Source: Patescibacteria group bacterium (GTDB lineage: Bacteria; Patescibacteriota; Gracilibacteria; UM-FILTER-43-11). Taken from it: a stretch of 50,592 nucleotides of DNA. Of the stretch, positions 1 through 50,592 are shown piece after piece. The notes under the pieces are model-generated. The model worked only from the letters and a program-made list of their open reading frames with translations, was not told the DNA's origin and did not search any database. The first letter of the stretch is position 1, and every line of letters begins with the position of its first letter. The position numbers and the translations under genes were made by a program. The stretch spans positions 1 through 50,592 of the forward strand of contig JAHIUN010000003.1 in NCBI GenBank assembly GCA_018817125.1. Direction: 5' to 3'.

Positions 1-731
1 TGCCCGGAGCATGAGTTCGCCTGGCAGACTTCGTCCACCACGCAATCGTTGCCGACCGGGTGGTAGCCAGTGTCGCAGGTGTTACAAGTGTTTCCGGTGT
101 AGCCGGTTTCACAGGTGCACTCGATCACTCCCGAAGGAGTGGAGCAAGTGCCGTGCCCGGAGCATGAGTTCGCCTGGCAGACTTCGTCCACCACGCAATC
201 GTTGCCGACCGGGTGGTAGCCGGTGTCGCAGGAACTGCACGCGACTCCGGTGTAGCCGGTGTCACAAGTACAAACGGGAACGCCGGTTACGTCATCGCAC
301 TGTCCATGCCCATTGCAAGTGTTTGGCTGGCAATTCTGGTCGAGAACACAATCGTTCCCTTCCCAGTGGTAACCGGCCGCGCACTCGTCACAAATGGATC
401 CCTGATACTCAGGGTTGCACGAACACTCGATCACTCCCGAAGGAGTGGAGCAAGTGCCGTGGAAGTTACAACTGTCCGGCTGACATACTTCGTCAGCCAC
501 ACAATCACCGCCCTCTTCGTGGTAGCCGGTATCGCAGGAACTGCACGCGACCCCAGTGTAACCAGTATCGCATGAACACTCGATCACTCCCGAAGGAGTG
601 GAGCAAGTGCCGTGCCCGGAGCATGAGTTCGCCTGGCAGACTTCGTCCACCACGCAATCGTTGCCGACCGGGTGGTAGCCAGTGTCGCAGGTGTTACAAG
701 TGTTTCCGGTGTAGCCGGTTTCACAGGTGCA
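1..731 (-). repeat. Near-identical EGF-coding direct repeats
   Basis: Bases 1-119 recur without change at 613-731, 612 bp apart, and 69 bp of the same unit recur at 154-222. A shorter unit encoding CSTPSGVIEC recurs at about 121-154, 428-462 and 580-614. Identity at the DNA level inside a protein-repeat region indicates recent duplication or gene conversion of EGF units. Such repeats can also collapse or misjoin during assembly. Confidence 0.85.
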
Positions 732-1319
732 GACCGCCTGGCCAGTGGCATCATCGCACGTCCCGCGCCCATTGCAGGGGTTCGGGTCACACAAATCATC
801 CACACATACGCCGTCGATCAGACGGCACAGCTGGCCGGAGTCGCAATCATTGTCGGATGTGCACCAGCAATCGGTGTCATCCGCGTCGGTAGCATCGTCG
901 CAGTCGTTGTCCACGCCATCGGTGCAGGTAGGGTCCCCGTAAGGACCTTCATCCGTACAGGATTTCATCACTCTGACCTGGACGATGTCCGGTTCGGAAT
1001 CCAATTTCCCATCTGTCACGACAAGCCGCACCAGCCAGACCCCTGGAACAGGGGGGTTAAGCGTGGCGGTTTCACCGTGAGTTGTTAGGGCGCTGGTAAT
1101 GGCGCCATCCGGCGCCGCCACCAGATCCCAGGTGTGGTTGATCGGATCCCCGTCCGGGTCCCAGCTTTTGCTTCCGTCCAGTAAGACAGGCCGACCCACT
1201 TCTGTGACTTGGTCCGCGCCTGCTTCGGCATGGGGCGCCCGATTGGGCCCAGTGACCTCCGCAGAACACCCTACAGCCAATAGGGCAATGAACAAAATGG
1301 CTCCAATGCTTCGTATCAT
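1..1319 (-). CDS. Lipoprotein with PKD-like domain, MopE-like motif and EGF-like repeats (3' end outside window)
   Basis: This reading frame is open from an ATG at 1319 to the window edge (439 codons), so its C-terminus is missing. The N-terminus (MIRSIGAILFIALLAVGC) is a lipoprotein signal with lipobox LAVGC, so the protein should be lipid-anchored on the outer face of the membrane. Residues ~25-120 resemble a PKD/REJ Ig-like domain (LLDGSKSWDPDGDPI...TW). Next comes a Cys/Asp segment with DGVDNDCDD, like the MopE metal-binding repeat. From about residue 175 there are EGF-like units of ~45 residues built on CxxxxGxGTC...CxCxxGYTGxxC...GYHxxGNDC. AGGAGG lies 9 nt before the ATG, a clear Shine-Dalgarno. 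EGF and PKD modules suggest an adhesive surface protein; the ligand is unknown. A long plus-strand frame across the repeats is antisense shadow. Confidence 0.85.
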   Translation of the reverse strand, partial: MIRSIGAILFIALLAVGCSAEVTGPNRAPHAEAGADQVTEVGRPVLLDGSKSWDPDGDPINHTWDLVAAPDGAITSALTTHGETATLNPPVPGVWLVRLVVTDGKLDSEPDIVQVRVMKSCTDEGPYGDPTCTDGVDNDCDDATDADDTDCWCTSDNDCDSGQLCRLIDGVCVDDLCDPNPCNGRGTCDDATGQAVCTCETGYTGNTCNTCDTGYHPVGNDCVVDEVCQANSCSGHGTCSTPSGVIECSCDTGYTGVACSSCDTGYHEEGGDCVADEVCQPDSCNFHGTCSTPSGVIECSCNPEYQGSICDECAAGYHWEGNDCVLDQNCQPNTCNGHGQCDDVTGVPVCTCDTGYTGVACSSCDTGYHPVGNDCVVDEVCQANSCSGHGTCSTPSGVIECTCETGYTGNTCNTCDTGYHPVGNDCVVDEVCQANSCSG

Positions 1320-1371
1320 TTTCTCGTTCCTCCTGGAAAGAGTTATTGAATATGAACTAATCTATCTATGA

Positions 1372-1446
1372 TTAATGCTGAGAGAACCTAATGGTCCCCT
1401 CAAGACAATTTTTTGTATTCCTTAAGGGGAAGTGACTCAGCATTAA
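1372..1446 (-). promoter_or_regulatory. Long stem-loop in the leader of the EGF lipoprotein gene
   Basis: TTAATGCTGAG at 1372-1382 pairs exactly with CTCAGCATTAA at 1436-1446. Inside it CCCCTCAAG pairs with CTTAAGGGG (one wobble). The hairpin lies 53 nt upstream of the ATG at 1319, within the probable 5' leader. There is no U-run after it in the direction of the gene, so it is more likely a leader structure than a terminator. Confidence 0.5.
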
Positions 1447-1500
1447 CCGCCGGTTCTGTAAAAGAGCATGATCTTCCCATTCAATCAAAATGGGTATTTT

Positions 1501-1529
1501 ATACTCTCATAAAATAACCAATTTGTCAA
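1501..1529 (-). promoter_or_regulatory. Possible promoter for the EGF lipoprotein gene
   Basis: On the minus strand TTGACA (1529-1524) is followed after 17 nt by GAGTAT (1506-1501). The -35 is perfect and the -10 is weak. It would give a leader of about 175 nt containing the stem-loop at 1372-1446. Confidence 0.3.
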
Positions 1530-1608
1530 GAAATAACTCTTTATGTCAAAAGCTCTGCTCAAGAAGGCAGAAAATCTTTTTGAGGAGCGTTGCTGTACTG
1601 GTTCAATA

Positions 1609-1723
1609 GGGAAATCCTCGGATTTTCAAAAATCTTCTTCATTGTATTTCGCAGATTTTCAAAAATCCGCCCTCACTTCGAAGCGGCCTATGGCCTTTTC
1701 TTCGTTCGGAACGGATTTCTCGC
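1609..1723 (-). repeat. Structured repeat family A, copy 1
   Basis: Read on the minus strand. The closing stem is GAAATCC/GGATTTC (1719-1713 with 1617-1611). Hairpin 1 is GGCC-ATA-GGCC (1695-1685). Hairpin 2 is a 16-bp stem GGATTTTTGAAAATCT/AGATTTTTGAAAATCC (1668-1653 with 1635-1620) with two wobble pairs. The flank GTTCCGAACGAAG and the linker GAAGTGAGG are shared with copy 3 at 34840-34946, and the architecture with copy 2 at 21415-21521. A short open frame at 1543-1791 crosses it but is not believed to be a gene. Confidence 0.7.
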
Positions 1724-1804
1724 TATTTAGCAAAGGGCGCCGATGTATTTACACATGCTGTCACAATAAATTGTACGGACTGCAGAGGTGACATTGACGC
1801 CCTA

Positions 1805-1990
1805 ACGACACACAATTCCAGAGAGCGTTGGCCCCGTTGGGACCTGAGCTCAATATAGGAATGCGGTCGGACTCCGAGCTTAACTCGGAGGAGCCTCCCT
1901 ACCTTTCTATATTTCCAGTTTTTTTAGGCCGCTACTGGATCACGGTATCCAATCCGCTGATTGGAATTTTTGTTTTTGTATTTTTTTCTT
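1805..1990 (+). ncRNA. Candidate structured RNA of unknown class ending in a terminator
   Basis: This non-coding stretch folds into successive hairpins. AATATAG/CTATATT at about 1853-1915 encloses CTCCGAG-CTTAA-CTCGGAG. TCCAGT/ACTGGA at about 1916-1940 follows, then the terminator at 1948-1990. It matches no SRP, tmRNA or RNase P signature that I can recognise. A transcript start is not clear. It could instead be a long leader or a decayed mobile element. Confidence 0.35.
1948..1990 (+). terminator. Rho-independent terminator
   Basis: TCCAATC-CGCT-GATTGGA (1948-1965) is followed by a T-rich tract reaching about 1990. No protein gene lies immediately upstream on the plus strand, so it probably ends a non-coding transcript. 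Confidence 0.65.
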
Positions 1991-2071
1991 TTTGTTTTTG
2001 GCCTGCTCTCCGGTATATAACCGAAGGAGGCTACTTTCACCACATCCGCTCTAGGCGGACGGATGGAGGGT

Positions 2072-2152
2072 AGAAAGCAGGGAGAGGAAAACTAATTTAC
2101 ATTTTTCAATTTTCAATTTTCATTTAAATTAGCATTCCCTAAACTGCTTTCT
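2072..2152 (+). repeat. Long stem-loop upstream of gmk
   Basis: AGAAAGCAG at 2072-2080 pairs exactly with CTGCTTTCT at 2144-2152. GGGA/TCCC and CTAATTT/AAATTAG extend the stem inward. The loop holds short tandem CAATTTT units. It fills the spacer before gmk and has no coding potential. Confidence 0.5.
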
Positions 2153-2277
2153 GCTGTGCTTTTAAAGATCACTAAATCTATTAATTATAGCAGTAATTTG
2201 AGGCAAAGTCAATTCCATTGGGTTTATGAAAAATAAGCTTTTAGGCTAAAATACTTCCACAGCAAATCACGTGTCTT

Positions 2278-2865
2278 ATGAACGGTAAATTATTTCTCAT
2301 CGTCGGCCCTTCGGGATCCGGGAAAAGCTCAGTTCTGATGGCGCTTAAAAAAGCACATCCGGAATACACTTATCCCCTTTCCGCCACCACCCGCCCCATG
2401 CGCGAAGGTGAAAAGGATGGTGATATTTACCATTTTTACACCAAGGAAGATTTTGAAAAAGACATTAAAGGCGGTGAATTCCTGGAATACGCCGTGGTTC
2501 ATCAGGATCATTATTACGGCCTGATTAAAAAACCAGTCATGGAAAGTCTGGAAAAAGGGGAAACGGTGGTCCGTGAAGTCGATATTCAGGGATTTGAAAG
2601 CATCCGGGGAAAAATCCCCAGCGATAATCTGGTCACGATTTTCATCACGGTTCCCAATAAACAGGAGCTTATTGACCGCATTGTTAACCGGGCGGCAATC
2701 TCTGAGGATGAACTGGAAAAACGGTTAGAGAGTATGCATCGCGAATTCGCTTTAGCCCGCGAATGTGACTATTTGGTGGAAAATAAACAGGGTAAACTGG
2801 AAAAAACAGTTGAAAAAGTAGCAGAATTCATTAAAAATGAATTTCGGCGGGCAAGCCGCATATAA
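2278..2865 (+). CDS. gmk: Guanylate kinase
   Basis: ATP-dependent phosphorylation of GMP to GDP in cytoplasmic nucleotide metabolism. The 195-aa length is normal for the family. The P-loop GPSGSGKS is at residues 10-17. The GMP-binding region has the typical order S-x-T-T-R-x-x-R-x-G-E (SATTRPMREGEKDG) followed by YHF and the lid/CORE residues. A -10-like TAAAAT about 26 nt before the ATG suggests a short leader without a Shine-Dalgarno. tRNA-Gln follows 17 bp downstream and may be co-transcribed. Confidence 0.95.
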   Translation: MNGKLFLIVGPSGSGKSSVLMALKKAHPEYTYPLSATTRPMREGEKDGDIYHFYTKEDFEKDIKGGEFLEYAVVHQDHYYGLIKKPVMESLEKGETVVREVDIQGFESIRGKIPSDNLVTIFITVPNKQELIDRIVNRAAISEDELEKRLESMHREFALARECDYLVENKQGKLEKTVEKVAEFIKNEFRRASRI

Positions 2866-2882
2866 TTGTTCAAAGGTTCCGC

Positions 2883-2954
2883 TCGGGAGTCGCCAAGTGG
2901 TAAGGCACCAGGTTCTGGTCCTGGCATCCGGGGGTTCGAATCCCTCCTCCCGAG
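2883..2954 (+). tRNA. tRNA-Gln (CTG anticodon)
   Basis: A 72-nt cloverleaf. The acceptor TCGGGAG pairs with CTCCCGA. The D-arm reads CGCC...GGC. The anticodon stem is CCAGG/CCTGG with loop TTCTGGT (anticodon CTG). The T-arm is GGGGG-TTCGAAT-CCCTC. The discriminator base is G, as expected for Gln. The CCA end is not encoded. A frame on the other strand across this gene is an artefact. Confidence 0.93.
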
Positions 2955-3122
2955 CAGAGCTTTTGACATGCGAGGAGGAGGGATGAGAAGGGCGAGGGGG
3001 TTCGCCTGAGTAAAGGAACCCTGAACTTGTTTCAGGGGACTATTACGAAGCTCGACCTCGGACCCTGGTGTAAACCGGGGGAGAATGTAAGAATATCCCT
3101 CCTCCCGAGCAGAGCTTTTGAC
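2940..3122 (+). repeat. Direct repeat of the tRNA-Gln 3' end
   Basis: A 28-bp sequence starting inside the tRNA T-loop (2940-2967) recurs exactly at 3095-3122, with 127 bp between. It carries the 3' half of the T-arm, the acceptor strand and the following GAGCTTTTGAC. The spacer contains hairpins such as CCCTGAA-CTTG-TTTCAGGG. The GAGCAGAGCTTTTGACAT part also occurs in reverse near 1541-1558. This is the arrangement left by tRNA-targeted integration or slippage; no integrase is visible. Confidence 0.75.
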
Positions 3123-3127
3123 TTATC

Positions 3128-3136
3128 TGTTATAAT
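3128..3136 (+). promoter_or_regulatory. Extended -10 promoter (TGTTATAAT)
   Basis: TGTTATAAT is a perfect extended -10 element with no recognisable -35. Transcription would start near 3143, leaving an ~18-nt leader before the ATG at 3162 with no Shine-Dalgarno. Confidence 0.6.
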
Positions 3137-3161
3137 GGATTCAAATTTAAACAAAACTACC

Positions 3162-3386
3162 ATGAAAAAGACTAAACATTTAAACTTCACCCCAGTGGCC
3201 ATGTTCTTTATTGTGCTGGGAATCGTGTTTTTTATTCTCGGGCTTTTTATGATCTTTTTCGTTAGCCATCAGGTGGTCTCTCCCGGATTTTCCTATCTGA
3301 TCACTATCGGCGGTGTACTGATCATGATCGGCGGGTATACGAATTTAGAGCTGGGACTGATCCGCAAACATCTGCAGAAAAGATAA
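3162..3386 (+). CDS. Small two-helix membrane protein, unknown function
   Basis: 74 aa. Two hydrophobic helices (about residues 11-36 and 43-60) are linked by a short loop, with a basic N-terminus (MKKTK) and basic tail (RKHLQKR), so both ends probably face the cytoplasm. An upstream in-frame extension is open but crosses the TATAAT element at 3131-3136, which is why the ATG at 3162 is chosen. Its TAA overlaps the first bases of the family-B hairpin at 3385. I do not recognise the family. Confidence 0.6.
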   Translation: MKKTKHLNFTPVAMFFIVLGIVFFILGLFMIFFVSHQVVSPGFSYLITIGGVLIMIGGYTNLELGLIRKHLQKR

Positions 3387-3478
3387 GACTTTTAGGACGA
3401 TGAAGACTATTACGACTATTAGGGTCTGATCCAGACATTAAAAAATAATCGTAATAGTCGTAAAATCCTAAAAGTCTT
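3385..3478 (+). repeat. Long-hairpin repeat family B, copy 1
   Basis: The outer stem AAGACTTTTAGGA/TCCTAAAAGTCTT is perfect over 13 bp. The inner stem GACTATTACGA/TCGTAATAGTC is perfect over 11 bp. A small apical hairpin GTCTG-ATC-CAGAC closes it. Related hairpins with the same ATTACGA core lie at 22321-22428 and 42951-43059. Confidence 0.8.
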
Positions 3479-3626
3479 AATCGTCCTAACCCGATCACCA
3501 TCCCATCCTGCGGCGGAAAAATTTGGCAGCCTCCATGTAAAGCAGGCAGTGATTTTCGTTTAAGTGTAAAAGTTGCAATATCAAACAATAAAATCGGAGG
3601 TTTATTAAAAAGCATATACATAGATA

Positions 3627-3635
3627 TGGTATATT
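3627..3635 (+). promoter_or_regulatory. Probable extended -10 promoter of the pyruvate kinase gene
   Basis: TGGTATATT at 3627-3635 fits TGn plus a -10 hexamer. The predicted start near 3642 leaves about 14 nt before the ATG at 3656. Confidence 0.4.
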
Positions 3636-3655
3636 GGAGAAAATAATTATGCTTT

Positions 3656-4357
3656 ATGCGAGACATCAAAACCAAAATCATTGCTACGATTGGCCCGGCA
3701 ACTTTGGATTTCAAAGTTTTTCAGGCAATGGTGAATGAGGGCATTGATTTTATACGCATCAATACATCTTACGGTGATTCCGTGCAATATGATCATATCC
3801 TTCAGAACCTTAAAAAAGCCAAAGGTGCGAAGAATATCCACGTTATTCTGGACATCAAAAATCTGGACGCGCTGGACTATGCCCGTGCCAATAAAATTAA
3901 GTATATCGCTCTTTCTTTCGCGGAAAATTCAGATCAGATCAAAGCCGTTCGAAATACCCTGCCTGGATGTTTTGTAATTTCAAAAATCGAAACCCGTGCC
4001 GGGGTCAGACATTTTGATAAAATTCTGGATGCGTCCGATGGGATCATGATTGCCCGCGGAGATCTGGGGCACGCTGTTTCTCTGGAAAAAGTGCCTCCGC
4101 TTCAAAAAGATTTTACTTATAAATCGTTAGCCAAAAAGAAGTTTGTTATCACGGCCACAGAAATGCTTCTTTCTATGGTAAGCAGAAAAAAGCCTACTCG
4201 TGCCGAAGCTTCCGATGTTGCCAACGCGGTTTTTGATGGCTCAGATGCGGTTATGCTTTCCGAAGAAACTTCTATCGGCAAACACCCTGTTGAGGCTGTA
4301 CACATGATGCATAAAATTATTGTTGAGGCGGAGAAATGGATTAAAAAAACTACTTAA
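3656..4357 (+). CDS. Minimal pyruvate kinase (barrel domain only)
   Basis: Related to pyruvate kinase (phosphoenolpyruvate + ADP to pyruvate + ATP), but 233 aa instead of about 470. It starts like the family (KTKIIATIGPAT) and keeps the Mg/PEP-binding motifs KIETRAG, ARGDLG, TATEML and the long AEASDVANAVFDGSDAVMLSEE-type block in two parts. Where the family has the B domain after LDTKGPEIR, this protein reads LDIKNLDALDYARANKIKYI, so the B domain is cleanly absent. It ends at the close of the barrel, lacking the C-terminal regulatory domain. The ORF is intact. Whether it is catalytic, or a PEP-sensing relative, cannot be decided here. It overlaps the convergent ATPase gene by 8 bp. Confidence 0.8.
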   Translation: MRDIKTKIIATIGPATLDFKVFQAMVNEGIDFIRINTSYGDSVQYDHILQNLKKAKGAKNIHVILDIKNLDALDYARANKIKYIALSFAENSDQIKAVRNTLPGCFVISKIETRAGVRHFDKILDASDGIMIARGDLGHAVSLEKVPPLQKDFTYKSLAKKKFVITATEMLLSMVSRKKPTRAEASDVANAVFDGSDAVMLSEETSIGKHPVEAVHMMHKIIVEAEKWIKKTT

Positions 4358-6968
4358 AATTATAAGTGTTGTTCTTTTCTATACTCCGCCGAAAAAGCTT
4401 TACCATTTCCATGTAGACAAAATTAAGGGAAGCGGCGCCTGCGCAAATCAACCAGTCGATGGGTCTTAGGGGAACTAGCTCGAAGATAGCCTGAATAGAC
4501 GGCTGATACATTACAAGTAAAGTAACTGCCAAAATCGAAAGAACAGCGATCATTATAAGGCGATTATTAAGTATGCCTGTAACCATAACCGATTCACGCA
4601 AAGAACGGAAATTGTATGTACCTATAATTACCATAATCACAATAGTCGTAAATACCATTGTGCGCGCCTTTTCAATGTTCACGGCGGGATCTTGTGTAAC
4701 AAATATGATAAAAGCAATAAGCGCGCTAAAAATGGCGATGCTGAATACAATAAACGCATTCCATCGATTCATAATTGCTTCGTTTGGCGGACGGGGGGGG
4801 CGATTCATGAGATCCCCATGAGCCTGATCGAGTCCTAATCCGATTGCCGGCATTTGTTCATCAAAGGCATTAATAAAGAGAATCTGAAGGGCAAGCAGCG
4901 GTAGAAATTTAAAATCAAATAGCAATATACCGAGAAAAATTAAAATTACTTCTGTGAAGTTCCTGGAAATGAGGTAGGCAGTGAATTTTTCGATATTCTG
5001 GTAGATCCGCCGGCCTTCTTTTACCGCTTCGACAATGGTAACAAAGTTGTCATCCTGTAACACCATATCGGCAGCCTCCTTGGTTACATCAGTGCCTTTA
5101 ATGCCCATTGCAATGCCAATATCCGCTTTTTTAAGAGCCGGGGCGTCATTCACCCCATCGCCTGTCATGGCTACTATTTCACCGTTTTCTTTCAGAAGAC
5201 TGACAATACGGAGCTTGTGTTCAGGATGTGTGCGTGCAAAAACATTCACTTCTTTCAGCTTATGGCGTAATTCTTTATCACTCAGTTCATCAATGGCTTT
5301 ACCTATCATCGCCCTGACCTCTCCGCCGGACACAAATCCGATTTGCTTAGCAATCGAAATGGCAGTATGTTCGTTGTCGCCCGTAACCATAATCACTTTA
5401 ATACCTGCCTGCCTACAGGTCTGCAAAGCTTCCTTTACTTCCGGGCGGGCGGGATCGCGCATGGCGACAAGACCTAAAAATGTTAAGTCTTTTTCAATGT
5501 TCTTTGCGGGAATTTTTTTTGAATCATATGCCTTGGCCGCAAGGGCAAGTACGCGTAGTCCTGTTGTAGCAAAACGATGATTTTGTTTTAATATTTTCTC
5601 TTTGGCGGATTTATCCAGCTTATGGTACTTCCCATTCAGCAGTTGATGGCTGCAGCGTTCTAAAATCTCTTCCGGCGCCCCTTTGCTATAAACGCTGTAA
5701 CTTCCTTCGCTTTTATGAATCGTGGTCATCATTTTACGCGCTGAGGAAAAGAGTATTTCTTCCACACGTTTATGTTTTTCTTCCAAGCTTTCTTTTTTAA
5801 AGCCGGCTTTTCTGCCAAGTGTCACAAGGGCCACCTCCGTTGGGTCGCCAATCGGCTCCCAAGTATTATGATCTGATTGAAATAGGTCTGAATTATTACA
5901 AAGCACACTGGCTTTAAAAATCTCATTCCATTTCGAAATGCTTTTAATCCCTTTGCCGTTAATTTCAAAAATGCCTTCCGGCTTATACCCGACACCTGTA
6001 ACAGAAATAACCTGATTATCCGCAAATAATTTCTGCACGGTCATTTCATTCTTGGTAAGCGTTCCGGTCTTATCGGTACAGATGACCGTGGTGCTGCCAA
6101 GTGTTTCTACTGCCATCATTCTCCGGACGATGGCATTTTTTTTTGCCATTTTATACATGCCGAACGAAAGGGCGATCGTCATGGTAAGCGGCAATCCTAC
6201 CGGCACCGACGCAACCGCCAAAGCGAGTGCAACAATCAGCATCTCCAGCGCTGAAGCGCCTCGAAAAATTCCGATAATCAGAATTAAAGCTGAAGCTGAA
6301 AGCGCGATCATGGCCAAAAACCTCCCAAGTCTGTCCATCCGCTCCTGAAGCGGTGTGGACTCCTCTACATTCTGGATTAAGGTAGCAATGTCGCCGAGCT
6401 TTGTTTTCATCCCGGTCGCGATCACTCGGGCCTGACAGTGTCCGTTTACAAGTTGTGTGCCGGCGTAAATATAATTTCCATTTTCCCTGTGAACTGAAAT
6501 GCTTTCGCCAGTCAGCATCGATTCGTCAACCTCAACACCGGTACTGTGTATCAGTTCTGCATCGGCAGGAACACGATCACCGACTTCTAAAGACAATATG
6601 TCTTCGGGGACCACATCCTTGGCATCAATGGTCATCGGGCGTCCATTCCGGATTACCGTCGTTTGGGGCCGGACTATCTGGCGAAGCGCTTCCATAGCAC
6701 GCTCAGCTTTATATTCCTGAATAAAGCCCATTATAACCACAAATATAATGATGAAATTAATCACCCAGAAGTTGATTACTTCGCCTATTCCATAAGAAAT
6801 AAGCGATGCGATGATTAAAATCCACACAATCACGTCCACGAACTGCCGCAAAAAAACTTTTAGTGCGGTAAATTCCCGTTTAGTGCTTAGCTCATTCAAT
6901 CCGAATTTTTCAAGCGCCCTGGCTGCTTGCTGACTGGTAAGACCTGTCAGTTTTTTAGAAAAAGTCAT
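4350..6968 (-). CDS. P-type cation-transporting ATPase
   Basis: An 872-aa ATP-driven cation pump of the plasma membrane with the P2-type layout: N-terminal cation-ATPase domain, TM1-2, actuator domain with TGES (153-156), TM3-4, the phosphorylation site DKTGT (Asp299), the nucleotide domain, GDGVNDAP hinge and a six-helix C-terminal part. The TM4 motif is PVGLP (256-260) instead of the PEGLP of Ca2+ pumps, and resembles P3A proton pumps. TM5 (SRNFTEV) and TM6 (NAFDEQMPA) keep the N/E and N/D positions of Ca2+ pumps. The ion is therefore uncertain (Ca2+, H+ or other). Confidence 0.9.
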   Translation of the reverse strand: MTFSKKLTGLTSQQAARALEKFGLNELSTKREFTALKVFLRQFVDVIVWILIIASLISYGIGEVINFWVINFIIIFVVIMGFIQEYKAERAMEALRQIVRPQTTVIRNGRPMTIDAKDVVPEDILSLEVGDRVPADAELIHSTGVEVDESMLTGESISVHRENGNYIYAGTQLVNGHCQARVIATGMKTKLGDIATLIQNVEESTPLQERMDRLGRFLAMIALSASALILIIGIFRGASALEMLIVALALAVASVPVGLPLTMTIALSFGMYKMAKKNAIVRRMMAVETLGSTTVICTDKTGTLTKNEMTVQKLFADNQVISVTGVGYKPEGIFEINGKGIKSISKWNEIFKASVLCNNSDLFQSDHNTWEPIGDPTEVALVTLGRKAGFKKESLEEKHKRVEEILFSSARKMMTTIHKSEGSYSVYSKGAPEEILERCSHQLLNGKYHKLDKSAKEKILKQNHRFATTGLRVLALAAKAYDSKKIPAKNIEKDLTFLGLVAMRDPARPEVKEALQTCRQAGIKVIMVTGDNEHTAISIAKQIGFVSGGEVRAMIGKAIDELSDKELRHKLKEVNVFARTHPEHKLRIVSLLKENGEIVAMTGDGVNDAPALKKADIGIAMGIKGTDVTKEAADMVLQDDNFVTIVEAVKEGRRIYQNIEKFTAYLISRNFTEVILIFLGILLFDFKFLPLLALQILFINAFDEQMPAIGLGLDQAHGDLMNRPPRPPNEAIMNRWNAFIVFSIAIFSALIAFIIFVTQDPAVNIEKARTMVFTTIVIMVIIGTYNFRSLRESVMVTGILNNRLIMIAVLSILAVTLLVMYQPSIQAIFELVPLRPIDWLICAGAASLNFVYMEMVKLFRRSIEKNNTYNFK

Positions 6969-7176
6969 TGTATTTTTAATATTTAATAGTATTCAGCAAC
7001 AATAGTATAGGAGAAGATGTGTCAAAAAACCATTATTGTTAAAAAGTTTTTAGAGTCTATTTTGAGCAAACAATGAGAAGTATAGCCAGACAATAAAATG
7101 ATTTAAATTATTTTAACTGGATTTTTTTTGAAAAAAGATGATAATGAAACTAATTTAATTTTTAATTTTTTCGCTC

Positions 7177-7290
7177 ATGCCAAAAAAAACAAAAAAAGTG
7201 ACCAAGAAAAAAGTCGCTAAGAAACCGGCAAAAAAAGTGACCAAGAAAAAAGTCGCTAAAAAACCGGCAAAAAAGGCTAAAAAGAAATAA
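7177..7290 (+). CDS. Lys-rich histone H1-like small protein
   Basis: 37 aa, almost only Lys, Ala, Val, Thr and Pro, built from two copies of a 13-residue unit (KKVTKKKVAKKPA) encoded by a 39-bp tandem repeat, plus KKAKKK. Short KPAKK-rich proteins are known as histone H1-like nucleic-acid binders, so a nucleoid or RNA-binding role is plausible. It is directly followed by a terminator. Being low in complexity, it is supported by ORF position and terminator rather than by homology. Confidence 0.6.
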   Translation: MPKKTKKVTKKKVAKKPAKKVTKKKVAKKPAKKAKKK

Positions 7291-7316
7291 AAGACTTTTT
7301 AGTCTCTTATTTTTTT
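7287..7316 (+). terminator. Terminator of the Lys-rich gene
   Basis: AGACT-TTTT-AGTCT followed by CTTATTTTTTT, immediately after the stop codon. Confidence 0.7.
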
Positions 7317-7329
7317 AACTCACACTTAT

Positions 7330-7467
7330 ATGTTTGACGACTGTGAGTGCGGGGAAAACTGCGACATCTGTGAAGAGTGCGGCTTCCCTGAGTGTGAATG
7401 TAAATGTGATAAAGACACTGAAGAAGCACTGAGTTATAAAGAATGGGACGATGAAACTGAATGGTAA
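7330..7467 (+). CDS. Small acidic Cys-rich protein
   Basis: 45 aa with 8 Cys in the first 26 residues (C-x-C-x3-C-x2-C-x2-C-x4-C-x-C-x-C), then a very acidic tail ending in EWDDETEW. The spacing suggests metal binding, as in small zinc or metallothionein-like proteins, but no family is recognised. It lies between two strong terminators, so it is a separate short transcription unit, which supports it as a real gene. The promoter is not obvious. Confidence 0.6.
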   Translation: MFDDCECGENCDICEECGFPECECKCDKDTEEALSYKEWDDETEW

Positions 7468-7471
7468 AACA

Positions 7472-7518
7472 AAAACCCGCCCCCCGAAGCTTTACGCGAA
7501 GGGGGGACGGGTTTTTTA
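7472..7518 (+). terminator. Strong terminator of the small Cys-rich gene
   Basis: CCCGCCCCCC (7476-7485) pairs with GGGGGGACGGG (7501-7511) with one bulge, followed by six T; an A-run precedes it. Confidence 0.9.
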
Positions 7519-7842
7519 AAAAATTCTTAAACCTTTTCGCAAAATCCCCGCGAAAAGCTTGTGTGACACAACTGCTTTCTCATCTTTTCGGCCAATTCCG
7601 CTTAATTTTTTTGACATCCAAAAAATTTTTAATTCTAAGTTTTTGGCTTGCTCTAGCCAAAAGCACGCCCTTCTAAGGCTATTGATTTAAAAACGGATCC
7701 CGATTTTCGGACACCCCCCCTTTTTTTTGGCAAGTGGTTACCGAATGGGGATTGATCTTTTGCAAGCAGGTTCACATACGCTCTTTTCCGGAATACTGTT
7801 GAAGTTAAACGTTAACCACTAGCTGACAAGGAGGAGCTCACA
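7519..7842. other. Gene-free spacer before the nhaA fragment
   Basis: No gene is supported. It holds TTTTGGCT-TGCTCT-AGCCAAAA (a hairpin without a T-run, about 7641-7664), a TTGACA near 7611 with a poor -10, C- and T-homopolymers near 7723-7739, and a short inverted pair GTGGTTA/TAACCAC around 7735-7819. The change in base character toward 7840 fits foreign sequence. Confidence 0.4.
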
Positions 7843-8193
7843 ATGCCTGGGCTAAGAAACGGAGTACGATTTCTACTGGAGAACAGCTTATTTCCCATTG
7901 GAGGAACAGCCGTGGCCCTCATCTTCGCCAACCTGAACCATGAGTCCTATCATCACATCGTCCACGCGGAAGCCGCTCCGCACATCAACCTGCACTTTAT
8001 TGTGAATGACGTGTTGATGTGCTTCTTCTTCGCCATTGCGGCCAAGGAGATCTGGAACAGGAACTCTGTCCGGCTTACGGGGACGACTTTGACCATAAAG
8101 CCTTTGAAAATGCCTGCCTGGTCATCAACGACTACTGCTCCACTGGCGGTCAGATGGTCCGGCAAGGTGAAAGCTTGCCTCACGGCGAATTAA
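7843..8193 (+). pseudogene. Truncated and chimeric nhaA-like Na+/H+ antiporter fragment
   Basis: Residues 1-71 match the start of NhaA antiporters: amphipathic helix, TM1 (FPIGGTAVALIFANL) and TM2 ending in CFFFAIAAKEIW. A full NhaA is about 390-450 aa. After 8060 the homology stops. A different coherent reading appears in another frame (DLEQELCPAYGDDFDHKAF and onward), which I cannot assign. The join falls at GATCTGGAA, which both halves could share. A strong AAGGAGG lies before the ATG, unlike most genes here. The end overlaps the convergent YibE/F gene by 4 bp. This is a decayed transfer, a microhomology rearrangement or an assembly chimera. Confidence 0.7.
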
Positions 8194-9281
8194 TTCTTTC
8201 TCGCGAAATAAGCCGCAGCCAAGCCTGTGGCCACCGGAACCGCGAGAATCAGCGTGGCGCTGCCCACCAGCGTCCGGACGATCTCTTCCGCCAGATATTC
8301 ATTGTTCAGAATGACCCATAACGGCTGAGGCGATTTGGTGATGAGCAAAAAAACCGGAAATGACGCGCCCACATACGCAATGACGAGCGTGTTGATCATG
8401 GAGGCGATGTGTTCTTTGCCTACCGAAAACCCGCGATGGTACAGTTGTTTGAGCGATAATTTATGGTTGGCCTTGTGGATTTCCTCTACCGCCGCGACTT
8501 GGGTGGTGGTGATGTCATCCAAAACTCCCAGGGTACCGATCACAATCGCCCCTAAAAGGAGTCCCCGCAGATCAAAATTCCCGAAAGAAGACAGGTACAC
8601 GGTCTCTTCTGACCCCATTCCGAACAGCGTGGCAAAACGGACGGACAGAACCGCCATCAGGAGTGACAGACAAAGGGTGAATAAAGTGCTTAAAACCGCT
8701 AATGTCGTCCTTTTGCTGAACCCGTGGGACAGATAAATAGAAATCATGGCAATGGCAACCGCTCCCCCGAAACTGACAAGCAACGGGTTGCCTCCGGCCA
8801 CAATCCCAGGAATCACCCATTTAATCAATATAAAGAGTGTCGCCGCTAAACCGATCAGGGCGGAAAGCCCTCTCCGGCCGGAAATGATGACTGCTAAACC
8901 GACAAATAAAAGCAATAGCCAAAACAAACTATTCAGCCGGTAAGGTTCGTAGACTTCATAGGTCACTTCGCCATCCAGATCGCTTCTGATTAGGACTACA
9001 GACTGCCCTTCTTCAAGCCTTTGCGGGATCCCCTGGATCACCTGATTGATATAATCGACTTCCAGTATCTGGCCGGCTTCCGCCCCTTTATCAACGCGAA
9101 CGTCCAGCATCTGAATATGCTGTTCCGCCCCAAACAACTCTTCCTGGCTGCTGCCGCGAATACCGACAATCGTCCCACGGAAAAACTGCTCAGAATAATC
9201 GACATCCTGAGCATGAATCTGCGGAACGAAGAGAAATAGAAGGAAAAGGACTCCAAAGATGCTAATGACTTTTTTAATCAT
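8190..9281 (-). CDS. YibE/F-like multi-pass membrane protein
   Basis: 363 aa. A signal peptide (to about residue 24), an extracytoplasmic beta-rich domain (25-115), then 7-8 transmembrane helices, including the conserved GVLDDITTTQVAAVEEI stretch and the later GxExIxSMINTLxxAYxG-like block typical of YibE/F. The family is a putative membrane permease with no proven substrate. No partner gene is adjacent: the SOS operon diverges on one side and the nhaA fragment converges on the other. Confidence 0.85.
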   Translation of the reverse strand: MIKKVISIFGVLFLLFLFVPQIHAQDVDYSEQFFRGTIVGIRGSSQEELFGAEQHIQMLDVRVDKGAEAGQILEVDYINQVIQGIPQRLEEGQSVVLIRSDLDGEVTYEVYEPYRLNSLFWLLLLFVGLAVIISGRRGLSALIGLAATLFILIKWVIPGIVAGGNPLLVSFGGAVAIAMISIYLSHGFSKRTTLAVLSTLFTLCLSLLMAVLSVRFATLFGMGSEETVYLSSFGNFDLRGLLLGAIVIGTLGVLDDITTTQVAAVEEIHKANHKLSLKQLYHRGFSVGKEHIASMINTLVIAYVGASFPVFLLITKSPQPLWVILNNEYLAEEIVRTLVGSATLILAVPVATGLAAAYFARKN

Positions 9282-9390
9282 ACTGCAGGCAGTTTAGCAC
9301 GAAAACGAAAAAATTCCATTGAAGGGGCAGCAATGGCCCTACTTGCTACTTTTCAAAGCACAAATTTTAGATTTGTCTACTTTTTATTAT

Positions 9391-9412
9391 GGCTTATGTA
9401 AGCCGTTTTTTT
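9391..9412 (+). terminator. Possible plus-strand terminator
   Basis: GGCTTA-TG-TAAGCC followed by G and seven T. No plus-strand gene is directly upstream except the nhaA fragment, so it may shield the LexA operon from antisense read-through. Confidence 0.4.
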
Positions 9413-9421
9413 GATATTGGG

Positions 9422-9472
9422 TGAACTTTTGTTCATTTTTACTTGATTGAGTGAACAAACGTTTACTATAAT
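9422..9472 (+). promoter_or_regulatory. SOS promoter with two LexA operators
   Basis: TGAACTTTTGTTCA (9422-9435) is a perfect GAAC-N4-GTTC SOS box of the Gram-positive type. A second, imperfect box, GTGAACAAACGTTTAC, lies at 9451-9466. It occupies the spacer of a promoter with TTGATT at 9443-9448 and TATAAT at 9467-9472 (18-bp spacer). LexA bound there would block RNA polymerase, which predicts autoregulated, DNA-damage-induced expression of the genes at 9554-10415. Confidence 0.85.
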
Positions 9473-9553
9473 TGAATTGTTACTGATGATTGGCTGGCCG
9501 ACTGACTTGTGACGGCCCAGGCTGATCCTCCATCTCATTAACCTGTATGTATT

Positions 9554-9730
9554 ATGTTTATCAATTTACTGATTGCTTCGGCGTTTGTTCTAACCACCTT
9601 CATCGTGATTTTGAATTTTAATCGTCTGTTGGAATGGTCCGATTGGATGATGCACCGATTCAATCAATTCAAATCGTTTGCCGATGTTTTGATCCGCGCC
9701 TACCGCAACCGGCATCAACTTAGTGCTTAA
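9554..9730 (+). CDS. SOS-operon membrane microprotein (58 aa)
   Basis: First gene after the LexA-controlled promoter. MFINLLIASAFVLTTFIVIL is one transmembrane helix (residues ~3-21). A polar, basic tail with several aromatic residues follows (LLEWSDWMMHRFNQF...AYRNRHQ). No known family is recognised. SOS operons elsewhere often encode small membrane-anchored division inhibitors (YneA beside lexA in Bacillus, SidA in Caulobacter), so a checkpoint role is a reasonable inference. An alternative ATG at 9547 is in another frame. Confidence 0.6.
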   Translation: MFINLLIASAFVLTTFIVILNFNRLLEWSDWMMHRFNQFKSFADVLIRAYRNRHQLSA

Positions 9731-9756
9731 TTTTTAGTCCTTAGTCCTTCATCACT

Positions 9757-9837
9757 ATGATTATTAATTCTTTTCTCGCGATTTTCGCGCTTACCATCGC
9801 TTTCGGCTTTCTTTATATCATTAACCATGTACGCTAA
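9757..9837 (+). CDS. SOS-operon 26-aa membrane microprotein
   Basis: MIINSFLAIFALTIAFGFLYIINHVR is a single transmembrane helix with a short basic end. The stop TAA and the lexA ATG share one base (TAATG at 9835-9839), so translation is probably coupled. It is close in size to the 29-aa SidA division inhibitor, but no sequence relation is claimed. Position and coupling are the main evidence. Confidence 0.55.
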   Translation: MIINSFLAIFALTIAFGFLYIINHVR

Positions 9838-10415
9838 TGATTGAAAATTTAAAAGAAAAAATCGGACGTATCCGACACTATTACCGTGAAAATAAGGTAA
9901 TGCCCACTTATGATGAGATCTGTATGCTTTTTGGCTTTAAGTCTAAAAACGCCGCCTTTAAGCTGGTTAATAAGCTGGTCGATGAGGGTTTTGTGGAAAA
10001 GATGGATAAAGGCCGCTTAAAGCCTGGTACTAATTTCCTTGGCCTTCCTCTTTTCTCCAGCGTATCCGCTGGCCCGGCCACCGCAGAAGAGGAGATCCTT
10101 CTGGACCATGTAGATTTAAATGATTATTTAATCCAGAAACCGGAGTCAACGGTCCTTATTAATGTACGAGGTGACAGCATGATCGATGCCGGTATCCATG
10201 AGGGGGATAAGGTCATCGTTGACAGGAAGGCAGTTCCTCAGCTGGGCAGTATCGTGGTCGCCGTGGTAGACGGCGAATACACCGTGAAATATCTGGATAA
10301 GACGAAAGATGGTAAAATCCTCCTTCAGCCCGGCAATCCGAAATACGAACCCATTTTGCCGCAAAACGAAATGGCGGTTTTTGGGAAGGTGGTCGGAGTG
10401 ATAAGAAAAATGTAA
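9837..10415 (+). CDS. lexA: LexA-type SOS repressor / S24 autoprotease
   Basis: 192 aa. The N-terminal winged helix (1-65) has TYDEICMLFGFKSKNAAFKLVNKLVDEGFV as its recognition region, here described in part. The cleavage site Ala78-Gly79 (VSAGPA) is followed by a peptidase domain with catalytic Ser114 (RGDSM) and Lys151 (EYTVKYLDK). RecA-stimulated self-cleavage would relieve repression. It is the last gene of the unit starting at the SOS promoter and ends at a bidirectional terminator. Confidence 0.93.
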   Translation: MIENLKEKIGRIRHYYRENKVMPTYDEICMLFGFKSKNAAFKLVNKLVDEGFVEKMDKGRLKPGTNFLGLPLFSSVSAGPATAEEEILLDHVDLNDYLIQKPESTVLINVRGDSMIDAGIHEGDKVIVDRKAVPQLGSIVVAVVDGEYTVKYLDKTKDGKILLQPGNPKYEPILPQNEMAVFGKVVGVIRKM

Positions 10416-10470
10416 TCATTTATTCAATTTTGAATGAGCGGTAAATGGCAATAATAATAAGCTAATCATT

Positions 10471-10511
10471 TTAAAAGCCTTCTCTGATATTACATCAAAG
10501 AAGGCTTTTAA
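10471..10511. terminator. Bidirectional terminator between lexA and a lipoprotein gene
   Basis: TTAAAAGCCTTCT pairs over 13 bp with AGAAGGCTTTTAA. The A/T-rich ends can serve both the plus-strand lexA operon and the minus-strand gene ending at 10527. Confidence 0.8.
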
Positions 10512-10526
10512 GGTTTGTTGCCTTGT

Positions 10527-11183
10527 TTACTGACAAACATACCCTACACAGGCATATCCGTCGTTACAATCATAATCAGAGATACAGTCGGTGCAAAAAC
10601 GAACTTCCAGATCCCCCTCTCCTTTTATGCTGCATGACTTATACCCCTGTTTGCAGTTTTCACAAGCAATATCTTTACAGGGGTTACTGCCCAAATAACA
10701 TTTTTCAAATTGTGAATAAATGTCATCAGGCATCTGGCACTTATAATCAAAACACAATGAGCCAGTGCAATCACTTTCCCAGAAGCATTCCGCCTCTACA
10801 CATTTCTCCTGAATACAGGCTTTCTGAACCCCGTTTGCACCTTCCCCACAATCCGTAAAAGAATTGCACTCCACCCCTTCCGGATTTGGGTTTGTGTCGA
10901 TATGAATGGAGGTTGTAATGCCCTCATCTGTAACCTCAGTGGTTACTTCGCCAATATCCTGCCCATCTTCATCTATAATATCCTCAGTGGTGGTTCCAAT
11001 CACATTAACATCTTCATCTGCTTTTTCCGGCAGTTTTGGTTTTTGGGCCTCAGACTCCTCTGGGATGACTTCTTTTTCCACAACCACTCCATCGTCCGTT
11101 GGGGTGACAACCACTTTTCCTTCACAGCCCATTAAAAACAAAAAACTGAACACGAACAGTAATGGGAATATTTTTTTAAGCAT
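10527..11183 (-). CDS. Cys-rich lipoprotein, unknown function
   Basis: 218 aa. Signal peptide with lipobox LMGC (Cys20). An acidic linker (about 35-100) rich in Glu, Asp and Thr follows. The C-terminal half has about 20 Cys in units such as FTDCGEG...ACIQEKC, ESDCTGSLCFDYKC and DYDCNDGYACVGYVC, which resemble the disulphide-bonded Dickkopf/'DCxxG..C' repeats of bacterial surface proteins. It would sit on the outer face of the membrane. No family function is known. Confidence 0.75.
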   Translation of the reverse strand: MLKKIFPLLFVFSFLFLMGCEGKVVVTPTDDGVVVEKEVIPEESEAQKPKLPEKADEDVNVIGTTTEDIIDEDGQDIGEVTTEVTDEGITTSIHIDTNPNPEGVECNSFTDCGEGANGVQKACIQEKCVEAECFWESDCTGSLCFDYKCQMPDDIYSQFEKCYLGSNPCKDIACENCKQGYKSCSIKGEGDLEVRFCTDCISDYDCNDGYACVGYVCQ

Positions 11184-11214
11184 GATTAATAAATTAAGCA
11201 GATAAAATTGATGA

Positions 11215-11859
11215 TTACTCCAGCGGTTCTTCTTCAGCGCCGCGGTTCACCATCACTTGGTTTTCATCATCCCAGCATTCAGGAACGATACTTACCGGGA
11301 AATCATACGGTTCGATCTCCGCACAGCCGATGGTGCCGTTACCGTCCCACGCGATCACCCAGCCACCCGCAGTGCTTGCGGCCAACCAACCACCCCCGCC
11401 AATCGAGTCGGTAAAACGGATACTCCCACTGGCGAAGGAACCGTCATTATTATTTACTGTTACTTCCAAAATATCCAGCCTTTCTTCCCAATCCGGATAT
11501 TTAACCAAAAAAGCTTGTACGAAAACGTCATTTGAGTCGGCCGTTTCTTCAATCTCTTCATCCACCGTTTCATCCCCCGTATCATCAGCTTCTTCATCGA
11601 CTGTTACGTCACCAGTTTCATCAGCTTCATCATCAGTCGGTTCGTCGTCGGATATATCTTCATCTTCAAGCCCCTCTTCATCAGTAACATCTTCTTCATC
11701 TTCTTCCTCTTCCATGGCGTCATCATCCGTTACGTCTTCATCGCTTACTTCTTCCTCAACGGGCATATCATCGACGGGCTTATTATAACGGTCTTCCATA
11801 TCCAGACATCCTGTTAAAAGAAAAATTGCCGCTAAAAGAATAAATAATTTTTTAAACAT
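11215..11859 (-). CDS. Lipoprotein with acidic linker and C-terminal globular domain
   Basis: The true start is ATG at 11859 (MFKKLFILLAAIFLLTGC), giving 214 aa; an upstream in-frame extension to 11919 would bury the signal peptide. The lipobox is LLTGC. An Asp/Glu/Thr linker spans about 25-105, with repeats such as DETGDVTVDEEADDTGDETVDEE in parts. The C-terminal domain (about 110-195) has the pattern FASGSIRF...GWLAA...WVIAWDGNGTIGC...PYDFP.S.VPEC, which I have seen as a recurring lipoprotein domain in CPR genomes. Function unknown. Confidence 0.75.
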   Translation of the reverse strand: MFKKLFILLAAIFLLTGCLDMEDRYNKPVDDMPVEEEVSDEDVTDDDAMEEEEDEEDVTDEEGLEDEDISDDEPTDDEADETGDVTVDEEADDTGDETVDEEIEETADSNDVFVQAFLVKYPDWEERLDILEVTVNNNDGSFASGSIRFTDSIGGGGWLAASTAGGWVIAWDGNGTIGCAEIEPYDFPVSIVPECWDDENQVMVNRGAEEEPLE

Positions 11860-11936
11860 GATTATAAAAATTAACAGGTAAAAGGAGGGGCAATCGGGCG
11901 AACCTATTATACAAGCCAAAAAATCGATGGCAAGGG

Positions 11937-14174
11937 CTAAATTAATGGCTCTTCAAATTCCTTCTCCATCTCCGGCGCGACATTGTCTTCATTGAATTCA
12001 CCTGCCTCATCCCATTTGCTCAGGAGTTTTTCGACCTCTTTTTTTGACCGGCAGTATTTTTTACGGGATTGTTCAATGATCTTTCCGCTCAGATCTTTTT
12101 TAACTTCCGGCACATCAATGGTACGCCCGGAAAACGCTTCACGGACTTCCCCGTTCACGGACATCTTGGTGTAAAATTCGCGCATTCCCAGATTGATGAT
12201 GTCGCGTTCATTGAATATGGGCGTGTACTCATTAGCTAATATTCCCGCGTCATCCGCCCCCACACGGAAGCTGACGATAGAGCCTACGTTACCGAATACG
12301 GTTTTCTGGACGATGTTAATCAGCTGACCCATATACTGATGGGCGATTGTCAGGCTCAGGTGGTACTTACGGGCTTCGGAGAGGATTTCGGCGAACGTGT
12401 CAGTCGCGAAATTCTGGAATTCGTCGATATAGAAATAAAAATCACTTCGCTTTTCCTCGCGCATATCTGCGCGCTGCATCGCCGCCTGATAGATCTTTGT
12501 GATGATCATTCCTCCTAAAATCTCAGCATTCTCTTCGCCCAGCAATCCTTTCGACACTTTCATCAGCAATATCTTTTTATTGTCCATGATCTCACGAATG
12601 TCGAATTTGCTCTCGGGCTGACCCACAATATTACGGATCATGTTGGTGGAGACTAGCTGGCCGACTTTATTAAGCAGTGGTGTGATGGCTTCGGCGTCGA
12701 ACTTTTCACTCCAGGCGGCAAATTCCGACACCCAGAAGTTCTTGACCACCGAATCCTGAATGCGGGAAATGACCTTCTGGCGGTAATTTTTGTCTGTCAG
12801 CATCTTCAGGATAGAAAGGACGGTGGTGTTCGGGCTGTCTAAAAGCGCTAAGGTGGTGTAACGGAGCACATGTTCCAGGCGGTCGGACCAGTTGGTGCCG
12901 AACAGCTTTTTAAAGATGTCGATAAAACCAAGTGTGATCTGCATCTTGTACTCATCGCCCACATTCATCAGCGGGTTAAAGGCGATAGGAAAATTGACAT
13001 CAGAGGGGTCAAAAAGCACCACGTCATCCACCCGGTTTTCCGGAATATAGCGAAGAATATTATCAATCAAATCTCCGTGGGGGTCGAGCACAGCCACTCC
13101 TTCTCCGTCCATAAAATCCTGCCGGATCAAAAGTTCCAAAAACTTGGATTTTCCTGAACCGGATTTGCCGACAGTATACAGATGGCGGCGGCGGTCATCG
13201 CGTTTGATGCCGAATTCCACAAAATTGTTGTGGTAATTGGTAATCCCGAAAAGGGAAATCTCTTTGGTGCCTTTTTTCGGCAGATCCTGAGGCGGTTCGT
13301 GTTTTTTAGCGAGCACATGCACAATATGAGGCACATGGTCAGCATTCGGAAGATGATAAAGGCTGGCTATTTCTTTTGCGCCCACCACATGAAATCCCGT
13401 AACGGAACGGTGGCGGTATGTATCGGCAAAGTGGGGAGAGGTGGAAATACGGCTGGCTACAAACTCCTGAATATCAGTTGAATTGAATTGGTAAAAGCTG
13501 TTAATGACCGCGTTCAGCTTGCGTTTGGCTGTAGGGGTATCTTTGGCAATATACGCACACCGCACGACCATGTCGTAAGGAGGTTCTTTAAACTTTTCCT
13601 GCGCGAGCTTTCCGCGCTTTACGCGAATCGATTCGTCGCTTTTAGCCCGGAACCAGTCACGTATATGAAACACCTGACGCCAGCGGGCGAACCGCATATT
13701 CCAGTTCCGTTTAAAGTGATAACCGGCGGTCTCGTTCTTGGGCCGGATCACTATCTGCACCCACACCTGTTCATTAGAAGCAATTTTAGAAATGACGGAA
13801 AAAAGGCCGCTTTGGCTGTCTTCGGTGAACTGTTCGTACGTTTTAAGGGGGTAAATATCGAAAAATTTGAAATCCAATGTCGTGCCGGCAATGCCGTGTT
13901 TTTCCGGCTCAAACATAATCGCGTAATCCTTGGTGGGTTTGATCTCGGCATCCGGGAATGTGGAGTATATCAACCCCTGAATAGTTTCCAGCAGGTCATC
14001 GGGCACCGCCATGTAACAATAGGTGTACTGTTCATAGCCAAAAAACTCCAGGGAGACCACTTTGTCTTTCACCGTGTTCTGCAGATTCACCAAAACCTGC
14101 TGGAACAGGTCTTCCTTTTTAGGATTAGGGGCTTCCCCCTGCGGAACGATGACATGTAAATAATGATACTTCAT
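11937..14174 (-). CDS. VirD4/TraD-like coupling ATPase
   Basis: 745 aa. An N-terminal domain of about 300 residues is followed by a FtsK/HerA-like ATPase with Walker A GKSGSGKS (336-343), a DPHGD motif, Walker B FYFYIDEFQNF (about 579-589) and the sensor region SLTIAHQ. This pattern fits the TraG/TraD/VirD4 family that feeds DNA or protein to type IV secretion channels. No N-terminal membrane helices are obvious, so membrane docking would need a partner. It lies 78 bp after the Cys-rich operon. The pilins and VirB6-like protein at 35653-39995 are likely partners. Confidence 0.85.
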   Translation of the reverse strand: MKYHYLHVIVPQGEAPNPKKEDLFQQVLVNLQNTVKDKVVSLEFFGYEQYTYCYMAVPDDLLETIQGLIYSTFPDAEIKPTKDYAIMFEPEKHGIAGTTLDFKFFDIYPLKTYEQFTEDSQSGLFSVISKIASNEQVWVQIVIRPKNETAGYHFKRNWNMRFARWRQVFHIRDWFRAKSDESIRVKRGKLAQEKFKEPPYDMVVRCAYIAKDTPTAKRKLNAVINSFYQFNSTDIQEFVASRISTSPHFADTYRHRSVTGFHVVGAKEIASLYHLPNADHVPHIVHVLAKKHEPPQDLPKKGTKEISLFGITNYHNNFVEFGIKRDDRRRHLYTVGKSGSGKSKFLELLIRQDFMDGEGVAVLDPHGDLIDNILRYIPENRVDDVVLFDPSDVNFPIAFNPLMNVGDEYKMQITLGFIDIFKKLFGTNWSDRLEHVLRYTTLALLDSPNTTVLSILKMLTDKNYRQKVISRIQDSVVKNFWVSEFAAWSEKFDAEAITPLLNKVGQLVSTNMIRNIVGQPESKFDIREIMDNKKILLMKVSKGLLGEENAEILGGMIITKIYQAAMQRADMREEKRSDFYFYIDEFQNFATDTFAEILSEARKYHLSLTIAHQYMGQLINIVQKTVFGNVGSIVSFRVGADDAGILANEYTPIFNERDIINLGMREFYTKMSVNGEVREAFSGRTIDVPEVKKDLSGKIIEQSRKKYCRSKKEVEKLLSKWDEAGEFNEDNVAPEMEKEFEEPLI

Positions 14175-14252
14175 CTAAAAGCCTTAATTCAGGAGGTAAC
14201 TTAGATTTCAGTGTATCAAATCCCAGAGAGGATTGGCAATGAATTTCCAGCC

Positions 14253-15947
14253 CTAATAGACTTCTTTTAAATAACAGGCTTCACAATATACCGTTTCTGG
14301 CCGCTCCGGCGCGTAAGTAGTTTGGATATCAGTCTGGCATTTGTCACATTTACGATTATAGAGTTTATTCGGATTCTGGAGATGCAGCCGTTTGTGGTGG
14401 CGGGCGTCCGGATGGACATGGGGGATTGGTAAGGATTTTTTTCGGTAAAATTTAAGTTCCTGCGGCTGGATGCGAAATAAACGGCCGGTTTCCTCACATT
14501 CAATAGCACAGTCCAACACTTCATCAGGGATGGCATTGATGTCATCGGGCAATTGGCTGGCTTTGATTTTTTTGGTGACGTTAGAAACCTTTTCTTCAAT
14601 AGTCTTCCATTTAAAACCTTTTTTAAGAGCTTCTTCTTTTGTAAGCGGAAAGTAGTCGTTCGCCAGGCTTTCGTTATAGGCATGTAACGACAAACTGGCT
14701 GGCATATGCTCCCCCCATTCACCTGTCGACTTCATATGCTCGATGATTTTGGGAACAAGTTTTTCGTATTCCTCTTTGGAATATTGCTTATTTAAAATGC
14801 AGTACGAAAACTTTTTGGAAATACTGTTACAGCCAAACATATTCTGGCATTGCCACACGCAGTAACAGTACATCGTATCCTGAGAATAAACGGGACAGAA
14901 ACAGAAAAGGTCCCGCACATTCTGGTCACCACCTGTTCCGCATTCGTAACAAAGTTCGTTCTGCTTATCCAGGATATCAACATCCATCATGTCTTTTCCC
15001 TCGGCCAGATCATATACGTAACGGCAATCCTCACAATCAAAACAGTCGAATGCGTGGAAGACATTTTTGCAGTCGTAAAGGCGGTCTCCCACGCAATTTT
15101 CCGTATTTACCAAAGTAGCGGCCCGTTTCGGGAGGGTTTTTGCAAATTCCAAAAACTTTTTCGTTAATTCGGAATGAGATTGTTTCTTCAATTCAGTTAT
15201 TTTACTTTCATATTCCCCTTTTGAATATTGTTTATTTTGAATGCAGTATTCTTTTTGGCGCAAATCTGAACACATAAAACAATGTTTGCATGCGTCACAG
15301 TAAGCCATGTATTCGGAATCACTCACATTATTACATTGGATCAGGTAATTGGCGTTGTAACAATTTTTGGAATTCAGGGATTCATACACCAATTCACAAT
15401 GGTCGCAGATCAGACAGTCCACACAATCTTTGCAGTACTGACCTTTTCGCATATAAAGACAGTCTTCCATCTGGTAACTACCGGGACTCATGTAGGTATT
15501 ACGGCTTAATCCCTGCAGGCTGTTGTATTCACAGTTCTCACAGCGGTAGATAAGTGTGCCGGATTTCGGGACTTTCATGTTCAGTTCATGAAACTGTTCC
15601 GCGAACGAACGGCTGAAATCAAAACCTTGCCTACCGGCAGGCAGGTCCTGACCGTACTCCAGCGGATTCCATTTATCCGACCACCAGCAGTCACTGCAGT
15701 AAACAGGAAAGGGTGTACCAGCCGGAAAGATGGAAATAAAACTTTTATTACATAAATCACAATCCCGGCGGTACAGACTTCTTTCGTTCCGAAAGGTCAA
15801 TCGCCTTTGACGACGACAATCCGGGCAGAGTGTGGGTTCGGGAATATCAAATGTTTGACCTCCTATAATTGGAGATACTTTTTTCAAAAACTTCCGATCT
15901 CCATCGGTTATTTCAAAGCCGTTGTTACATTGCTTACAGTTTTTCAT
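14253..15947 (-). CDS. CPR-type Cys-rich multi-zinc-ribbon protein, fourth gene of operon
   Basis: 564 aa with 43 Cys by my count. An N-terminal ribbon (CKQC ... CPDC), a CDLC...SFISI...PFPVYCSDC segment with WWSDKW, then two Cys-dense halves, each closing with C-rich + YCIxNKQYSKxEYE. Next is a conserved EHMKSTGEWGE...YNESLA block, and last a terminal ribbon CDKC...YCEACYLKEVY. No signal peptide or membrane helix, so cytoplasmic. The Cys spacing suggests many metal sites or a solenoid with Cys ladders (inference). A 7-residue insertion LPAGRQG is absent from the paralogs. It starts 1 nt after the previous gene's stop. Confidence 0.8.
   Translation of the reverse strand: MKNCKQCNNGFEITDGDRKFLKKVSPIIGGQTFDIPEPTLCPDCRRQRRLTFRNERSLYRRDCDLCNKSFISIFPAGTPFPVYCSDCWWSDKWNPLEYGQDLPAGRQGFDFSRSFAEQFHELNMKVPKSGTLIYRCENCEYNSLQGLSRNTYMSPGSYQMEDCLYMRKGQYCKDCVDCLICDHCELVYESLNSKNCYNANYLIQCNNVSDSEYMAYCDACKHCFMCSDLRQKEYCIQNKQYSKGEYESKITELKKQSHSELTKKFLEFAKTLPKRAATLVNTENCVGDRLYDCKNVFHAFDCFDCEDCRYVYDLAEGKDMMDVDILDKQNELCYECGTGGDQNVRDLFCFCPVYSQDTMYCYCVWQCQNMFGCNSISKKFSYCILNKQYSKEEYEKLVPKIIEHMKSTGEWGEHMPASLSLHAYNESLANDYFPLTKEEALKKGFKWKTIEEKVSNVTKKIKASQLPDDINAIPDEVLDCAIECEETGRLFRIQPQELKFYRKKSLPIPHVHPDARHHKRLHLQNPNKLYNRKCDKCQTDIQTTYAPERPETVYCEACYLKEVY
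15624..15644 (-). mobile_element. In-frame 21-bp palindromic insertion encoding LPAGRQG
   Basis: The paralog encoded at 19097-20758 reads EYGRD-FDFS where this gene reads EYGQD-LPAGRQG-FDFS. The extra 21 bp contain the near-palindrome TTGCCTACCGGCAGGCAG. Similar GGCAGGCAGG and CCTACCTGCC pieces occur at about 46466-46476 and 47008-47017. PAGRQG insertions are familiar from predicted proteins of other CPR genomes (my recollection, not checked). Confidence 0.7.
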
Positions 15948-15948
15948 A

Positions 15949-17466
15949 TTAAATCTTTCGATATTTAATACGATCTTGATACCTCACTTCATGATGATAG
16001 CGAGGGAGAGGGGCAACAATTTTTTTGAGCAAACGGATTTCTTGTTCGACGATCTTAAAAGATTTTTTTGATCTTTCGCATAAGAAAATAGATTCTATTT
16101 TATCATCTTTTAAGTCGTTGATGCTATCTGGTAAATTTGTGACGGGTTCGGATTTTCCGCTTTCTGACTGTTTCTCTTCCCCATAACGCCAACCGATATG
16201 CTCGACTTCTTCTTTAGTAAAACTGTCATAATCACGAAAGGCACTGTCCTGGTAAGTAAACGATGCGCAGTCAAAAGGAAATGGGTTGCCATAATAATCC
16301 CCCATTGATCCGACAATCTGAGCTTTGAGTTTACGATAATCAGATTCTGAGTATTGTTTATTGAGTATGCAGAATTTTTTATAGCGAAGGGAAATACATC
16401 CAAAACAATCCTGACAACCCTGAAGGAACTCGCTGTAACAACTGTCTTTTGTTGTCCAGCAGCCAATTACATTATGACAATTGTAAGACTCGGTTGTACT
16501 CACATTCCCGTAGATTAGCTGGGAACCGTCGACAATGGCGTGGCTGTCGATGACGTCTTTACAGCCATTCGCGCCCACGCGGTAATACATACAATCCTCC
16601 GCGTCTTCCACATCGTAACACTGATGACAGTTTTTGCAGTTGATCAGGAAATTGCCGTCTGAATTTTCCGTGTTGATCAGGCGGGTGTAATCTCCTTTTG
16701 AGAGGATATTGTCGACAAATTGTCTTTTAAGCCGTTCGAAGGCTTTATAAGAACCAAAACGGATTTCATCCATCTTTTTTTCATATGCTTCTTTGCCCAG
16801 CTGTTCATTGTTCATACAGTATTTCTGATTCCGGAGGCCAGAACACATAAAACAATCCTGACAGCCCCGCAGATCAAAACAAAAGTTACAGTGACTGCAG
16901 TTATCCAGCAAAAATCCCATCCGGCAGTGATACGCTTTTCGGCAATCCACGCACTCAAAACAAAGTTCACTGTCATACAGGTATGCGGAATCGATGCAAT
17001 CCCGGCAATTAAATATTCCATGCGTGTAATAACAATCTTCAGAGCGATCTGACAGGATGTGCATATAACAATTCTTGTTCTTTTCCGCCGCGTTGCAGTA
17101 ATCACAGTTTTCGTTATACGGAGCAAAAATATTCACACGCGGCGCCTTCTTTGACAGTTCTTTGTATTGTTCAAAAAAAGGCTTATCCGGATTGTAATCC
17201 AGAAAAGGCGGCGTCCATTTATCCGATATCCAGTAATCATATTTGTAAACCGGGAAGGGGTGGTCTTCATTGTAAACACTAATAATCCTTTCGCCTGAGA
17301 AATCGCATTTCCTCATATACAGATTGCGTTCGTTCCGGAGCGCCAGGCGCATTGCTAAGCGTACTTTTGGGCCGTATTTGGGTTCATTGATGCCCATTTT
17401 CTTAAAAAGTGTCCGTTCCATGTCGGAAATCTCGAATTCGGTGTTGGTAAGTTGGCAGGTTGTCAT
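15949..17466 (-). CDS. Divergent Cys-rich paralog lacking terminal ribbons, third gene of operon
   Basis: 505 aa, 33 Cys by my count. It keeps the core: RKCDFSGERIIS...PFPVY...WISDKW, two Cys-dense halves ending in CFMCSGLRNQKYC and CFGCISLRYKKFCILNKQYS, and the late ERSKKSFKIVEQE block. It has lost the N-terminal CxxC pairs (MTTCQLTN; KYGPKV instead of CPDC) and the whole C-terminal ribbon, stopping at DRIKYRKI. Loss at both ends suggests the terminal zinc ribbons are separable from the core, and that this subunit may do a different job in the set. Its ATG shares a base with the upstream stop (TAATG). Confidence 0.8.
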   Translation of the reverse strand: MTTCQLTNTEFEISDMERTLFKKMGINEPKYGPKVRLAMRLALRNERNLYMRKCDFSGERIISVYNEDHPFPVYKYDYWISDKWTPPFLDYNPDKPFFEQYKELSKKAPRVNIFAPYNENCDYCNAAEKNKNCYMHILSDRSEDCYYTHGIFNCRDCIDSAYLYDSELCFECVDCRKAYHCRMGFLLDNCSHCNFCFDLRGCQDCFMCSGLRNQKYCMNNEQLGKEAYEKKMDEIRFGSYKAFERLKRQFVDNILSKGDYTRLINTENSDGNFLINCKNCHQCYDVEDAEDCMYYRVGANGCKDVIDSHAIVDGSQLIYGNVSTTESYNCHNVIGCWTTKDSCYSEFLQGCQDCFGCISLRYKKFCILNKQYSESDYRKLKAQIVGSMGDYYGNPFPFDCASFTYQDSAFRDYDSFTKEEVEHIGWRYGEEKQSESGKSEPVTNLPDSINDLKDDKIESIFLCERSKKSFKIVEQEIRLLKKIVAPLPRYHHEVRYQDRIKYRKI

Positions 17467-19097
17467 TAGTAAACGAGTTTAAGATAACAATCTTCACAGA
17501 CAACTTTTTTATATCCCCATTCCGGAGGATAATAGGCCGTGATTTCTTTTTTGCAACCGAAACATTTGGTTTTTTGGGGCCTAAGAGGCGCCAATTTTTC
17601 GAAACGTCTTCGGTTCCGTTTTTCAGGATAGAGTATGGGGAGGGGTAATTTGTACTTTCGGTAAAAATCGAATTCCTGCTTAATGAAGGCAAAAGGCTGT
17701 TTGGTTTCCGCGCCCAAAAAGGGTTTGCCGATCAGATCATCCGTAATGGCTTCCGAAAAGTCAGAAAGGGTTTCGGCATCTATGCCTTCTTTGCGATTTT
17801 CAGGCAGGTTCTCCCATTTGGCACCCAACTCTTGAATTTCCTTTTGGCTCAGGGCTTCATAGAACGCACCCAAAGAAAGATTATAGCCGTTATAAGCGAA
17901 CTTCCAGGGGAAGAATTCACCGTATTCCCCTTCTTTTGTTATTTTCCCGATCAATTTTTTGACTAATTTTTCATAATCCTCTTTTTTATATTGTTTGTTT
18001 AAAATGCAGTATTTTTTCCGCTTCAGTCCTACGCATCCAAAACAATTCGTGCAATTGTAACACTGGTCCAGATACTGGCTGTCTGAACAGTCTGCGCTAA
18101 ACAGGGCAAACTGGACGTTGTGGAGGTCAGTGGATTGGCAAATGCCGTAACACAGTTCGCCCCGCAGTAATCCGCACGTGTCCATGCAGGTTTTGATACG
18201 GGCATTCCGCATGACATGCAGACAATCTTCACCGTCTTCGGTATAAAACGCATTATTGCAGTTCTTGCAATTGGTGATGTAATTGCCGGACGACTGTTGG
18301 CAGTTGGCCTGGAAAACTGCTTTATGGACTGCGTCGTTTTTCAGATGATTTTTAAATTTTTCCTTCATCTGATCAAAAAATTTGCGGGAATTTAAGTGGA
18401 GCGGATTCATTTTTTCCCTATATTCTTCTTGAGTGTACTGCTTATTCAGAATGCAGTATTCCCGGTTCCGCAAGTTCCAGCTCATAAAGCAATTCCTGCA
18501 TCCGCGGCAGTTGTACAGAAACTGGGAATCACTGCAGTCCCGGCAGTCCAGTGAAAATTTCAGGTTGTAACATTTAAAACAATAGGTGCATTCATAACTC
18601 TGCTCCATTTCGTAACAATAAGTGATGTCCATGCAGTCCCGGGAATAAAGCACGCGGTAAATGTAATACACATCTTCGCAGTCTGCCATGCTCCGGCTCA
18701 TGTAGGCATTTTTGCATTCCCACACGTCATCGGCGTAATCGCAGTTCACATTGTTCTTACCAAGTTGGTGAAAATGGGGCGTCTTGCATTGGAGTTCATA
18801 CAATTGATCGAAAAATGGACGGTCCCAGTCGATTTCTAACTGCGGCGCTGCCCATTTGTCGGAAAACCAGTATTCCCGCTTGTAGACGGGAAAATGGGCA
18901 TTCGGGGAATGGGCGGAGATGATGGTCTCGCCCGAGAGGTCGCATTTCCGTTTCTGCAGGATGCCGTATGGCCAGAACCCCAAACGCTGGCGGCGACGGC
19001 AGGAGGGGCAGTCTCTGGGTTCGGGGATCCCCAGCCGCCCATAAAAGCGTGGGGCAAGGATTTCGAACTTGGTGTTGCAGGTTTTACAGTTGGGCAT
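17466..19097 (-). CDS. Cys-rich multi-zinc-ribbon protein, second gene of operon
   Basis: 543 aa from ATG at 19097; a TTG one codon upstream is also open but the ATG overlaps the previous stop (TGATG), favouring coupling. 38 Cys by my count. Order: CKTC...CPSC ribbon, RKCDLSGETIIS...PVYKREYWFSDKW, half one closing with CRGCRNCFMSWNLRNREYC then ILNKQY, half two closing with CYNCTNCFGC...KKYCILNKQY, then GEYGEFFPW, and a terminal ribbon CFGC...CEDCYLKLVY. The internal duplication is plain. No signal peptide. Function unknown. Confidence 0.8.
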   Translation of the reverse strand: MPNCKTCNTKFEILAPRFYGRLGIPEPRDCPSCRRRQRLGFWPYGILQKRKCDLSGETIISAHSPNAHFPVYKREYWFSDKWAAPQLEIDWDRPFFDQLYELQCKTPHFHQLGKNNVNCDYADDVWECKNAYMSRSMADCEDVYYIYRVLYSRDCMDITYCYEMEQSYECTYCFKCYNLKFSLDCRDCSDSQFLYNCRGCRNCFMSWNLRNREYCILNKQYTQEEYREKMNPLHLNSRKFFDQMKEKFKNHLKNDAVHKAVFQANCQQSSGNYITNCKNCNNAFYTEDGEDCLHVMRNARIKTCMDTCGLLRGELCYGICQSTDLHNVQFALFSADCSDSQYLDQCYNCTNCFGCVGLKRKKYCILNKQYKKEDYEKLVKKLIGKITKEGEYGEFFPWKFAYNGYNLSLGAFYEALSQKEIQELGAKWENLPENRKEGIDAETLSDFSEAITDDLIGKPFLGAETKQPFAFIKQEFDFYRKYKLPLPILYPEKRNRRRFEKLAPLRPQKTKCFGCKKEITAYYPPEWGYKKVVCEDCYLKLVY

Positions 19098-20758
19098 CAA
19101 TAAACAGTTTTAAGATAACACGATTCACAGTATACCTTCTCAGGACGGTCTGGCGAATAAGCGGTTTGAATGTCTGCGCCGCATTTGCCGCATTTTCGAT
19201 TCCATAGCCTGAAAGGCTGTTTGAGTTTAAGCAGATCAATATGCCGCTGATCCGGATGACGACGAGGGAGGGGTAAGTTGTGTTCACGGTAAAATTTGAG
19301 TTCCTGTAGGATGATTTTAAAAGGTTTTTTGGATTCTTCGCAAACAATAGCCCAGTTTAAAATGTCATCCGGAACATCCTTAATGTCATCGGGCAGGCGG
19401 TCAGCCGGGATGGTTTTCTCTGCTTTTATTTCAGGCTCAAAATCACACCATTGCCATCCTTTTTTGAGTACCTCTTCTTTTTTGAGCGGAAAATAATTCT
19501 GGGCCAGGGTCTCATTGTAACCAAATGGCGAAATTTCTGCAGGGAAAAATTCACCCCATTCGCCCGTTGACTTCATATGTTCAATGATTTTTTCGCTTAG
19601 CTCCTTATACGCTTCTTTAGAGTACTGCTTATTAAGAATACAGTATTGCTTATGGGTAAGTCCGATACATCCAAAACAATCTTTGCAGTTCCGCGTACAC
19701 CAATAAGAATAATAAATATCATTAGCGCCCAGGGCGACATAACAGCTCATATGAACATTAATAGAGCCTACGCCTATAACACAGGAATTGTAACAACGTT
19801 CCATGCCATCTCCCCATACATGGATGTCCATACAATCTTTTCCGCCCAATAAGCAATCCGTGCAGTAACGGCAATCCTGCAGGTCGTTGCAGTCAAAACA
19901 GTAACAAGCATTTTTGCAATTATTCAAATTATCCCCAATAGCCTTGATGTTCTGCACACCGCGGGTGGCCTTGACGGGCTGGGTGATATAAAACGCTTCT
20001 ACTTTCTTTTTCATTTCTTCTATGATGCCATAGTGGCCAGACTGAAATTCGGTTAAAAATTTCTCGTATTCTTTTTTTGTTTTGGGTTCATTAAAGAGGT
20101 GATATTCCTTCTGATGGAGATTGGCGCATCCAAAACAGTTCTTACATCCGATACAATCCCTCAAAAACCATGAATCTGAGCAGTTTTTGCAAAAACGGGA
20201 ATAATTTAAGTTATAGCAGTTATCACAGACCGCGCATTCATAACAAAGCTCTGACTGATACAAAAACAAAAAGTCTATGCAGTCTTTCAGGCCGACAAAT
20301 GTTTCACCGTAATAAGCATTTTCCGCCTGCTCGCCGTCAAAGACCAGATAGCAGTTTTTGAGCTTGTAATTGTCATTGGTGTAATCACTGTTAACGTTAT
20401 CTCCCAGTACTGCTAAAGCATTTTGAGGGACATCCAGGAGTAATCCATGGAACTGTTCAAAAAATGGTTTTGAAAAGTCAAAATCACGGCCGTATTCCAT
20501 TGGATCCCACTTATCTGAATACCAATTACGGGTTTCATAGGCCTTAAACGGCTTATCCGGCGAAAAAATCGAAATGATCGGTTTTCCTGTTAAATCGCAT
20601 TTCCGTTTATAAAGTCTGCGGCGGTTATAAAAAGCCATGCGGCGCTGTAAACGGCAGGGAAAACATAGGTTCGGATCAGGCGCGTCGAACATTTTCAAAA
20701 GCCTACGATCCTCATCGGTTATCTGAAAACCTGTGTTGCAATTTTTGCAGTTTTTCAT
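19097..20758 (-). CDS. Cys-rich multi-zinc-ribbon protein, first gene of operon
   Basis: 553 aa, 39 Cys by my count. It has the full family layout: CKNC...CFPC ribbon, RKCDLTGKPIIS...SDKWDP, half one (closing CFGCANLHQKEYH, where the usual YC is altered), half two (closing CFGCIGLTHKQYC and ILNKQYS), HMKSTGEWGEFFPA, the PADRLPDDIKDVPDDIL-type linker in pieces, and terminal ribbon CGKC...YCESCYLKTVY. GGAG precedes the start. Only 26 bp separate its ATG from the divergent ORF6N gene. No export signal. Confidence 0.82.
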   Translation of the reverse strand: MKNCKNCNTGFQITDEDRRLLKMFDAPDPNLCFPCRLQRRMAFYNRRRLYKRKCDLTGKPIISIFSPDKPFKAYETRNWYSDKWDPMEYGRDFDFSKPFFEQFHGLLLDVPQNALAVLGDNVNSDYTNDNYKLKNCYLVFDGEQAENAYYGETFVGLKDCIDFLFLYQSELCYECAVCDNCYNLNYSRFCKNCSDSWFLRDCIGCKNCFGCANLHQKEYHLFNEPKTKKEYEKFLTEFQSGHYGIIEEMKKKVEAFYITQPVKATRGVQNIKAIGDNLNNCKNACYCFDCNDLQDCRYCTDCLLGGKDCMDIHVWGDGMERCYNSCVIGVGSINVHMSCYVALGANDIYYSYWCTRNCKDCFGCIGLTHKQYCILNKQYSKEAYKELSEKIIEHMKSTGEWGEFFPAEISPFGYNETLAQNYFPLKKEEVLKKGWQWCDFEPEIKAEKTIPADRLPDDIKDVPDDILNWAIVCEESKKPFKIILQELKFYREHNLPLPRRHPDQRHIDLLKLKQPFRLWNRKCGKCGADIQTAYSPDRPEKVYCESCYLKTVY

Positions 20759-20765
20759 ATATAAT
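20736..20765 (+). promoter_or_regulatory. Promoter for the ORF6N gene, inside the first Cys-rich gene
   Basis: TTGCAA at 20736-20741 and TATAAT at 20760-20765 with an 18-bp spacer. Transcription would begin near 20772, 13-22 nt before the possible ATG codons. The -35 and spacer lie in the first codons of the divergent Cys-rich gene. Confidence 0.55.
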
Positions 20766-20784
20766 CCGTCTCCGTAGTATTTAA

Positions 20785-21330
20785 ATGAATTTTATGAAAA
20801 AAGATGAATCTATTATACCATCCGAGCGTATCGAGCGCTCTATTTATATCATCCGTGGCCGGAAAGTGATTCTGGATCAGGATCTGGCGGCTCTTTATGG
20901 AGCGGAAACAAAAAATTTAAACAAAGCTGTCAGTCGTAATAAAAAACGATTTCCTGAAGATTTTATATTCAAATTAACAAAAGAGGAGTGGACCAACTTG
21001 AAGTTCCAATTTGGAACTTCAAGTTCAGATTGGGGAGGTAGGCGCAAATTACCAATGGCATTTACGGAGCATGGAGTCGTCATGGCAGCCAATTTATTAA
21101 AAAGTGATCGCGCGGTTACCATCAGCGTTGAAATTGTACGCACTTTTATCCGATTGCGGGAATTTTTCAGCTCTCAAAAAGAAATGAGCAAGGAATTAAG
21201 TGAATTAAAATCCTTTTTACTCAAACATTCCAACAAAACCAATCGTGAATTTCAAAGGGTGTGGCAGGCAATTGAAAAATTGACGGAGAAACCGAAAAAC
21301 CAAAGGCAGATCGGCTTTAGTCTAGACTGA
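20785..21330 (+). CDS. ORF6N-domain DNA-binding protein
   Basis: 181 aa (178 if the in-frame ATG at 20794 is used). Residues ~10-100 match the ORF6N domain: IERSIYIIRGRKVILDQDLAAL in part, YGAETKNLNKAVSRN, RFPEDFIFKL, then MAFTEHGVVMAANLL. The C-terminal part (130-170) is a probable coiled coil (EMSKELSELKSFLL). ORF6N proteins are known from phages and are common as chromosomal single genes in CPR; they are presumed DNA binders. It is tightly divergent from the Cys-rich operon and its own coding start contains that operon's promoter, so it is a candidate regulator. Confidence 0.85.
   Translation: MNFMKKDESIIPSERIERSIYIIRGRKVILDQDLAALYGAETKNLNKAVSRNKKRFPEDFIFKLTKEEWTNLKFQFGTSSSDWGGRRKLPMAFTEHGVVMAANLLKSDRAVTISVEIVRTFIRLREFFSSQKEMSKELSELKSFLLKHSNKTNREFQRVWQAIEKLTEKPKNQRQIGFSLD
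20812..20820 (-). promoter_or_regulatory. Extended -10 promoter of the Cys-rich operon, inside the ORF6N gene
   Basis: On the minus strand TGGTATAAT (20820-20812) is a perfect extended -10 with no -35. Start near 20805 gives a ~47-nt leader before the ATG at 20758. Confidence 0.55.
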
Positions 21331-21405
21331 TGGTGACCCCGACAGGAATCGAACCTGTATCTAAGCCTTAGGAGTGCCTTATTCTATCCGTTGAACTACG
21401 GGGTC
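21331..21405 (-). tRNA. tRNA-Arg (CCT anticodon)
   Basis: Acceptor GACCCCG/CGGGGTC, discriminator A, and an encoded CCA (21333-21331). D-arm GTTC...GAAT with a wobble, anticodon loop CTCCTAA (anticodon CCT), T-arm ACAGG-TTCGATT-CCTGT. The anticodon stem AGGCA/GGCTT contains a mismatch and a wobble, so it is weaker than usual. The encoded CCA contrasts with tRNA-Gln at 2883. Confidence 0.88.
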
Positions 21406-21414
21406 GGGAGATGT

Positions 21415-21521
21415 GAGAAATCCGTTCCGAACCGTAGAGACGCCATTCATGGCGACTAGAAGGTGAGGGCAAAATTGTGAGAATCTGCGCAGAAGATTAT
21501 TCGCAATTTTGAGGATTTCCC
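21415..21521 (+). repeat. Structured repeat family A, copy 2
   Basis: Closing stem GAAATCC/GGATTTC (21417-21423 with 21513-21519). Hairpin 1 is CGCCAT-TC-ATGGCG (21441-21454). Hairpin 2 pairs AAAATTGTGAGAATCT (21471-21486) with AGATTATTCGCAATTTT (21494-21510) with wobbles and one bulge. Stem sequences differ from copies 1 and 3 while pairing is kept. It lies just upstream of tRNA-Arg. Confidence 0.7.
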
Positions 21522-21595
21522 TTCTGAAATATTTTACAGAATCACTATACCTCAAAAATACCCTATTCGTCATTCATAATTCATCTTTCGTCATT

Positions 21596-22231
21596 TTAAC
21601 TCGGCTGAATCACCACCACCTTGCTGGCATCATCCGGCATTTCACTCCGCTTGACAGTGTAGGTGTCGATCGGTTCACCTAGCTGAGACCCCATCTCTTT
21701 TAAGAAAGTATCTACTGCGTCGAATCCGCATTTAGACCCTTCCGTGTGGTAGGCCATAGGAATAATAATGCGCGGTTCGATCTGTTCCACAACCTCTTTC
21801 GCTTTTTTGGCGTCAATCCCTTCCTTTCCCCCGACCGGAACAAAGAGTATGTCGACATCACCGATCTGGTCGAGCTGTTCAGGGATCAGCTTCGTGCCTA
21901 ATGCTCCCAGATGACAAAAACGGATACCATCCAGATCAAAAATAAAAACCGTATTTTCCTTTTGTTCCACGTCATCCCTGGTGTTGTGAAAAGAGGCAAT
22001 GCCCTTAAAATGAGATCCCGCTGTTTCATATTCTCCAGGCCAATTGAATATTTTTGGCTCTTCGCCAATCACTGAAGAATTGTTGTGATGAGGATCGTTG
22101 TGACTCACGGTCACCACATCGGCTTTTAAGCCCGGCAACGTAAGGCCTGTACTGTCGTCGTAAGGATCCGTCACAACAGTGATATTGTTTTTTACTGAAA
22201 GGCAGGAATGCCCGTGAAACTTTATCTGCAT
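21596..22231 (-). CDS. MBL-fold metallo-hydrolase-like protein
   Basis: 211 aa, about the size of small UlaG-like beta-lactamase-fold proteins. It starts with the typical KFHGHSCLSVKN and continues with TDPY, then VSHNDPHHNN as a variant of the HxHxDH metal motif (the first His pair is spaced H-N-D-P-H-H), GEYE, H-L-G-A-L-G and the late PRIIIPMAYH. The altered motif may change metal content. Cytoplasmic, substrate unknown. It reads toward tRNA-Arg. Confidence 0.85.
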   Translation of the reverse strand: MQIKFHGHSCLSVKNNITVVTDPYDDSTGLTLPGLKADVVTVSHNDPHHNNSSVIGEEPKIFNWPGEYETAGSHFKGIASFHNTRDDVEQKENTVFIFDLDGIRFCHLGALGTKLIPEQLDQIGDVDILFVPVGGKEGIDAKKAKEVVEQIEPRIIIPMAYHTEGSKCGFDAVDTFLKEMGSQLGEPIDTYTVKRSEMPDDASKVVVIQPS

Positions 22232-22320
22232 AATTTTGTTTACGTTAAAAAAGCCTGCTTATTTTACACCAATTTTCTTTAGTGCTCAAGAAGAGACCTC
22301 AATGTGGATTATGCAAGTCG

Positions 22321-22428
22321 TACCTTTTTAGGATTATTAGGACATTGAAGACTATTACGACTATAGGGATCAAATCTAATTCGTAATAGTCTCAAAAGTC
22401 CTAATTTTCTCAATAGCCCTAAAAGGTA
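22321..22428 (-). repeat. Long-hairpin repeat family B, copy 2
   Basis: Outer stem TACCTTTTTAGG/CCTAAAAGGTA (one bulge), then TTAGGAC/GTCCTAA, then AGACTATTACGA/TCGTAATAGTCT (12 bp perfect) around a 20-nt loop. It fills the gap between the end of the surface operon (22469) and the MBL gene, and could also work as a transcription barrier, though no T-run follows. Confidence 0.8.
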
Positions 22429-22468
22429 TGAAAAACAGTGTGGTATAAAACTACGAAATCTATGCGCT

Positions 22469-23473
22469 TTACACCAGAGATAAGCGGATCAGTTTCCAGC
22501 CAAGTAAACTTATAAAGGTTAGTATAAATGCGATGAACATCACTTCGGATGGACCTGTGTCTGGTGTCTGAACTGCTGAAGGGGTAGAGACTTGATACGC
22601 GGGCTGATAAACAGGGGTCGTAACTGACTGCTGGGCTATCTGATAACCGCCAGTCATATTCCGGTTCAGCATTGCCTGTGGTGTGATGGTGACCGTATGA
22701 GTATTGGTACGAAAGCCAGGCTGAACGGCTGGAGGCTGACCGAGTGTTGATGTGGTCGTTACACTTGGTGGCACACTGGTTGTTTCTGAGGCTGAAGGTT
22801 TTAGACCTTCTTCGGCTGCCTCGACCAAATCTTCCATTGTTTTGATATCTTCTTCACGCTGTTTTTGGAGCTGTTCCAATTGCTTATTCAAATCTTCAAT
22901 CAATTTAGCCTGAGTGTCTTCAGCAGAGGTTCCTTCTTCCGTTCCGGCTTCTGTTTCAGCCGCCTCATCTTCGCCTCCCCCTTCTCCTTCGCCTATCGGC
23001 CCAACATCGACCGGTTCAGGCTCTGCGATAGGTTCAATGGCAATACTGACCGCTTCTTCCTTTGGCTGTATTACCGGTTCGGATACATAACCTTCATCAC
23101 TTTCCTCTTCGGCAGGTTCTTCTTCTGTAGCACCTTCTTCCGGAGACAGTTCCTCAACCGTCTCTACGGCACCCCCTGCCGATTCTGCCGTATCGCCGGC
23201 TCCGCCGTCCGGAGACAAGAGGTCGATAGGACTGGCAATAGGGCTTCCCACCCCTTCGGCATCAAACAGACTGCCTTTGATCAATTCATTAAACTGAGCG
23301 GGCGCCATCACCGCGAAAACCGCAATAATCATAATGACAAAACCGACTCCCCAGAATATTTTATTCCGAACCGAATCAGAACTGTCTCCTTTTTGTTTTT
23401 TGCTCATTTTAGAAACAGGAGTGTGAAGGGTCTCCTCGGGGATGGTGATCCAGTTTGCTTGTTTCTTAGCCAT
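22469..23473 (-). CDS. Membrane-anchored stalk protein with acidic linker, coiled coil and C-terminal TGP-type anchor
   Basis: 334 aa. Cytoplasmic N-terminus (1-36, basic), one transmembrane helix (about 37-58), a long Glu/Pro/Gly-rich linker (75-185), a coiled coil (about 190-222, KLIEDLNKQLEQLQKQ), a Thr/Pro/Gln-rich stretch, then TPDTGPSEVMFIAFILTFIS as a second hydrophobic segment with a short basic end. The two membrane segments with an extracytoplasmic loop look like a stalk. Last gene of the surface operon; 38 bp from its upstream neighbour. Function unknown. Confidence 0.75.
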   Translation of the reverse strand: MAKKQANWITIPEETLHTPVSKMSKKQKGDSSDSVRNKIFWGVGFVIMIIAVFAVMAPAQFNELIKGSLFDAEGVGSPIASPIDLLSPDGGAGDTAESAGGAVETVEELSPEEGATEEEPAEEESDEGYVSEPVIQPKEEAVSIAIEPIAEPEPVDVGPIGEGEGGGEDEAAETEAGTEEGTSAEDTQAKLIEDLNKQLEQLQKQREEDIKTMEDLVEAAEEGLKPSASETTSVPPSVTTTSTLGQPPAVQPGFRTNTHTVTITPQAMLNRNMTGGYQIAQQSVTTPVYQPAYQVSTPSAVQTPDTGPSEVMFIAFILTFISLLGWKLIRLSLV

Positions 23474-23511
23474 TTTGATTGAGTATTAAAGTGTTGGTTT
23501 TTAATAAATGA

Positions 23512-24561
23512 TTATTTTTGATTTTTTTTCCGTCCAAAAACTAAAGTCCCGGCCAATCCAGCGGCCGAGAAAACCAGCCAACCGGCCAATGGACCGTTTT
23601 GAGGCTGAGATGGAATACGTGCGGAGACTTGTGATAAGAGTCCTTCGAAAGGTGAGGTTGAGCTGAGAGGCTGATTGACGATAATCCCTACTTCATTACT
23701 GTAATCGCTTTCACGGTTGTATTGATCGTAAGCGGTGACCGCGAAGTAATATGCTTCGTTGTTCATCAAGTTGTCGATGCGGACACTGCCCACATTGTCA
23801 ACCGTCCGGCGGCGGGTATACGTTCCGCTTTGCTTGCCGTAATAAACATTGAATCCAGTGCGAGCCGCGTCTACTTCGGCCTGCCACATTAAATCGACAT
23901 AACCGGATCCGGTATTGGCCTTCAGATTAACCGGACGGGCCATATCCACCGCAAACCCGCCACCGAGATCCGTTGTAGGAGGAGTGGGCTGTGGGGTGGG
24001 TTCGGGCTGAGTGGTGGGGGCAGAACCCGCACCGCTGTTCAGTTTAATCTGGATGCTGTCCGGCGCTTTTGAAAGAATATTGGCTGGAAAGCCCTGATCG
24101 ATGATGTTGACACTGGTGTGTCCTAATTCACTGACCTGATAATCATAAAAACTGATCGTCGTAGTGAATTCATACGACTCCAGTACCTTAAAGCGGACCA
24201 CCGCCACCTTGGTTTCTGTTTCTTTTACTCCGCCGGCAATGTTGGAACGGCCGATCTTTACCCGTCCTTCACCGTGACTGACCTGATCCTCGCCCGGAGC
24301 AGATAGTGTGAACGAAGAAGCACTGCTATCGATATTAACCGCCTCCAATCTGGATGAATCATAGGTAAGCCATGAACGAGCCGAAATCACGCTCTGCTGG
24401 CTGGGATTTTTCAGCACGATATCCACCGTGAATTCATCACCGGTTTTCGCCTCCGTCACGGACGGTCTGAGCTCAAGCGTAGCATCGCTTGCCGCGTACG
24501 CAATCGATATCCCCAGAAAAAGGAGGGTTAGAATGGCTAATTGTTTAAGTGCTGTTTTCAT
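23512..24561 (-). CDS. Cell-surface cohesin - fibronectin III protein
   Basis: 349 aa from ATG at 24561 (MKTALKQLAILTLLFLGISI, signal peptide); an upstream frame to 24618 would hide the signal. A cohesin-like domain covers about 24-175 (ATLELRPSVTEAKTGDEFTV in form, then W-L-T-Y-D and the closing HTSVNIIDQGFP). A Pro-rich linker leads to an FN3 domain (about 210-300; YVDLMWQAE, AYYFAVTAYDQYNRES). The end NGPLAGWLVFSAAGLAGTLV plus RKKNQK is a membrane anchor. Cohesins bind dockerins, and dockerins occur in three proteins of this operon. Confidence 0.8.
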   Translation of the reverse strand: MKTALKQLAILTLLFLGISIAYAASDATLELRPSVTEAKTGDEFTVDIVLKNPSQQSVISARSWLTYDSSRLEAVNIDSSASSFTLSAPGEDQVSHGEGRVKIGRSNIAGGVKETETKVAVVRFKVLESYEFTTTISFYDYQVSELGHTSVNIIDQGFPANILSKAPDSIQIKLNSGAGSAPTTQPEPTPQPTPPTTDLGGGFAVDMARPVNLKANTGSGYVDLMWQAEVDAARTGFNVYYGKQSGTYTRRRTVDNVGSVRIDNLMNNEAYYFAVTAYDQYNRESDYSNEVGIIVNQPLSSTSPFEGLLSQVSARIPSQPQNGPLAGWLVFSAAGLAGTLVFGRKKNQK

Positions 24562-24684
24562 TTTTATGAATTTAATTTTTGAATTTTTGTAATTTTTGAA
24601 ATAAATTCTAATTTCCAATTTTTAATGTGTTCATCGGCAATGTGGTCGTTTGGCTATTTGGGATTTGGATATTATTTATAAAAA

Positions 24685-25281
24685 TTACTTTTCAATTATA
24701 AGAGCCGGACTATTCGGTCTTTTAAGAATGTTATACGGCTTCCCCTCAATAACACTGTTGGCAGAGGTGTGGCCGCTCAAGTCATCTTTATAGTCGTACA
24801 CATCAATCATCGTGGCACCTTCGCCTTTTATATCGAAGACCACTTCAGCCACTTTGATGGTTTTGTCAGTCAGCGGATCGGGATTAGCACGCCCCAGCAT
24901 GACTAAACCGTTTTCGTTATCGAAGGTGTTATCGTAAGGAGCAATGAGCGAAAAGGCGGAATCACCTGTTTTGATCTCTTTACCGTACAAACGGCTCGGG
25001 TCAAAACTAAGCCAGCTCTGCACCGATGTCACCAGTTTGTTTTCCGGATTGTTCAGCGTTACTGTGACGGTCACTTGCCCATTTTCCCGTTCAGCTTTAA
25101 ACGCCAGATTAATACTCTTTTGTGCCGCACGAGCGGTTTCAACCACTTTTTCGATATTGATTTTAGGAGCGGCTGACTGAGTCGCTTCAGGAGCTTCTTT
25201 TGGGAGCAGAGCGCATCCGTTCAGCAAACTCGTAAGAGTGAGAATGAGTGCTGTTGCGATGAGAATATCTTTTGCTTTCAT
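24685..25281 (-). CDS. Cohesin-domain lipoprotein
   Basis: 198 aa. Signal peptide with lipobox LLNGC (Cys23). The rest is one cohesin-like domain resembling that of the next gene: VTVTVTLNNPENKLVTSVQSWLSFDPSRL..., ENGLVMLGRAN, and YDYKDDLSGHTSANSVIEG. The shared W-L-x-x-D-x-S-R-L and GHTS motifs show the two are paralogs. As a lipid-anchored single cohesin it is a natural base for docking dockerin proteins to the membrane. Confidence 0.8.
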   Translation of the reverse strand: MKAKDILIATALILTLTSLLNGCALLPKEAPEATQSAAPKINIEKVVETARAAQKSINLAFKAERENGQVTVTVTLNNPENKLVTSVQSWLSFDPSRLYGKEIKTGDSAFSLIAPYDNTFDNENGLVMLGRANPDPLTDKTIKVAEVVFDIKGEGATMIDVYDYKDDLSGHTSANSVIEGKPYNILKRPNSPALIIEK

Positions 25282-25350
25282 GGTGGGGAGTTAGTGGTTA
25301 TACAGATGCAATCACCATCGGTGATTGCAGGCGCGGTGACGTCACCGCGC

Positions 25351-28300
25351 TTACAGAACAGGTTCGTTATGAGGGACAAGAGAATCAGGATCGGGCAGAA
25401 TAGGGTTTAAACCCTGAGCATCGGCGCCTCCTGCATTGATAAATACCTGTCCGTACACAGATGAGAACATCGTGAAGTCGATAAAATCCACTTTGCCGTC
25501 ACCGTTCAGGTCGGCCGCATTGCTTAAATTGGCCTGCTGGATCGCTTTGAGCTTAATGGCTTTAAAGAATTTAGCGACCGCGGATTTTAGCTTGATGCCG
25601 GCGGCCGACGCGATGTCTTTGATCTGAAGCTGATAACGCTGACCGGATTTCTGCTGTTCTGTTTTGATTTCGAGCAACTTGCCCGATTCAATGAAACGGA
25701 CGGCCTTTACCGATAATGGAATGGACGTTTCGCTTTCAAGGATTTCAATATCATACTCATTCTGCCCTTCTCCGGTTTTTACACTGGAGGGGCGGAGGTT
25801 ATCCTGGAATTCCACTTCCACAGTATCAACATCCGTCGCAGCCACGTAGTGGACCACAGGCGGTTTTGCGCTCTCTTCAAAACCTTTGAAAAAGGTACGG
25901 CTGGTCTGTCCGGGCACCAATGACACACCTGAAATATCGGTGAGCTGATTACCGGCACTCAGCATATATTCTTTGCCTGGCTCCTGAGCAACGGTCGTTA
26001 CCGTCACCACATCACCCGTGGCGCTGATGGTCGCGCCCAATACATTCAAAGCCTGAGAAATATCGTTACGGGCGGTGACCACAAAATCATTACCATTGGC
26101 GGACAGAGATAAAGGCGCCATCTCTTCACTGAACACCACTTCTACAGCGGTTTCGCTCACCGGAACGGCAGCAATCAGCTGAGGCGGACGACTATTGTCG
26201 GCAAAGCCTTCGCTGTCGCTGACCAGTACGCGGATCTTTCCGCGTGCGGTCTTGCCGGATAAATCCGTGGCGATGACTTCGATTTCATACGGCTGTGAAC
26301 TGGAAGGTGTATTGGAAGAAATCACGACATCAGGAAGAATAAACCATTGGCCGTCACTGCCTTCTTTGAAACTTGGCTGCATACACACAATGGTGTTGGA
26401 GCCCGTTGGGCAGGTGGCCTGAGGATTCCCGCCAGCCGGAGGCTGAACGATCGGAGCGTTGTTCTGGATTTGAAAATCAGCAGGGGCTTCCGCACCGACC
26501 TGACCCACACTGCTCAAATTAACGACAACGGAATCCAGATCATCATCGTCATCACGCACAAAGGCGTATAAGGTAACGGAGGTCTGGCCGTCATTTTTCG
26601 CCAATTTCGGATTGGTGTAGGCTTTATCAGAGAAGATCAGCGGTGCGTCTCCCAGCATATCTTTTTCGGTCACATCGACCTGCAAGATAATACTGCCGGT
26701 TCCGCCGCCCTGATCGGTCGCGATCACTTCGATCTCATGCACTCCCATCGGGGTAATGCGTGGAATGGTGATATCCGAGGAAGAATAAAGCGCTTTCTTC
26801 GCGTTTTCGGACGCGTTCGGATCGCGGAGCAATGTGACCGGAGAAAGCCCTAAAGTACCAAAATACGCGTTGACTGTGTCGATATCCGCGACTCCGTTCG
26901 GATCACCGACCATCACGTGGATGGAGAATGGTGTCTTGTCGTCTTTCGGAACGGATTTCCGGGGACCGATGTAACTGCGGGCCGGGTCGATGGATGGACC
27001 CGTAAGCGCTGTGGACACATTGAGATTGATTTCTGCTATCGAGCTTTCCCCTGTCGTATCGCTCGTGCTGACAGTTAAAATATAATTCTTTTCCTGCGTG
27101 GCTTCCGGAACGGTGAAGGTATCGGAGGCATACCAGCCGGTGACCTGTTCATCGGCCTGGCCGGCCACATCAAGTTTGTTCAAACTGATAAAGCCAATGC
27201 CCAAGGGGCCCAGATCCGCCACCACGGAAGTGATGGTGTTGGCGCCATCCGGATCAGTGACTTTGGCGGAAATCGTGACTTCCGTTAAGCCATCCGGCGG
27301 AACAGTTCCCGGATTGACGTACACCTGATCAAAAACCGGTGCTACGCTGGCGAGAACATCCCGAGTGACGTAAAGGGAAACCGTTCCCTGAACCGCTTCC
27401 GCGCCCTTCTTAACTTCCACAGCTAACTGATAAGGTTCGTCCTGAGTCGGAGTGACCGGATTAACCGTGGTGGTAAAGGTGTAATATTGTTTAAAACGAG
27501 GCTGTAAGCCTGTGTCTTTTTCCATTTCCTGAGCGCGGTTGCCTCCGATCTGCTCGAGGTCGATGGCCACGCTGTCCACATTGGCCAGATCCAGCGGATC
27601 TTCCACCTGTACCCAGAAAGTAATCTCGGTTTCGCCGTCCGGCGGAACGCGATTCGGAATGGCGCGGGAGTTGTCGGAAACGATGCGCATCGGCTGTTCG
27701 GGGATGGTTACCGCAAGCGCCTGTGGCAGCATCTCGGTTTCACCCGCCTGGTTGACCAAGGTAAGATTATAAATATCGGATTCAAAGCCGGCTGGTACAA
27801 TCAGGCTCAGCGCGCCTGCAGTCTGTTCGGTAATGCTGATGACCGTGTTGCCCAAACGAGCCTCCACGATGGTGTCGAGATTTTCACCCAGCACCACGAT
27901 CACCTGATCCACTTCGTTACTCACGGCATTCGGGGTGAGATTGCCGATGCGGACGGGCGGAACGGTGTAACCGAAGAAATTCAGCACACGGGTATTGCCG
28001 AGCAGGAGTCCTCCCTCATCTTTTACACCGGCAAAGCCAACAAAATAGTTGGCGTCGGATACCTGATTATTCGTTGTAAGGCGAACCGTGCTTTCGTCGA
28101 CCATCTCCACAGCGGTAATGGTAAGCGGTTCAGTGCCCCCCTGTACGAACCGTTCAATACGGATATTGATCGGTGTGACGGTATTGGCAGTCAGATTTCC
28201 GGAGAAATGGAGCATCAGTTCAGTGCTGGAATTCACATCGATGGAGTCCAGCTGAACATCGCTCTGACCGGCGAGTGTCTGGTAACCGGCAAACGCGCCG

Positions 28301-30534
28301 GCGTAAGGGGTAAGTGTTTTGCCGCCAAAGAACGAACGTACTCCGCCCGGACCGGTGTCAGTCTGCACCACATAAACCTGCCCGGCATTCATATCGCCGC
28401 TTAAACTAAGAAGCACCTGAGTAAATCCAGGCTGGACGGCAACAGAATCGATAGAAAGTCCGCCATCGATATCAAACGCGTTAGCGCTGATGGTCGACTG
28501 ATCGATATTTCCTGAAAAAGTGACCATCACTTTATCTTTTTCCGTCGCCTGGGCACTGACCATTTCAAACGTTTCAAGCGCGAAACCGCCTACCCCCATA
28601 GAAGGATTGGCGCCCACGCGAACCAGATAATGGTTTTCAGGGTTAAACGCCTGGCTGGTAACAATCACTAATTTTCCTTCAGCGGTCACCGACACATCGG
28701 AAACCGGAAGGATGGTTTTATTTAAATTGTCATCATAACTCATCACCTGAACGTCTCCAGCGTCCACCGCCGCGAAGGCCACGGTGCCGGGGCTGATCTC
28801 GATGGTGTTTTTACGGGTAACTTCAATGGCGCCGATTCCATTCGGCCCATTCACACTGCCGTATTCCCATACACCGGCGCGGTTGTAATCAGGGTCAACG
28901 GCCATATCGCCGTTCCCGACGTTGGCATTTAAAATAACTGTGTAATTCATCTCATTGCCATCAGGGCTGTTTAAAGCCTCGAGGCCTGCAACGGTAATCG
29001 TGCTTCCGCTGACGGTGTAATCTGCTAGTGGTGCCACGCTCACACTTTGGCCGGTGACCACTATTTCGCCGATAACACCATTGGCAACTATATTTTCATC
29101 GAACGTAAGTGATAAATTCGCATTATCAGTAAACACGGCTTCGAGCAATCGCGGGCCGTTTTTATAACCGCTTACCGCAATCTTAGAAACACCGACGACT
29201 TCGTTATCACTGGCTCGTTTAACGGCGTCATCCACTGTAACAATATAAGTATTCCGCTTTAAAAGCGCATTATTCACCGTCAGTTCCACGCCGTCATCAT
29301 TCGCGGTCGCGACAAGAACCGGATTGCCGGCTCCGCCCGCCACCTCGACCGTGAAGCTATCCGCGCTCACAGACGCGACTTCTACAGGGTCACTGAAGGC
29401 GATTTGTATTTTTTTATAAGCGGTTGCCTGAGCACTCAGCATATTAAAATCACTAAGACCTGCAGGCGCCTGGCCGAAACCGAAATAACTGGCTTGGCGA
29501 TAATCATCATCCAATGGCCCATCCACATTCCCTTTCACTTCATTGCCCATTACGCAAAGGAGATAAGGAACGCCCGGATTCTGAGCAGCAGTGGTGAGAA
29601 CCACGGTGCTCTGGTCGTATCCCTGATTGAATCCGCTTTCCACATTTGAGGGGTGAACGGATCCGTTACAACCGTCTAAAAAGTAATCAAGCGGTTCAAA
29701 ACCCGGCGTGCCGGTTTGGCTGAGCAGGTCGGAAAAACGAACAAGTACATGGGTGCTGTCGAGCGCTTCCGCGTTCAGCACGCGCAGATCTGCCTGAGTG
29801 ATGAGGTTGATGGAACCCGCGTCGATGGCGTCAAAATAATCACTGACCACAAACTGGTTATTGTCTTTTATGACCACTTCTACATCACTTGCTTCCATGG
29901 TAATGCTACTGCCGGCGGGACCGCTGACATCCACATTTAATTTAAATAAAGTTATGTCGTTGGCATCCACTACCGCGCCATTATTAGAGAAGAACGAGAG
30001 GATTACCTGGCCGGGTGTATTGGTATTCACCCCTTTTAGATCCGCGGACTGAAAAGCGGTAGTCTGGTCAAACACAATGGAGTTCTCGTTAAAGGTCATA
30101 GCGTTTACCGGCTCATACTTTACAGTGAACTGCATGCTGTGGATCTGTTCAGAGTCGCCGACATCCATTCCTTTTGTTTTGACCGCGATATTTCCATTGT
30201 CGCCAGGGGCGGCTTCGTAATTCGGAATGTAAAGTTTCGCTCCGCCCGCCGGCAATTCTGCAAGTTCTGTAATCGCGGCCCGGAATATCTGAGGATTGGT
30301 ATAACCCACATAACCCACACCCGCCAAAACCAAAGCGAGTAAGCTAAACATGGTGTACTGCAACCATCGTTTTTTCGGACGCGCTGTTTCTGCCTGAACT
30401 TCAGGTTCAGCAGAGGCCTCGAGAGGCATCTCGGTCTGCGCCTGACTCTGAGGAATGTTTTCCTCTTGCGGAGCGTCGTTCGGAACCGGCATCGGTTCCT
30501 GGTTAAGATTTGTGTTTGGGTTTTCGTTTTCCAT
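25351..30534 (-). CDS. Giant membrane-anchored cohesin / Ig-like / dockerin protein (1727 aa)
   Basis: Cytoplasmic acidic N-terminus (1-50), transmembrane helix (about 58-77), juxtamembrane IFRAAITE, then a cohesin-like domain (about 98-245; KLYIPNYEAAPGD start). A series of Big_5/SbsD-like Ig domains follows (to about 860; motifs VRFSDLL, IAFSDPV, LTFDENI, VTFSGNI), then an IPT/TIG-like domain (about 875-960), several domains starting PPDG-x-T-E or KDDK/KNDGQT (to about 1440), two more Big_5-like domains, and one dockerin half with DLNGDGKVDFIDF at 1675. The second EF-hand half is absent. It should project far from the cell. Confidence 0.82.
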   Translation of the reverse strand: MENENPNTNLNQEPMPVPNDAPQEENIPQSQAQTEMPLEASAEPEVQAETARPKKRWLQYTMFSLLALVLAGVGYVGYTNPQIFRAAITELAELPAGGAKLYIPNYEAAPGDNGNIAVKTKGMDVGDSEQIHSMQFTVKYEPVNAMTFNENSIVFDQTTAFQSADLKGVNTNTPGQVILSFFSNNGAVVDANDITLFKLNVDVSGPAGSSITMEASDVEVVIKDNNQFVVSDYFDAIDAGSINLITQADLRVLNAEALDSTHVLVRFSDLLSQTGTPGFEPLDYFLDGCNGSVHPSNVESGFNQGYDQSTVVLTTAAQNPGVPYLLCVMGNEVKGNVDGPLDDDYRQASYFGFGQAPAGLSDFNMLSAQATAYKKIQIAFSDPVEVASVSADSFTVEVAGGAGNPVLVATANDDGVELTVNNALLKRNTYIVTVDDAVKRASDNEVVGVSKIAVSGYKNGPRLLEAVFTDNANLSLTFDENIVANGVIGEIVVTGQSVSVAPLADYTVSGSTITVAGLEALNSPDGNEMNYTVILNANVGNGDMAVDPDYNRAGVWEYGSVNGPNGIGAIEVTRKNTIEISPGTVAFAAVDAGDVQVMSYDDNLNKTILPVSDVSVTAEGKLVIVTSQAFNPENHYLVRVGANPSMGVGGFALETFEMVSAQATEKDKVMVTFSGNIDQSTISANAFDIDGGLSIDSVAVQPGFTQVLLSLSGDMNAGQVYVVQTDTGPGGVRSFFGGKTLTPYAGAFAGYQTLAGQSDVQLDSIDVNSSTELMLHFSGNLTANTVTPINIRIERFVQGGTEPLTITAVEMVDESTVRLTTNNQVSDANYFVGFAGVKDEGGLLLGNTRVLNFFGYTVPPVRIGNLTPNAVSNEVDQVIVVLGENLDTIVEARLGNTVISITEQTAGALSLIVPAGFESDIYNLTLVNQAGETEMLPQALAVTIPEQPMRIVSDNSRAIPNRVPPDGETEITFWVQVEDPLDLANVDSVAIDLEQIGGNRAQEMEKDTGLQPRFKQYYTFTTTVNPVTPTQDEPYQLAVEVKKGAEAVQGTVSLYVTRDVLASVAPVFDQVYVNPGTVPPDGLTEVTISAKVTDPDGANTITSVVADLGPLGIGFISLNKLDVAGQADEQVTGWYASDTFTVPEATQEKNYILTVSTSDTTGESSIAEINLNVSTALTGPSIDPARSYIGPRKSVPKDDKTPFSIHVMVGDPNGVADIDTVNAYFGTLGLSPVTLLRDPNASENAKKALYSSSDITIPRITPMGVHEIEVIATDQGGGTGSIILQVDVTEKDMLGDAPLIFSDKAYTNPKLAKNDGQTSVTLYAFVRDDDDDLDSVVVNLSSVGQVGAEAPADFQIQNNAPIVQPPAGGNPQATCPTGSNTIVCMQPSFKEGSDGQWFILPDVVISSNTPSSSQPYEIEVIATDLSGKTARGKIRVLVSDSEGFADNSRPPQLIAAVPVSETAVEVVFSEEMAPLSLSANGNDFVVTARNDISQALNVLGATISATGDVVTVTTVAQEPGKEYMLSAGNQLTDISGVSLVPGQTSRTFFKGFEESAKPPVVHYVAATDVDTVEVEFQDNLRPSSVKTGEGQNEYDIEILESETSIPLSVKAVRFIESGKLLEIKTEQQKSGQRYQLQIKDIASAAGIKLKSAVAKFFKAIKLKAIQQANLSNAADLNGDGKVDFIDFTMFSSVYGQVFINAGGADAQGLNPILPDPDSLVPHNEPVL

Positions 30535-30563
30535 GATAAGGGGGGTTGGTTTTGGTTTTTGGG

Positions 30564-32243
30564 TTAGTTTTGTTGAGTGATTTGATGAAATAAGAGAACG
30601 ACATCAAACAGGGTAACACCTCCCAGGCCATCCATGTTGGCGGCCTGAAATTGGTTGTCAGTCGGATTCACTTCGCCGTTGGCGATCTGAAAAGCCAGCG
30701 CCACGTCTAATGGCGAGAGAACACCATCACCGCTCACATCACCCGTAGCCGGCGCGCCTATATATATAGGTAGAACCGCCGTGGCCAATCGGCCTTCGGT
30801 ATCGGTGATCTCGAGCAATAGTTTGTACGCGCCATCCGTCAGCTGTCCGTTTTCCGGCACATCCACATTGATGCTATAGACTTTGAAATACTGAAGGACA
30901 CCTTGTGCCTCGCCTTCCTGCGCCTCCGCGTTGATAGCGGAAACTTCGTTCGCGGTGAACGGATCGGTGGTGAATACCACTTTATTCGCATCATTGTCGA
31001 TCTCATTATAGGTATCGAACTGTGAACGGACGATGAGTGTGCGCATATCCTGAATGTCAGAGACTTCGTTCGCATCGCTTACTTTCACACTCAGATTCAA
31101 CCGGCCGCCCCGTTCTTCCGTGGCAGAGCCGATGATGCGCGCGTATTCAATGAGCGGACCCGCCGGTACATTGACGGAAATCGTGTTACTGCGGACAATC
31201 GAGTCATCCGGGCGCTGAGCTTCCACAAACACTTCGGCCATTCCCGGCACATCGCCCCGTTCCAGCCGCCCGGCGGCCAGGGCCGCGTCGTTCAAACGGT
31301 TTACGGGTTCGGCGATCCAGGTGACATCACGGAAATTAAGGACTTGTTCAGTAGTCCCTCCAGCGCCGTCGTCAAAAGTACCGGTTGCCACCATACCAAG
31401 ACTGTCGGTAGGATGAACCGTTACCGCGTCTTCACCGGGATATTCTTCGACTTCCAGACCGATGCTAAGCAAGCTATCAAAAATATTCAGCACACAATTC
31501 GGAAATCCTGTGTACCCACTCGCACACGTGCCGCACGCCGGCCCTCCATAGCCCTGTTCACAAACACAATCGCCGGTGTTCGGGTCACAATCACCATAGT
31601 CACCACAATCCACATTAGCGCACTCATCGACTTCTTCATCTGCAATAATGGTAATTTGACCAGTACCGATATAATTAATCGTATTAATGACCTGGGCTTG
31701 GTCATTTTTGGCTTCGACCAAAATATTTGTGATATCGGTTGAATAACCTTCCGCTAAACCACCACGAACGCTGAATTTTAATTTAAATAAGGTATCGCCG
31801 ACTACGGTAACGGCCGGACTAAGCGTTACGATCTGGACTTCTAAGCGGTTGGTATCCGCATCTTCTTCCACGATTGTGCATTGGCTGATCATCGGACTTG
31901 CTATCTTTGTGCCGCTGAAACTCATACAATCATCAGCGTTGAAAGTAAGATCATCAGGGTTATACCAGAAATGAGCCTGAAGTGATAAAACCACATCGCC
32001 AATCCCGCTTCCCCCCACCATTACCGAAACGGTATCCGTCGTCTGGGGTGAATGGGCTGTGTAGTTATCGGGAATGTAGAGGACATTGTTGGTATTGCTC
32101 GGATTCCCTACCTGAGTCAGCTCCGCTTTAAACAAGCTGGTATCGCGTGAGGCGAAATAGCCGACTAGGGCGATTCCGATAACCACAACCACCCATAATA
32201 GGATGCGGATTAAATGATGATTTTTATTGACTTCTTCCTGCAT
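30564..32243 (-). CDS. Membrane-anchored cohesin - EGF - dockerin protein
   Basis: 559 aa. Transmembrane anchor (about 12-30), juxtamembrane SLFKAELTQVG, cohesin-like domain (about 53-200; VLYIPDNYTAHSP start, ends INTINYIGTGQITI), an EGF-like unit (about 210-250; CANVDCGDYGDCDPNTGDC and CGTCASGYTG), Ig-like domains, and a complete two-part dockerin at 501-559 (DVSGDGVLSPLDVALAF and NMDGLGGVTLFDVVLLF). Having both a cohesin and a dockerin, it could chain head to tail. Only 29 bp precede the next gene. Confidence 0.85.
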   Translation of the reverse strand: MQEEVNKNHHLIRILLWVVVVIGIALVGYFASRDTSLFKAELTQVGNPSNTNNVLYIPDNYTAHSPQTTDTVSVMVGGSGIGDVVLSLQAHFWYNPDDLTFNADDCMSFSGTKIASPMISQCTIVEEDADTNRLEVQIVTLSPAVTVVGDTLFKLKFSVRGGLAEGYSTDITNILVEAKNDQAQVINTINYIGTGQITIIADEEVDECANVDCGDYGDCDPNTGDCVCEQGYGGPACGTCASGYTGFPNCVLNIFDSLLSIGLEVEEYPGEDAVTVHPTDSLGMVATGTFDDGAGGTTEQVLNFRDVTWIAEPVNRLNDAALAAGRLERGDVPGMAEVFVEAQRPDDSIVRSNTISVNVPAGPLIEYARIIGSATEERGGRLNLSVKVSDANEVSDIQDMRTLIVRSQFDTYNEIDNDANKVVFTTDPFTANEVSAINAEAQEGEAQGVLQYFKVYSINVDVPENGQLTDGAYKLLLEITDTEGRLATAVLPIYIGAPATGDVSGDGVLSPLDVALAFQIANGEVNPTDNQFQAANMDGLGGVTLFDVVLLFHQITQQN

Positions 32244-32255
32244 GGTTTAAGAAGG

Positions 32256-33713
32256 TTATTGCTGTTGAGATAAATAAAGGGCGACAAGCGCGACGATGTC
32301 ATCAAAATCAATGTCACCATCAGGCGCGCCCTGTGGGTCGATGTCATAACGAAGCATATCTGCCTGCATCGGATCTAAGTTACCAAGGAAAAGGGCTATC
32401 CCCCGAACAACATCATCAAAGGTATAAATTTGTACATCCACCACCTCCGTCTCCTCACACGCGTCCCCTCTTGCATCACCATAGGTATCGGCTTGGTCGG
32501 GATTGGCGACGTCGGGACAATTGTCGTTACAATCAGGCGTTCCATCAGCATCGTTGTCGATGTCAAAAATTGCACAGCCGCAGATGCCTGGTTCAGTTTT
32601 GTAAAAATCATCGGGGCAGCCATCATTACAATTCGGAATTCCATCGCCATCGTTGTCATCATCCGGGATTCCACAGCCACAAACACCTGGTTCGGTTTTA
32701 TTGGGATCATTGGAGCAGTTATCATTACAATCTAGTATGCCGTCACTATCAGTATCCATTTCAGGGATACCACAACCGCAGACACCTGGCTGAGTTTTCT
32801 GGTCATCATTTGGACAAAAATCGTTACAGTCAGCTGTTCCGTCTTCATCAGTGTCTGTATCGGATTCACCGCAGCCGCAATCGCCAGGTTCGGTTTTATT
32901 GGGATCATTGGAGCAGTTATCATTACAATCTAGTATGCCGTCACTATCAGTATCCATTTCAGGGATACCACAACCGCAGACACCTGGCTGAGTTTTCTGG
33001 TCATCATTTGGACAATCATCACAAGCATCGCCAAAACCATCATAATCGAAATCAGCCTGATCCACATTGGCGACAACAGGACAGTTATCTTCATTAGCAC
33101 AAAGTCCGTCCCCATCCGCATCATTACTCCGGTCATAAGGACATTCATCACAGGCATCCCCTTCCCCATCTCTGTCCGCATCGCTTTGATCTTCATTGGC
33201 AACGGAAGGGCAATTGTCCGCATTGGCACAACGGCCGTCTCCGTCATTATCATTTAAACGGTCATCGGGACATTCATCGCAGACATCACCAATATTGTCC
33301 CCATCCCTGTCGGATTGATCAGGATTGTAGTTAATATCACAATTATCCACATTGGCGCAGCGACCATCGTCATCCGCGTCATCATTACGATCATAAGGGC
33401 ATTCGTCACAAACATTACCCAATCCATCGTTATCTGAATCGAGCTGGTTAGCATTCGCATCATACGGACAATTATCATCTCCGTTCGCTATTCCATCTGC
33501 ATCCGAATCCATTACCGGAAGATCGGGATCAATTGGTAAACCACCTACATCCTCATCATCCACTGGAGGAATATAGGCCCGGTACAGGATAGTGTCTTCA
33601 CGGCCATTGAACAGAAACACTCCACCGACCAGCAGGACAGCCATGGCCATCAGCAAGGTGTATTTACTGATTACTTTGATGCCATCCTTTGGTTTAAGAT
33701 TTTCGTTTTTCAT
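32256..33713 (-). CDS. Thrombospondin type 3 repeat protein with dockerin-like end
   Basis: 485 aa. Transmembrane anchor (about 16-36), juxtamembrane DTILYRAYIPP, then about a dozen TSP3-type calcium-binding repeats: the first set reads DxDxDGxxxxxDxCP, the second carries TQPGVCGCGIPEMDTDSDGI-type units. The C-terminus (about 426-485) has two dockerin-like helices (YTFDDVVRGIALFLG and DGDIDFDDIVALVALYL), the second after a D-x-D-x-x-G loop. TSP3 arrays are rigid, calcium-loaded spacers on surfaces. A 4-nt gap follows the YidC-like gene. Confidence 0.85.
   Translation of the reverse strand: MKNENLKPKDGIKVISKYTLLMAMAVLLVGGVFLFNGREDTILYRAYIPPVDDEDVGGLPIDPDLPVMDSDADGIANGDDNCPYDANANQLDSDNDGLGNVCDECPYDRNDDADDDGRCANVDNCDINYNPDQSDRDGDNIGDVCDECPDDRLNDNDGDGRCANADNCPSVANEDQSDADRDGEGDACDECPYDRSNDADGDGLCANEDNCPVVANVDQADFDYDGFGDACDDCPNDDQKTQPGVCGCGIPEMDTDSDGILDCNDNCSNDPNKTEPGDCGCGESDTDTDEDGTADCNDFCPNDDQKTQPGVCGCGIPEMDTDSDGILDCNDNCSNDPNKTEPGVCGCGIPDDDNDGDGIPNCNDGCPDDFYKTEPGICGCAIFDIDNDADGTPDCNDNCPDVANPDQADTYGDARGDACEETEVVDVQIYTFDDVVRGIALFLGNLDPMQADMLRYDIDPQGAPDGDIDFDDIVALVALYLSQQQ
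32689..33014 (-). repeat. 128-bp direct repeat inside the TSP3 gene
   Basis: Bases 32689-32816 recur at 32887-33014 without a visible change, 198 bp apart, encoding the NKTEPG / TQPGVCGCGIPE units. Identity at DNA level implies a recent duplication or conversion within the array. Confidence 0.8.
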
Positions 33714-33717
33714 AAAA

Positions 33718-34794
33718 TTAATCCAGTTGGGTTATTTCGACCACGGCCTTAGCGGGATGTGTCTGATGCTGAGCCATGTATTGATCACTGTTTTGAAAGG
33801 CACCGAAAAAGCTAAGCGCCAAAAGCAGACCGAGGGTCATAGAAAGGCTTTCTTCCAGTAAATTGAAATTGATGTGGCGCACAATAGGGATGTGATTCCA
33901 CAGGCGGGAAAAGTATTGGAAGCGGTCTTTATGAGGGCCGGCCTCACGCAGCATCTGTATGAGTTCACGCTGGGCAAACTGCCCCCATTTCCGTGCGTGC
34001 CGTTCCACCACGATGTAACGGACGGTGGCGAAAGCGATCAGCGTGATGAAGTAAACGGTGAGCGCCGTGGCAAACACACCGGCAAACACATAAACGATTA
34101 CCGTCCCGATTACCGCGAACAAGGCTCCGATGGTGGTCTGAGCGGAACTGATGTAGTCTTCTCTTTGTTTAAAATAAAGCTTGGTGCAAGCGTGGGCAAA
34201 GTAAAGCAGGCTGGCGGTCAGCGGTAACGCGTAAGTAACTGGAGGTGTGAGTAAACTGAAATTCAGAATGCTCCAGGAGCCGGTGAGTAAACCGGGTGCT
34301 TTTACCATGAGGTTCAGACCCCAAAAAGTGAAAAAGAAAAGAGCCATCTGAATCATCACTATGGTGGCACCGCGATGATGGATTTTTTCGTTCACGTCGT
34401 AAAGCTTATGAAGTTCGTCTTCAGTCTGACTAACGGATAGTTCGCCCTTGTTGAAACGGTCCACTAATTTTTTATGAAACAGGTGGATCTTTTTTTGTTT
34501 GAGCTGAATACGAAAGCTGGGATAAAGAAGAACCAGTTCCACCGAAAGCGCTAACAGGATGATGGAAAGCAGAACGCTTTTACCAGTTACTGTTAACAAG
34601 CTGTTCATGATCACCACAAACAATTTAGCCACCTCCGCTTTAAAGCCGGAGTAGATCAAAGGACTGGCAGAAACTCCGTGAAGCGTGCCTTCTACCGGCG
34701 CGTTCAGCAGTGATGCATTCCCCTGTATAAAAGCTAGGTAAACGCTGAGTGCAAAGAGACCAAGGGTGGTGAAAATTAATCCGAATCGTTTCAT
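33718..34794 (-). CDS. YidC/Oxa1-like divergent membrane protein heading the surface operon
   Basis: 358 aa. N-terminal helix, a short outside segment, then the YidC-like order: TM (SVLLSIILLALSVELVLLYP), a charged cytoplasmic hairpin (KQKKIHLFHKKLVDRFNKGE...DELHKLYDV), TM (TIVMIQMALFFFTFWGL), and further TMs (THE rest to about 270), a cytoplasmic segment and a last TM near the end. YidC inserts proteins into the membrane. Similarity is in topology and hairpin pattern rather than strong sequence motifs, so this is a probable paralog. Being first in an operon of anchored surface proteins, it may be their dedicated insertase (inference). Confidence 0.6.
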   Translation of the reverse strand: MKRFGLIFTTLGLFALSVYLAFIQGNASLLNAPVEGTLHGVSASPLIYSGFKAEVAKLFVVIMNSLLTVTGKSVLLSIILLALSVELVLLYPSFRIQLKQKKIHLFHKKLVDRFNKGELSVSQTEDELHKLYDVNEKIHHRGATIVMIQMALFFFTFWGLNLMVKAPGLLTGSWSILNFSLLTPPVTYALPLTASLLYFAHACTKLYFKQREDYISSAQTTIGALFAVIGTVIVYVFAGVFATALTVYFITLIAFATVRYIVVERHARKWGQFAQRELIQMLREAGPHKDRFQYFSRLWNHIPIVRHINFNLLEESLSMTLGLLLALSFFGAFQNSDQYMAQHQTHPAKAVVEITQLD

Positions 34795-34839
34795 GTGTGT
34801 TTTTGTTTTTGTTTAGTTTTTTTCTGTTGTGATTCAAAA

Positions 34840-34946
34840 GGGAAATTTGCTTCCCGATTGCAACCTTCAACTTCGTTCAGGTCACATCGGGATCCTCACT
34901 TCACAGCGACCTTCGGTCTTTGCTTCGTTCGGAACGCATTTCTCGC
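34840..34946 (-). repeat. Structured repeat family A, copy 3
   Basis: Read on the minus strand: closing stem GAAATGC with GCAAATTTC, hairpin 1 GACC-GAA-GGTC (34918-34908), hairpin 2 CCCGATGTGACCT/AGGTTGCAATCGGG (34891-34879 with 34866-34853). It shares GCGAGAAAT, CGTTCCGAACGAAG and GAAGTGAGG with copy 1. It lies in the predicted 5' leader of the surface operon, starting about 13 nt after the expected transcript start. Confidence 0.65.
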
Positions 34947-34965
34947 TTCTTCTTGAAATCTTAAT

Positions 34966-34994
34966 ATTATAGCAAAATTCCTCTGATTTATCAA
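34966..34994 (-). promoter_or_regulatory. Sigma70-type promoter of the surface operon
   Basis: On the minus strand TTGATA (34994-34989), a 17-nt spacer, and TATAAT (34971-34966). It is the best promoter upstream of 34794 and would give a leader of about 165 nt that includes the family-A element. Confidence 0.7.
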
Positions 34995-35330
34995 TTCGTT
35001 GAAATTGACACATCTTGTATTTATGGTGGTCAAAAAACAGTCAGGCAAAATCACATTATTTTTTATTTTTGATCCGGCTTTTTTAAAATCCATTATTTGA
35101 CAAAAAAATCCTGCGTTCAGACTAGCGGTTTTTTGGCCAACTATTGTTTGACATATTTTAAAAGTGTGAAGTCTGTTTTTTGTTTATTTAAAAGGAAAAA
35201 ATGGGGAACATGAAAAAATATTTTTGTAAAATAATCTTGTGCAATAATCATTCTGCCGGATCACGGAACCAGTTCTTTTTTTTACGCTGTAATGCCTTCT
35301 TGCTGTCGTCTTTTTGCTGTGTAGCTGAAT

Positions 35331-35360
35331 GGCTATCTTTTGACTGACCAAAAGATAGCC
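35331..35360. repeat. Perfect 11-bp hairpin
   Basis: GGCTATCTTTT pairs exactly with AAAAGATAGCC around an 8-nt loop. No T-run follows on either strand, so it is not a simple terminator. Confidence 0.6.
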
Positions 35361-35372
35361 GAGAAAAGTCAC

Positions 35373-35441
35373 CCGGGGGATCACGAACCCAAATCACCAC
35401 TGTACCTTATATCATCCTCTCCATAGGCGTGATCCCCCCGG
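35373..35441. repeat. GC-rich stem with a 42-nt loop
   Basis: CCGGGGGATCACG (35373-35385) pairs with CGTGATCCCCCCGG (35428-35441), one base bulged. The loop contains no obvious second stem. It follows the hairpin at 35331 by 12 nt, so the two may form one structured transcript or a mobile remnant. Confidence 0.5.
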
Positions 35442-35621
35442 ACCCCCCTGTGCCTTATGTCTTTGTTCTGCCATGAAAACGTCGGGGCTGTATTGCCGTA
35501 CCGAGCCTGAAAGATGAGACTAGGGGGGTTAAAAAACAAACAACAAAAAGGAACAACTTACAATGATTATTGGGCGGGATAAAAAGGACAATAGTTTGGG
35601 GTAGATTTTAGACAAAAAAAA

Positions 35622-35630
35622 TGGTATAAT
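35622..35630 (+). promoter_or_regulatory. Extended -10 promoter of the T4SS pilin operon
   Basis: TGGTATAAT with no good -35. Start near 35637 leaves about 16 nt before the ATG at 35653 and no Shine-Dalgarno. Confidence 0.55.
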
Positions 35631-35652
35631 ATTAAGATACTTTTACAACTGA

Positions 35653-38148
35653 ATGAAACCTCTTTCCCATAAAATCATCGCCACTCTTTTTATCGCCCTC
35701 ATGACGTTCGGTGTTTTAGGAATCGGACAACCGACTTTGGCGCAAGAGGAGCCAGCGGTAACCGGCGGAGATCCGGCGCTGACGAATTTATGGGTCATCA
35801 ACTCGACCCCGGCCCCGGGTGGACTGGTGGATTTTACGGTTTATTTTACCAATCTTGGAAATGTGACAGCAACGGATGTGGCACTTCGAATCGATTATGA
35901 CGAAACTCAGCTTTTCAATCTTTCCGTCGGCAGTCCGATCGACTGCCGTGATAACGGCGACAGTATTATCTGTAATTACATCAGTGTCGATTCCGGGGCC
36001 TCGGGTACGGTCGGTTTTACCGCACTGGTAGAACCCACAGTCGCCCCCGGCACAGAAATCATCACCACCGCGTCTATCGACGCCAATGAAAATGATTTGA
36101 TCCGGAATGACTTTGGGAATGTGGTGGTCACCGTCGGCGCCGCCGGAGCTGGCGGAATGATGGTTCCTACTGGATTTTCCGGTACGCCGATTGCCGATTT
36201 TGAGACTGGAACACTGGAGACGCCCTCCGAAAATCAGGGAGTCGCCCTGTTTAATGTACAAAACAATCCCAACTGGAGCACCAGCGCGCTGACCACTGCG
36301 GGCCTCAAGTTTATGATCCGCGGAAAGGAAGCTTTGGCCTGGTCACTGAATATTGAGGAGGCCGGTTTCGACAGCCCTGCTATCCGCGCCAGTTACAACA
36401 AAGTGCTGACAGTGATCAATAGTCTGTTTATTGTCGGCTTACTCGCCATCGCGGCCATGTGGATGTTCAGCCTGTTTATTCCCCGTCGGTATTTACGGCA
36501 GGTAATCCTGGTGTACGCGCTGGCGGTGGTGTTTGTGAATTTTGCTTTTCCTTTAAACCAGCTGTTTATCGACGGAACCAACTTGCTCCAAAAGTCCTTT
36601 TTAAGCGGTGTGAATATCAGCAATATTGCGGAGACTCCCAGCTATAATGACCAGACGGCCATTGGTTATCTGGATGAAACAAATGTTTTAAAACAGACTA
36701 ATACTCAGACACTTAATTTTAAACTGCCTCAGGAGAACGAGGCGATGAGCGATGTGGTGATCGGTAAACTGCAACAGGACTTTTTGAGCCCCAGTTATAC
36801 CGGCACGCTGAGCTATCTGGATGAAGACGGTCAGCCGAAACAGGAGACGGTAACGCTTCGCGCCGCCGGCAATGACCCGCTTCTTCGGCTGAACGCAGAT
36901 CAGACGATCGAATTAGTGAATGAAAAAAAATTCAATCCGGATCAGGAAAATTCTATTTTCGCGTTCCTGCTTATGCTGCTCACCGGCCTGGCTTATTTGG
37001 GAATGGCACTGATTTTTATTCTGCGTATCGTGTTTTTATGGGCGCTTCTTATCGTATCGCCGATACTCTTTTTACTAGCGATCTTCCATGCCACCCGCAG
37101 TTATTTCATCAACTGGCTCGGCGTATACGCCCGATGGTTACTGATCGGACCCCTGATGGCATTGGGGCTTTCCATTGTAGTGGGTATCTGGAAAACGGTG
37201 GGCCTTCCAATCATCAGCAGTTACCAGAGCATCGCGCAGTTCGGCGGACTATCAAACATCGGTTTTTATCTGCCGGGAAGTGATGTGGTGAATAATTTAA
37301 GAACCACTTCACAAATGATGCAGTACTTTTTATTCCTCATTATGCTGTATCTGCCGATTTTCTTTGCGCTTATGCTCACCCGCCAAAAACTGTGGAATTC
37401 GGCGGCCATGGCGGTCGCGGAAAAACGGGAAGCCCTGAGAACGCCATCTGTCGCATCGACAATAACGGAAAAAGAAACTATTGAAACTGAAAAAGGGATC
37501 GCACTACCGGAAGGAATCCGTGGCCTTTTAGGCGGTAAATTCGCCGGAAAAACCACTATGCCCGAAACCCTAAAGGCTGAAGAAGCTCGCACCCTTCGCC
37601 CCATGGAAACCGCCAGCAGTTTTTTACCTGAACACCTGGCGCTGAGCGGGATGCGGGATATGCTGGGATTAGTGGCCGGCAATAAAGATTCACGTCATGT
37701 ACATGGAGATGCCATTGAAAAAATGGCCAATCCTGCCAGTATTACTGATAATAAAGAACAGCGGAATGTTATGGCTGTCCGGCAGGAAATCGAAAGCCGG
37801 GCGAGTGGAGGCGACCCGGAAGCAACACGGATCATGAGTGAAATAAAGGAAGTGGAGACCCAGACGTTTACCGAAAAAGAAACGGCGGCCGGCGAACCGA
37901 TAATGGTGGAACCGATGATGGAGGTGAATGTGACGGCGCCGAAGCCGGAAAAAGAAATTAAAAAACCCGAACCAATGCCAACAGCCAAAAAAGAGGAATT
38001 AATCGGGGAAGAATCTGAACAGCCTGAACCCGACGATACGGCGAAAACGCAAGATGACGCCGTAGAGACGGATCATGATCCGTCTCAGGAGGATGAAAAA
38101 AAGGACGACAAATCAACTGATAACCCCCCTGATGCTGATGAAAAATAG
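35653..38148 (+). CDS. VirB6/TrbL-like membrane protein with DUF11-type ectodomain
   Basis: 831 aa. Signal peptide (to about residue 30, ending LAQEE). A DUF11-like Ig domain (about 38-165; TNLWVINSTPAPGGLVDFTV in form, LGNVTATDVALRIDY). Then membrane helices at about 255-275 and 280-305, a loop, and a cluster of helices (about 430-580) typical of VirB6/TrbL channel proteins. The cytoplasmic tail (about 600-831) is charged and ends in an Asp/Glu/Lys-rich stretch. Followed by pilin genes (11-bp overlap with the next), it is the probable membrane channel of a type IV secretion or DNA-uptake machine. Confidence 0.7.
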   Translation: MKPLSHKIIATLFIALMTFGVLGIGQPTLAQEEPAVTGGDPALTNLWVINSTPAPGGLVDFTVYFTNLGNVTATDVALRIDYDETQLFNLSVGSPIDCRDNGDSIICNYISVDSGASGTVGFTALVEPTVAPGTEIITTASIDANENDLIRNDFGNVVVTVGAAGAGGMMVPTGFSGTPIADFETGTLETPSENQGVALFNVQNNPNWSTSALTTAGLKFMIRGKEALAWSLNIEEAGFDSPAIRASYNKVLTVINSLFIVGLLAIAAMWMFSLFIPRRYLRQVILVYALAVVFVNFAFPLNQLFIDGTNLLQKSFLSGVNISNIAETPSYNDQTAIGYLDETNVLKQTNTQTLNFKLPQENEAMSDVVIGKLQQDFLSPSYTGTLSYLDEDGQPKQETVTLRAAGNDPLLRLNADQTIELVNEKKFNPDQENSIFAFLLMLLTGLAYLGMALIFILRIVFLWALLIVSPILFLLAIFHATRSYFINWLGVYARWLLIGPLMALGLSIVVGIWKTVGLPIISSYQSIAQFGGLSNIGFYLPGSDVVNNLRTTSQMMQYFLFLIMLYLPIFFALMLTRQKLWNSAAMAVAEKREALRTPSVASTITEKETIETEKGIALPEGIRGLLGGKFAGKTTMPETLKAEEARTLRPMETASSFLPEHLALSGMRDMLGLVAGNKDSRHVHGDAIEKMANPASITDNKEQRNVMAVRQEIESRASGGDPEATRIMSEIKEVETQTFTEKETAAGEPIMVEPMMEVNVTAPKPEKEIKKPEPMPTAKKEELIGEESEQPEPDDTAKTQDDAVETDHDPSQEDEKKDDKSTDNPPDADEK

Positions 38149-38719
38149 AACGCTCAAAATCATCATCGCCACTCTGCTTCTTGTCGCCCTGTTTTTACCT
38201 TTCAGCACGTTTGCCCAAGACACCACGCAAACCGTGCTGGGCGAAGTGTCGACCTTTGGTGAATTTATTTCACTGGTCTGGAATTATGGCTCACAAGTGA
38301 TTATCGCCCTGGCGGTTTTCTTAATCGTCCTCGGTGCTTTCTTTTACGTGGCCTCAGGCGGAAACGATGAACGGATATCTCAGGGAAGGCAGATGATCTT
38401 CGGTTCTCTGATCGCCATTCTTATTGTGATCTTCTCCGGCATACTCGTTCGCACCCTGCACAAACCCGCTGAAGGAACCACGGGGTATCTGACTGATGTG
38501 CCGAATGTCATCAGTAATGCCACCACGATTTTAGTGGGACTCATCGGTGCCTTTTCCGTACTGATGCTGGTGTATGCCGGCTACCTGTATATAACGGCAC
38601 GCGGTGATGCAGATAAAGTGAGTAAAGCCCATGCCTCCATCCGCTATGCCATTTTTGGATTGGTGATCGGACTAGTGGCATATGCCGCGGTGAGTACGGT
38701 GATTAATTATTTTCTATAA
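38138..38719 (+). CDS. Tandem TrbC/VirB2-like pilin protein (two fused pilin units)
   Basis: 193 aa from ATG 38138 (MKNRTLKIII), which overlaps the upstream stop by 11 bp; further upstream starts would precede the signal peptide. After the signal (ending FAQ) two copies of the pilin unit follow, each with a hydrophobic helix, a short loop with Gly and charges, and a second helix: SQVIIALAVFLIVLGAFFYV..GGNDERISQGRQMIFGSL, and TTILVGLIGAFSVLMLVYAG..RGDADKVSKAHASIRYAIFG. A normal unit is one pair. The doubled protein may be a structural or assembly variant rather than a plain pilin. Confidence 0.75.
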   Translation: MKNRTLKIIIATLLLVALFLPFSTFAQDTTQTVLGEVSTFGEFISLVWNYGSQVIIALAVFLIVLGAFFYVASGGNDERISQGRQMIFGSLIAILIVIFSGILVRTLHKPAEGTTGYLTDVPNVISNATTILVGLIGAFSVLMLVYAGYLYITARGDADKVSKAHASIRYAIFGLVIGLVAYAAVSTVINYFL

Positions 38720-38724
38720 ATCGA

Positions 38725-38801
38725 ATTGTGGCTCGAATAATTGGCCGAATTGTGGACCGAATGGTGTTAACTACTATACGAGCCACGATTCGAGCCACAA
38801 T
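38725..38801 (+). repeat. Long-hairpin repeat family C, copy 1
   Basis: ATTGTGGCTCGAAT (38725-38738) pairs exactly with ATTCGAGCCACAAT (38788-38801). Between them further GTGG / CCAC pieces (AATTGTGGACCGAATGGTG) make a modular, imperfect inner stem. It separates two pilin genes and may attenuate or stabilise the message. Confidence 0.6.
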
Positions 38802-38821
38802 GCGCTCCACTATACGTAACT

Positions 38822-39184
38822 ATGAAACAATTCCTCAGTAACATCATCGCATGGCAAAAGGCCTACGCCCAGGATCTTATCCCCTGCGCGGATGGCAGTT
38901 ACGCGGATCCGGGTATTGGTTGTGTGGAAGCGCCGGGAGGTTTGGTTTCTTCAGAAGTCAGCGTGGTAGAACTGGTGCTTAAAATAGCATCCGTTTTGAT
39001 GACCATTGTGGCGGCTGCCGCGGTTATAATGCTGATTGTGGCCGGAATCATGTACGCGCTATCGGCCGGCGATGAAGAAAAAATGCAAAAGGCCAAACGT
39101 ATTATTTTATGGAGTGTGATCGGTTTAATCGTCGCTTTGATTGCTCATTTTATAGCCCAGGGAGTGATTGGATTAGCAGGCTAA
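38822..39184 (+). CDS. TrbC/VirB2-like pilin
   Basis: 120 aa. N-terminal amphipathic part ending KAYAQD (probable cleavage after AYA), a short Cys-containing segment (LIPCADGSYADPGIGC) and two helices with the usual loop: LKIASVLMTIVAAAAVIMLI, AGIMYALSAGDEEKMQKAKR, IILWSVIGLIVALIAHFIAQ. This is the pattern of CPR T4SS pilins (Gly/charged loop after YALSAG). Likely subunit of a surface or DNA-uptake filament. Confidence 0.8.
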   Translation: MKQFLSNIIAWQKAYAQDLIPCADGSYADPGIGCVEAPGGLVSSEVSVVELVLKIASVLMTIVAAAAVIMLIVAGIMYALSAGDEEKMQKAKRIILWSVIGLIVALIAHFIAQGVIGLAG

Positions 39185-39242
39185 TAGGTTACGATTAAGA
39201 AATAAATATGAGAATTGTCCATATTTTTTTTATATTTACCTC

Positions 39243-39270
39243 TTGTACAATTGTTACAAACTTGTATAAT
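39243..39270 (+). promoter_or_regulatory. Promoter for the last pilin gene
   Basis: TTGTAC (39243-39248), a 16-nt spacer and TATAAT (39265-39270). Leader about 26 nt. Confidence 0.6.
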
Positions 39271-39302
39271 TTTTTTGAACAATAAAAAGTAGCAACCACC
39301 CG

Positions 39303-39995
39303 ATGAAAATCATATCTAAAAAAATTATCAGCCTAACTCTTTCGGTTTTACTGTTGGGCTTTTTTGTTGCACCAGCCGCTTTGGCCGCCGTGGAATGTGA
39401 TCAGGACGGAGACGGTTATATCGTCATTCCCACTTCTGTAATGAAAGCGATTGCTTCCGATGTGCCTTATAGTGAGGATGGCAATTATTCCCCAGCCGAA
39501 TGGCAGGATTACTTCAAGACGTATCAGGCAGGTGAGCTTACGGGAGAAGAACAATGTATTGGAATCAATTTCAAAAAAGGAGCGGAACCTAAGCGTTGTG
39601 ATGCCACCATTGTGGGAGCAAACAGCGGAGTTTATGATCCTTCAGTGAGGACTTCTCCCCTGCGTGGAAGCCAAGTGCATCCAGGGGCGCTTGATACCGC
39701 CGATAACGGAGTGGATGAAGACTGTGACGGTAAGGATGCTTCCTTATTAGAAGGAACAGGCGGAGCGAAAGATTTGGGTGGATTAGTCGATAAAGTGGTT
39801 ACTTTATTAAGCCGTGTGGTTGTGGTAGTATCCATCCTGGTGATGATCTGGGGTGGTGTGCTGTATTCCACCGCTGCCGGAGATGAGGCGAAGACCCGTA
39901 AGGCTCGTAAAGCCATTATGGGAGCGGTGATCGGATTGATCATCGGCCTGTTGGCGCCGACGATTGTAAACTGGATTGCAGCCAACCTGATCTAA
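39303..39995 (+). CDS. Pilin-like protein with MopE-type metal motif
   Basis: 230 aa. Signal peptide (to about residue 28, LAAVECD), an extracytoplasmic segment with the calcium-like DQDGDGY and the MopE-like motif DNGVDEDCDGKDA (about 137-149), then the two pilin-type helices (LVDKVVTLLSRVVVVVSILV..., and KARKAIMGAVIGLIIGLLAP) around YSTAAGDEAKTRK. Longer than usual pilins; it could be a minor or tip pilin carrying a metal-binding domain. It has its own promoter and ends at a terminator. Confidence 0.75.
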   Translation: MKIISKKIISLTLSVLLLGFFVAPAALAAVECDQDGDGYIVIPTSVMKAIASDVPYSEDGNYSPAEWQDYFKTYQAGELTGEEQCIGINFKKGAEPKRCDATIVGANSGVYDPSVRTSPLRGSQVHPGALDTADNGVDEDCDGKDASLLEGTGGAKDLGGLVDKVVTLLSRVVVVVSILVMIWGGVLYSTAAGDEAKTRKARKAIMGAVIGLIIGLLAPTIVNWIAANLI

Positions 39996-40022
39996 TCAAC
40001 ACAAAAACAAAAACAAAGGAAG

Positions 40023-40062
40023 AGAGCCTGTCGACACTTCAAAGAAATGGCGGGCTCTTTTC
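40023..40062 (+). terminator. Terminator of the pilin operon
   Basis: AGAGCCTG (40023-40030) pairs with CGGGCTCT (40051-40058) with one wobble, followed by a short T-run. Confidence 0.6.
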
Positions 40063-40064
40063 AT

Positions 40065-40144
40065 ATGCGGCGGGTTTTAAAAAAACCCGTAGAGACGCAT
40101 TGCAATGCGTCTCTACAAATTTTGTTTAACAAAATTTGCCGCAT
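40065..40144. repeat. 80-nt perfect cloverleaf element
   Basis: Outer stem ATGCGGC/GCCGCAT (40065-40071 with 40138-40144) encloses three hairpins with almost no spare bases: CGGGTTTT-AAA-AAAACCCG (40071-40089, sharing its end bases with neighbours), a perfect 28-bp palindrome GTAGAGACGC...GCGTCTCTAC (40089-40116), and AAATTTTG-TTTAA-CAAAATTT (40117-40137). GTAGAGACG palindromes are known as widespread small intergenic repeats in several phyla. It abuts the stop of the 142-aa gene. Confidence 0.85.
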
Positions 40145-40572
40145 TATGAAATTTCTAAAATCTTCATAACCATTTCTAATGTCTCAGGATCATTAATCTG
40201 GAAATCTTCATCATTTTCTAACGCTTCTGCGACAAAATCGGGATATTTCTCGGCAGACATTATGAAAAATGCTCTAATGTGTGTAGTGTCAACTTCTTCC
40301 TGCAAGGCATTCAGCTGAGCAATTACAGGAATAAAAATATCTTCATCCTCAAAAACGTCTGCCATGCTTTCCAAGCCATATATTTCCACAATTTCCTGCC
40401 CCATCTCAGTTTTTTCAAATTCCCCTAAAGCAGCAAGCGTATCAATTCCTTCTCTAACCTTCTTTGCTGTTTTAATTGTCTCTGGTTCATCGAATGAACA
40501 CTCTGGTGTTTTTGCTTTTTCGACTTCCATAGCCATAGATTTCATGAATTTCGGATTTGGTTTTCTTGGCAT
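40144..40572 (-). CDS. Conserved-looking hypothetical protein (142 aa)
   Basis: No family is recognised. It is acidic and mainly helical by composition, with no signal peptide or membrane segment: MPRKPNPKFMKSMAMEVEKA at the start, then helices around EGIDTLAALGEFEKTEMGQEIV and FVAEALENDEDFQINDPETL. It has its own promoter (40598-40626). Its stop lies at the edge of the cloverleaf element. Confidence 0.55.
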   Translation of the reverse strand: MPRKPNPKFMKSMAMEVEKAKTPECSFDEPETIKTAKKVREGIDTLAALGEFEKTEMGQEIVEIYGLESMADVFEDEDIFIPVIAQLNALQEEVDTTHIRAFFIMSAEKYPDFVAEALENDEDFQINDPETLEMVMKILEIS

Positions 40573-40597
40573 AATAGTTTTATTTACTTAGTATTAT

Positions 40598-40626
40598 ATT
40601 ATAGCTCATTTTTTATTTTTTGTAAA
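40598..40626 (-). promoter_or_regulatory. Promoter of the 142-aa gene
   Basis: On the minus strand TTTACA (40626-40621), 17 nt, TATAAT (40603-40598). The leader would be about 20 nt. Confidence 0.65.
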
Positions 40627-40977
40627 TCATTTTCTCCCCTCTTCAGCAGCACGGCAGGCTATTTCGAAAGCGATCAGATGCCAGCGGTATTCGATTTGGT
40701 TTTTAAGAAAATAGTCAGCGGCTTCGGGGCTTGTTCGTACAGCAGAAATCGCCGTGAATTGCCTTTCGACCGGATCCATTTTAACGAATTGCCTAAAATA
40801 ACGGATGAATTCGTAGGCGGCACGCGGGTGCCGAAGCACAGCAGCTCTAACCGTACTGGTATTAAATCTATCGCATAATGTTTCTTCCGCGCTCCGAAAA
40901 TTTACCCTCAAAACATTCTCATCTGCTTCATAATAATCCCCATAACCGCCAATGGCTTCGAACGGAGGACTATTCAT
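40627..40977 (-). CDS. Hypothetical protein (116 aa) downstream of uvrB
   Basis: No family is recognised. Begins MNSPPFEAIGGYGDYYEADE and is followed by a helical part rich in Arg, Ala and Phe (VRAAVLRHPRAAYEFIRYFRQF, given in part); no signal peptide or membrane segment. It begins 2 nt after the uvrB stop, so the two are co-transcribed and perhaps translationally coupled. A link to repair is possible only by position. Confidence 0.55.
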   Translation of the reverse strand: MNSPPFEAIGGYGDYYEADENVLRVNFRSAEETLCDRFNTSTVRAAVLRHPRAAYEFIRYFRQFVKMDPVERQFTAISAVRTSPEAADYFLKNQIEYRWHLIAFEIACRAAEEGRK

Positions 40978-40979
40978 AT

Positions 40980-42944
40980 TTATTTCTTTAATTCCGACTG
41001 CAGATCTTCGAGCTGATCCCGTAACTCCGCCGCCTTTTCGAATTCCAGATTCTGGGAAGCGAGATCCATTTTATTGTTAATCTCCTCAATCAGGCGTGGC
41101 AGTTCCTCTTTAGGCACATCTGACTTCTGATATTTCTTCTTAGGCTTGTGGGAAGTTTGTGAGATGTCGTGTACTTTTTTGACGATGGTCTGCGGAATAA
41201 TGCCGTGCTTTTCGTTGTGATTGAGCTGAATAGTACGGCGGCGATTGGTCTCATCGATGGCGCCTTTCATCGCCGCGGTCATTTTATCGCCGTACATGAT
41301 CACCTTACCGTTTGCATTTCGGGCGGTACGGCCGATGGTCTGGATCAGCGCGTCACGTGAGCGGAGAAAACCCTGCTTATCCGCATCTAAAATGGCAACT
41401 AGTGATACTTCCGGCAGATCCAATCCTTCACGGAGCAGATTGATCCCCACGATGATATCGATTTCGCCTAACCGGAGATCGCGCAATATTTCTATTCGCT
41501 CCATTGTATCCACGTCCGAATGGAGATATCTAACCTTAAGATCAGCTTCCAGTAAGAAGTCTGTCAGTTTTTCAGAGGATTTTTTAGTGAGCGTGGTGAT
41601 CAGCACCCGCTCTTTACGCTCAATGACTTTATGGATTTCATTCAGCAGGTCATCGATCTGATGCTCGGTTGGCTTTACTTCAATCGGCGGGTCTACCAGG
41701 CCTGTAGGGCGGATAATCTGCTCTATAATGTCTTTTTTTGCTGTGTGTTTATATTCGTACTTCCCTGGCGTGGCCGACACATAAATACCCTGATTCACAA
41801 ACTTCTCAAACTCCTCAAACTTAAGGGGGCGGTTGTCCTGCGCACTAGGCAGCCTGAAACCGTGTTCCACCAACGTCTGTTTACGGGAGTAATTGCCGTT
41901 ATACATCCCGCCGATCTGAGGAATCGTCATATGGGATTCGTCGATGATGATGAGGGAACCTTCCGGGAAATATTCTAATAACGTGGCGGGCGGCTCCCCG
42001 GGGCCACGATTATTTAAATAGCGGATGTAATTTTCGATTCCGGAGCAATACCCCGTTTCCACCATCATTTCAAGATCGTATTCAGTGCGGGTTTTCAGCC
42101 GTTCCGCTTCAACGATCCTGCCTATTGTTTTGAGCTGTTTGTAACGTTCTTCCAGATCCTTACGAATATCTATCACCGCCTGACTGACTATTTCACGTGT
42201 GGTAACGGCGTGTTTAGCGGGGAATATTTTGACCTCATTTAAATCTTTGATCACCTCCCCTGTAAACGAATCCGCTTCCTGCATCGCCTCGATCTCATCT
42301 CCGAAAAACTCAATACGGATCATGTTGTCAGAGCTGGGCGGTATGATGTCGAGCGTGTCACCGAGCACATGAAACATCCCCGACTTAAATTCCATATGGG
42401 AACGTGTGTATTGCAGATCAGTCAGTTTACGGAGGAGTTTGTCGCGTTTGATGAATTCACCTACCTTTAACTCGATGGCCATATTCTCGTAACTGCTCAC
42501 ATCCCCCAGTCCATAAATGGCGGAAACGGAGGCAACGATCAAAACATCTTTACGTGTGAGGAGATTATGAGTGGCCGCGTGGCGGTGCTTGTCGATCTCT
42601 TCGTTGATGGAGGCGTCTTTTTCGATATAGGTATCGGTTTTGGCGATGTACGCCTCCGGCTGATAATAATCATAGTAACTGACGAAGTAAGACACTGCGT
42701 TATCGGGGAAAAAATCCCGGAATTCCGCGCACAATTGGGCCGCCAATGTTTTATTGTGAGAAAGAATCAGTGTTGGCTTCTGCACCGCCTCCACTACCTT
42801 GGCGAGCGTGAACGTTTTACCGGAACCTGTTACACCAAGCAGGGTTTGATGTTTTTGCTTTTTTTCCACACCTTTAACCAGCGCTTCAATTGCCTGAGGC
42901 TGGTCGCCGGCCGGCTGGTAACTGGAGGTGAGTTTGAATTGCAT
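40980..42944 (-). CDS. uvrB: Excinuclease ABC subunit B
   Basis: UvrB verifies DNA damage with UvrA and positions UvrC for incision. 654 aa, the normal length. Walker A GVTGSGKT (37-44), the beta-hairpin region YYDYYQPEAYI (about 91-101), DESHM, the helicase motif VSATPGKYE, ..GINLLREGLDLPE.., QTIGRTARN, and the C-terminal UVR motif (LEFEKAAELRDQLEDL). No LexA box of the type seen at 9422 is visible upstream, so it does not appear to be an SOS gene here. Cytoplasmic. Confidence 0.97.
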   Translation of the reverse strand: MQFKLTSSYQPAGDQPQAIEALVKGVEKKQKHQTLLGVTGSGKTFTLAKVVEAVQKPTLILSHNKTLAAQLCAEFRDFFPDNAVSYFVSYYDYYQPEAYIAKTDTYIEKDASINEEIDKHRHAATHNLLTRKDVLIVASVSAIYGLGDVSSYENMAIELKVGEFIKRDKLLRKLTDLQYTRSHMEFKSGMFHVLGDTLDIIPPSSDNMIRIEFFGDEIEAMQEADSFTGEVIKDLNEVKIFPAKHAVTTREIVSQAVIDIRKDLEERYKQLKTIGRIVEAERLKTRTEYDLEMMVETGYCSGIENYIRYLNNRGPGEPPATLLEYFPEGSLIIIDESHMTIPQIGGMYNGNYSRKQTLVEHGFRLPSAQDNRPLKFEEFEKFVNQGIYVSATPGKYEYKHTAKKDIIEQIIRPTGLVDPPIEVKPTEHQIDDLLNEIHKVIERKERVLITTLTKKSSEKLTDFLLEADLKVRYLHSDVDTMERIEILRDLRLGEIDIIVGINLLREGLDLPEVSLVAILDADKQGFLRSRDALIQTIGRTARNANGKVIMYGDKMTAAMKGAIDETNRRRTIQLNHNEKHGIIPQTIVKKVHDISQTSHKPKKKYQKSDVPKEELPRLIEEINNKMDLASQNLEFEKAAELRDQLEDLQSELKK

Positions 42945-42950
42945 AGTTAA

Positions 42951-43059
42951 TTAGGATTTTTAAGATTATGAGGATTATTACGAGTATTAGGATGGATTCA
43001 CAGACTCTGGATTTCAATCCTAAAAGTCGTAATAATCTTAAATGTCCTAATAATCTTAA
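42951..43059. repeat. Long-hairpin repeat family B, copy 3
   Basis: Outer stem TTAAGATTAT (42960-42969) with ATAATCTTAA (43050-43059), middle GATTATTACGA/TCGTAATAATC (42973-42983 with 43027-43037), inner TTAGGAT/ATCCTAA. TTAGGA-type modules extend it. It lies between the divergent uvrB and protease genes. Confidence 0.75.
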
Positions 43060-43157
43060 CGTTATAATAGAATAACGGAAAGAGGGGTTGGAGGCAAGTA
43101 AGTGATGCGCGGAAGGGTTATTTTTGTTACTATTAAGTCCAAGTAAACTATAAAATC

Positions 43158-45407
43158 ATGCTTAAAAAAATCCTTCTTTCCCTCTTATTCACTTTAATCC
43201 TGACAATTCCTGCCCACGCCGCTGAGGACTTTAGCCAGATGAACCCCACCGTTAAGGTGGTCAGTTACAAAAAGCTGTTTATCGGCCAAACTTTGGGTTA
43301 TGGCAGCGGTTCGGGTACGGTGATCAGCGCGGATGGACTGGTCGTTACCAATCATCACGTTATTTTTGATGACGATGAGTTCAAACCGCTCGACACGTTT
43401 GAGATCTGCATCACGTTCGACGTGCAGAAAGAACCGGTGTGCCAGTACACGGCGCGGCTGGTGGCTCATGATAAGGATATGGATATCGCGCTTTTAAAGA
43501 TCAACAAAACGGATGTGTTTGGCAATCAACTGCCCGACCTGAAATATCTGAATTATAAAAACAGCGCCACCCCCAAAGAGCAGACGGAGATCCGGGTGGC
43601 GGGGTATCCGGGCAGCGGCGGAAAAACGATTACTATTACAAAAGGGCAGATTAGCGGTTTTGAAGAGTTCAATGACTACCAGTATTTTAAAACCGATACG
43701 GATTTTGATCACGGAAGCAGTGGTGGCACGGCGATGGACCCCGAGGGGAATTATGTCGGAATTCCGACTTACATACGCTCTTATGCGGAAAATGTGGGTT
43801 ATTTTTTAGACCTGCGTGAAGCGCGAAGCTGGCTAGATGAACAGGTTAAAAAAAGTGCGTTTGCGGATCGGGAGGCGGAAGATTACTTGGAACAGGAATT
43901 GGCACGCTTTAAAAAAGCGAATGACGACCTGACTTACACGCAGGACCATTATCCTTTTGTTCAGGTAAAATTACCGGAAGGATGGGAGTTTTTAGAAATC
44001 AATGAAGACAGTGTTTTTGCCACTCAAAAAAACCTGAGCAATCCCGTTGGTTTTAGCGTATATATTATGCCCTATCAGTTTAAAGTGGATGACGGCTACA
44101 TGGATAAATTGGAGGAAGAGCTGGAGGGAATTAAAGACACCTTTCCGGATTATAAAAAAGAGGATGTGGTGTTTGCGGGGCAGAGCGCCTGGAAGGTGAC
44201 CTATACCAGTATGATGAACCGGAATGTTACTTATTACATTCCGTATGGTTACACGATTCTTGGCCTGAGTTATTCGATCGATCTAGACGAAGCGGACAAA
44301 CAGGAAAAGGCTATTCAGCCGGCACTGGATGCTTTCCGTTTTACTCAATTGCCCGTGGATGATCCACTGCTGATGCCCACGCTTCATTTTGATGAACCGC
44401 CTTTCGCCATCACAACGGCCGGGGATTTCCGTCTGCAGAAAAACAACGACAAACAATCGAAAGATCTTTTGGCCGAAGCCGTACAAAAAGATAATTTTGA
44501 GGGGAGTTTCACGATTTACTATGACCAGATCTACAAAGATGAACGGCATCTGACCGCCAAAGAACGGCTGGACGAAGTCGTGAAAAATATGGGAAGCCGT
44601 AAGCTGGTTTATAAAAATGATGAAGTGGTTTTGGGCGGGCTTGAAGGCTTTCTTTACACGTATGAGTATGAGGGGAGTAAGTACCAGCAGATGCGCAAGC
44701 GCATGGTGATCCAGGTGCGGAATGGGGATTATGAATTTTCGCTGGAATACGATGACCTGACGGATACCTTTGATAAGAATCTGCCGACGGTTCAGCAGAT
44801 GCTGGATTCGTTTGAGTTTAAAGGAGAGGTCACCTCCGGTCTTGAAACATCGTACGGCAGTTTAGGATTCACGTTTAATGATATTCAGAATCACCGTTAC
44901 GCGCTCCCCATCAGCGACCTGGCCGATAAGGGAATTGTGAAAGGGTATGCGGATGGCGGGTTTCACCCGGAACAGCTGGTGAGCCGGGCCGAAGCGCTCA
45001 AGATGATCCTGGAGAGCAAAAACCATCTGGAAAGAGAAAAGGGGTCGAAAAAAACTGTGGATTTTTCGGATTATAAAACGGGAACGACCGACTACTGGGA
45101 TGTCGCCCAATCAAATTCCCTTTCTCAGTACATCCGTTATGCCACCGAAAAAAACTTTATTGCCGGCTATGCAAATGGTTCGTTTAGACCTAATCAATCT
45201 GTGACGCTGACGGAGGCTTTAAAACTGCTTCTGAATGCGTATGAAATCCCGGTGTGGGCGGGTGAAACCAACCCGTGGTATAAAAAATATATGGATAAAG
45301 GCTTTGAACTTTATCTGATTCCTTACGGAATGTATGATCCCGGGCAACCGCTAACGAGAGCGGAGCTAGCCTTTTTGATCAATACGGTTTATAAGAAAGC
45401 GAAATAA
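43158..45407 (+). CDS. S-layer-anchored trypsin-like serine protease
   Basis: 749 aa. Signal peptide (to about 21, AHA). A trypsin/DegP-like protease domain (about 28-235) with His67 (VTNHHV), Asp109 (DMDIALLK) and Ser188 (HGSSGGT). The middle (about 260-560) holds two related domains that begin YPFVQVKLPEGWEFLE and FAITTAGDFRLQK and resemble PsbP-like folds. Three SLH domains end the protein (about 575-749; ALPISDLADKGIVKGYADGG, IRYATEKNFIAGYANGSFRP and FELYLIPYGMYDPGQPLTRA). SLH domains bind secondary cell-wall polymers, so it is held in the cell wall or S-layer. Confidence 0.88.
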   Translation: MLKKILLSLLFTLILTIPAHAAEDFSQMNPTVKVVSYKKLFIGQTLGYGSGSGTVISADGLVVTNHHVIFDDDEFKPLDTFEICITFDVQKEPVCQYTARLVAHDKDMDIALLKINKTDVFGNQLPDLKYLNYKNSATPKEQTEIRVAGYPGSGGKTITITKGQISGFEEFNDYQYFKTDTDFDHGSSGGTAMDPEGNYVGIPTYIRSYAENVGYFLDLREARSWLDEQVKKSAFADREAEDYLEQELARFKKANDDLTYTQDHYPFVQVKLPEGWEFLEINEDSVFATQKNLSNPVGFSVYIMPYQFKVDDGYMDKLEEELEGIKDTFPDYKKEDVVFAGQSAWKVTYTSMMNRNVTYYIPYGYTILGLSYSIDLDEADKQEKAIQPALDAFRFTQLPVDDPLLMPTLHFDEPPFAITTAGDFRLQKNNDKQSKDLLAEAVQKDNFEGSFTIYYDQIYKDERHLTAKERLDEVVKNMGSRKLVYKNDEVVLGGLEGFLYTYEYEGSKYQQMRKRMVIQVRNGDYEFSLEYDDLTDTFDKNLPTVQQMLDSFEFKGEVTSGLETSYGSLGFTFNDIQNHRYALPISDLADKGIVKGYADGGFHPEQLVSRAEALKMILESKNHLEREKGSKKTVDFSDYKTGTTDYWDVAQSNSLSQYIRYATEKNFIAGYANGSFRPNQSVTLTEALKLLLNAYEIPVWAGETNPWYKKYMDKGFELYLIPYGMYDPGQPLTRAELAFLINTVYKKAK

Positions 45408-45412
45408 TTTCT

Positions 45413-45534
45413 AATTGTGGATCTGCCCCTCGCTTTCGCTCTGGGCGTGGGCCAAATAGGGTGTCAAATTGTCAAAAAGCCAGACTACAAACAATTAGAT
45501 CATCAATCTGATCCCCAATTTGATCACCAATTAG
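45413..45534. repeat. Long-hairpin repeat family C-like, copy 2
   Basis: CTAATTGTGGATC (45413-45425) pairs imperfectly with GATCACCAATTAG (45522-45534). The right arm is made of short AATTnGATCA-type modules. The left part also has a GC-rich stretch around 45430-45455. It lies between the protease gene and htpX. Confidence 0.5.
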
Positions 45535-45538
45535 CAAT

Positions 45539-46453
45539 ATGTACAACCAAATCTCCGCAAATAAACGAAATACCTGGATTCTGCTGATTATTTTTATCGC
45601 CTTTTTTGTGGGAATCGGATATGCGTTTGGGTATATCTGGGCAGACGGTCAGCAGGAGGGGGCGATTGGGATTATGGGGATTTTTGGAATCATTGCTATC
45701 GTGTACGCGGTGATCAGTTATTATTCAGCCGGCAAACTGACATTGGCCATTTCACATGCCAAGGAGATTGATAAACGGGATAACTTTGGGCTATACACAA
45801 CCGTTGAAAATCTGTGCATCACGGCCGGCCTGCCTAAAACACCGAAGATCTATCTGATCGACGACACCGCTCTAAACGCTTTCGCGACCGGGCGCGACCC
45901 TGAGCATTCCGCTATTGCCATCACCAGTGGGCTGTTGGCGAAACTGGATAAACCGGAGCTGGAAGGTGTGATGGCTCATGAACTGTCGCATATTAAAAAT
46001 TATGACATCCGGCTACAAAGCATAACTGTAGCCCTGATAGGCCTGATTGCTTTGCTTTCAGATATATTTCTGCGGTCGATTTTTTACGGAAGAAGACGGC
46101 GATCCGGAAACCAAGGAAAGAGTGCGGTTATTATGCTTATTATCGGACTTGCACTGGCTATTTTGAGTCCGATAATCGCAAAACTGATGCACATGGCAAT
46201 CTCCCGCGAGCGGGAGTATCTGGCGGACGCGAGCGGAGCCTTGCTCACCCGATACCCGGAAGGGCTCGCGCGGGCGCTAGAGAAAATTTCAAACGATCAC
46301 GAACCGCTGGAAGTGGCGAATAAGGCAACGGCACATCTGTATATCGAAAATCCTCTGCGTAATGAAAAAGGAATGAAGTGGCTGAATAAGATGTTCAGTA
46401 CGCACCCGCCGGTAGCGGAAAGGATTATGAGACTGAGAGGGATGGGGGCTTAA
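45539..46453 (+). CDS. htpX: HtpX-family membrane metalloprotease
   Basis: 304 aa zinc-dependent M48 protease that degrades misfolded membrane proteins. Two N-terminal transmembrane helices (about 12-33 and 40-62), the zinc site HELSH (147-151) in MAHELSHIKNYD, two further helices (about 160-180, 195-220), and the third zinc-ligand region REREYLADASGALLTRYPEG. Typical length and order. It converges directly on the S23 gene with no intergenic base. Confidence 0.93.
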   Translation: MYNQISANKRNTWILLIIFIAFFVGIGYAFGYIWADGQQEGAIGIMGIFGIIAIVYAVISYYSAGKLTLAISHAKEIDKRDNFGLYTTVENLCITAGLPKTPKIYLIDDTALNAFATGRDPEHSAIAITSGLLAKLDKPELEGVMAHELSHIKNYDIRLQSITVALIGLIALLSDIFLRSIFYGRRRRSGNQGKSAVIMLIIGLALAILSPIIAKLMHMAISREREYLADASGALLTRYPEGLARALEKISNDHEPLEVANKATAHLYIENPLRNEKGMKWLNKMFSTHPPVAERIMRLRGMGA

Positions 46454-46891
46454 TTACCCTCTACTGCCTACCTGCCGACTTCGGATTGACTTCGAATAGA
46501 TTTCGGATGGACTTATTTTGAGATCCTGATTTTTAATTGAATTAATAAAATTCAACAGTCGAACTGACAAATTTTTATACTGCTTTATTAAGTTTATATA
46601 TTCTTCTTTTTTAATCAGGCCAGATAAATTGATTAAATTTAAATGGGCCTGGGTCTCATCACAAGAGGCCATGGCATATGTTAAAAATTTTATAAAATCT
46701 CCTTTAAGCTGTTTACGTCCAAAGCCCTCAACAATATTAGCAACGATTGATCGGGATGACCTCAAGATCTGATCTACATGTCGAAACGACTCGAATTTTG
46801 GCAATTGTCTAACTAGCAGTTCAATTTTGCCAGTTAGCTGATATGCAATTTTATATACCTTTAAATCATTAAATGTTTGACTCATATTCAC
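46454..46891 (-). CDS. Four-helix-bundle protein of the S23/23S rRNA-IVS family
   Basis: 145 aa. Start MNMSQTFNDLKVYKIAYQLT, then helices with the family pattern (FESFRHVDQILRSSRSIVANIVEGFGR), QLKGDFIKFLTYAMASCDETQAHL, and GLIKKEEYINLIKQYKNLSV. The family is known from proteins encoded by intervening sequences in 23S rRNA genes and is abundant in CPR as single genes; the structure is a pentamer of four-helix bundles. Its last codons (IYSKSIRSRQV) fall in the left inverted repeat (46482-46497). Role unknown. Confidence 0.85.
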   Translation of the reverse strand: MNMSQTFNDLKVYKIAYQLTGKIELLVRQLPKFESFRHVDQILRSSRSIVANIVEGFGRKQLKGDFIKFLTYAMASCDETQAHLNLINLSGLIKKEEYINLIKQYKNLSVRLLNFINSIKNQDLKISPSEIYSKSIRSRQVGSRG

Positions 46892-46946
46892 TTAAATACA
46901 AAATAAGAAAATCATTATTTCATCCAGTTCATTCGAAGTCAATCCG
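46482..46946. repeat. Inverted repeat framing the S23-family gene
   Basis: CGGATTGACTTCGAAT (46482-46497) and ATTCGAAGTCAATCCG (46931-46946) are exact inverted 16-mers. Related TTCGAATAGAnTTCG pieces extend both arms, and CCTACCTGCC / GGCAGGCAGG lie further out on each side. The gene's message could fold with its ends paired, as in rRNA IVS elements. Confidence 0.65.
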
Positions 46947-47072
46947 ATGTCTGTACGAAGTCTATTCGAATATTTAGAACCCCAGTGTATCCGTGCAATC
47001 ACTACTGGCAGGCAGGTGTCCGATGTCCAATTTTTTAATTGTCGCCTTATCCAGTCATAATCGGACATTGAA

Positions 47073-50000
47073 TTAGTATTGCGTTCCTGTGCAGGTATCA
47101 TCGGCCGTGGTCGTAAAGGTATTCGTGCCTGCGTATTCACCGGAAGCCTGCGTATCAGGGATTTTTAATTTCCACCACACTGACTCATCATTGGCCGTGG
47201 AAGCGTGAGCGTCACGCACGGGAATATTTCGGTTTGCACAGCCGCCGACTCCCGTGGTGTCGCCATTTGAACCGACCAGGATATACGGACCTGGATCGGT
47301 CGCGGCGTCATTCCAGTTGAAATCAACATCGGAATGGTACCATTTCTGCTGAGCTTTACCGATGATGTTTGATCCGCACCCCCCCGCTGTACAGGTCATA
47401 TCCATACCTGTGATATATACATCAATTCCCTGATTTCCTACATTACCCATGGCAGTCTCTTTGCGTACGGACACCTCGCCCAGCGCCACGGTGCCATAAG
47501 CGATACTGCTGACATTACTAACCGTAATCCCCTGCAAAGCAGAATTGGTCTGCCCGGAAGAATCACTGCCGTCGGTCACCGTGGTGGTTTCATCTGCCGG
47601 GTTTACATGACCTTTCCACGCAGTGCTGGCGTTGGCGTTAAACCACACGTTCATAGAACAAGTCGCTTCGACTTCTACATTCGTTCCATAAGAAGTGTTC
47701 AGCGAACAGTCGTCGGAATCTTTGTAACAATCGTTCTCATCTTCCGTACATTCACCAGCGGTTAAGTCGATGGCGGTGTCGTCGTAGAGCCAGCCAGCCA
47801 CGCCAACAATATCTGCTTCACCATTGTCGTCGGAGATGACCGCGGTGTAATCGTAAGTATCGTAACCTCCAGCTGCTATACTGAGAGTATCGGTCATACC
47901 GTAAGATCCTATGACAGGAGCGACGTCCGTAACTGTTACAAACTGCTCTTCTGGTGTATTGGTAGTGCTGTCATCTGTGAAATAATGTGAATCAAATGCA
48001 TGAACCGTATACTTATTAACGGCAGGCGCATTCGCATAAGTGCCATCCACATCATGAACTTGCGGTATGCCGATATAAACAGGATTCGTATCTCCATCGT
48101 TAGGATCGGAATCGCTTTCAAGACAAGAGCCATATCCAGAAGGATTGGTTGCAGCTAAGTTCTTACGACAAAGTTCTTCGCCAATACAAGCCCTAGTGGT
48201 GTCATTGAACCCGCTATTATCACAAACCACCACTGTTATAATATCGGTATCTGAATCGGTAGTCTGGAATTTATAAAGAAGCTGTTCACCTGGTTCAGTA
48301 GTACTGCCCGCTTCAACTACCGACATATCATCAAATTCGGAGTAGCCGGCACTTCCACCATTTACTAAATAAAATCCAGTTGATTCCGAAACACCTGTAA
48401 CATCAACCTCTTGCCATGAAGTAGAAGTGGTTCCTGTCCATACAATATGACCGTATCCGGTCTGAACCCTTGGAGTACCTGTTCCGTCACTTCGCGCCCA
48501 ACCTGTAAATTTATAAGTATTGCCTGCCGTCAGCACATTCTGCCGTACTGACGCACTAGCTGTATCGTTATAAGCAACTCTTAAAACCTGACTGCCTCCA
48601 TGAGGTGTGCCTGTTTCCTTGGTATAAGTTGGATTGTTCTGTGGTAACCAGGCAGTAGTACCTGCCGCTTCCATATCGCCATCGGTCAATAATTCAGAAC
48701 CTGTAGCAGTAGTATCTGATGTGGCAAAACTGGCTGAAAATTCCGGTCGATGATTGACTTCAAACGGAGAACCGCCGTCACCGCTTCCTTGATCCGCGGA
48801 TGAACAACTGTCTGCATCACAGGCAAAGGCGTACCAGTCGTTGGACGTGCTATCACTCACCTGAGTAGTATAAGTAACACTGCTTACCGGATCACCGCTG
48901 GTGGTGGCGGAGCTTAAGGCCCAGCGATTGCCGGAACCGCCGTTACATTCAGGAGGTGTGCCAGTGGTAGGAGCACTGTTGTTGTCGCAGACGAGTAAAT
49001 AATAATCATCGCCGTTGTCATCGGTGGCGGTGGCGGTAAAGGTGACGTCATCCCCTGCGTCTGTCGGAGTGGTAGAGGAAGAACTGCTGTCAGTCGGGCC
49101 GGCGGTGAAGGCGGGGGCAGTATTCTCGACTGTATAACTTTGCTGGTTGGTACCGGTCCCGGCCAGGTCATGGGAATCCTCCACATAGACCTTGACGTTA
49201 TAATCACCGGCTGAGGTCCCTGTGGGAACAAGGTTGTTTCCCGATTCGTCACAGGTGGCATCGGTGGTGGCAGGATCCACAGCGGTGTCGGAACAGATGA
49301 GGGAGCCGCCTGTGCAGGAATTGGTGGAATAGTTAAAGGAGGTGGTGGCATCGGAACAGACGTACATACTGACCGTGTCCTGGGTCCCGTCCGCGTCGGT
49401 CTCGGTCATCTGTTCCTGGAGGAGGGTGAAACGGAGGGTGTCGCCGGGTTCGATGGTGCCGACCTCGAAGACGGAGACGTCGTCGAATTCGACGTAGCCG
49501 GCGGCAACAGCCGTACCAAGTAGAAACACAGCTGTATGATTCGCTGTAAAAATTACATCAAAATACTGCCAATCTGTACTACTGGTTCCTTGCCAGAAAT
49601 ACCCGCCACCTGCTTTATACAACCTGGGGACAACGGTTCCGTCTCCTCTGGCCCATCCCGTAATTCTGTATTCTTTGTCTATAGTAAGGGAATTTTGCGC
49701 ACAATATGGATAGTTGACACCATTGTAAGCTATTCTTATTACCTGGCTGCCTCCATGAGGATCAGTGGTCTCTTTGGTGAGGACGGCGCCATTCCCTCCT
49801 GCCCACGAAGTGGTGCCGGAGGCTTCCATGTCCCCATCGGTCAGCAGTTCATCGGGGGTGAGGGTGTTGTCGGTTATGGCCAGGGCGCCAAAAGCGGGGG
49901 CGTGGTTCACGGCAAAGGGGGAACCGCTGTCGCCGGAACCCTGGTTTACAGAGGAACACGTGCCGCCGCCGGAGACCTTATCACAGGCAAAGGCGTACCA

Positions 50001-50592
50001 TACATTCGATTCGCTATCGGAACTGGAAGTGGTGTAGGTGGCAGTAGCTTCCGTCTGATCAGTGGTAGCGTCACTTACATCCCATGCCCCGCCGTCACAC
50101 GTGGGCGCTGTATCATCCCCTGCCGTGACCGCGTTGGTCTTACAAACCGCCAGATACCACTGGCTGGAGCCTTCCACATTAGCTGTGGCTTTAATCGTTA
50201 CATCATCCCCTGCGTCGGTAGGGCTGGTGGAGGTGGAGGCAGGATATTCGTAAGGCGCGGTGGAAAAGCCGAGGATTTCCGCGTCATTTGATTCAATCGG
50301 CACGCTGTCCTCACTATCACCTTCCCCAATCGTCACTTCCGCGCTCCACACATCACCAATACTGGTTTCCGCGTAAGCGATGTTCTGGCAGTTGGGTCTG
50401 CCGGCATTGTACATCAAGGTAATCTGATCGGCTGAAAGGGCGCGGTCATATATACGGACTTCATCGATATAACCATCCAAAAGAGTGTCCAGATTGCCGG
50501 ATGTGTTTTCTTTACCGCCGATATACAGATTCGAGGCGTTGTCATCGATGCTGGCGGGGACGCCGGAGGTTTTTTGAGAAGCGTCGGCAGAA
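47073..50592 (-). CDS. Giant surface protein with LamG, Ig-like and CBM-like domains (5' end outside window)
   Basis: The frame is open to the window edge (the TTG at 50480 is not the start; SGVPASIDDNASNLYIGGKE lies before it). The visible N-part ends a LamG domain (DGYIDEVRIYDRALSADQI). Then come Ig-like domains with SPTDAGDDVTIKATA and WYAFACD, two CBM-like modules beginning LLTDGDMEASG and LLTDGDMEAAG and ending in YVEFDDVSV/YSEFDDMSV, each inserted in an Ig-like domain, and further Cys-containing repeats. The C-terminus ends in VWWKLKIPDTQASGEYAGTN, a common last strand in CPR surface proteins. Probably a sugar-binding surface protein. Confidence 0.85.
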   Translation of the reverse strand, partial: SADASQKTSGVPASIDDNASNLYIGGKENTSGNLDTLLDGYIDEVRIYDRALSADQITLMYNAGRPNCQNIAYAETSIGDVWSAEVTIGEGDSEDSVPIESNDAEILGFSTAPYEYPASTSTSPTDAGDDVTIKATANVEGSSQWYLAVCKTNAVTAGDDTAPTCDGGAWDVSDATTDQTEATATYTTSSSDSESNVWYAFACDKVSGGGTCSSVNQGSGDSGSPFAVNHAPAFGALAITDNTLTPDELLTDGDMEASGTTSWAGGNGAVLTKETTDPHGGSQVIRIAYNGVNYPYCAQNSLTIDKEYRITGWARGDGTVVPRLYKAGGGYFWQGTSSTDWQYFDVIFTANHTAVFLLGTAVAAGYVEFDDVSVFEVGTIEPGDTLRFTLLQEQMTETDADGTQDTVSMYVCSDATTSFNYSTNSCTGGSLICSDTAVDPATTDATCDESGNNLVPTGTSAGDYNVKVYVEDSHDLAGTGTNQQSYTVENTAPAFTAGPTDSSSSSTTPTDAGDDVTFTATATDDNGDDYYLLVCDNNSAPTTGTPPECNGGSGNRWALSSATTSGDPVSSVTYTTQVSDSTSNDWYAFACDADSCSSADQGSGDGGSPFEVNHRPEFSASFATSDTTATGSELLTDGDMEAAGTTAWLPQNNPTYTKETGTPHGGSQVLRVAYNDTASASVRQNVLTAGNTYKFTGWARSDGTGTPRVQTGYGHIVWTGTTSTSWQEVDVTGVSESTGFYLVNGGSAGYSEFDDMSVVEAGSTTEPGEQLLYKFQTTDSDTDIITVVVCDNSGFNDTTRACIGEELCRKNLAATNPSGYGSCLESDSDPNDGDTNPVYIGIPQVHDVDGTYANAPAVNKYTVHAFDSHYFTDDSTTNTPEEQFVTVTDVAPVIGSYGMTDTLSIAAGGYDTYDYTAVISDDNGEADIVGVAGWLYDDTAIDLTAGECTEDENDCYKDSDDCSLNTSYGTNVEVEATCSMNVWFNANASTAWKGHVNPADETTTVTDGSDSSGQTNSALQGITVSNVSSIAYGTVALGEVSVRKETAMGNVGNQGIDVYITGMDMTCTAGGCGSNIIGKAQQKWYHSDVDFNWNDAATDPGPYILVGSNGDTTGVGGCANRNIPVRDAHASTANDESVWWKLKIPDTQASGEYAGTNTFTTTADDTCTGTQY

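Follow-up and report, generated by a model that had tools for sequence, protein, structure and literature searches.

Small SOS-controlled membrane proteins linked to lexA are, as a functional kind, already known. SOS division inhibitors with one transmembrane (TM) segment are commonly encoded beside lexA (PMC6851548), and YneA acts on FtsW (PMC13396833). In Escherichia coli, the 27-aa SOS-regulated protein DinQ, with a single TM segment, depolarises the membrane (PMC3567139). The locus described here encodes two microproteins, ORF1 and ORF2, ahead of lexA. It resembles the Gram-positive SOS division inhibitors YneA, SosA, ChiZ and DivS in that the products are small, carry one N-terminal TM helix, and are lexA-adjacent and LexA-controlled. 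ORF2 can be likened by size class to SidA of Caulobacter, a very small SOS-induced single-TM membrane protein, and the locus also recalls DinQ and TisB of E. coli, which are SOS-regulated single-TM peptides of 27–29 aa.

Layout of the operon and its regulatory sites

The locus lies in a window of 50,592 nucleotides (the whole stretch of DNA that was analysed), which is contig C9 of a 1.03-Mb assembly with a completeness of 88.7%. The first-pass annotation had assigned the DNA to a CPR host, in agreement with the nearest records, which belong to Candidatus Peregrinibacteria (JAFGCR010000007.1 and PMDG01000064.1). The gene order after two LexA boxes is ORF1 (58 aa), ORF2 (26 aa) and lexA, and the region contains the following features:

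9374..9401, + strand: upstream element TGTCTA-N-TGGCTTATGTAA, 5' of box 1 in most lexA promoters of the set of 14 and in most family recA promoters
9421-9435 (GTGAACTTTTGTTCA) or 9421..9436 (GTGAACTTTTGTTCAT), + strand: LexA box 1, with a perfect GAAC-N4-GTTC core, 5' of the -35 hexamer
9443..9472, + strand: promoter TTGATT-18-TATAAT, conserved in position in 14/14 relatives
9451-9466 (GTGAACAAACGTTTAC), + strand: LexA box 2, with one mismatch, filling the -35/-10 spacer
9488..9527, + strand: 5' leader hairpin of 13 pairs, with compensatory changes and a conserved 12-nt loop
9554..9730, + strand: ORF1, 58-aa membrane microprotein (14/14 lexA loci, profile search, codon constraint, AF2 model)
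9757..9837, + strand: ORF2, 26-aa single-TM microprotein (14/14 lexA loci, codon constraint)
9837..10415, + strand: lexA, 192 aa, with a winged-helix N-terminus and an S24 self-cleaving C-terminal domain

The -35 hexamer TTGATT occupies positions 9443-9448 and the -10 hexamer TATAAT positions 9467-9472, separated by 18 bp. A perfect and an imperfect LexA box had been described at this promoter in the first-pass annotation, which was right on both, coordinates included. The two boxes are 30 bp apart in the window and 30–31 bp apart at all 14 family lexA promoters, where the second is always within the spacer, and every locus retains a LexA box over the promoter. On these predicted LexA sites, the locus is an SOS-controlled, autoregulated master operon of one Peregrinibacteria family.

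The assignment of the third gene is based on profiles, structures and operator sites. LexA scores 93.4 bits against PF00717 and 107.5 bits against the TIGR00498 equivalog, just under the cut-off of 110.95, with residues 11-192 aligned; the match to PF01726 is weak (15.5) and does not reach the cut-off of 23.7. The protein aligns over its full length to LexA chains in the PDB, and is the sole LexA-type protein found in the genome. It combines a winged-helix DNA-binding domain with an S24 self-cleaving domain, and predicted double boxes mark the promoters of both lexA and recA. A search of the 1.03-Mb genome for the exact 11-base pattern GTGAACNNNNGTTCA retrieved two sites only, in the lexA operon and at recA, which argues against chance matches. 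At recA the two boxes are again 30 bp apart, and a GxxExxY-radA operon (G000:C7:12674) and rarA (G000:C2:16632) have one GTGAACATTTGTTTA site each. The double box at recA and the single boxes at the two other loci indicate that the SOS regulon is real. The inclusion of rarA and GxxExxY-radA makes this regulon unusual, yet coherent.

Two further elements surround the boxes. The upstream pattern TGTCTA-N-TGGCTTAxxTAA is positioned about 14–16 nt 5' of LexA box 1 in family lexA promoters, and is also found before the recA boxes (G000:C10:35549-35577); of its six occurrences in the genome, one is at lexA and one at recA. The element could act as a terminator, or serve as a second promoter or an additional operator. 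The leader hairpin has an invariant loop core, CTGACTTGTGA, and was found only in the window genome and its two nearest relatives, at the lexA locus only. An Rfam scan of the region gave matches far below the gathering scores, with no antisense RNA above threshold.

A second, LexA/UmuD-like paralogue is found in relatives (L031-L036), mostly with one perfect box, and the copy in L031 lies directly 5' of a dinB-like polymerase gene. The paralogue is apparently absent from the window genome (88.7% complete). The paralogue loci have a single box, and no microproteins were found there where the upstream region was readable; the ORF1/ORF2 pair is therefore specific to the master operon.

Conservation and predicted structure of the microproteins

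Orthologues of this lexA, 67–100% identical, are present in 14 genomes of the family that represent 10 genera. The proposal of an SOS operon with two membrane microprotein genes had been made to depend on conservation at the lexA loci of relatives. It is supported by that comparison: each of the 14 genomes has ORF1 followed by ORF2 between the double boxes and lexA. When 353 genomes of the class were searched with an ORF1 profile, exactly these 14 loci were retrieved, with E-values from 3e-30 to 5e-21 and a next best match of 0.0035, and the ORF2 profile retrieved the same 14 loci with E-values up to 9e-8, followed by a match at 0.009. The four family genomes in which this lexA is missing yielded no ORF1 either. 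In a wider sample of 379 genomes from the phylum, matches came from the genus of the window only, and a search of viral contigs found no relatives of the microproteins. An origin in a mobile element was considered and rejected.

Substitutions between close relatives follow the pattern of coding sequence. The dN/dS ratio is 0.05–0.20 for ORF1 in most close pairs where it is computable, and 0.13–0.25 for ORF2 in most computable close pairs, with a value of 0.96 for the pair L008/L009. An excess of differences at third codon positions was found over five independent pairs (p=6e-11 for ORF1 and p=4e-5 for ORF2). Judged by these codon substitution patterns, both ORFs are translated and constrained at the protein level. 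They diverge faster than lexA; small effectors usually evolve fast. The segment 9757-9860, which comprises ORF2 and the start of lexA, shows few differences from the congener, far fewer than ORF1 or the rest of lexA. Constraint on ORF2 as RNA, suggested by the two closest genomes, which differ at 3 of 78 bases, was dropped because other pairs lack this low divergence.

The spacing of the genes is variable across the family. In the window, the TAA of ORF2 and the ATG of lexA overlap as TAATG (9835-9839), as the first-pass annotation had stated, but the overlap is not a general trait, since no more than 5 of the 14 genomes have an ORF2 that runs into the start of lexA. The gap between ORF2 and lexA measures 6–127 nt in five others and 315–502 nt in the remaining four (L006, L009, L010 and L013). 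A four-helix-bundle gene (TIGR02436) lies inside the 315–502-nt gaps, two of the four having been scanned, and occurs in several genera. ORF1 and ORF2 overlap as ATGA in three genomes.

Both microproteins had been described as single-helix proteins. This holds for the 26-aa ORF2, a bare membrane helix, and not for the 58-aa ORF1, for which two helices are predicted: the AF2 model (mean pLDDT of 83) consists of a TM helix at residues 2–20 and a long helix at residues 22–57. A Foldseek search of the PDB with this model gave no match. ORF1 is 58–72 aa long across the family, with a charge of 0 before the TM segment and a net charge of +2 to +11 after it. The tail is amphipathic, and ends in a stretch of the RSKLLTEYILRAYxRYRKxINK type that is conserved in most members. 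From the basic C-terminal charge and the positive-inside rule, ORF1 probably adopts an N-out/C-in topology that would place the basic amphipathic helix in the cytoplasm.

ORF2 ranges from 25 to 28 aa, with a polar residue at position 4 and a small one at position 8 in 14/14 genomes, and Gly or Ala at position 17 in 13/14. The TM segments of ORF1 and ORF2 align with each other (hhalign P=8e-5, probability 61%), and both N-termini share the motif M-h-x-[N/S/T]-h-h-h-[A/G/S]. An ancient duplication could account for the resemblance, as could packing of the two against each other or against a common partner; this kinship is suggestive only, because hydrophobic bias inflates alignment scores of this kind. 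Searches of Pfam, NCBIfam, PHROG and the PDB with both profiles revealed no convincing relative and no LysM domain. The few library matches comprised one or two members each, with weak E-values.

Proposed function and competing explanations

Action on the cell envelope during DNA repair, perhaps to pause division, is the most likely role of the microproteins. In the mechanism that we tentatively favour, at somewhat less than an even chance, they form a temporary SOS-induced checkpoint on the envelope or division. DNA damage would lead to a RecA-ssDNA filament, self-cleavage of LexA and clearance of both boxes, and one transcript would then supply ORF1, ORF2 and fresh LexA, an order of genes that is seen in the DNA and whose dynamics we infer. 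Both proteins are predicted to insert into the cytoplasmic membrane, where they could restrain FtsW or another septal component for the duration of repair, and LexA re-accumulating from the same mRNA would shut them off again. A divisome target is suggested by the lexA-adjacent small membrane proteins that inhibit division in other phyla, the precedents being YneA, SosA and ChiZ, together with SidA, and by the block of FtsW by YneA. Such targets exist in the family, since FtsZ is present in 15 of 18 family genomes (14 over the cut-off) and FtsW-type proteins in 18 of 18; FtsZ was found in the congener and not in the window's own genome (88.7% complete). Co-transcription with lexA points to a mild, titrated activity and not to a strong toxin. 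Besides the FtsZ missing from the window's own genome, two findings count against the checkpoint: no homology to YneA, SosA or other families could be established, and the ORF1 tail is probably inside, whereas the active C-terminal part of SosA and YneA is outside. A bolder extension, which is possible and rather doubtful, holds that the two mutually related microproteins form a two-part SOS effector that, unlike YneA and SosA, would act from the cytoplasmic face to stop division or re-set the envelope, and that CPR lineages have repeatedly placed a small SOS effector of their own before lexA-type genes.

The main rival to the checkpoint regards the microproteins as mild membrane peptides of the DinQ/TisB kind, which would lower the membrane potential and ATP and bring about a slowed, tolerant state. 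ORF2, a single-TM peptide of 25–28 aa under LexA, is DinQ-like in size. We nevertheless consider this explanation unlikely: a strong toxin would be costly on an mRNA shared with lexA, which is needed at a basal level, DinQ and TisB are controlled by antisense RNAs of which Rfam detected none here, the leader hairpin is confined to three genomes, and the long basic tail of ORF1 is without counterpart in either peptide. That amphipathic tail (+2 to +11), with its RAYxRYRK-type stretch in most members, could alternatively belong to another sort of envelope or repair adaptor, in which ORF1 tethers the nucleoid, a repair complex or LexA. The strong and exclusive linkage to lexA fits such tethering, but a shared promoter and vertical descent also explain the one-to-one linkage, and we assign this proposal a low probability.

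The remaining explanations deny the microproteins a function of their own. As leader peptides, the ORFs would set the level of LexA by translational coupling and their sequence would be nearly irrelevant, a view encouraged by the TAATG overlap in the window and its nearest relatives and by the ATGA overlap of ORF1 and ORF2 in three genomes. The amino acid sequences of both are under selection, however, and gaps of 6–127 nt separate ORF2 from lexA in five other genomes. In the four genomes where another gene has entered before lexA, within gaps of 315–502 nt, the microproteins have kept their place next to the promoter, which indicates that they are genes and not leader peptides; this role is accordingly very improbable. 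Any sequence contains many short frames, and the locus could in principle be a coincidence of open frames and palindromes, for which we see practically no chance: conservation, the rarity of the boxes, the specificity of the profiles and the codon pattern are all contrary to it, and conservation and codon pattern together refute it.

Comparison with known SOS microproteins

A different conserved frame of 67–87 aa lies between a LexA box and a lexA-like gene in other CPR lineages (L076, of Taylorbacteria, L079, L083, L084 and L089). It carries the motif EIxRLNxxIDLKIIRGxxYxxESRRHK, is unrelated to ORF1 and ORF2, and had no Pfam match in the three members scanned. Unannotated SOS microproteins before genes of the lexA type may thus recur in CPR lineages, and these findings suggest that the length cut-offs of gene callers miss SOS effectors of reduced CPR genomes. 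The ORF1/ORF2 pair, in its one-to-one association with lexA, is a testable candidate for coupling DNA damage to growth or division in CPR bacteria, which are ultra-small and mostly host-dependent. The SOS network of Patescibacteria was reportedly, by the title of the work, the subject of a comparative genomics study by Sanchez-Osuna et al. in 2017 (doi 10.1111/1462-2920.13826). The open full-text literature yielded no paper in which LexA and Peregrinibacteria are both named.

The differences from the described systems concern gene organization, regulation and topology. DinQ and TisB belong to the type I toxins and have antisense RNAs at loci of their own, whereas ORF1 and ORF2 are members of the lexA operon with no antisense RNA found by Rfam. 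Compared with SidA, the Peregrinibacteria locus has a second, larger partner gene and forms an operon with lexA. With respect to YneA, SosA, ChiZ and DivS, two proteins are encoded here in one operon upstream of lexA, while sosA is divergent from lexA; the C-terminus is out in YneA and SosA, in contrast to the N-out/C-in orientation without LysM that is predicted here. What appears to be new at this locus is the sequences themselves, the placing of two genes before lexA in a single operon, the probable reversal of the topology, and the occurrence in a CPR host.

Follow-up and report, generated by a model that had tools for sequence, protein, structure and literature searches.

Intergenic MITEs of the ERIC/IRU, Correia, and RUP types are imperfect palindromes of roughly 100–130 bp that lie between genes, belong to double-stranded DNA MITE types or to unknown ones, and use TA or similar targets; we know of no rule that ties any of them to gene boundaries. 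Single-strand insertion of the IS200/IS605 type gives a specific left flank and a free right flank. For Patescibacteria, very little is known, to our knowledge, about non-coding elements that move or fold. In the REP system, TnpAREP requires a bulged stem preceded on its 5′ side by GTAG, and this guide selects cleavage at CT or CA (PMC8266576).

The present study followed up a dispersed repeat in a Patescibacteria genome (1.03 Mb, 89% complete); among named relatives, the nearest to this genome is JAFGCR010000002.1, from a Candidatus Peregrinibacteria MAG. The window, by which we mean the whole 50,592-nt stretch of DNA that was analyzed, had been read beforehand from its letters, and this sequence-only reading had described three copies of a structured repeat whose stems had changed in sequence while keeping their pairing.

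The window copies and their fold

All three copies were present on the strands given for them when the window was read in both directions, each with the common closing stem and two inner arms that had been described, and every hairpin variant quoted earlier was genuine and had its matching partner. Their locations held; their extents did not, the outer limits being wider and the closing stem running 5–8 bp further out. The CGTTCCGAAC motif, which had been taken for a single-stranded flank, opens the second helix, in which UCC-GA-AC pairs with GU-GA-GG across a tandem G-A loop.

Copy 2 (21407..21532, plus strand; R1 model match of 111 bits, E 2e-18) comprises the whole three-way junction. The 5′ strand of its closing stem P1, AGATGTGAGAAATCC (21409..21423, plus), carries the foot AGATG and two single-base bulges (T and A) and pairs with the 3′ strand, GGATTTCCCTTCT (21513..21525, plus); between them stand P2, or hairpin 1 (21426..21469, plus), with TCC-GA-AC, the variable tip CGCCAT/ATGGCG, and GT-GA-GG, and P3, or hairpin 2 (21470..21512, plus), a long stem of variable sequence. 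The left foot lies 3 nt from the 5′ end of a tRNA-Arg(CCT) on the minus strand (21331..21405). At the 3′ end of the same tRNA, at 21331, the stop codon of an ORF6N-domain gene (20785-21330) directly abuts it, possibly as another tRNA-docked insertion.

Copy 3 (34829..34952, minus strand; R1 model match of 87 bits) has the foot AGAAG at 34950, with a TATAAT, a putative −10 box (34966..34971, minus), 15 nt before it. Downstream is a 358-aa YidC-like gene (33718..34794, minus) with a weak match to 60KD_IMP (YidC/Oxa1) of 27.9 bits against a curated cut-off of 35, and the copy likely falls within the 5′ UTR of this gene. The gene at 35653-38148 encodes a protein of 831 aa with two domains, one TrbL/VirB6-like and the other DUF11. 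Copy 1 (1598..1729, minus strand; R1 model match of 131 bits, E 3e-22) has the foot AATAG at 1727-1723, and a putative 66-codon open frame of uncertain coding status ends on the same strand at the TAG of this foot. The low-complexity frame at 11-1371, with its RSMSSPGRLRPPRNRCRPGGS repeats, probably lies opposite the true coding strand of a repeat-rich gene.

In general form, the element measures about 130 bases, and one of its strands folds into a three-way junction that is conserved. P1 reads 5′-AGTAG[C/T]G[A]GAAAYGC ... GCRTTTCCCTATT-3′, with 13 pairs and two single-base bulges, both on the 5′ side; P2 (TCC-GA-AC ... GT-GA-GG) has the tandem G-A loop followed by a hairpin of variable sequence; and P3 is a long hairpin whose sequence is wholly different from copy to copy. 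Selection on RNA or DNA structure, for which the earlier reading had named an absence of further copies and of significant covariation as the refutation, is borne out by the further copies described below and by an alignment (A2) of 107 copies from the GTDB family. Standard pairs fill 95.8% of the paired cells, against 80% after column shuffling and at most 56% when partners were slid (49–56% for a slide of one base). Both sides are changed in 17 of the 21 pairs, and double changes occupy 342 cells against a shuffled mean of 91, a level that none of 500 shuffles reached, although these covariation counts are somewhat inflated by the alignment of A2 to a model already carrying the structure. 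The same pair exchanges were already present in the first MAFFT alignment of 11 copies, which was made without structure. Covariation of this kind is among the cleanest structural signals that a dispersed repeat can give.

We take the strand of the sequence-only reading to be the functional one, whether as RNA or as single-stranded DNA, because its non-Watson-Crick cells are more often G-T than A-C (58 versus 19, p 1e-5, leaving out the outermost G-T pair, which is conserved in 67 copies) and because the sense fold is the more stable, with RNA parameters in 106 of 110 copies and with DNA parameters in 104. All context classes lean the same way toward G-T; taken singly, just two of them, the start-codon class and the "other" class, are significant.

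Distribution and insertion of the family

Covariance-model searches recovered many further copies, both in the window's own genome and in its relatives. The genome itself holds about 20 (E down to 3e-22 with a model built from 11 copies), and 18 of 58 relatives are carriers, with up to 24 copies per genome. With a second model, whose scoring covered only some nine candidates from each genome, the element was found in 41 of the 353 genomes of the class, patchily and in at least ten families; when 380 genomes were sampled evenly across the phylum, none outside the class was a carrier. Rfam searches at gathering and relaxed thresholds returned tRNAs only and no family matching the element, viral contigs contained no exact match to it, and a literature search retrieved no description of it. 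The family is previously unlisted and is found in some Peregrinibacteria and relatives. Copy number is high and patchy, copies occur in either orientation relative to genes, the density is about 20 per Mb, and the element is found inside the ribosomal-protein operons of streamlined genomes.

That copies have been inserted is indicated by a comparison with about 1.04 Mb of one sister species of the same genus (G001), in which eight of the places compared are empty, namely those upstream of murJ, rplN, rplF, and an ftsE-like gene, the loci L044 and L052, the tRNA-Arg site of copy 2, and the YidC-like 5′ UTR site of copy 3, where TATAATATTAAGATTT is conserved. The murJ site reads CATG-TCTGG when empty and CATGATT-[AGTAG...CTATTG]-TCTGG when occupied, and apart from perhaps 1 nt, insertion has left no duplicated target. 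In one further genome (G006), the copies at rplN and rplB are 99% identical. Copies at the same gene recur across genera, at rplN in three for example; this counts against mobility alone and suggests that copies are kept because they are used or that the same gene is targeted again and again.

In 21 of 146 copies, against 0.25 expected, the right end is followed by a second left end, and at L308, L153, and L151 these repeats are of the same stem variant and are cut short. Left-end-only or shortened copies at rplV, rpsL, and rpmJ keep the P1 foot, still 4 nt from the ATG; there is no clear case of a right-end-only copy. Partial left ends and shortened copies fit either one-ended or rolling-circle synthesis or decayed tandem copies. 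A product of rolling-circle or one-ended transposition, with synthesis that begins at the left end but has no set stopping point, would come in full, more-than-unit, and left-end-only forms, as the partial repeats behind right ends and the shortened ribosomal-gene copies do. Secondary decay of tandem copies would look alike, however, and the partial repeat at L052 may be an old target, and we regard such an origin as highly improbable.

Two further features of the ends were observed. Right flanks in G000, G001, and G005 (e.g., L051, L092, and L043) continue into about 45 nt of further conserved sequence (GAACCAGYACAGGGAAGCTC...CGTGCTTCTC) that contains a second complement to the left P1 strand, giving two competing right partners; the limits of the empty sites suggest that the extension belongs to the inserted unit. 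Upstream of tRNA-Leu, variants at L074:1083-1211, L286:1501-1623, and L057:1501-1627 have a right foot that overlaps the tRNA 5′ end, and in L074 and L286 the first bases of the tRNA-Leu recur on the element's left side as a direct repeat of 10–14 nt, which looks like a duplication of the site.

Given the fold and its covariation, the strand asymmetry, the patchy copies, the empty sites, and the near-identical and tandem copies, we think it on balance probable that the family is a mobile element similar in kind to REPs and MITEs, present in many copies and non-autonomous, in which one active strand folds. This strand would fold, as single-stranded DNA (or RNA), into the three-way junction formed by P1 with its two 5′-side bulges and AGTAG-type foot, the G-A-rich P2, and the variable P3. 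A putative enzyme would read the fold more than most of the sequence, so that the stems could drift with compensating changes.

Docking of the left foot at gene boundaries

The left foot of P1 lies almost always 0–4 nt from a functional boundary, be it a start codon, a tRNA or tmRNA end, a stop codon, or a TATAAT, and the right end follows no comparable rule. From the start codon to the left foot, with antisense frames verified, the distance is 4 nt in 32 of 37 copies, 3 nt in four, and 1 nt in one (L090, a tRNA site with Ns, was excluded from this count). Thirty-four copies adjoin a tRNA or tmRNA, either on its 3′ side after CCA or on its 5′ side in antisense, the spacing to TATAAT is exactly 4 nt in six copies and 15 nt in two, and the remaining copies are mostly at stop codons, where the TAG of the foot is often used, or behind another copy. 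The left flanks are of several kinds (CAT-N4, TATAAT-N4, and CCA-N3/4). Outside the GTDB family, the copies adjoin stop codons or the ends of tRNAs, and the start-codon spacing was not found.

The combination of a specific left flank with a free right flank is what single-strand insertion of the IS200/IS605 type gives, and it counts for the mobile element, whose insertion would set the left foot against a gene boundary and leave the right side free. Once inserted, the element may be bulged out of the transcript by its closed P1, with the neighboring gene still working. Insertion alone leaves unexplained why the copies beside CAT are always at start codons, because between genes non-start CAT/ATG outnumber start codons roughly threefold (690 versus 225). 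The chance of such start-codon-only docking is about 1e-22, a rough figure in that short genes were not called.

Several simpler targets were considered. The bare CAT trinucleotide was rejected, as all CAT-adjacent copies stand at start codons; hairpins left of start codons provided no common target (z near 0); guide-like pairing between the element's interior and its flanks did not rise above permuted controls except in tandem copies; and a search for simple mini-hairpins with the same foot elsewhere gave none that was convincing. Ribosomal-operon spacers at L093, L096, and L098 are AT-rich (AATTTTCAATTTTTAATTTTC-ATG), many are 35–37 nt long with no evident Shine-Dalgarno sequence, and some contain tandem CTCAGAT repeats.

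The foot itself depends on context, and this dependence holds across genera. Start-codon copies have AGTAG/CTATT in 33–35 of 39 cases, promoter copies have AGATG, AGAAG, or GGATG, and tRNA copies have AGATG, AGTAG, AATAG, or AGTTG; ACATG is also found among the non-start-codon copies. A foot matched to its context is expected either from selection or from a guide-like role of the foot. As to why boundaries are hit, one reading, which we hold to be somewhat unlikely, is that the element would find gene edges themselves, at a fixed spacing and with a foot suited to the kind of edge, its insertion being guided by transcription, translation, or folded genes and not by a target sequence. The docking rule is unusual and makes the matter testable: either gene boundaries, and not sequence, decide where the element is placed, or its copies are kept by the host for use.

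Use by the host would be the whole explanation if the copies were an RNA with a regulatory or processing role that had spread to many genes, acting in transcripts at start codons, 5′ UTRs, tRNA ends, and 3′ ends through translation insulation, RNA stability, or end processing, with the fixed distances under selection. The constant spacing to start codons, TATAAT, and tRNA ends accords with such a role, as do the enrichment at rplN, rplF, rplB, rplO, rpsL, rpmJ, tuf, atp-type genes, and tRNAs, the preference, seen across genera, for an AGTAG foot beside start codons but AGATG beside promoters and many tRNAs, and the foot and spacing retained by the shortened copies. However, the folded, wobble-tolerant strand is antisense at start codons (G-T 21 versus A-C 7 in these copies) and at tRNA 5′ ends, which means that selection does not act on the mRNA; no gene function is common to the sites; and many sites, even those at rplN and rplF, are empty in the sister species. 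A cis-regulatory leader would have the mRNA strand as the selected strand and would precede related genes, whereas here the strand is antisense and the genes are unrelated. We consider a regulatory RNA unlikely as an account of the family, and some copies at least may be in regulatory use.

Candidate movers and comparison with known systems

RAYT-like genes occur in the window's own genome (best family NF047646, one above the cut-off). Across the class, RAYT genes were found in 21 of 41 carriers and 144 of 312 non-carriers (Fisher p 0.62), some element-rich genomes lack them (e.g., G314, G272, and G018), and only one of 20 loci with Y1 transposase genes has a copy. RAYT and Y1 transposases were rejected as movers, being present but neither linked to nor associated with the element. 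A retroelement product was likewise rejected, since reverse transcriptase genes are not associated with carriers (10 of 41, versus 108 of 312 others, and none in the window's own genome). No autonomous version of the element was seen, which counts against a mobile element, nor, in its own genome, a pair of left and right ends around a transposase. As observations on these gene families, RAYT-like genes of several genera (L100-L119) share an upstream TTTTGTATTTAAATGAAT leader, as if moving with a fixed 5′ end, and reverse transcriptase matches in families f10, f14, and f21 are rich in TGA codons within the frame, as would fit a reassignment of this codon in some members of the class.

If the copies were true REP elements moved by a resident TnpAREP/RAYT with a similar GTAG guide and bulged stem, the A-GTAG foot with its single-base bulges, the CA contained in the CAT and CCA flanks, and the RAYT-like genes of the own genome would all find a place. 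We judge this quite improbable: carriage of RAYT does not follow carriage of the element, RAYT genes are not flanked by copies, a 130-nt three-way junction is unlike the REP or REPIN layout, and the TATAAT flanks contain neither CA nor CT.

Turning to the mobile element of the REP/MITE kind that we favor, its size and its form as an intergenic palindrome are shared with the ERIC/IRU, Correia, and RUP types. Integron attC sites resemble it in the folded single strand, bulged bases, variable interior, and nearby gene starts, but the element is without the RYYYAAC/GTTRRRY core, its aligned copies ending in AGTAG... and ...CTATTG, and the docked genes are not integron cassettes because they keep their conserved operon order, as rplN, rplF, rplB, and rplO do. 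With IS200/IS605-derived MITEs (PATEs) it has in common left-flank specificity, the absence of target duplication, and a one-strand fold; unlike them, its flanks have no single common target, the differing left flanks standing in place of the fixed tetra- or pentanucleotide of IS200/IS605. No IS with these ends was found in the window's own genome.

REP/REPIN sequences and TnpAREP (RAYT) offer the longest list of likenesses: both kinds of sequence are extragenic, high-copy, and non-coding, with a strand-specific fold, a 5′ GTAG foot, and a bulged stem, and RAYT-like genes are present in many of the same genomes. The 5′ GTAG is matched by AGTAG in 35 of 39 start-codon copies, with AGATG, AGTTG, and ACATG elsewhere. 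A REP, however, is a 20–40-nt hairpin or an inverted pair of these, whereas the element is a three-way junction of about 130 nt that shows no co-occurrence with or linkage to RAYT and docks at start codons, TATAAT, and tRNA ends. The family is real, strongly covarying, strand-specific, and inserted; it fails the RAYT tests, and its behavior is most like that of the REP/MITE kind.

Follow-up and report, generated by a model that had tools for sequence, protein, structure and literature searches.

In cellulosomes, adaptor scaffoldins combine a cohesin and a dockerin in one chain. Cohesins and dockerins outside cellulosomes have also long been known, with a role that is not clear, and Peer et al. 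reportedly described such non-cellulosomal modules in both bacteria and archaea in 2009. ANME archaea have proteins in which a single dockerin is combined with several cohesins (PMC9012536), and dockerin-bearing giant ORFs of Omnitrophota are proposed as adhesins (PMC10066038). Among Patescibacteria, Ca. Southlakia epibionticum needs a dockerin protein (SEML1_0315) and an FN3 protein (SEML1_0890) for growth, for which the authors propose binding of host glycans (PMC10633639).

The window analyzed here is a stretch of 50,592 nucleotides from an uncultivated, ultra-small Peregrinibacterium (Patescibacteria) with a genome completeness of 88.7%. We observe seven minus-strand ORFs running from 34794 to 22469 with intergenic gaps of 4 to 69 bp (ORF coordinates checked), which probably constitute a single operon and whose products, with a probability of roughly 0.6, form a structural and adhesive cohesin-dockerin complex in the envelope, of the non-cellulosomal kind. 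The features are the following:

35653..39995, plus strand: TrbL/VirB6-like protein and three VirB2-like type IV secretion system (T4SS) pilins, divergent from the operon
34966..34994, minus strand: sigma-70-like promoter (11/12 match and extended -10) preceding the first gene
33718..34794, minus strand: the operon's first gene, encoding a YidC/Oxa1-like membrane protein of 358 aa
32256..33713, minus strand: thrombospondin type 3 repeat (TSP3) protein, 485 aa, with N-terminal membrane segment (PF02412, 63.5 bits)
about 32259-32426, minus strand: degenerate, doubtful dockerin-like C-terminus of the TSP3 protein, from a dockerin profile
30564..32243, minus strand: 559-aa protein with N-terminal membrane segment, cohesin, EGF-like domain, Ig-like region and dockerin
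31629..32126, minus strand: cohesin domain of the 559-aa protein
30579..30743, minus strand: type I dockerin of the 559-aa protein, complete with two repeats
25351..30534, minus strand: 1727-aa giant protein with N-terminal membrane segment, cohesin, Big_5 and other Ig-like repeats, and half a dockerin
29785..30282, minus strand: cohesin domain of the giant
25468..25536, minus strand: the giant's only dockerin F-hand repeat, DLNGDGKVDFIDFTMFSSVYG
24685..25281, minus strand: cohesin lipoprotein, 198 aa (cohesin 24784-25080)
23512..24561, minus strand: cohesin-FN3 protein (cohesin 24139-24456, FN3 about 23701-23934)
22469..23473, minus strand: protein with two membrane segments, a cytosolic WITIPEE motif and an acidic/coiled middle

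The promoter is the sole 11/12 site within 22000-36000. Gene order is kept across the host's own family (f1) and partly beyond it, the core of the order recurring at two loci outside f1 (L043 and L089); the related-locus search for the operon had one near relative only. The first gene occupies the same place in the relatives' loci, and its product, with 27.9 bits against PF02096 (cut-off 35) and 26.4 bits against TIGR03592 (84.3 required), would be at most a divergent relative of the YidC/Oxa1 insertases. The last gene adjoins the cohesin-FN3 gene throughout the family, and its counterparts in the sister family f5 are HPxWxxT...QPETG proteins.

An earlier sequence-only reading had placed cohesin-like domains in four of the seven genes, and this is borne out, two of them exceeding the PF00963 gathering cut-off of 24.1 bits. 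These two belong to the cohesin lipoprotein (33.3 bits), whose lipobox LLNGC is kept in orthologues, and to the cohesin-FN3 protein (40.7 bits, with fn3 at 23.9 bits), which likely starts at the ATG at 24561 rather than at the listed TTG at 24618; both proteins are present as that reading described them. The cohesin-FN3 protein has a signal peptide and a conserved C-terminus made up of QPQNGP, a hydrophobic stretch and an RKK tail; the last protein ends in PDTGPSE followed by a hydrophobic stretch and a basic tail. Both tail motifs are conserved and the host genome has one sortase (56.6 bits), making the two proteins putative sortase substrates.

The N-terminal domains of the giant and of the 559-aa protein have no Pfam match in their window copies, and hhalign shows no significant similarity between them and the two operon cohesins that pass the Pfam cut-off (0.4-3.5% probability), so that the case for calling them cohesins is built on PDB profiles, relatives and fold. 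For the 559-aa protein, the family profile (A2) retrieves solved cohesins first (6kgc at E 2.7e-4, then 6kg8, 5aoz and 5m2o), and the domain matches profile A7 at 1.5e-45. Lone PDB-profile matches near E 3e-4 can be chance, as the profile of an accepted cohesin (A4) matched GTPase Der at that value; we rely on the A2 result since its matches are several different cohesins that align over the full domain, and other, independent evidence concurs. For the AlphaFold2 model of the giant's domain, although from a shallow alignment and with a pLDDT of only 47, the top 17 Foldseek matches and the top 24 VIA-align rows (Z 7.0-7.6) are all cohesins, and the Archaeoglobus non-cellulosomal cohesin 2xdh is one of its fold matches. 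The two N-domain families are homologous to each other (A1-A2, hhalign 99%), and at the equivalent N-terminal position of sister-family giants PF00963 scores 26.9 bits in G064, over the cut-off, and 23.5 bits in G018, with A2 matching at 5e-11 and 4e-14, respectively. A model of the full 559-aa protein from a two-row alignment reached a pLDDT of 32, and its fold search, without meaningful matches, was set aside. Taken together, profile, relative and fold evidence supports four cohesins; the dockerins comprise one complete, one half and one doubtful module.

The complete dockerin is that of the 559-aa protein, with 98.5 bits against the orthologue profile (best of 454 scored shuffles, 7.7) and with two F-hand repeats, as in a type I dockerin, in the alignment with orthologues. 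Against PF00404 it scores 17.6 bits in the window scan, under the Pfam cut-off, and 21.4 bits in the genome search, while its orthologues reach up to 47.8 bits; the second calcium loop is degenerate in the window's copy (NMDGLGG), and the loop pattern is conserved in the orthologues. In the giant (PF13205, 58.8 bits), whose architecture recurs in orthologues, we observe a single repeat, both in the window and in f1 orthologues. This repeat covers PF00404 positions 29-51 (21.2 bits in the genome search) and scores 39.5 bits against the profile of sister-family giant dockerins; roughly 30 further residues lie between it and the end of the protein. Giants at L043, L089, L041 and L115 have two repeats, and the sister-family giants carry dockerins of 28.3 bits (G064, with neighbours) and 26.3 bits (G018). 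With only half a dockerin in the host family, the docking ability of the giant is therefore doubtful. The TSP3 C-terminus, without Pfam match, is marginal (8.2 bits against the dockerin profile, best shuffle 5.0). Hence, of three dockerin or dockerin-like ends claimed earlier, one holds fully, and of two proteins said to carry both modules, the 559-aa protein does so, whereas the giant combines a cohesin with half a dockerin.

That the 559-aa chain unites a complete dockerin with a cohesin, and that sister-family giants have both modules at or near Pfam level, could point to a head-to-tail polymer, in which each double-ended protein would use its cohesin to hold the dockerin of its neighbor and the surface fiber would be capped by the lipoprotein and the cohesin-FN3 protein. 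We consider this quite unlikely, given the giant's half dockerin and the position of the cohesin only a few residues past the N-terminal membrane segment, where chaining is blocked if the segment is retained. Furthermore, several f1 orthologues of the 559-aa protein (L030, L031, L032, L039) match only from residue 272 on, keeping the dockerin without an N-terminal cohesin match, so that chaining does not look like a conserved function; four f1 genomes (G007, G009, G015, G017) have only one A7 match each. If the N-terminal segment is an uncleaved anchor, both double-ended proteins would be arms rooted in the membrane and tipped with a dockerin rather than free polymer units.

Under the envelope-complex reading, the receptors would be the lipoprotein, anchored in the membrane, and the exported cohesin-FN3 protein, held by its sorting-like C-terminal tail. 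The 559-aa protein, which its N-terminal membrane segment would either root or export, would present its C-terminal dockerin to the cohesin-FN3 protein, probably its partner, in a calcium-dependent joint linking a membrane-linked arm to a wall- or surface-linked partner, and the giant Ig-like and TSP3 proteins may lend the scaffold extra length and further contact sites. Adhesion is what the architecture and the lifestyle suggest.

At 27/29 loci of sister family f5, the cohesin-FN3 gene is immediately preceded, in the same orientation, by a dockerin ORF, and at 17/29 (strict pattern) the gene after it encodes a membrane protein whose tail carries a TG motif. Most of these dockerin ORFs span about 105-155 codons and encode little besides the dockerin and a membrane segment, the minimal version being a membrane dockerin of about 108 residues. 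They belong to the lineage of the 559-aa protein (17-47 bits) and not to that of the giant (-1 to 13 bits). The f5 genomes mostly have one cohesin, of the cohesin-FN3 kind, and those with a dockerin match mostly have one; with about one of each per genome, the pairing would follow by elimination. Such minimal loci bear on the possibility that the domains are mere Ig-like bricks of long adhesins whose cohesin-dockerin pairing has been lost, as the degenerate giant and TSP3 dockerins and the predominance of Ig-like repeats in the giants might indicate. The f5 dockerins that sit beside a cohesin, the conserved calcium-loop pattern and an adjacency far above chance (28/64 dockerin places less than 10 kb from a cohesin in 98 relatives, about 1.2 expected) make this improbable. 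Across sampled Patescibacteria, cohesin matches occur in 29% and dockerin matches in 39%, and outside the host's class both modules lie less than 10 kb apart in 19 of the 26 genomes with both, among the matches listed. Separately, cohesin lipoproteins and double-ended giants show a co-occurrence of 21/3/4/70, which is confounded by clade and by searches covering differing genomes, and was dropped as proof of a second pair.

The domain families shared with cellulosomes, and Cloacimonadota MAGs with dockerin enzymes and a scaffoldin (PMC8542988), raise the option of an enzyme scaffold whose cohesins hold dockerin hydrolases encoded elsewhere. The absence of a glycosidase noted from the sequence agrees with our Pfam scan, which recognizes no catalytic domain in any of the seven proteins and finds neither a tandem-cohesin scaffoldin nor a carbohydrate-binding module in the operon, each cohesin protein having one cohesin. 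No dockerin-bearing carbohydrate-active enzyme was found in the host genome as assembled (88.7% complete), where the only dockerin matches at E<=0.001 are two operon proteins without enzyme domain (a further, chance-like one has E 0.03), and the relatives' dockerin proteins that were scanned also lack enzyme domains; we therefore regard an enzyme scaffold as highly improbable. The description of the system as self-contained holds for the host genome at Pfam sensitivity, but G001, a genome of the same genus, encodes additional cohesins and dockerins away from the operon. Given the lack of enzymes and the minimal one-clasp version in relatives, the likely job of the clasp is to build or anchor the cell surface, not to digest plants.

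With respect to known systems, the operon resembles cellulosomes in its cohesin fold and type I dockerin and differs in having no enzymes, carbohydrate-binding module or tandem cohesins. PrgB-type surface adhesins of monoderm T4SS resemble it in gene neighborhood, since their genes, too, adjoin those of a T4SS: a TrbL/VirB6-like gene lies divergently beside the operon in 10/10 f1 loci whose contig reaches that side. No PrgB was found in Patescibacteria (PMC12102498). That the operon is a surface adhesion apparatus working with the patescibacterial T4SS, its scaffold replacing a PrgB-type adhesin, and that the clasp is a general Patescibacteria envelope device, is a speculative extension that we hold to be rather unlikely. 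The Omnitrophota share an ultra-small cell, giant surface proteins and dockerins proposed for adhesion, whereas the parts of that account compared here mention no cohesin partner or operon (PMC10066038). The operon agrees with non-cellulosomal modules in that cohesin and dockerin lie on proteins predicted to be exported, without cellulosomal partners, in organisms without cellulose degradation; what differs is the conserved operon, the minimal adjacent dockerin/cohesin pair across many Patescibacteria, the putative lipoprotein and TGP-tail anchors, and the lack of ABC-transporter or enzyme cargo. Because genomes of about 1 Mb keep an apparent one-cohesin, one-dockerin set in adjacent genes, pairing and function are directly testable. 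In carrying a dockerin or FN3 domain, these envelope proteins resemble those of Ca. Southlakia epibionticum. The adjacent set also suggests that the dockerin proteins of Patescibacteria, one of them essential in that cultured epibiont (PMC10633639), may bind a cohesin displayed by the same cell, either in addition to a host glycan or in its stead.

Seven minus-strand ORFs span 34794 to 22469, separated by gaps of 4 to 69 bp, and a promoter-like site matching at 11 of 12 positions (34994-34966) lies directly ahead of the first gene, the sole 11/12 site in 22000-36000; this spacing and the lone site fit a predicted single transcription unit. The source genome is a 1.03-Mb draft of 17 contigs, estimated at 88.7% completeness, with the window as contig C9, and the nearest named relative is Candidatus Peregrinibacteria MAG JAFGCR010000007.1 (86% identity in the cohesin lipoprotein). 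The operon and its surroundings are as follows.

34794-22469, minus strand: operon, in order YidC-like protein, TSP3 protein (32256-33713), 559-aa protein (30564-32243), 1,727-aa giant (25351-30534), cohesin lipoprotein (24685-25281), cohesin-FN3 protein (23512-24618), two-membrane-segment protein
35653-39995, divergent from the operon: a DUF11-containing TrbL/VirB6-like protein and three T4SS pilin-like proteins (domain matches)
17466-20758 and 14253-17466: tandem paralogues rich in cysteine, about 500 to 565 aa long and starting like MKNCKNCNTGFQITD
43158-45407: protein combining S-layer homology domains with a trypsin-like protease domain (domain matches)

The four cohesin-like domains proposed in the sequence-only reading are borne out, by different routes. 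Two of them pass the curated PF00963 cut-off, namely those of the cohesin-FN3 protein (40.7 bits) and the 198-aa lipoprotein (33.3 bits), and a Pfam search of the window copies gave no match for the N-terminal domains of the giant and the 559-aa protein. Comparison of their orthologue alignments shows these two domains to be homologous (99% probability), solved cohesins rank first in the search with the 559-aa profile, and a joint profile of both domains matches two cohesins only. At the same N-terminal place, giants of sister families match the 559-aa profile (4e-14 at L089, 5e-11 at L115) and PF00963 (23.5 bits in G018 and, over the cut-off, 26.9 bits in G064). An AlphaFold2 model of the giant's domain, built at low confidence (pLDDT 47) from a four-row alignment, retrieved cohesins as all top 17 Foldseek matches (E, 3.5e-3 to 0.13) and as the top 24 VIA rows at Z 7.0-7.6, scores that alone are not decisive since an unrelated structure follows directly at Z 6.9. 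Direct hhalign comparison of the two domains with the operon's accepted cohesins gave no match, and the four cohesins are thus far apart in sequence.

The three proposed dockerin ends fared unequally. With PF00404 (cut-off, 22.9) the C-terminus of the 559-aa protein reaches 17.6 bits and its orthologues up to 47.8 bits, and the orthologue profile gives the window copy 98.5 bits (best shuffle, 7.7); both repeats are alignable, the second calcium loop being degenerate in the window copy. The giant retains one repeat (39.5 bits with the profile of sister-family giant dockerins, which have two), and the TSP3 C-terminus is a marginal match. The TSP3 protein also scores 127.8 bits with the myxobacterial MtsC cell-cell cohesion model (cut-off, 350), probably owing to its calcium-binding repeats.

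As had been supposed, no glycosidase was recognised: domain search found no catalytic domain in any of the seven proteins, the YidC-like one being a membrane-protein relative. In the window's genome, as far as its 88.7% completeness allows, the system appears self-contained at Pfam sensitivity, with PF00963 matches falling only in the operon and dockerin matches at E ≤ 0.001 only in two operon proteins, but this is not a fixed property, since G001 of the same genus has additional cohesin and dockerin places (C11, C41).

In the window's family (f1; families as named in the genome search), loci L027-L040 share one gene order, completely or as far as each contig extends: a YidC-like gene, one or more dockerin proteins, the giant, the cohesin lipoprotein, cohesin-FN3 and the two-membrane-segment protein. 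Loci of other families retain the core (L043 and L089, and L041 in part). Of 288 genomes sampled from the class, 84 have a match to the cohesin-FN3 profile. In the sister family f5 the core comprises three genes, which encode a dockerin protein that has a membrane segment, cohesin-FN3, and a protein that starts with HPxWxxT and has a QPxTG tail; at 27 of 29 loci the cohesin gene comes immediately after the dockerin ORF in the same orientation, and at a 28th (L126) the dockerin ORF lies slightly beyond the gap limit. By profile score, the dockerins of f5 group with the 559-aa lineage rather than with that of the giant. Of the 64 dockerin places in 98 relatives, 28 have a cohesin match within 10 kb (expected, about 1.2). 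An even phylum sample of 380 genomes has cohesin matches in 112 and dockerin matches in 149, and outside the class the two occur within 10 kb in at least 19 genomes.

By eye, the third f5 gene carries a cupredoxin-like stretch, PGDTITWINQQDIPHYL (L078:7865-8857, L081:8320-9150), which the window's version lacks. In genomes outside the class, a series of adjacent dockerin proteins (G352:C27:5559-17341) ends in a frame of 945 aa that holds two cohesins and a dockerin, and a 1,465-aa frame (G454:C48) has many dockerin repeats. Cohesin or dockerin matches in G028, G027 and G092 run across in-frame TGA codons, which suggests that some families of the class recode TGA.

Because in f5 a single dockerin almost always adjoins a single cohesin, the simplest reading is that the two would form a binding pair. 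The f1 operon would then be an elaboration of this core, in which the dockerin arm is longer and the giant Ig-like protein, the TSP3 protein and a further, lipoprotein-borne cohesin have been added. The lipoprotein's lipobox is kept in orthologues, the cohesin-FN3 and two-membrane-segment proteins have conserved, sorting-signal-like C-terminal tails, the genome encodes one sortase, and the dockerin protein has an N-terminal membrane segment. On these features and the f5 core, we read the operon as a putative calcium-dependent envelope scaffold or adhesin; its domains, gene order and conservation are observed, and pairing, anchoring and adhesion are inferred.

At each of the 10 f1 loci with contig sequence on that side, among them the window, the TrbL-like and YidC-like genes are divergently oriented, and a VirB4-type ATPase lies on another contig of the same genome (C10, 379 bits). 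A 2025 survey of Patescibacteria reports widespread VirB2-like pilin arrays and no PrgB-type adhesin (PMC12102498). Two of the cysteine-rich paralogues (544 and 505 aa) gave no Pfam match when scanned, and relatives have comparable genes close to the operon, for instance at L027 and L029.

In the literature searched, mostly open-access, we found no earlier description of this cohesin-dockerin module in Patescibacteria; the Peribacteria genome paper reports large exported proteins and a sortase, with cohesins and dockerins unmentioned (PMC4736985). Non-cellulosomal cohesins and dockerins as such are already known, as in ANME archaea (PMC9012536). Cloacimonadota have both together with enzymes (PMC8542988), and dockerins in giant ORFs are described for Omnitrophota (PMC10066038). 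In Ca. S. epibionticum one dockerin protein is essential, with host glycans proposed as its target (PMC10633639).
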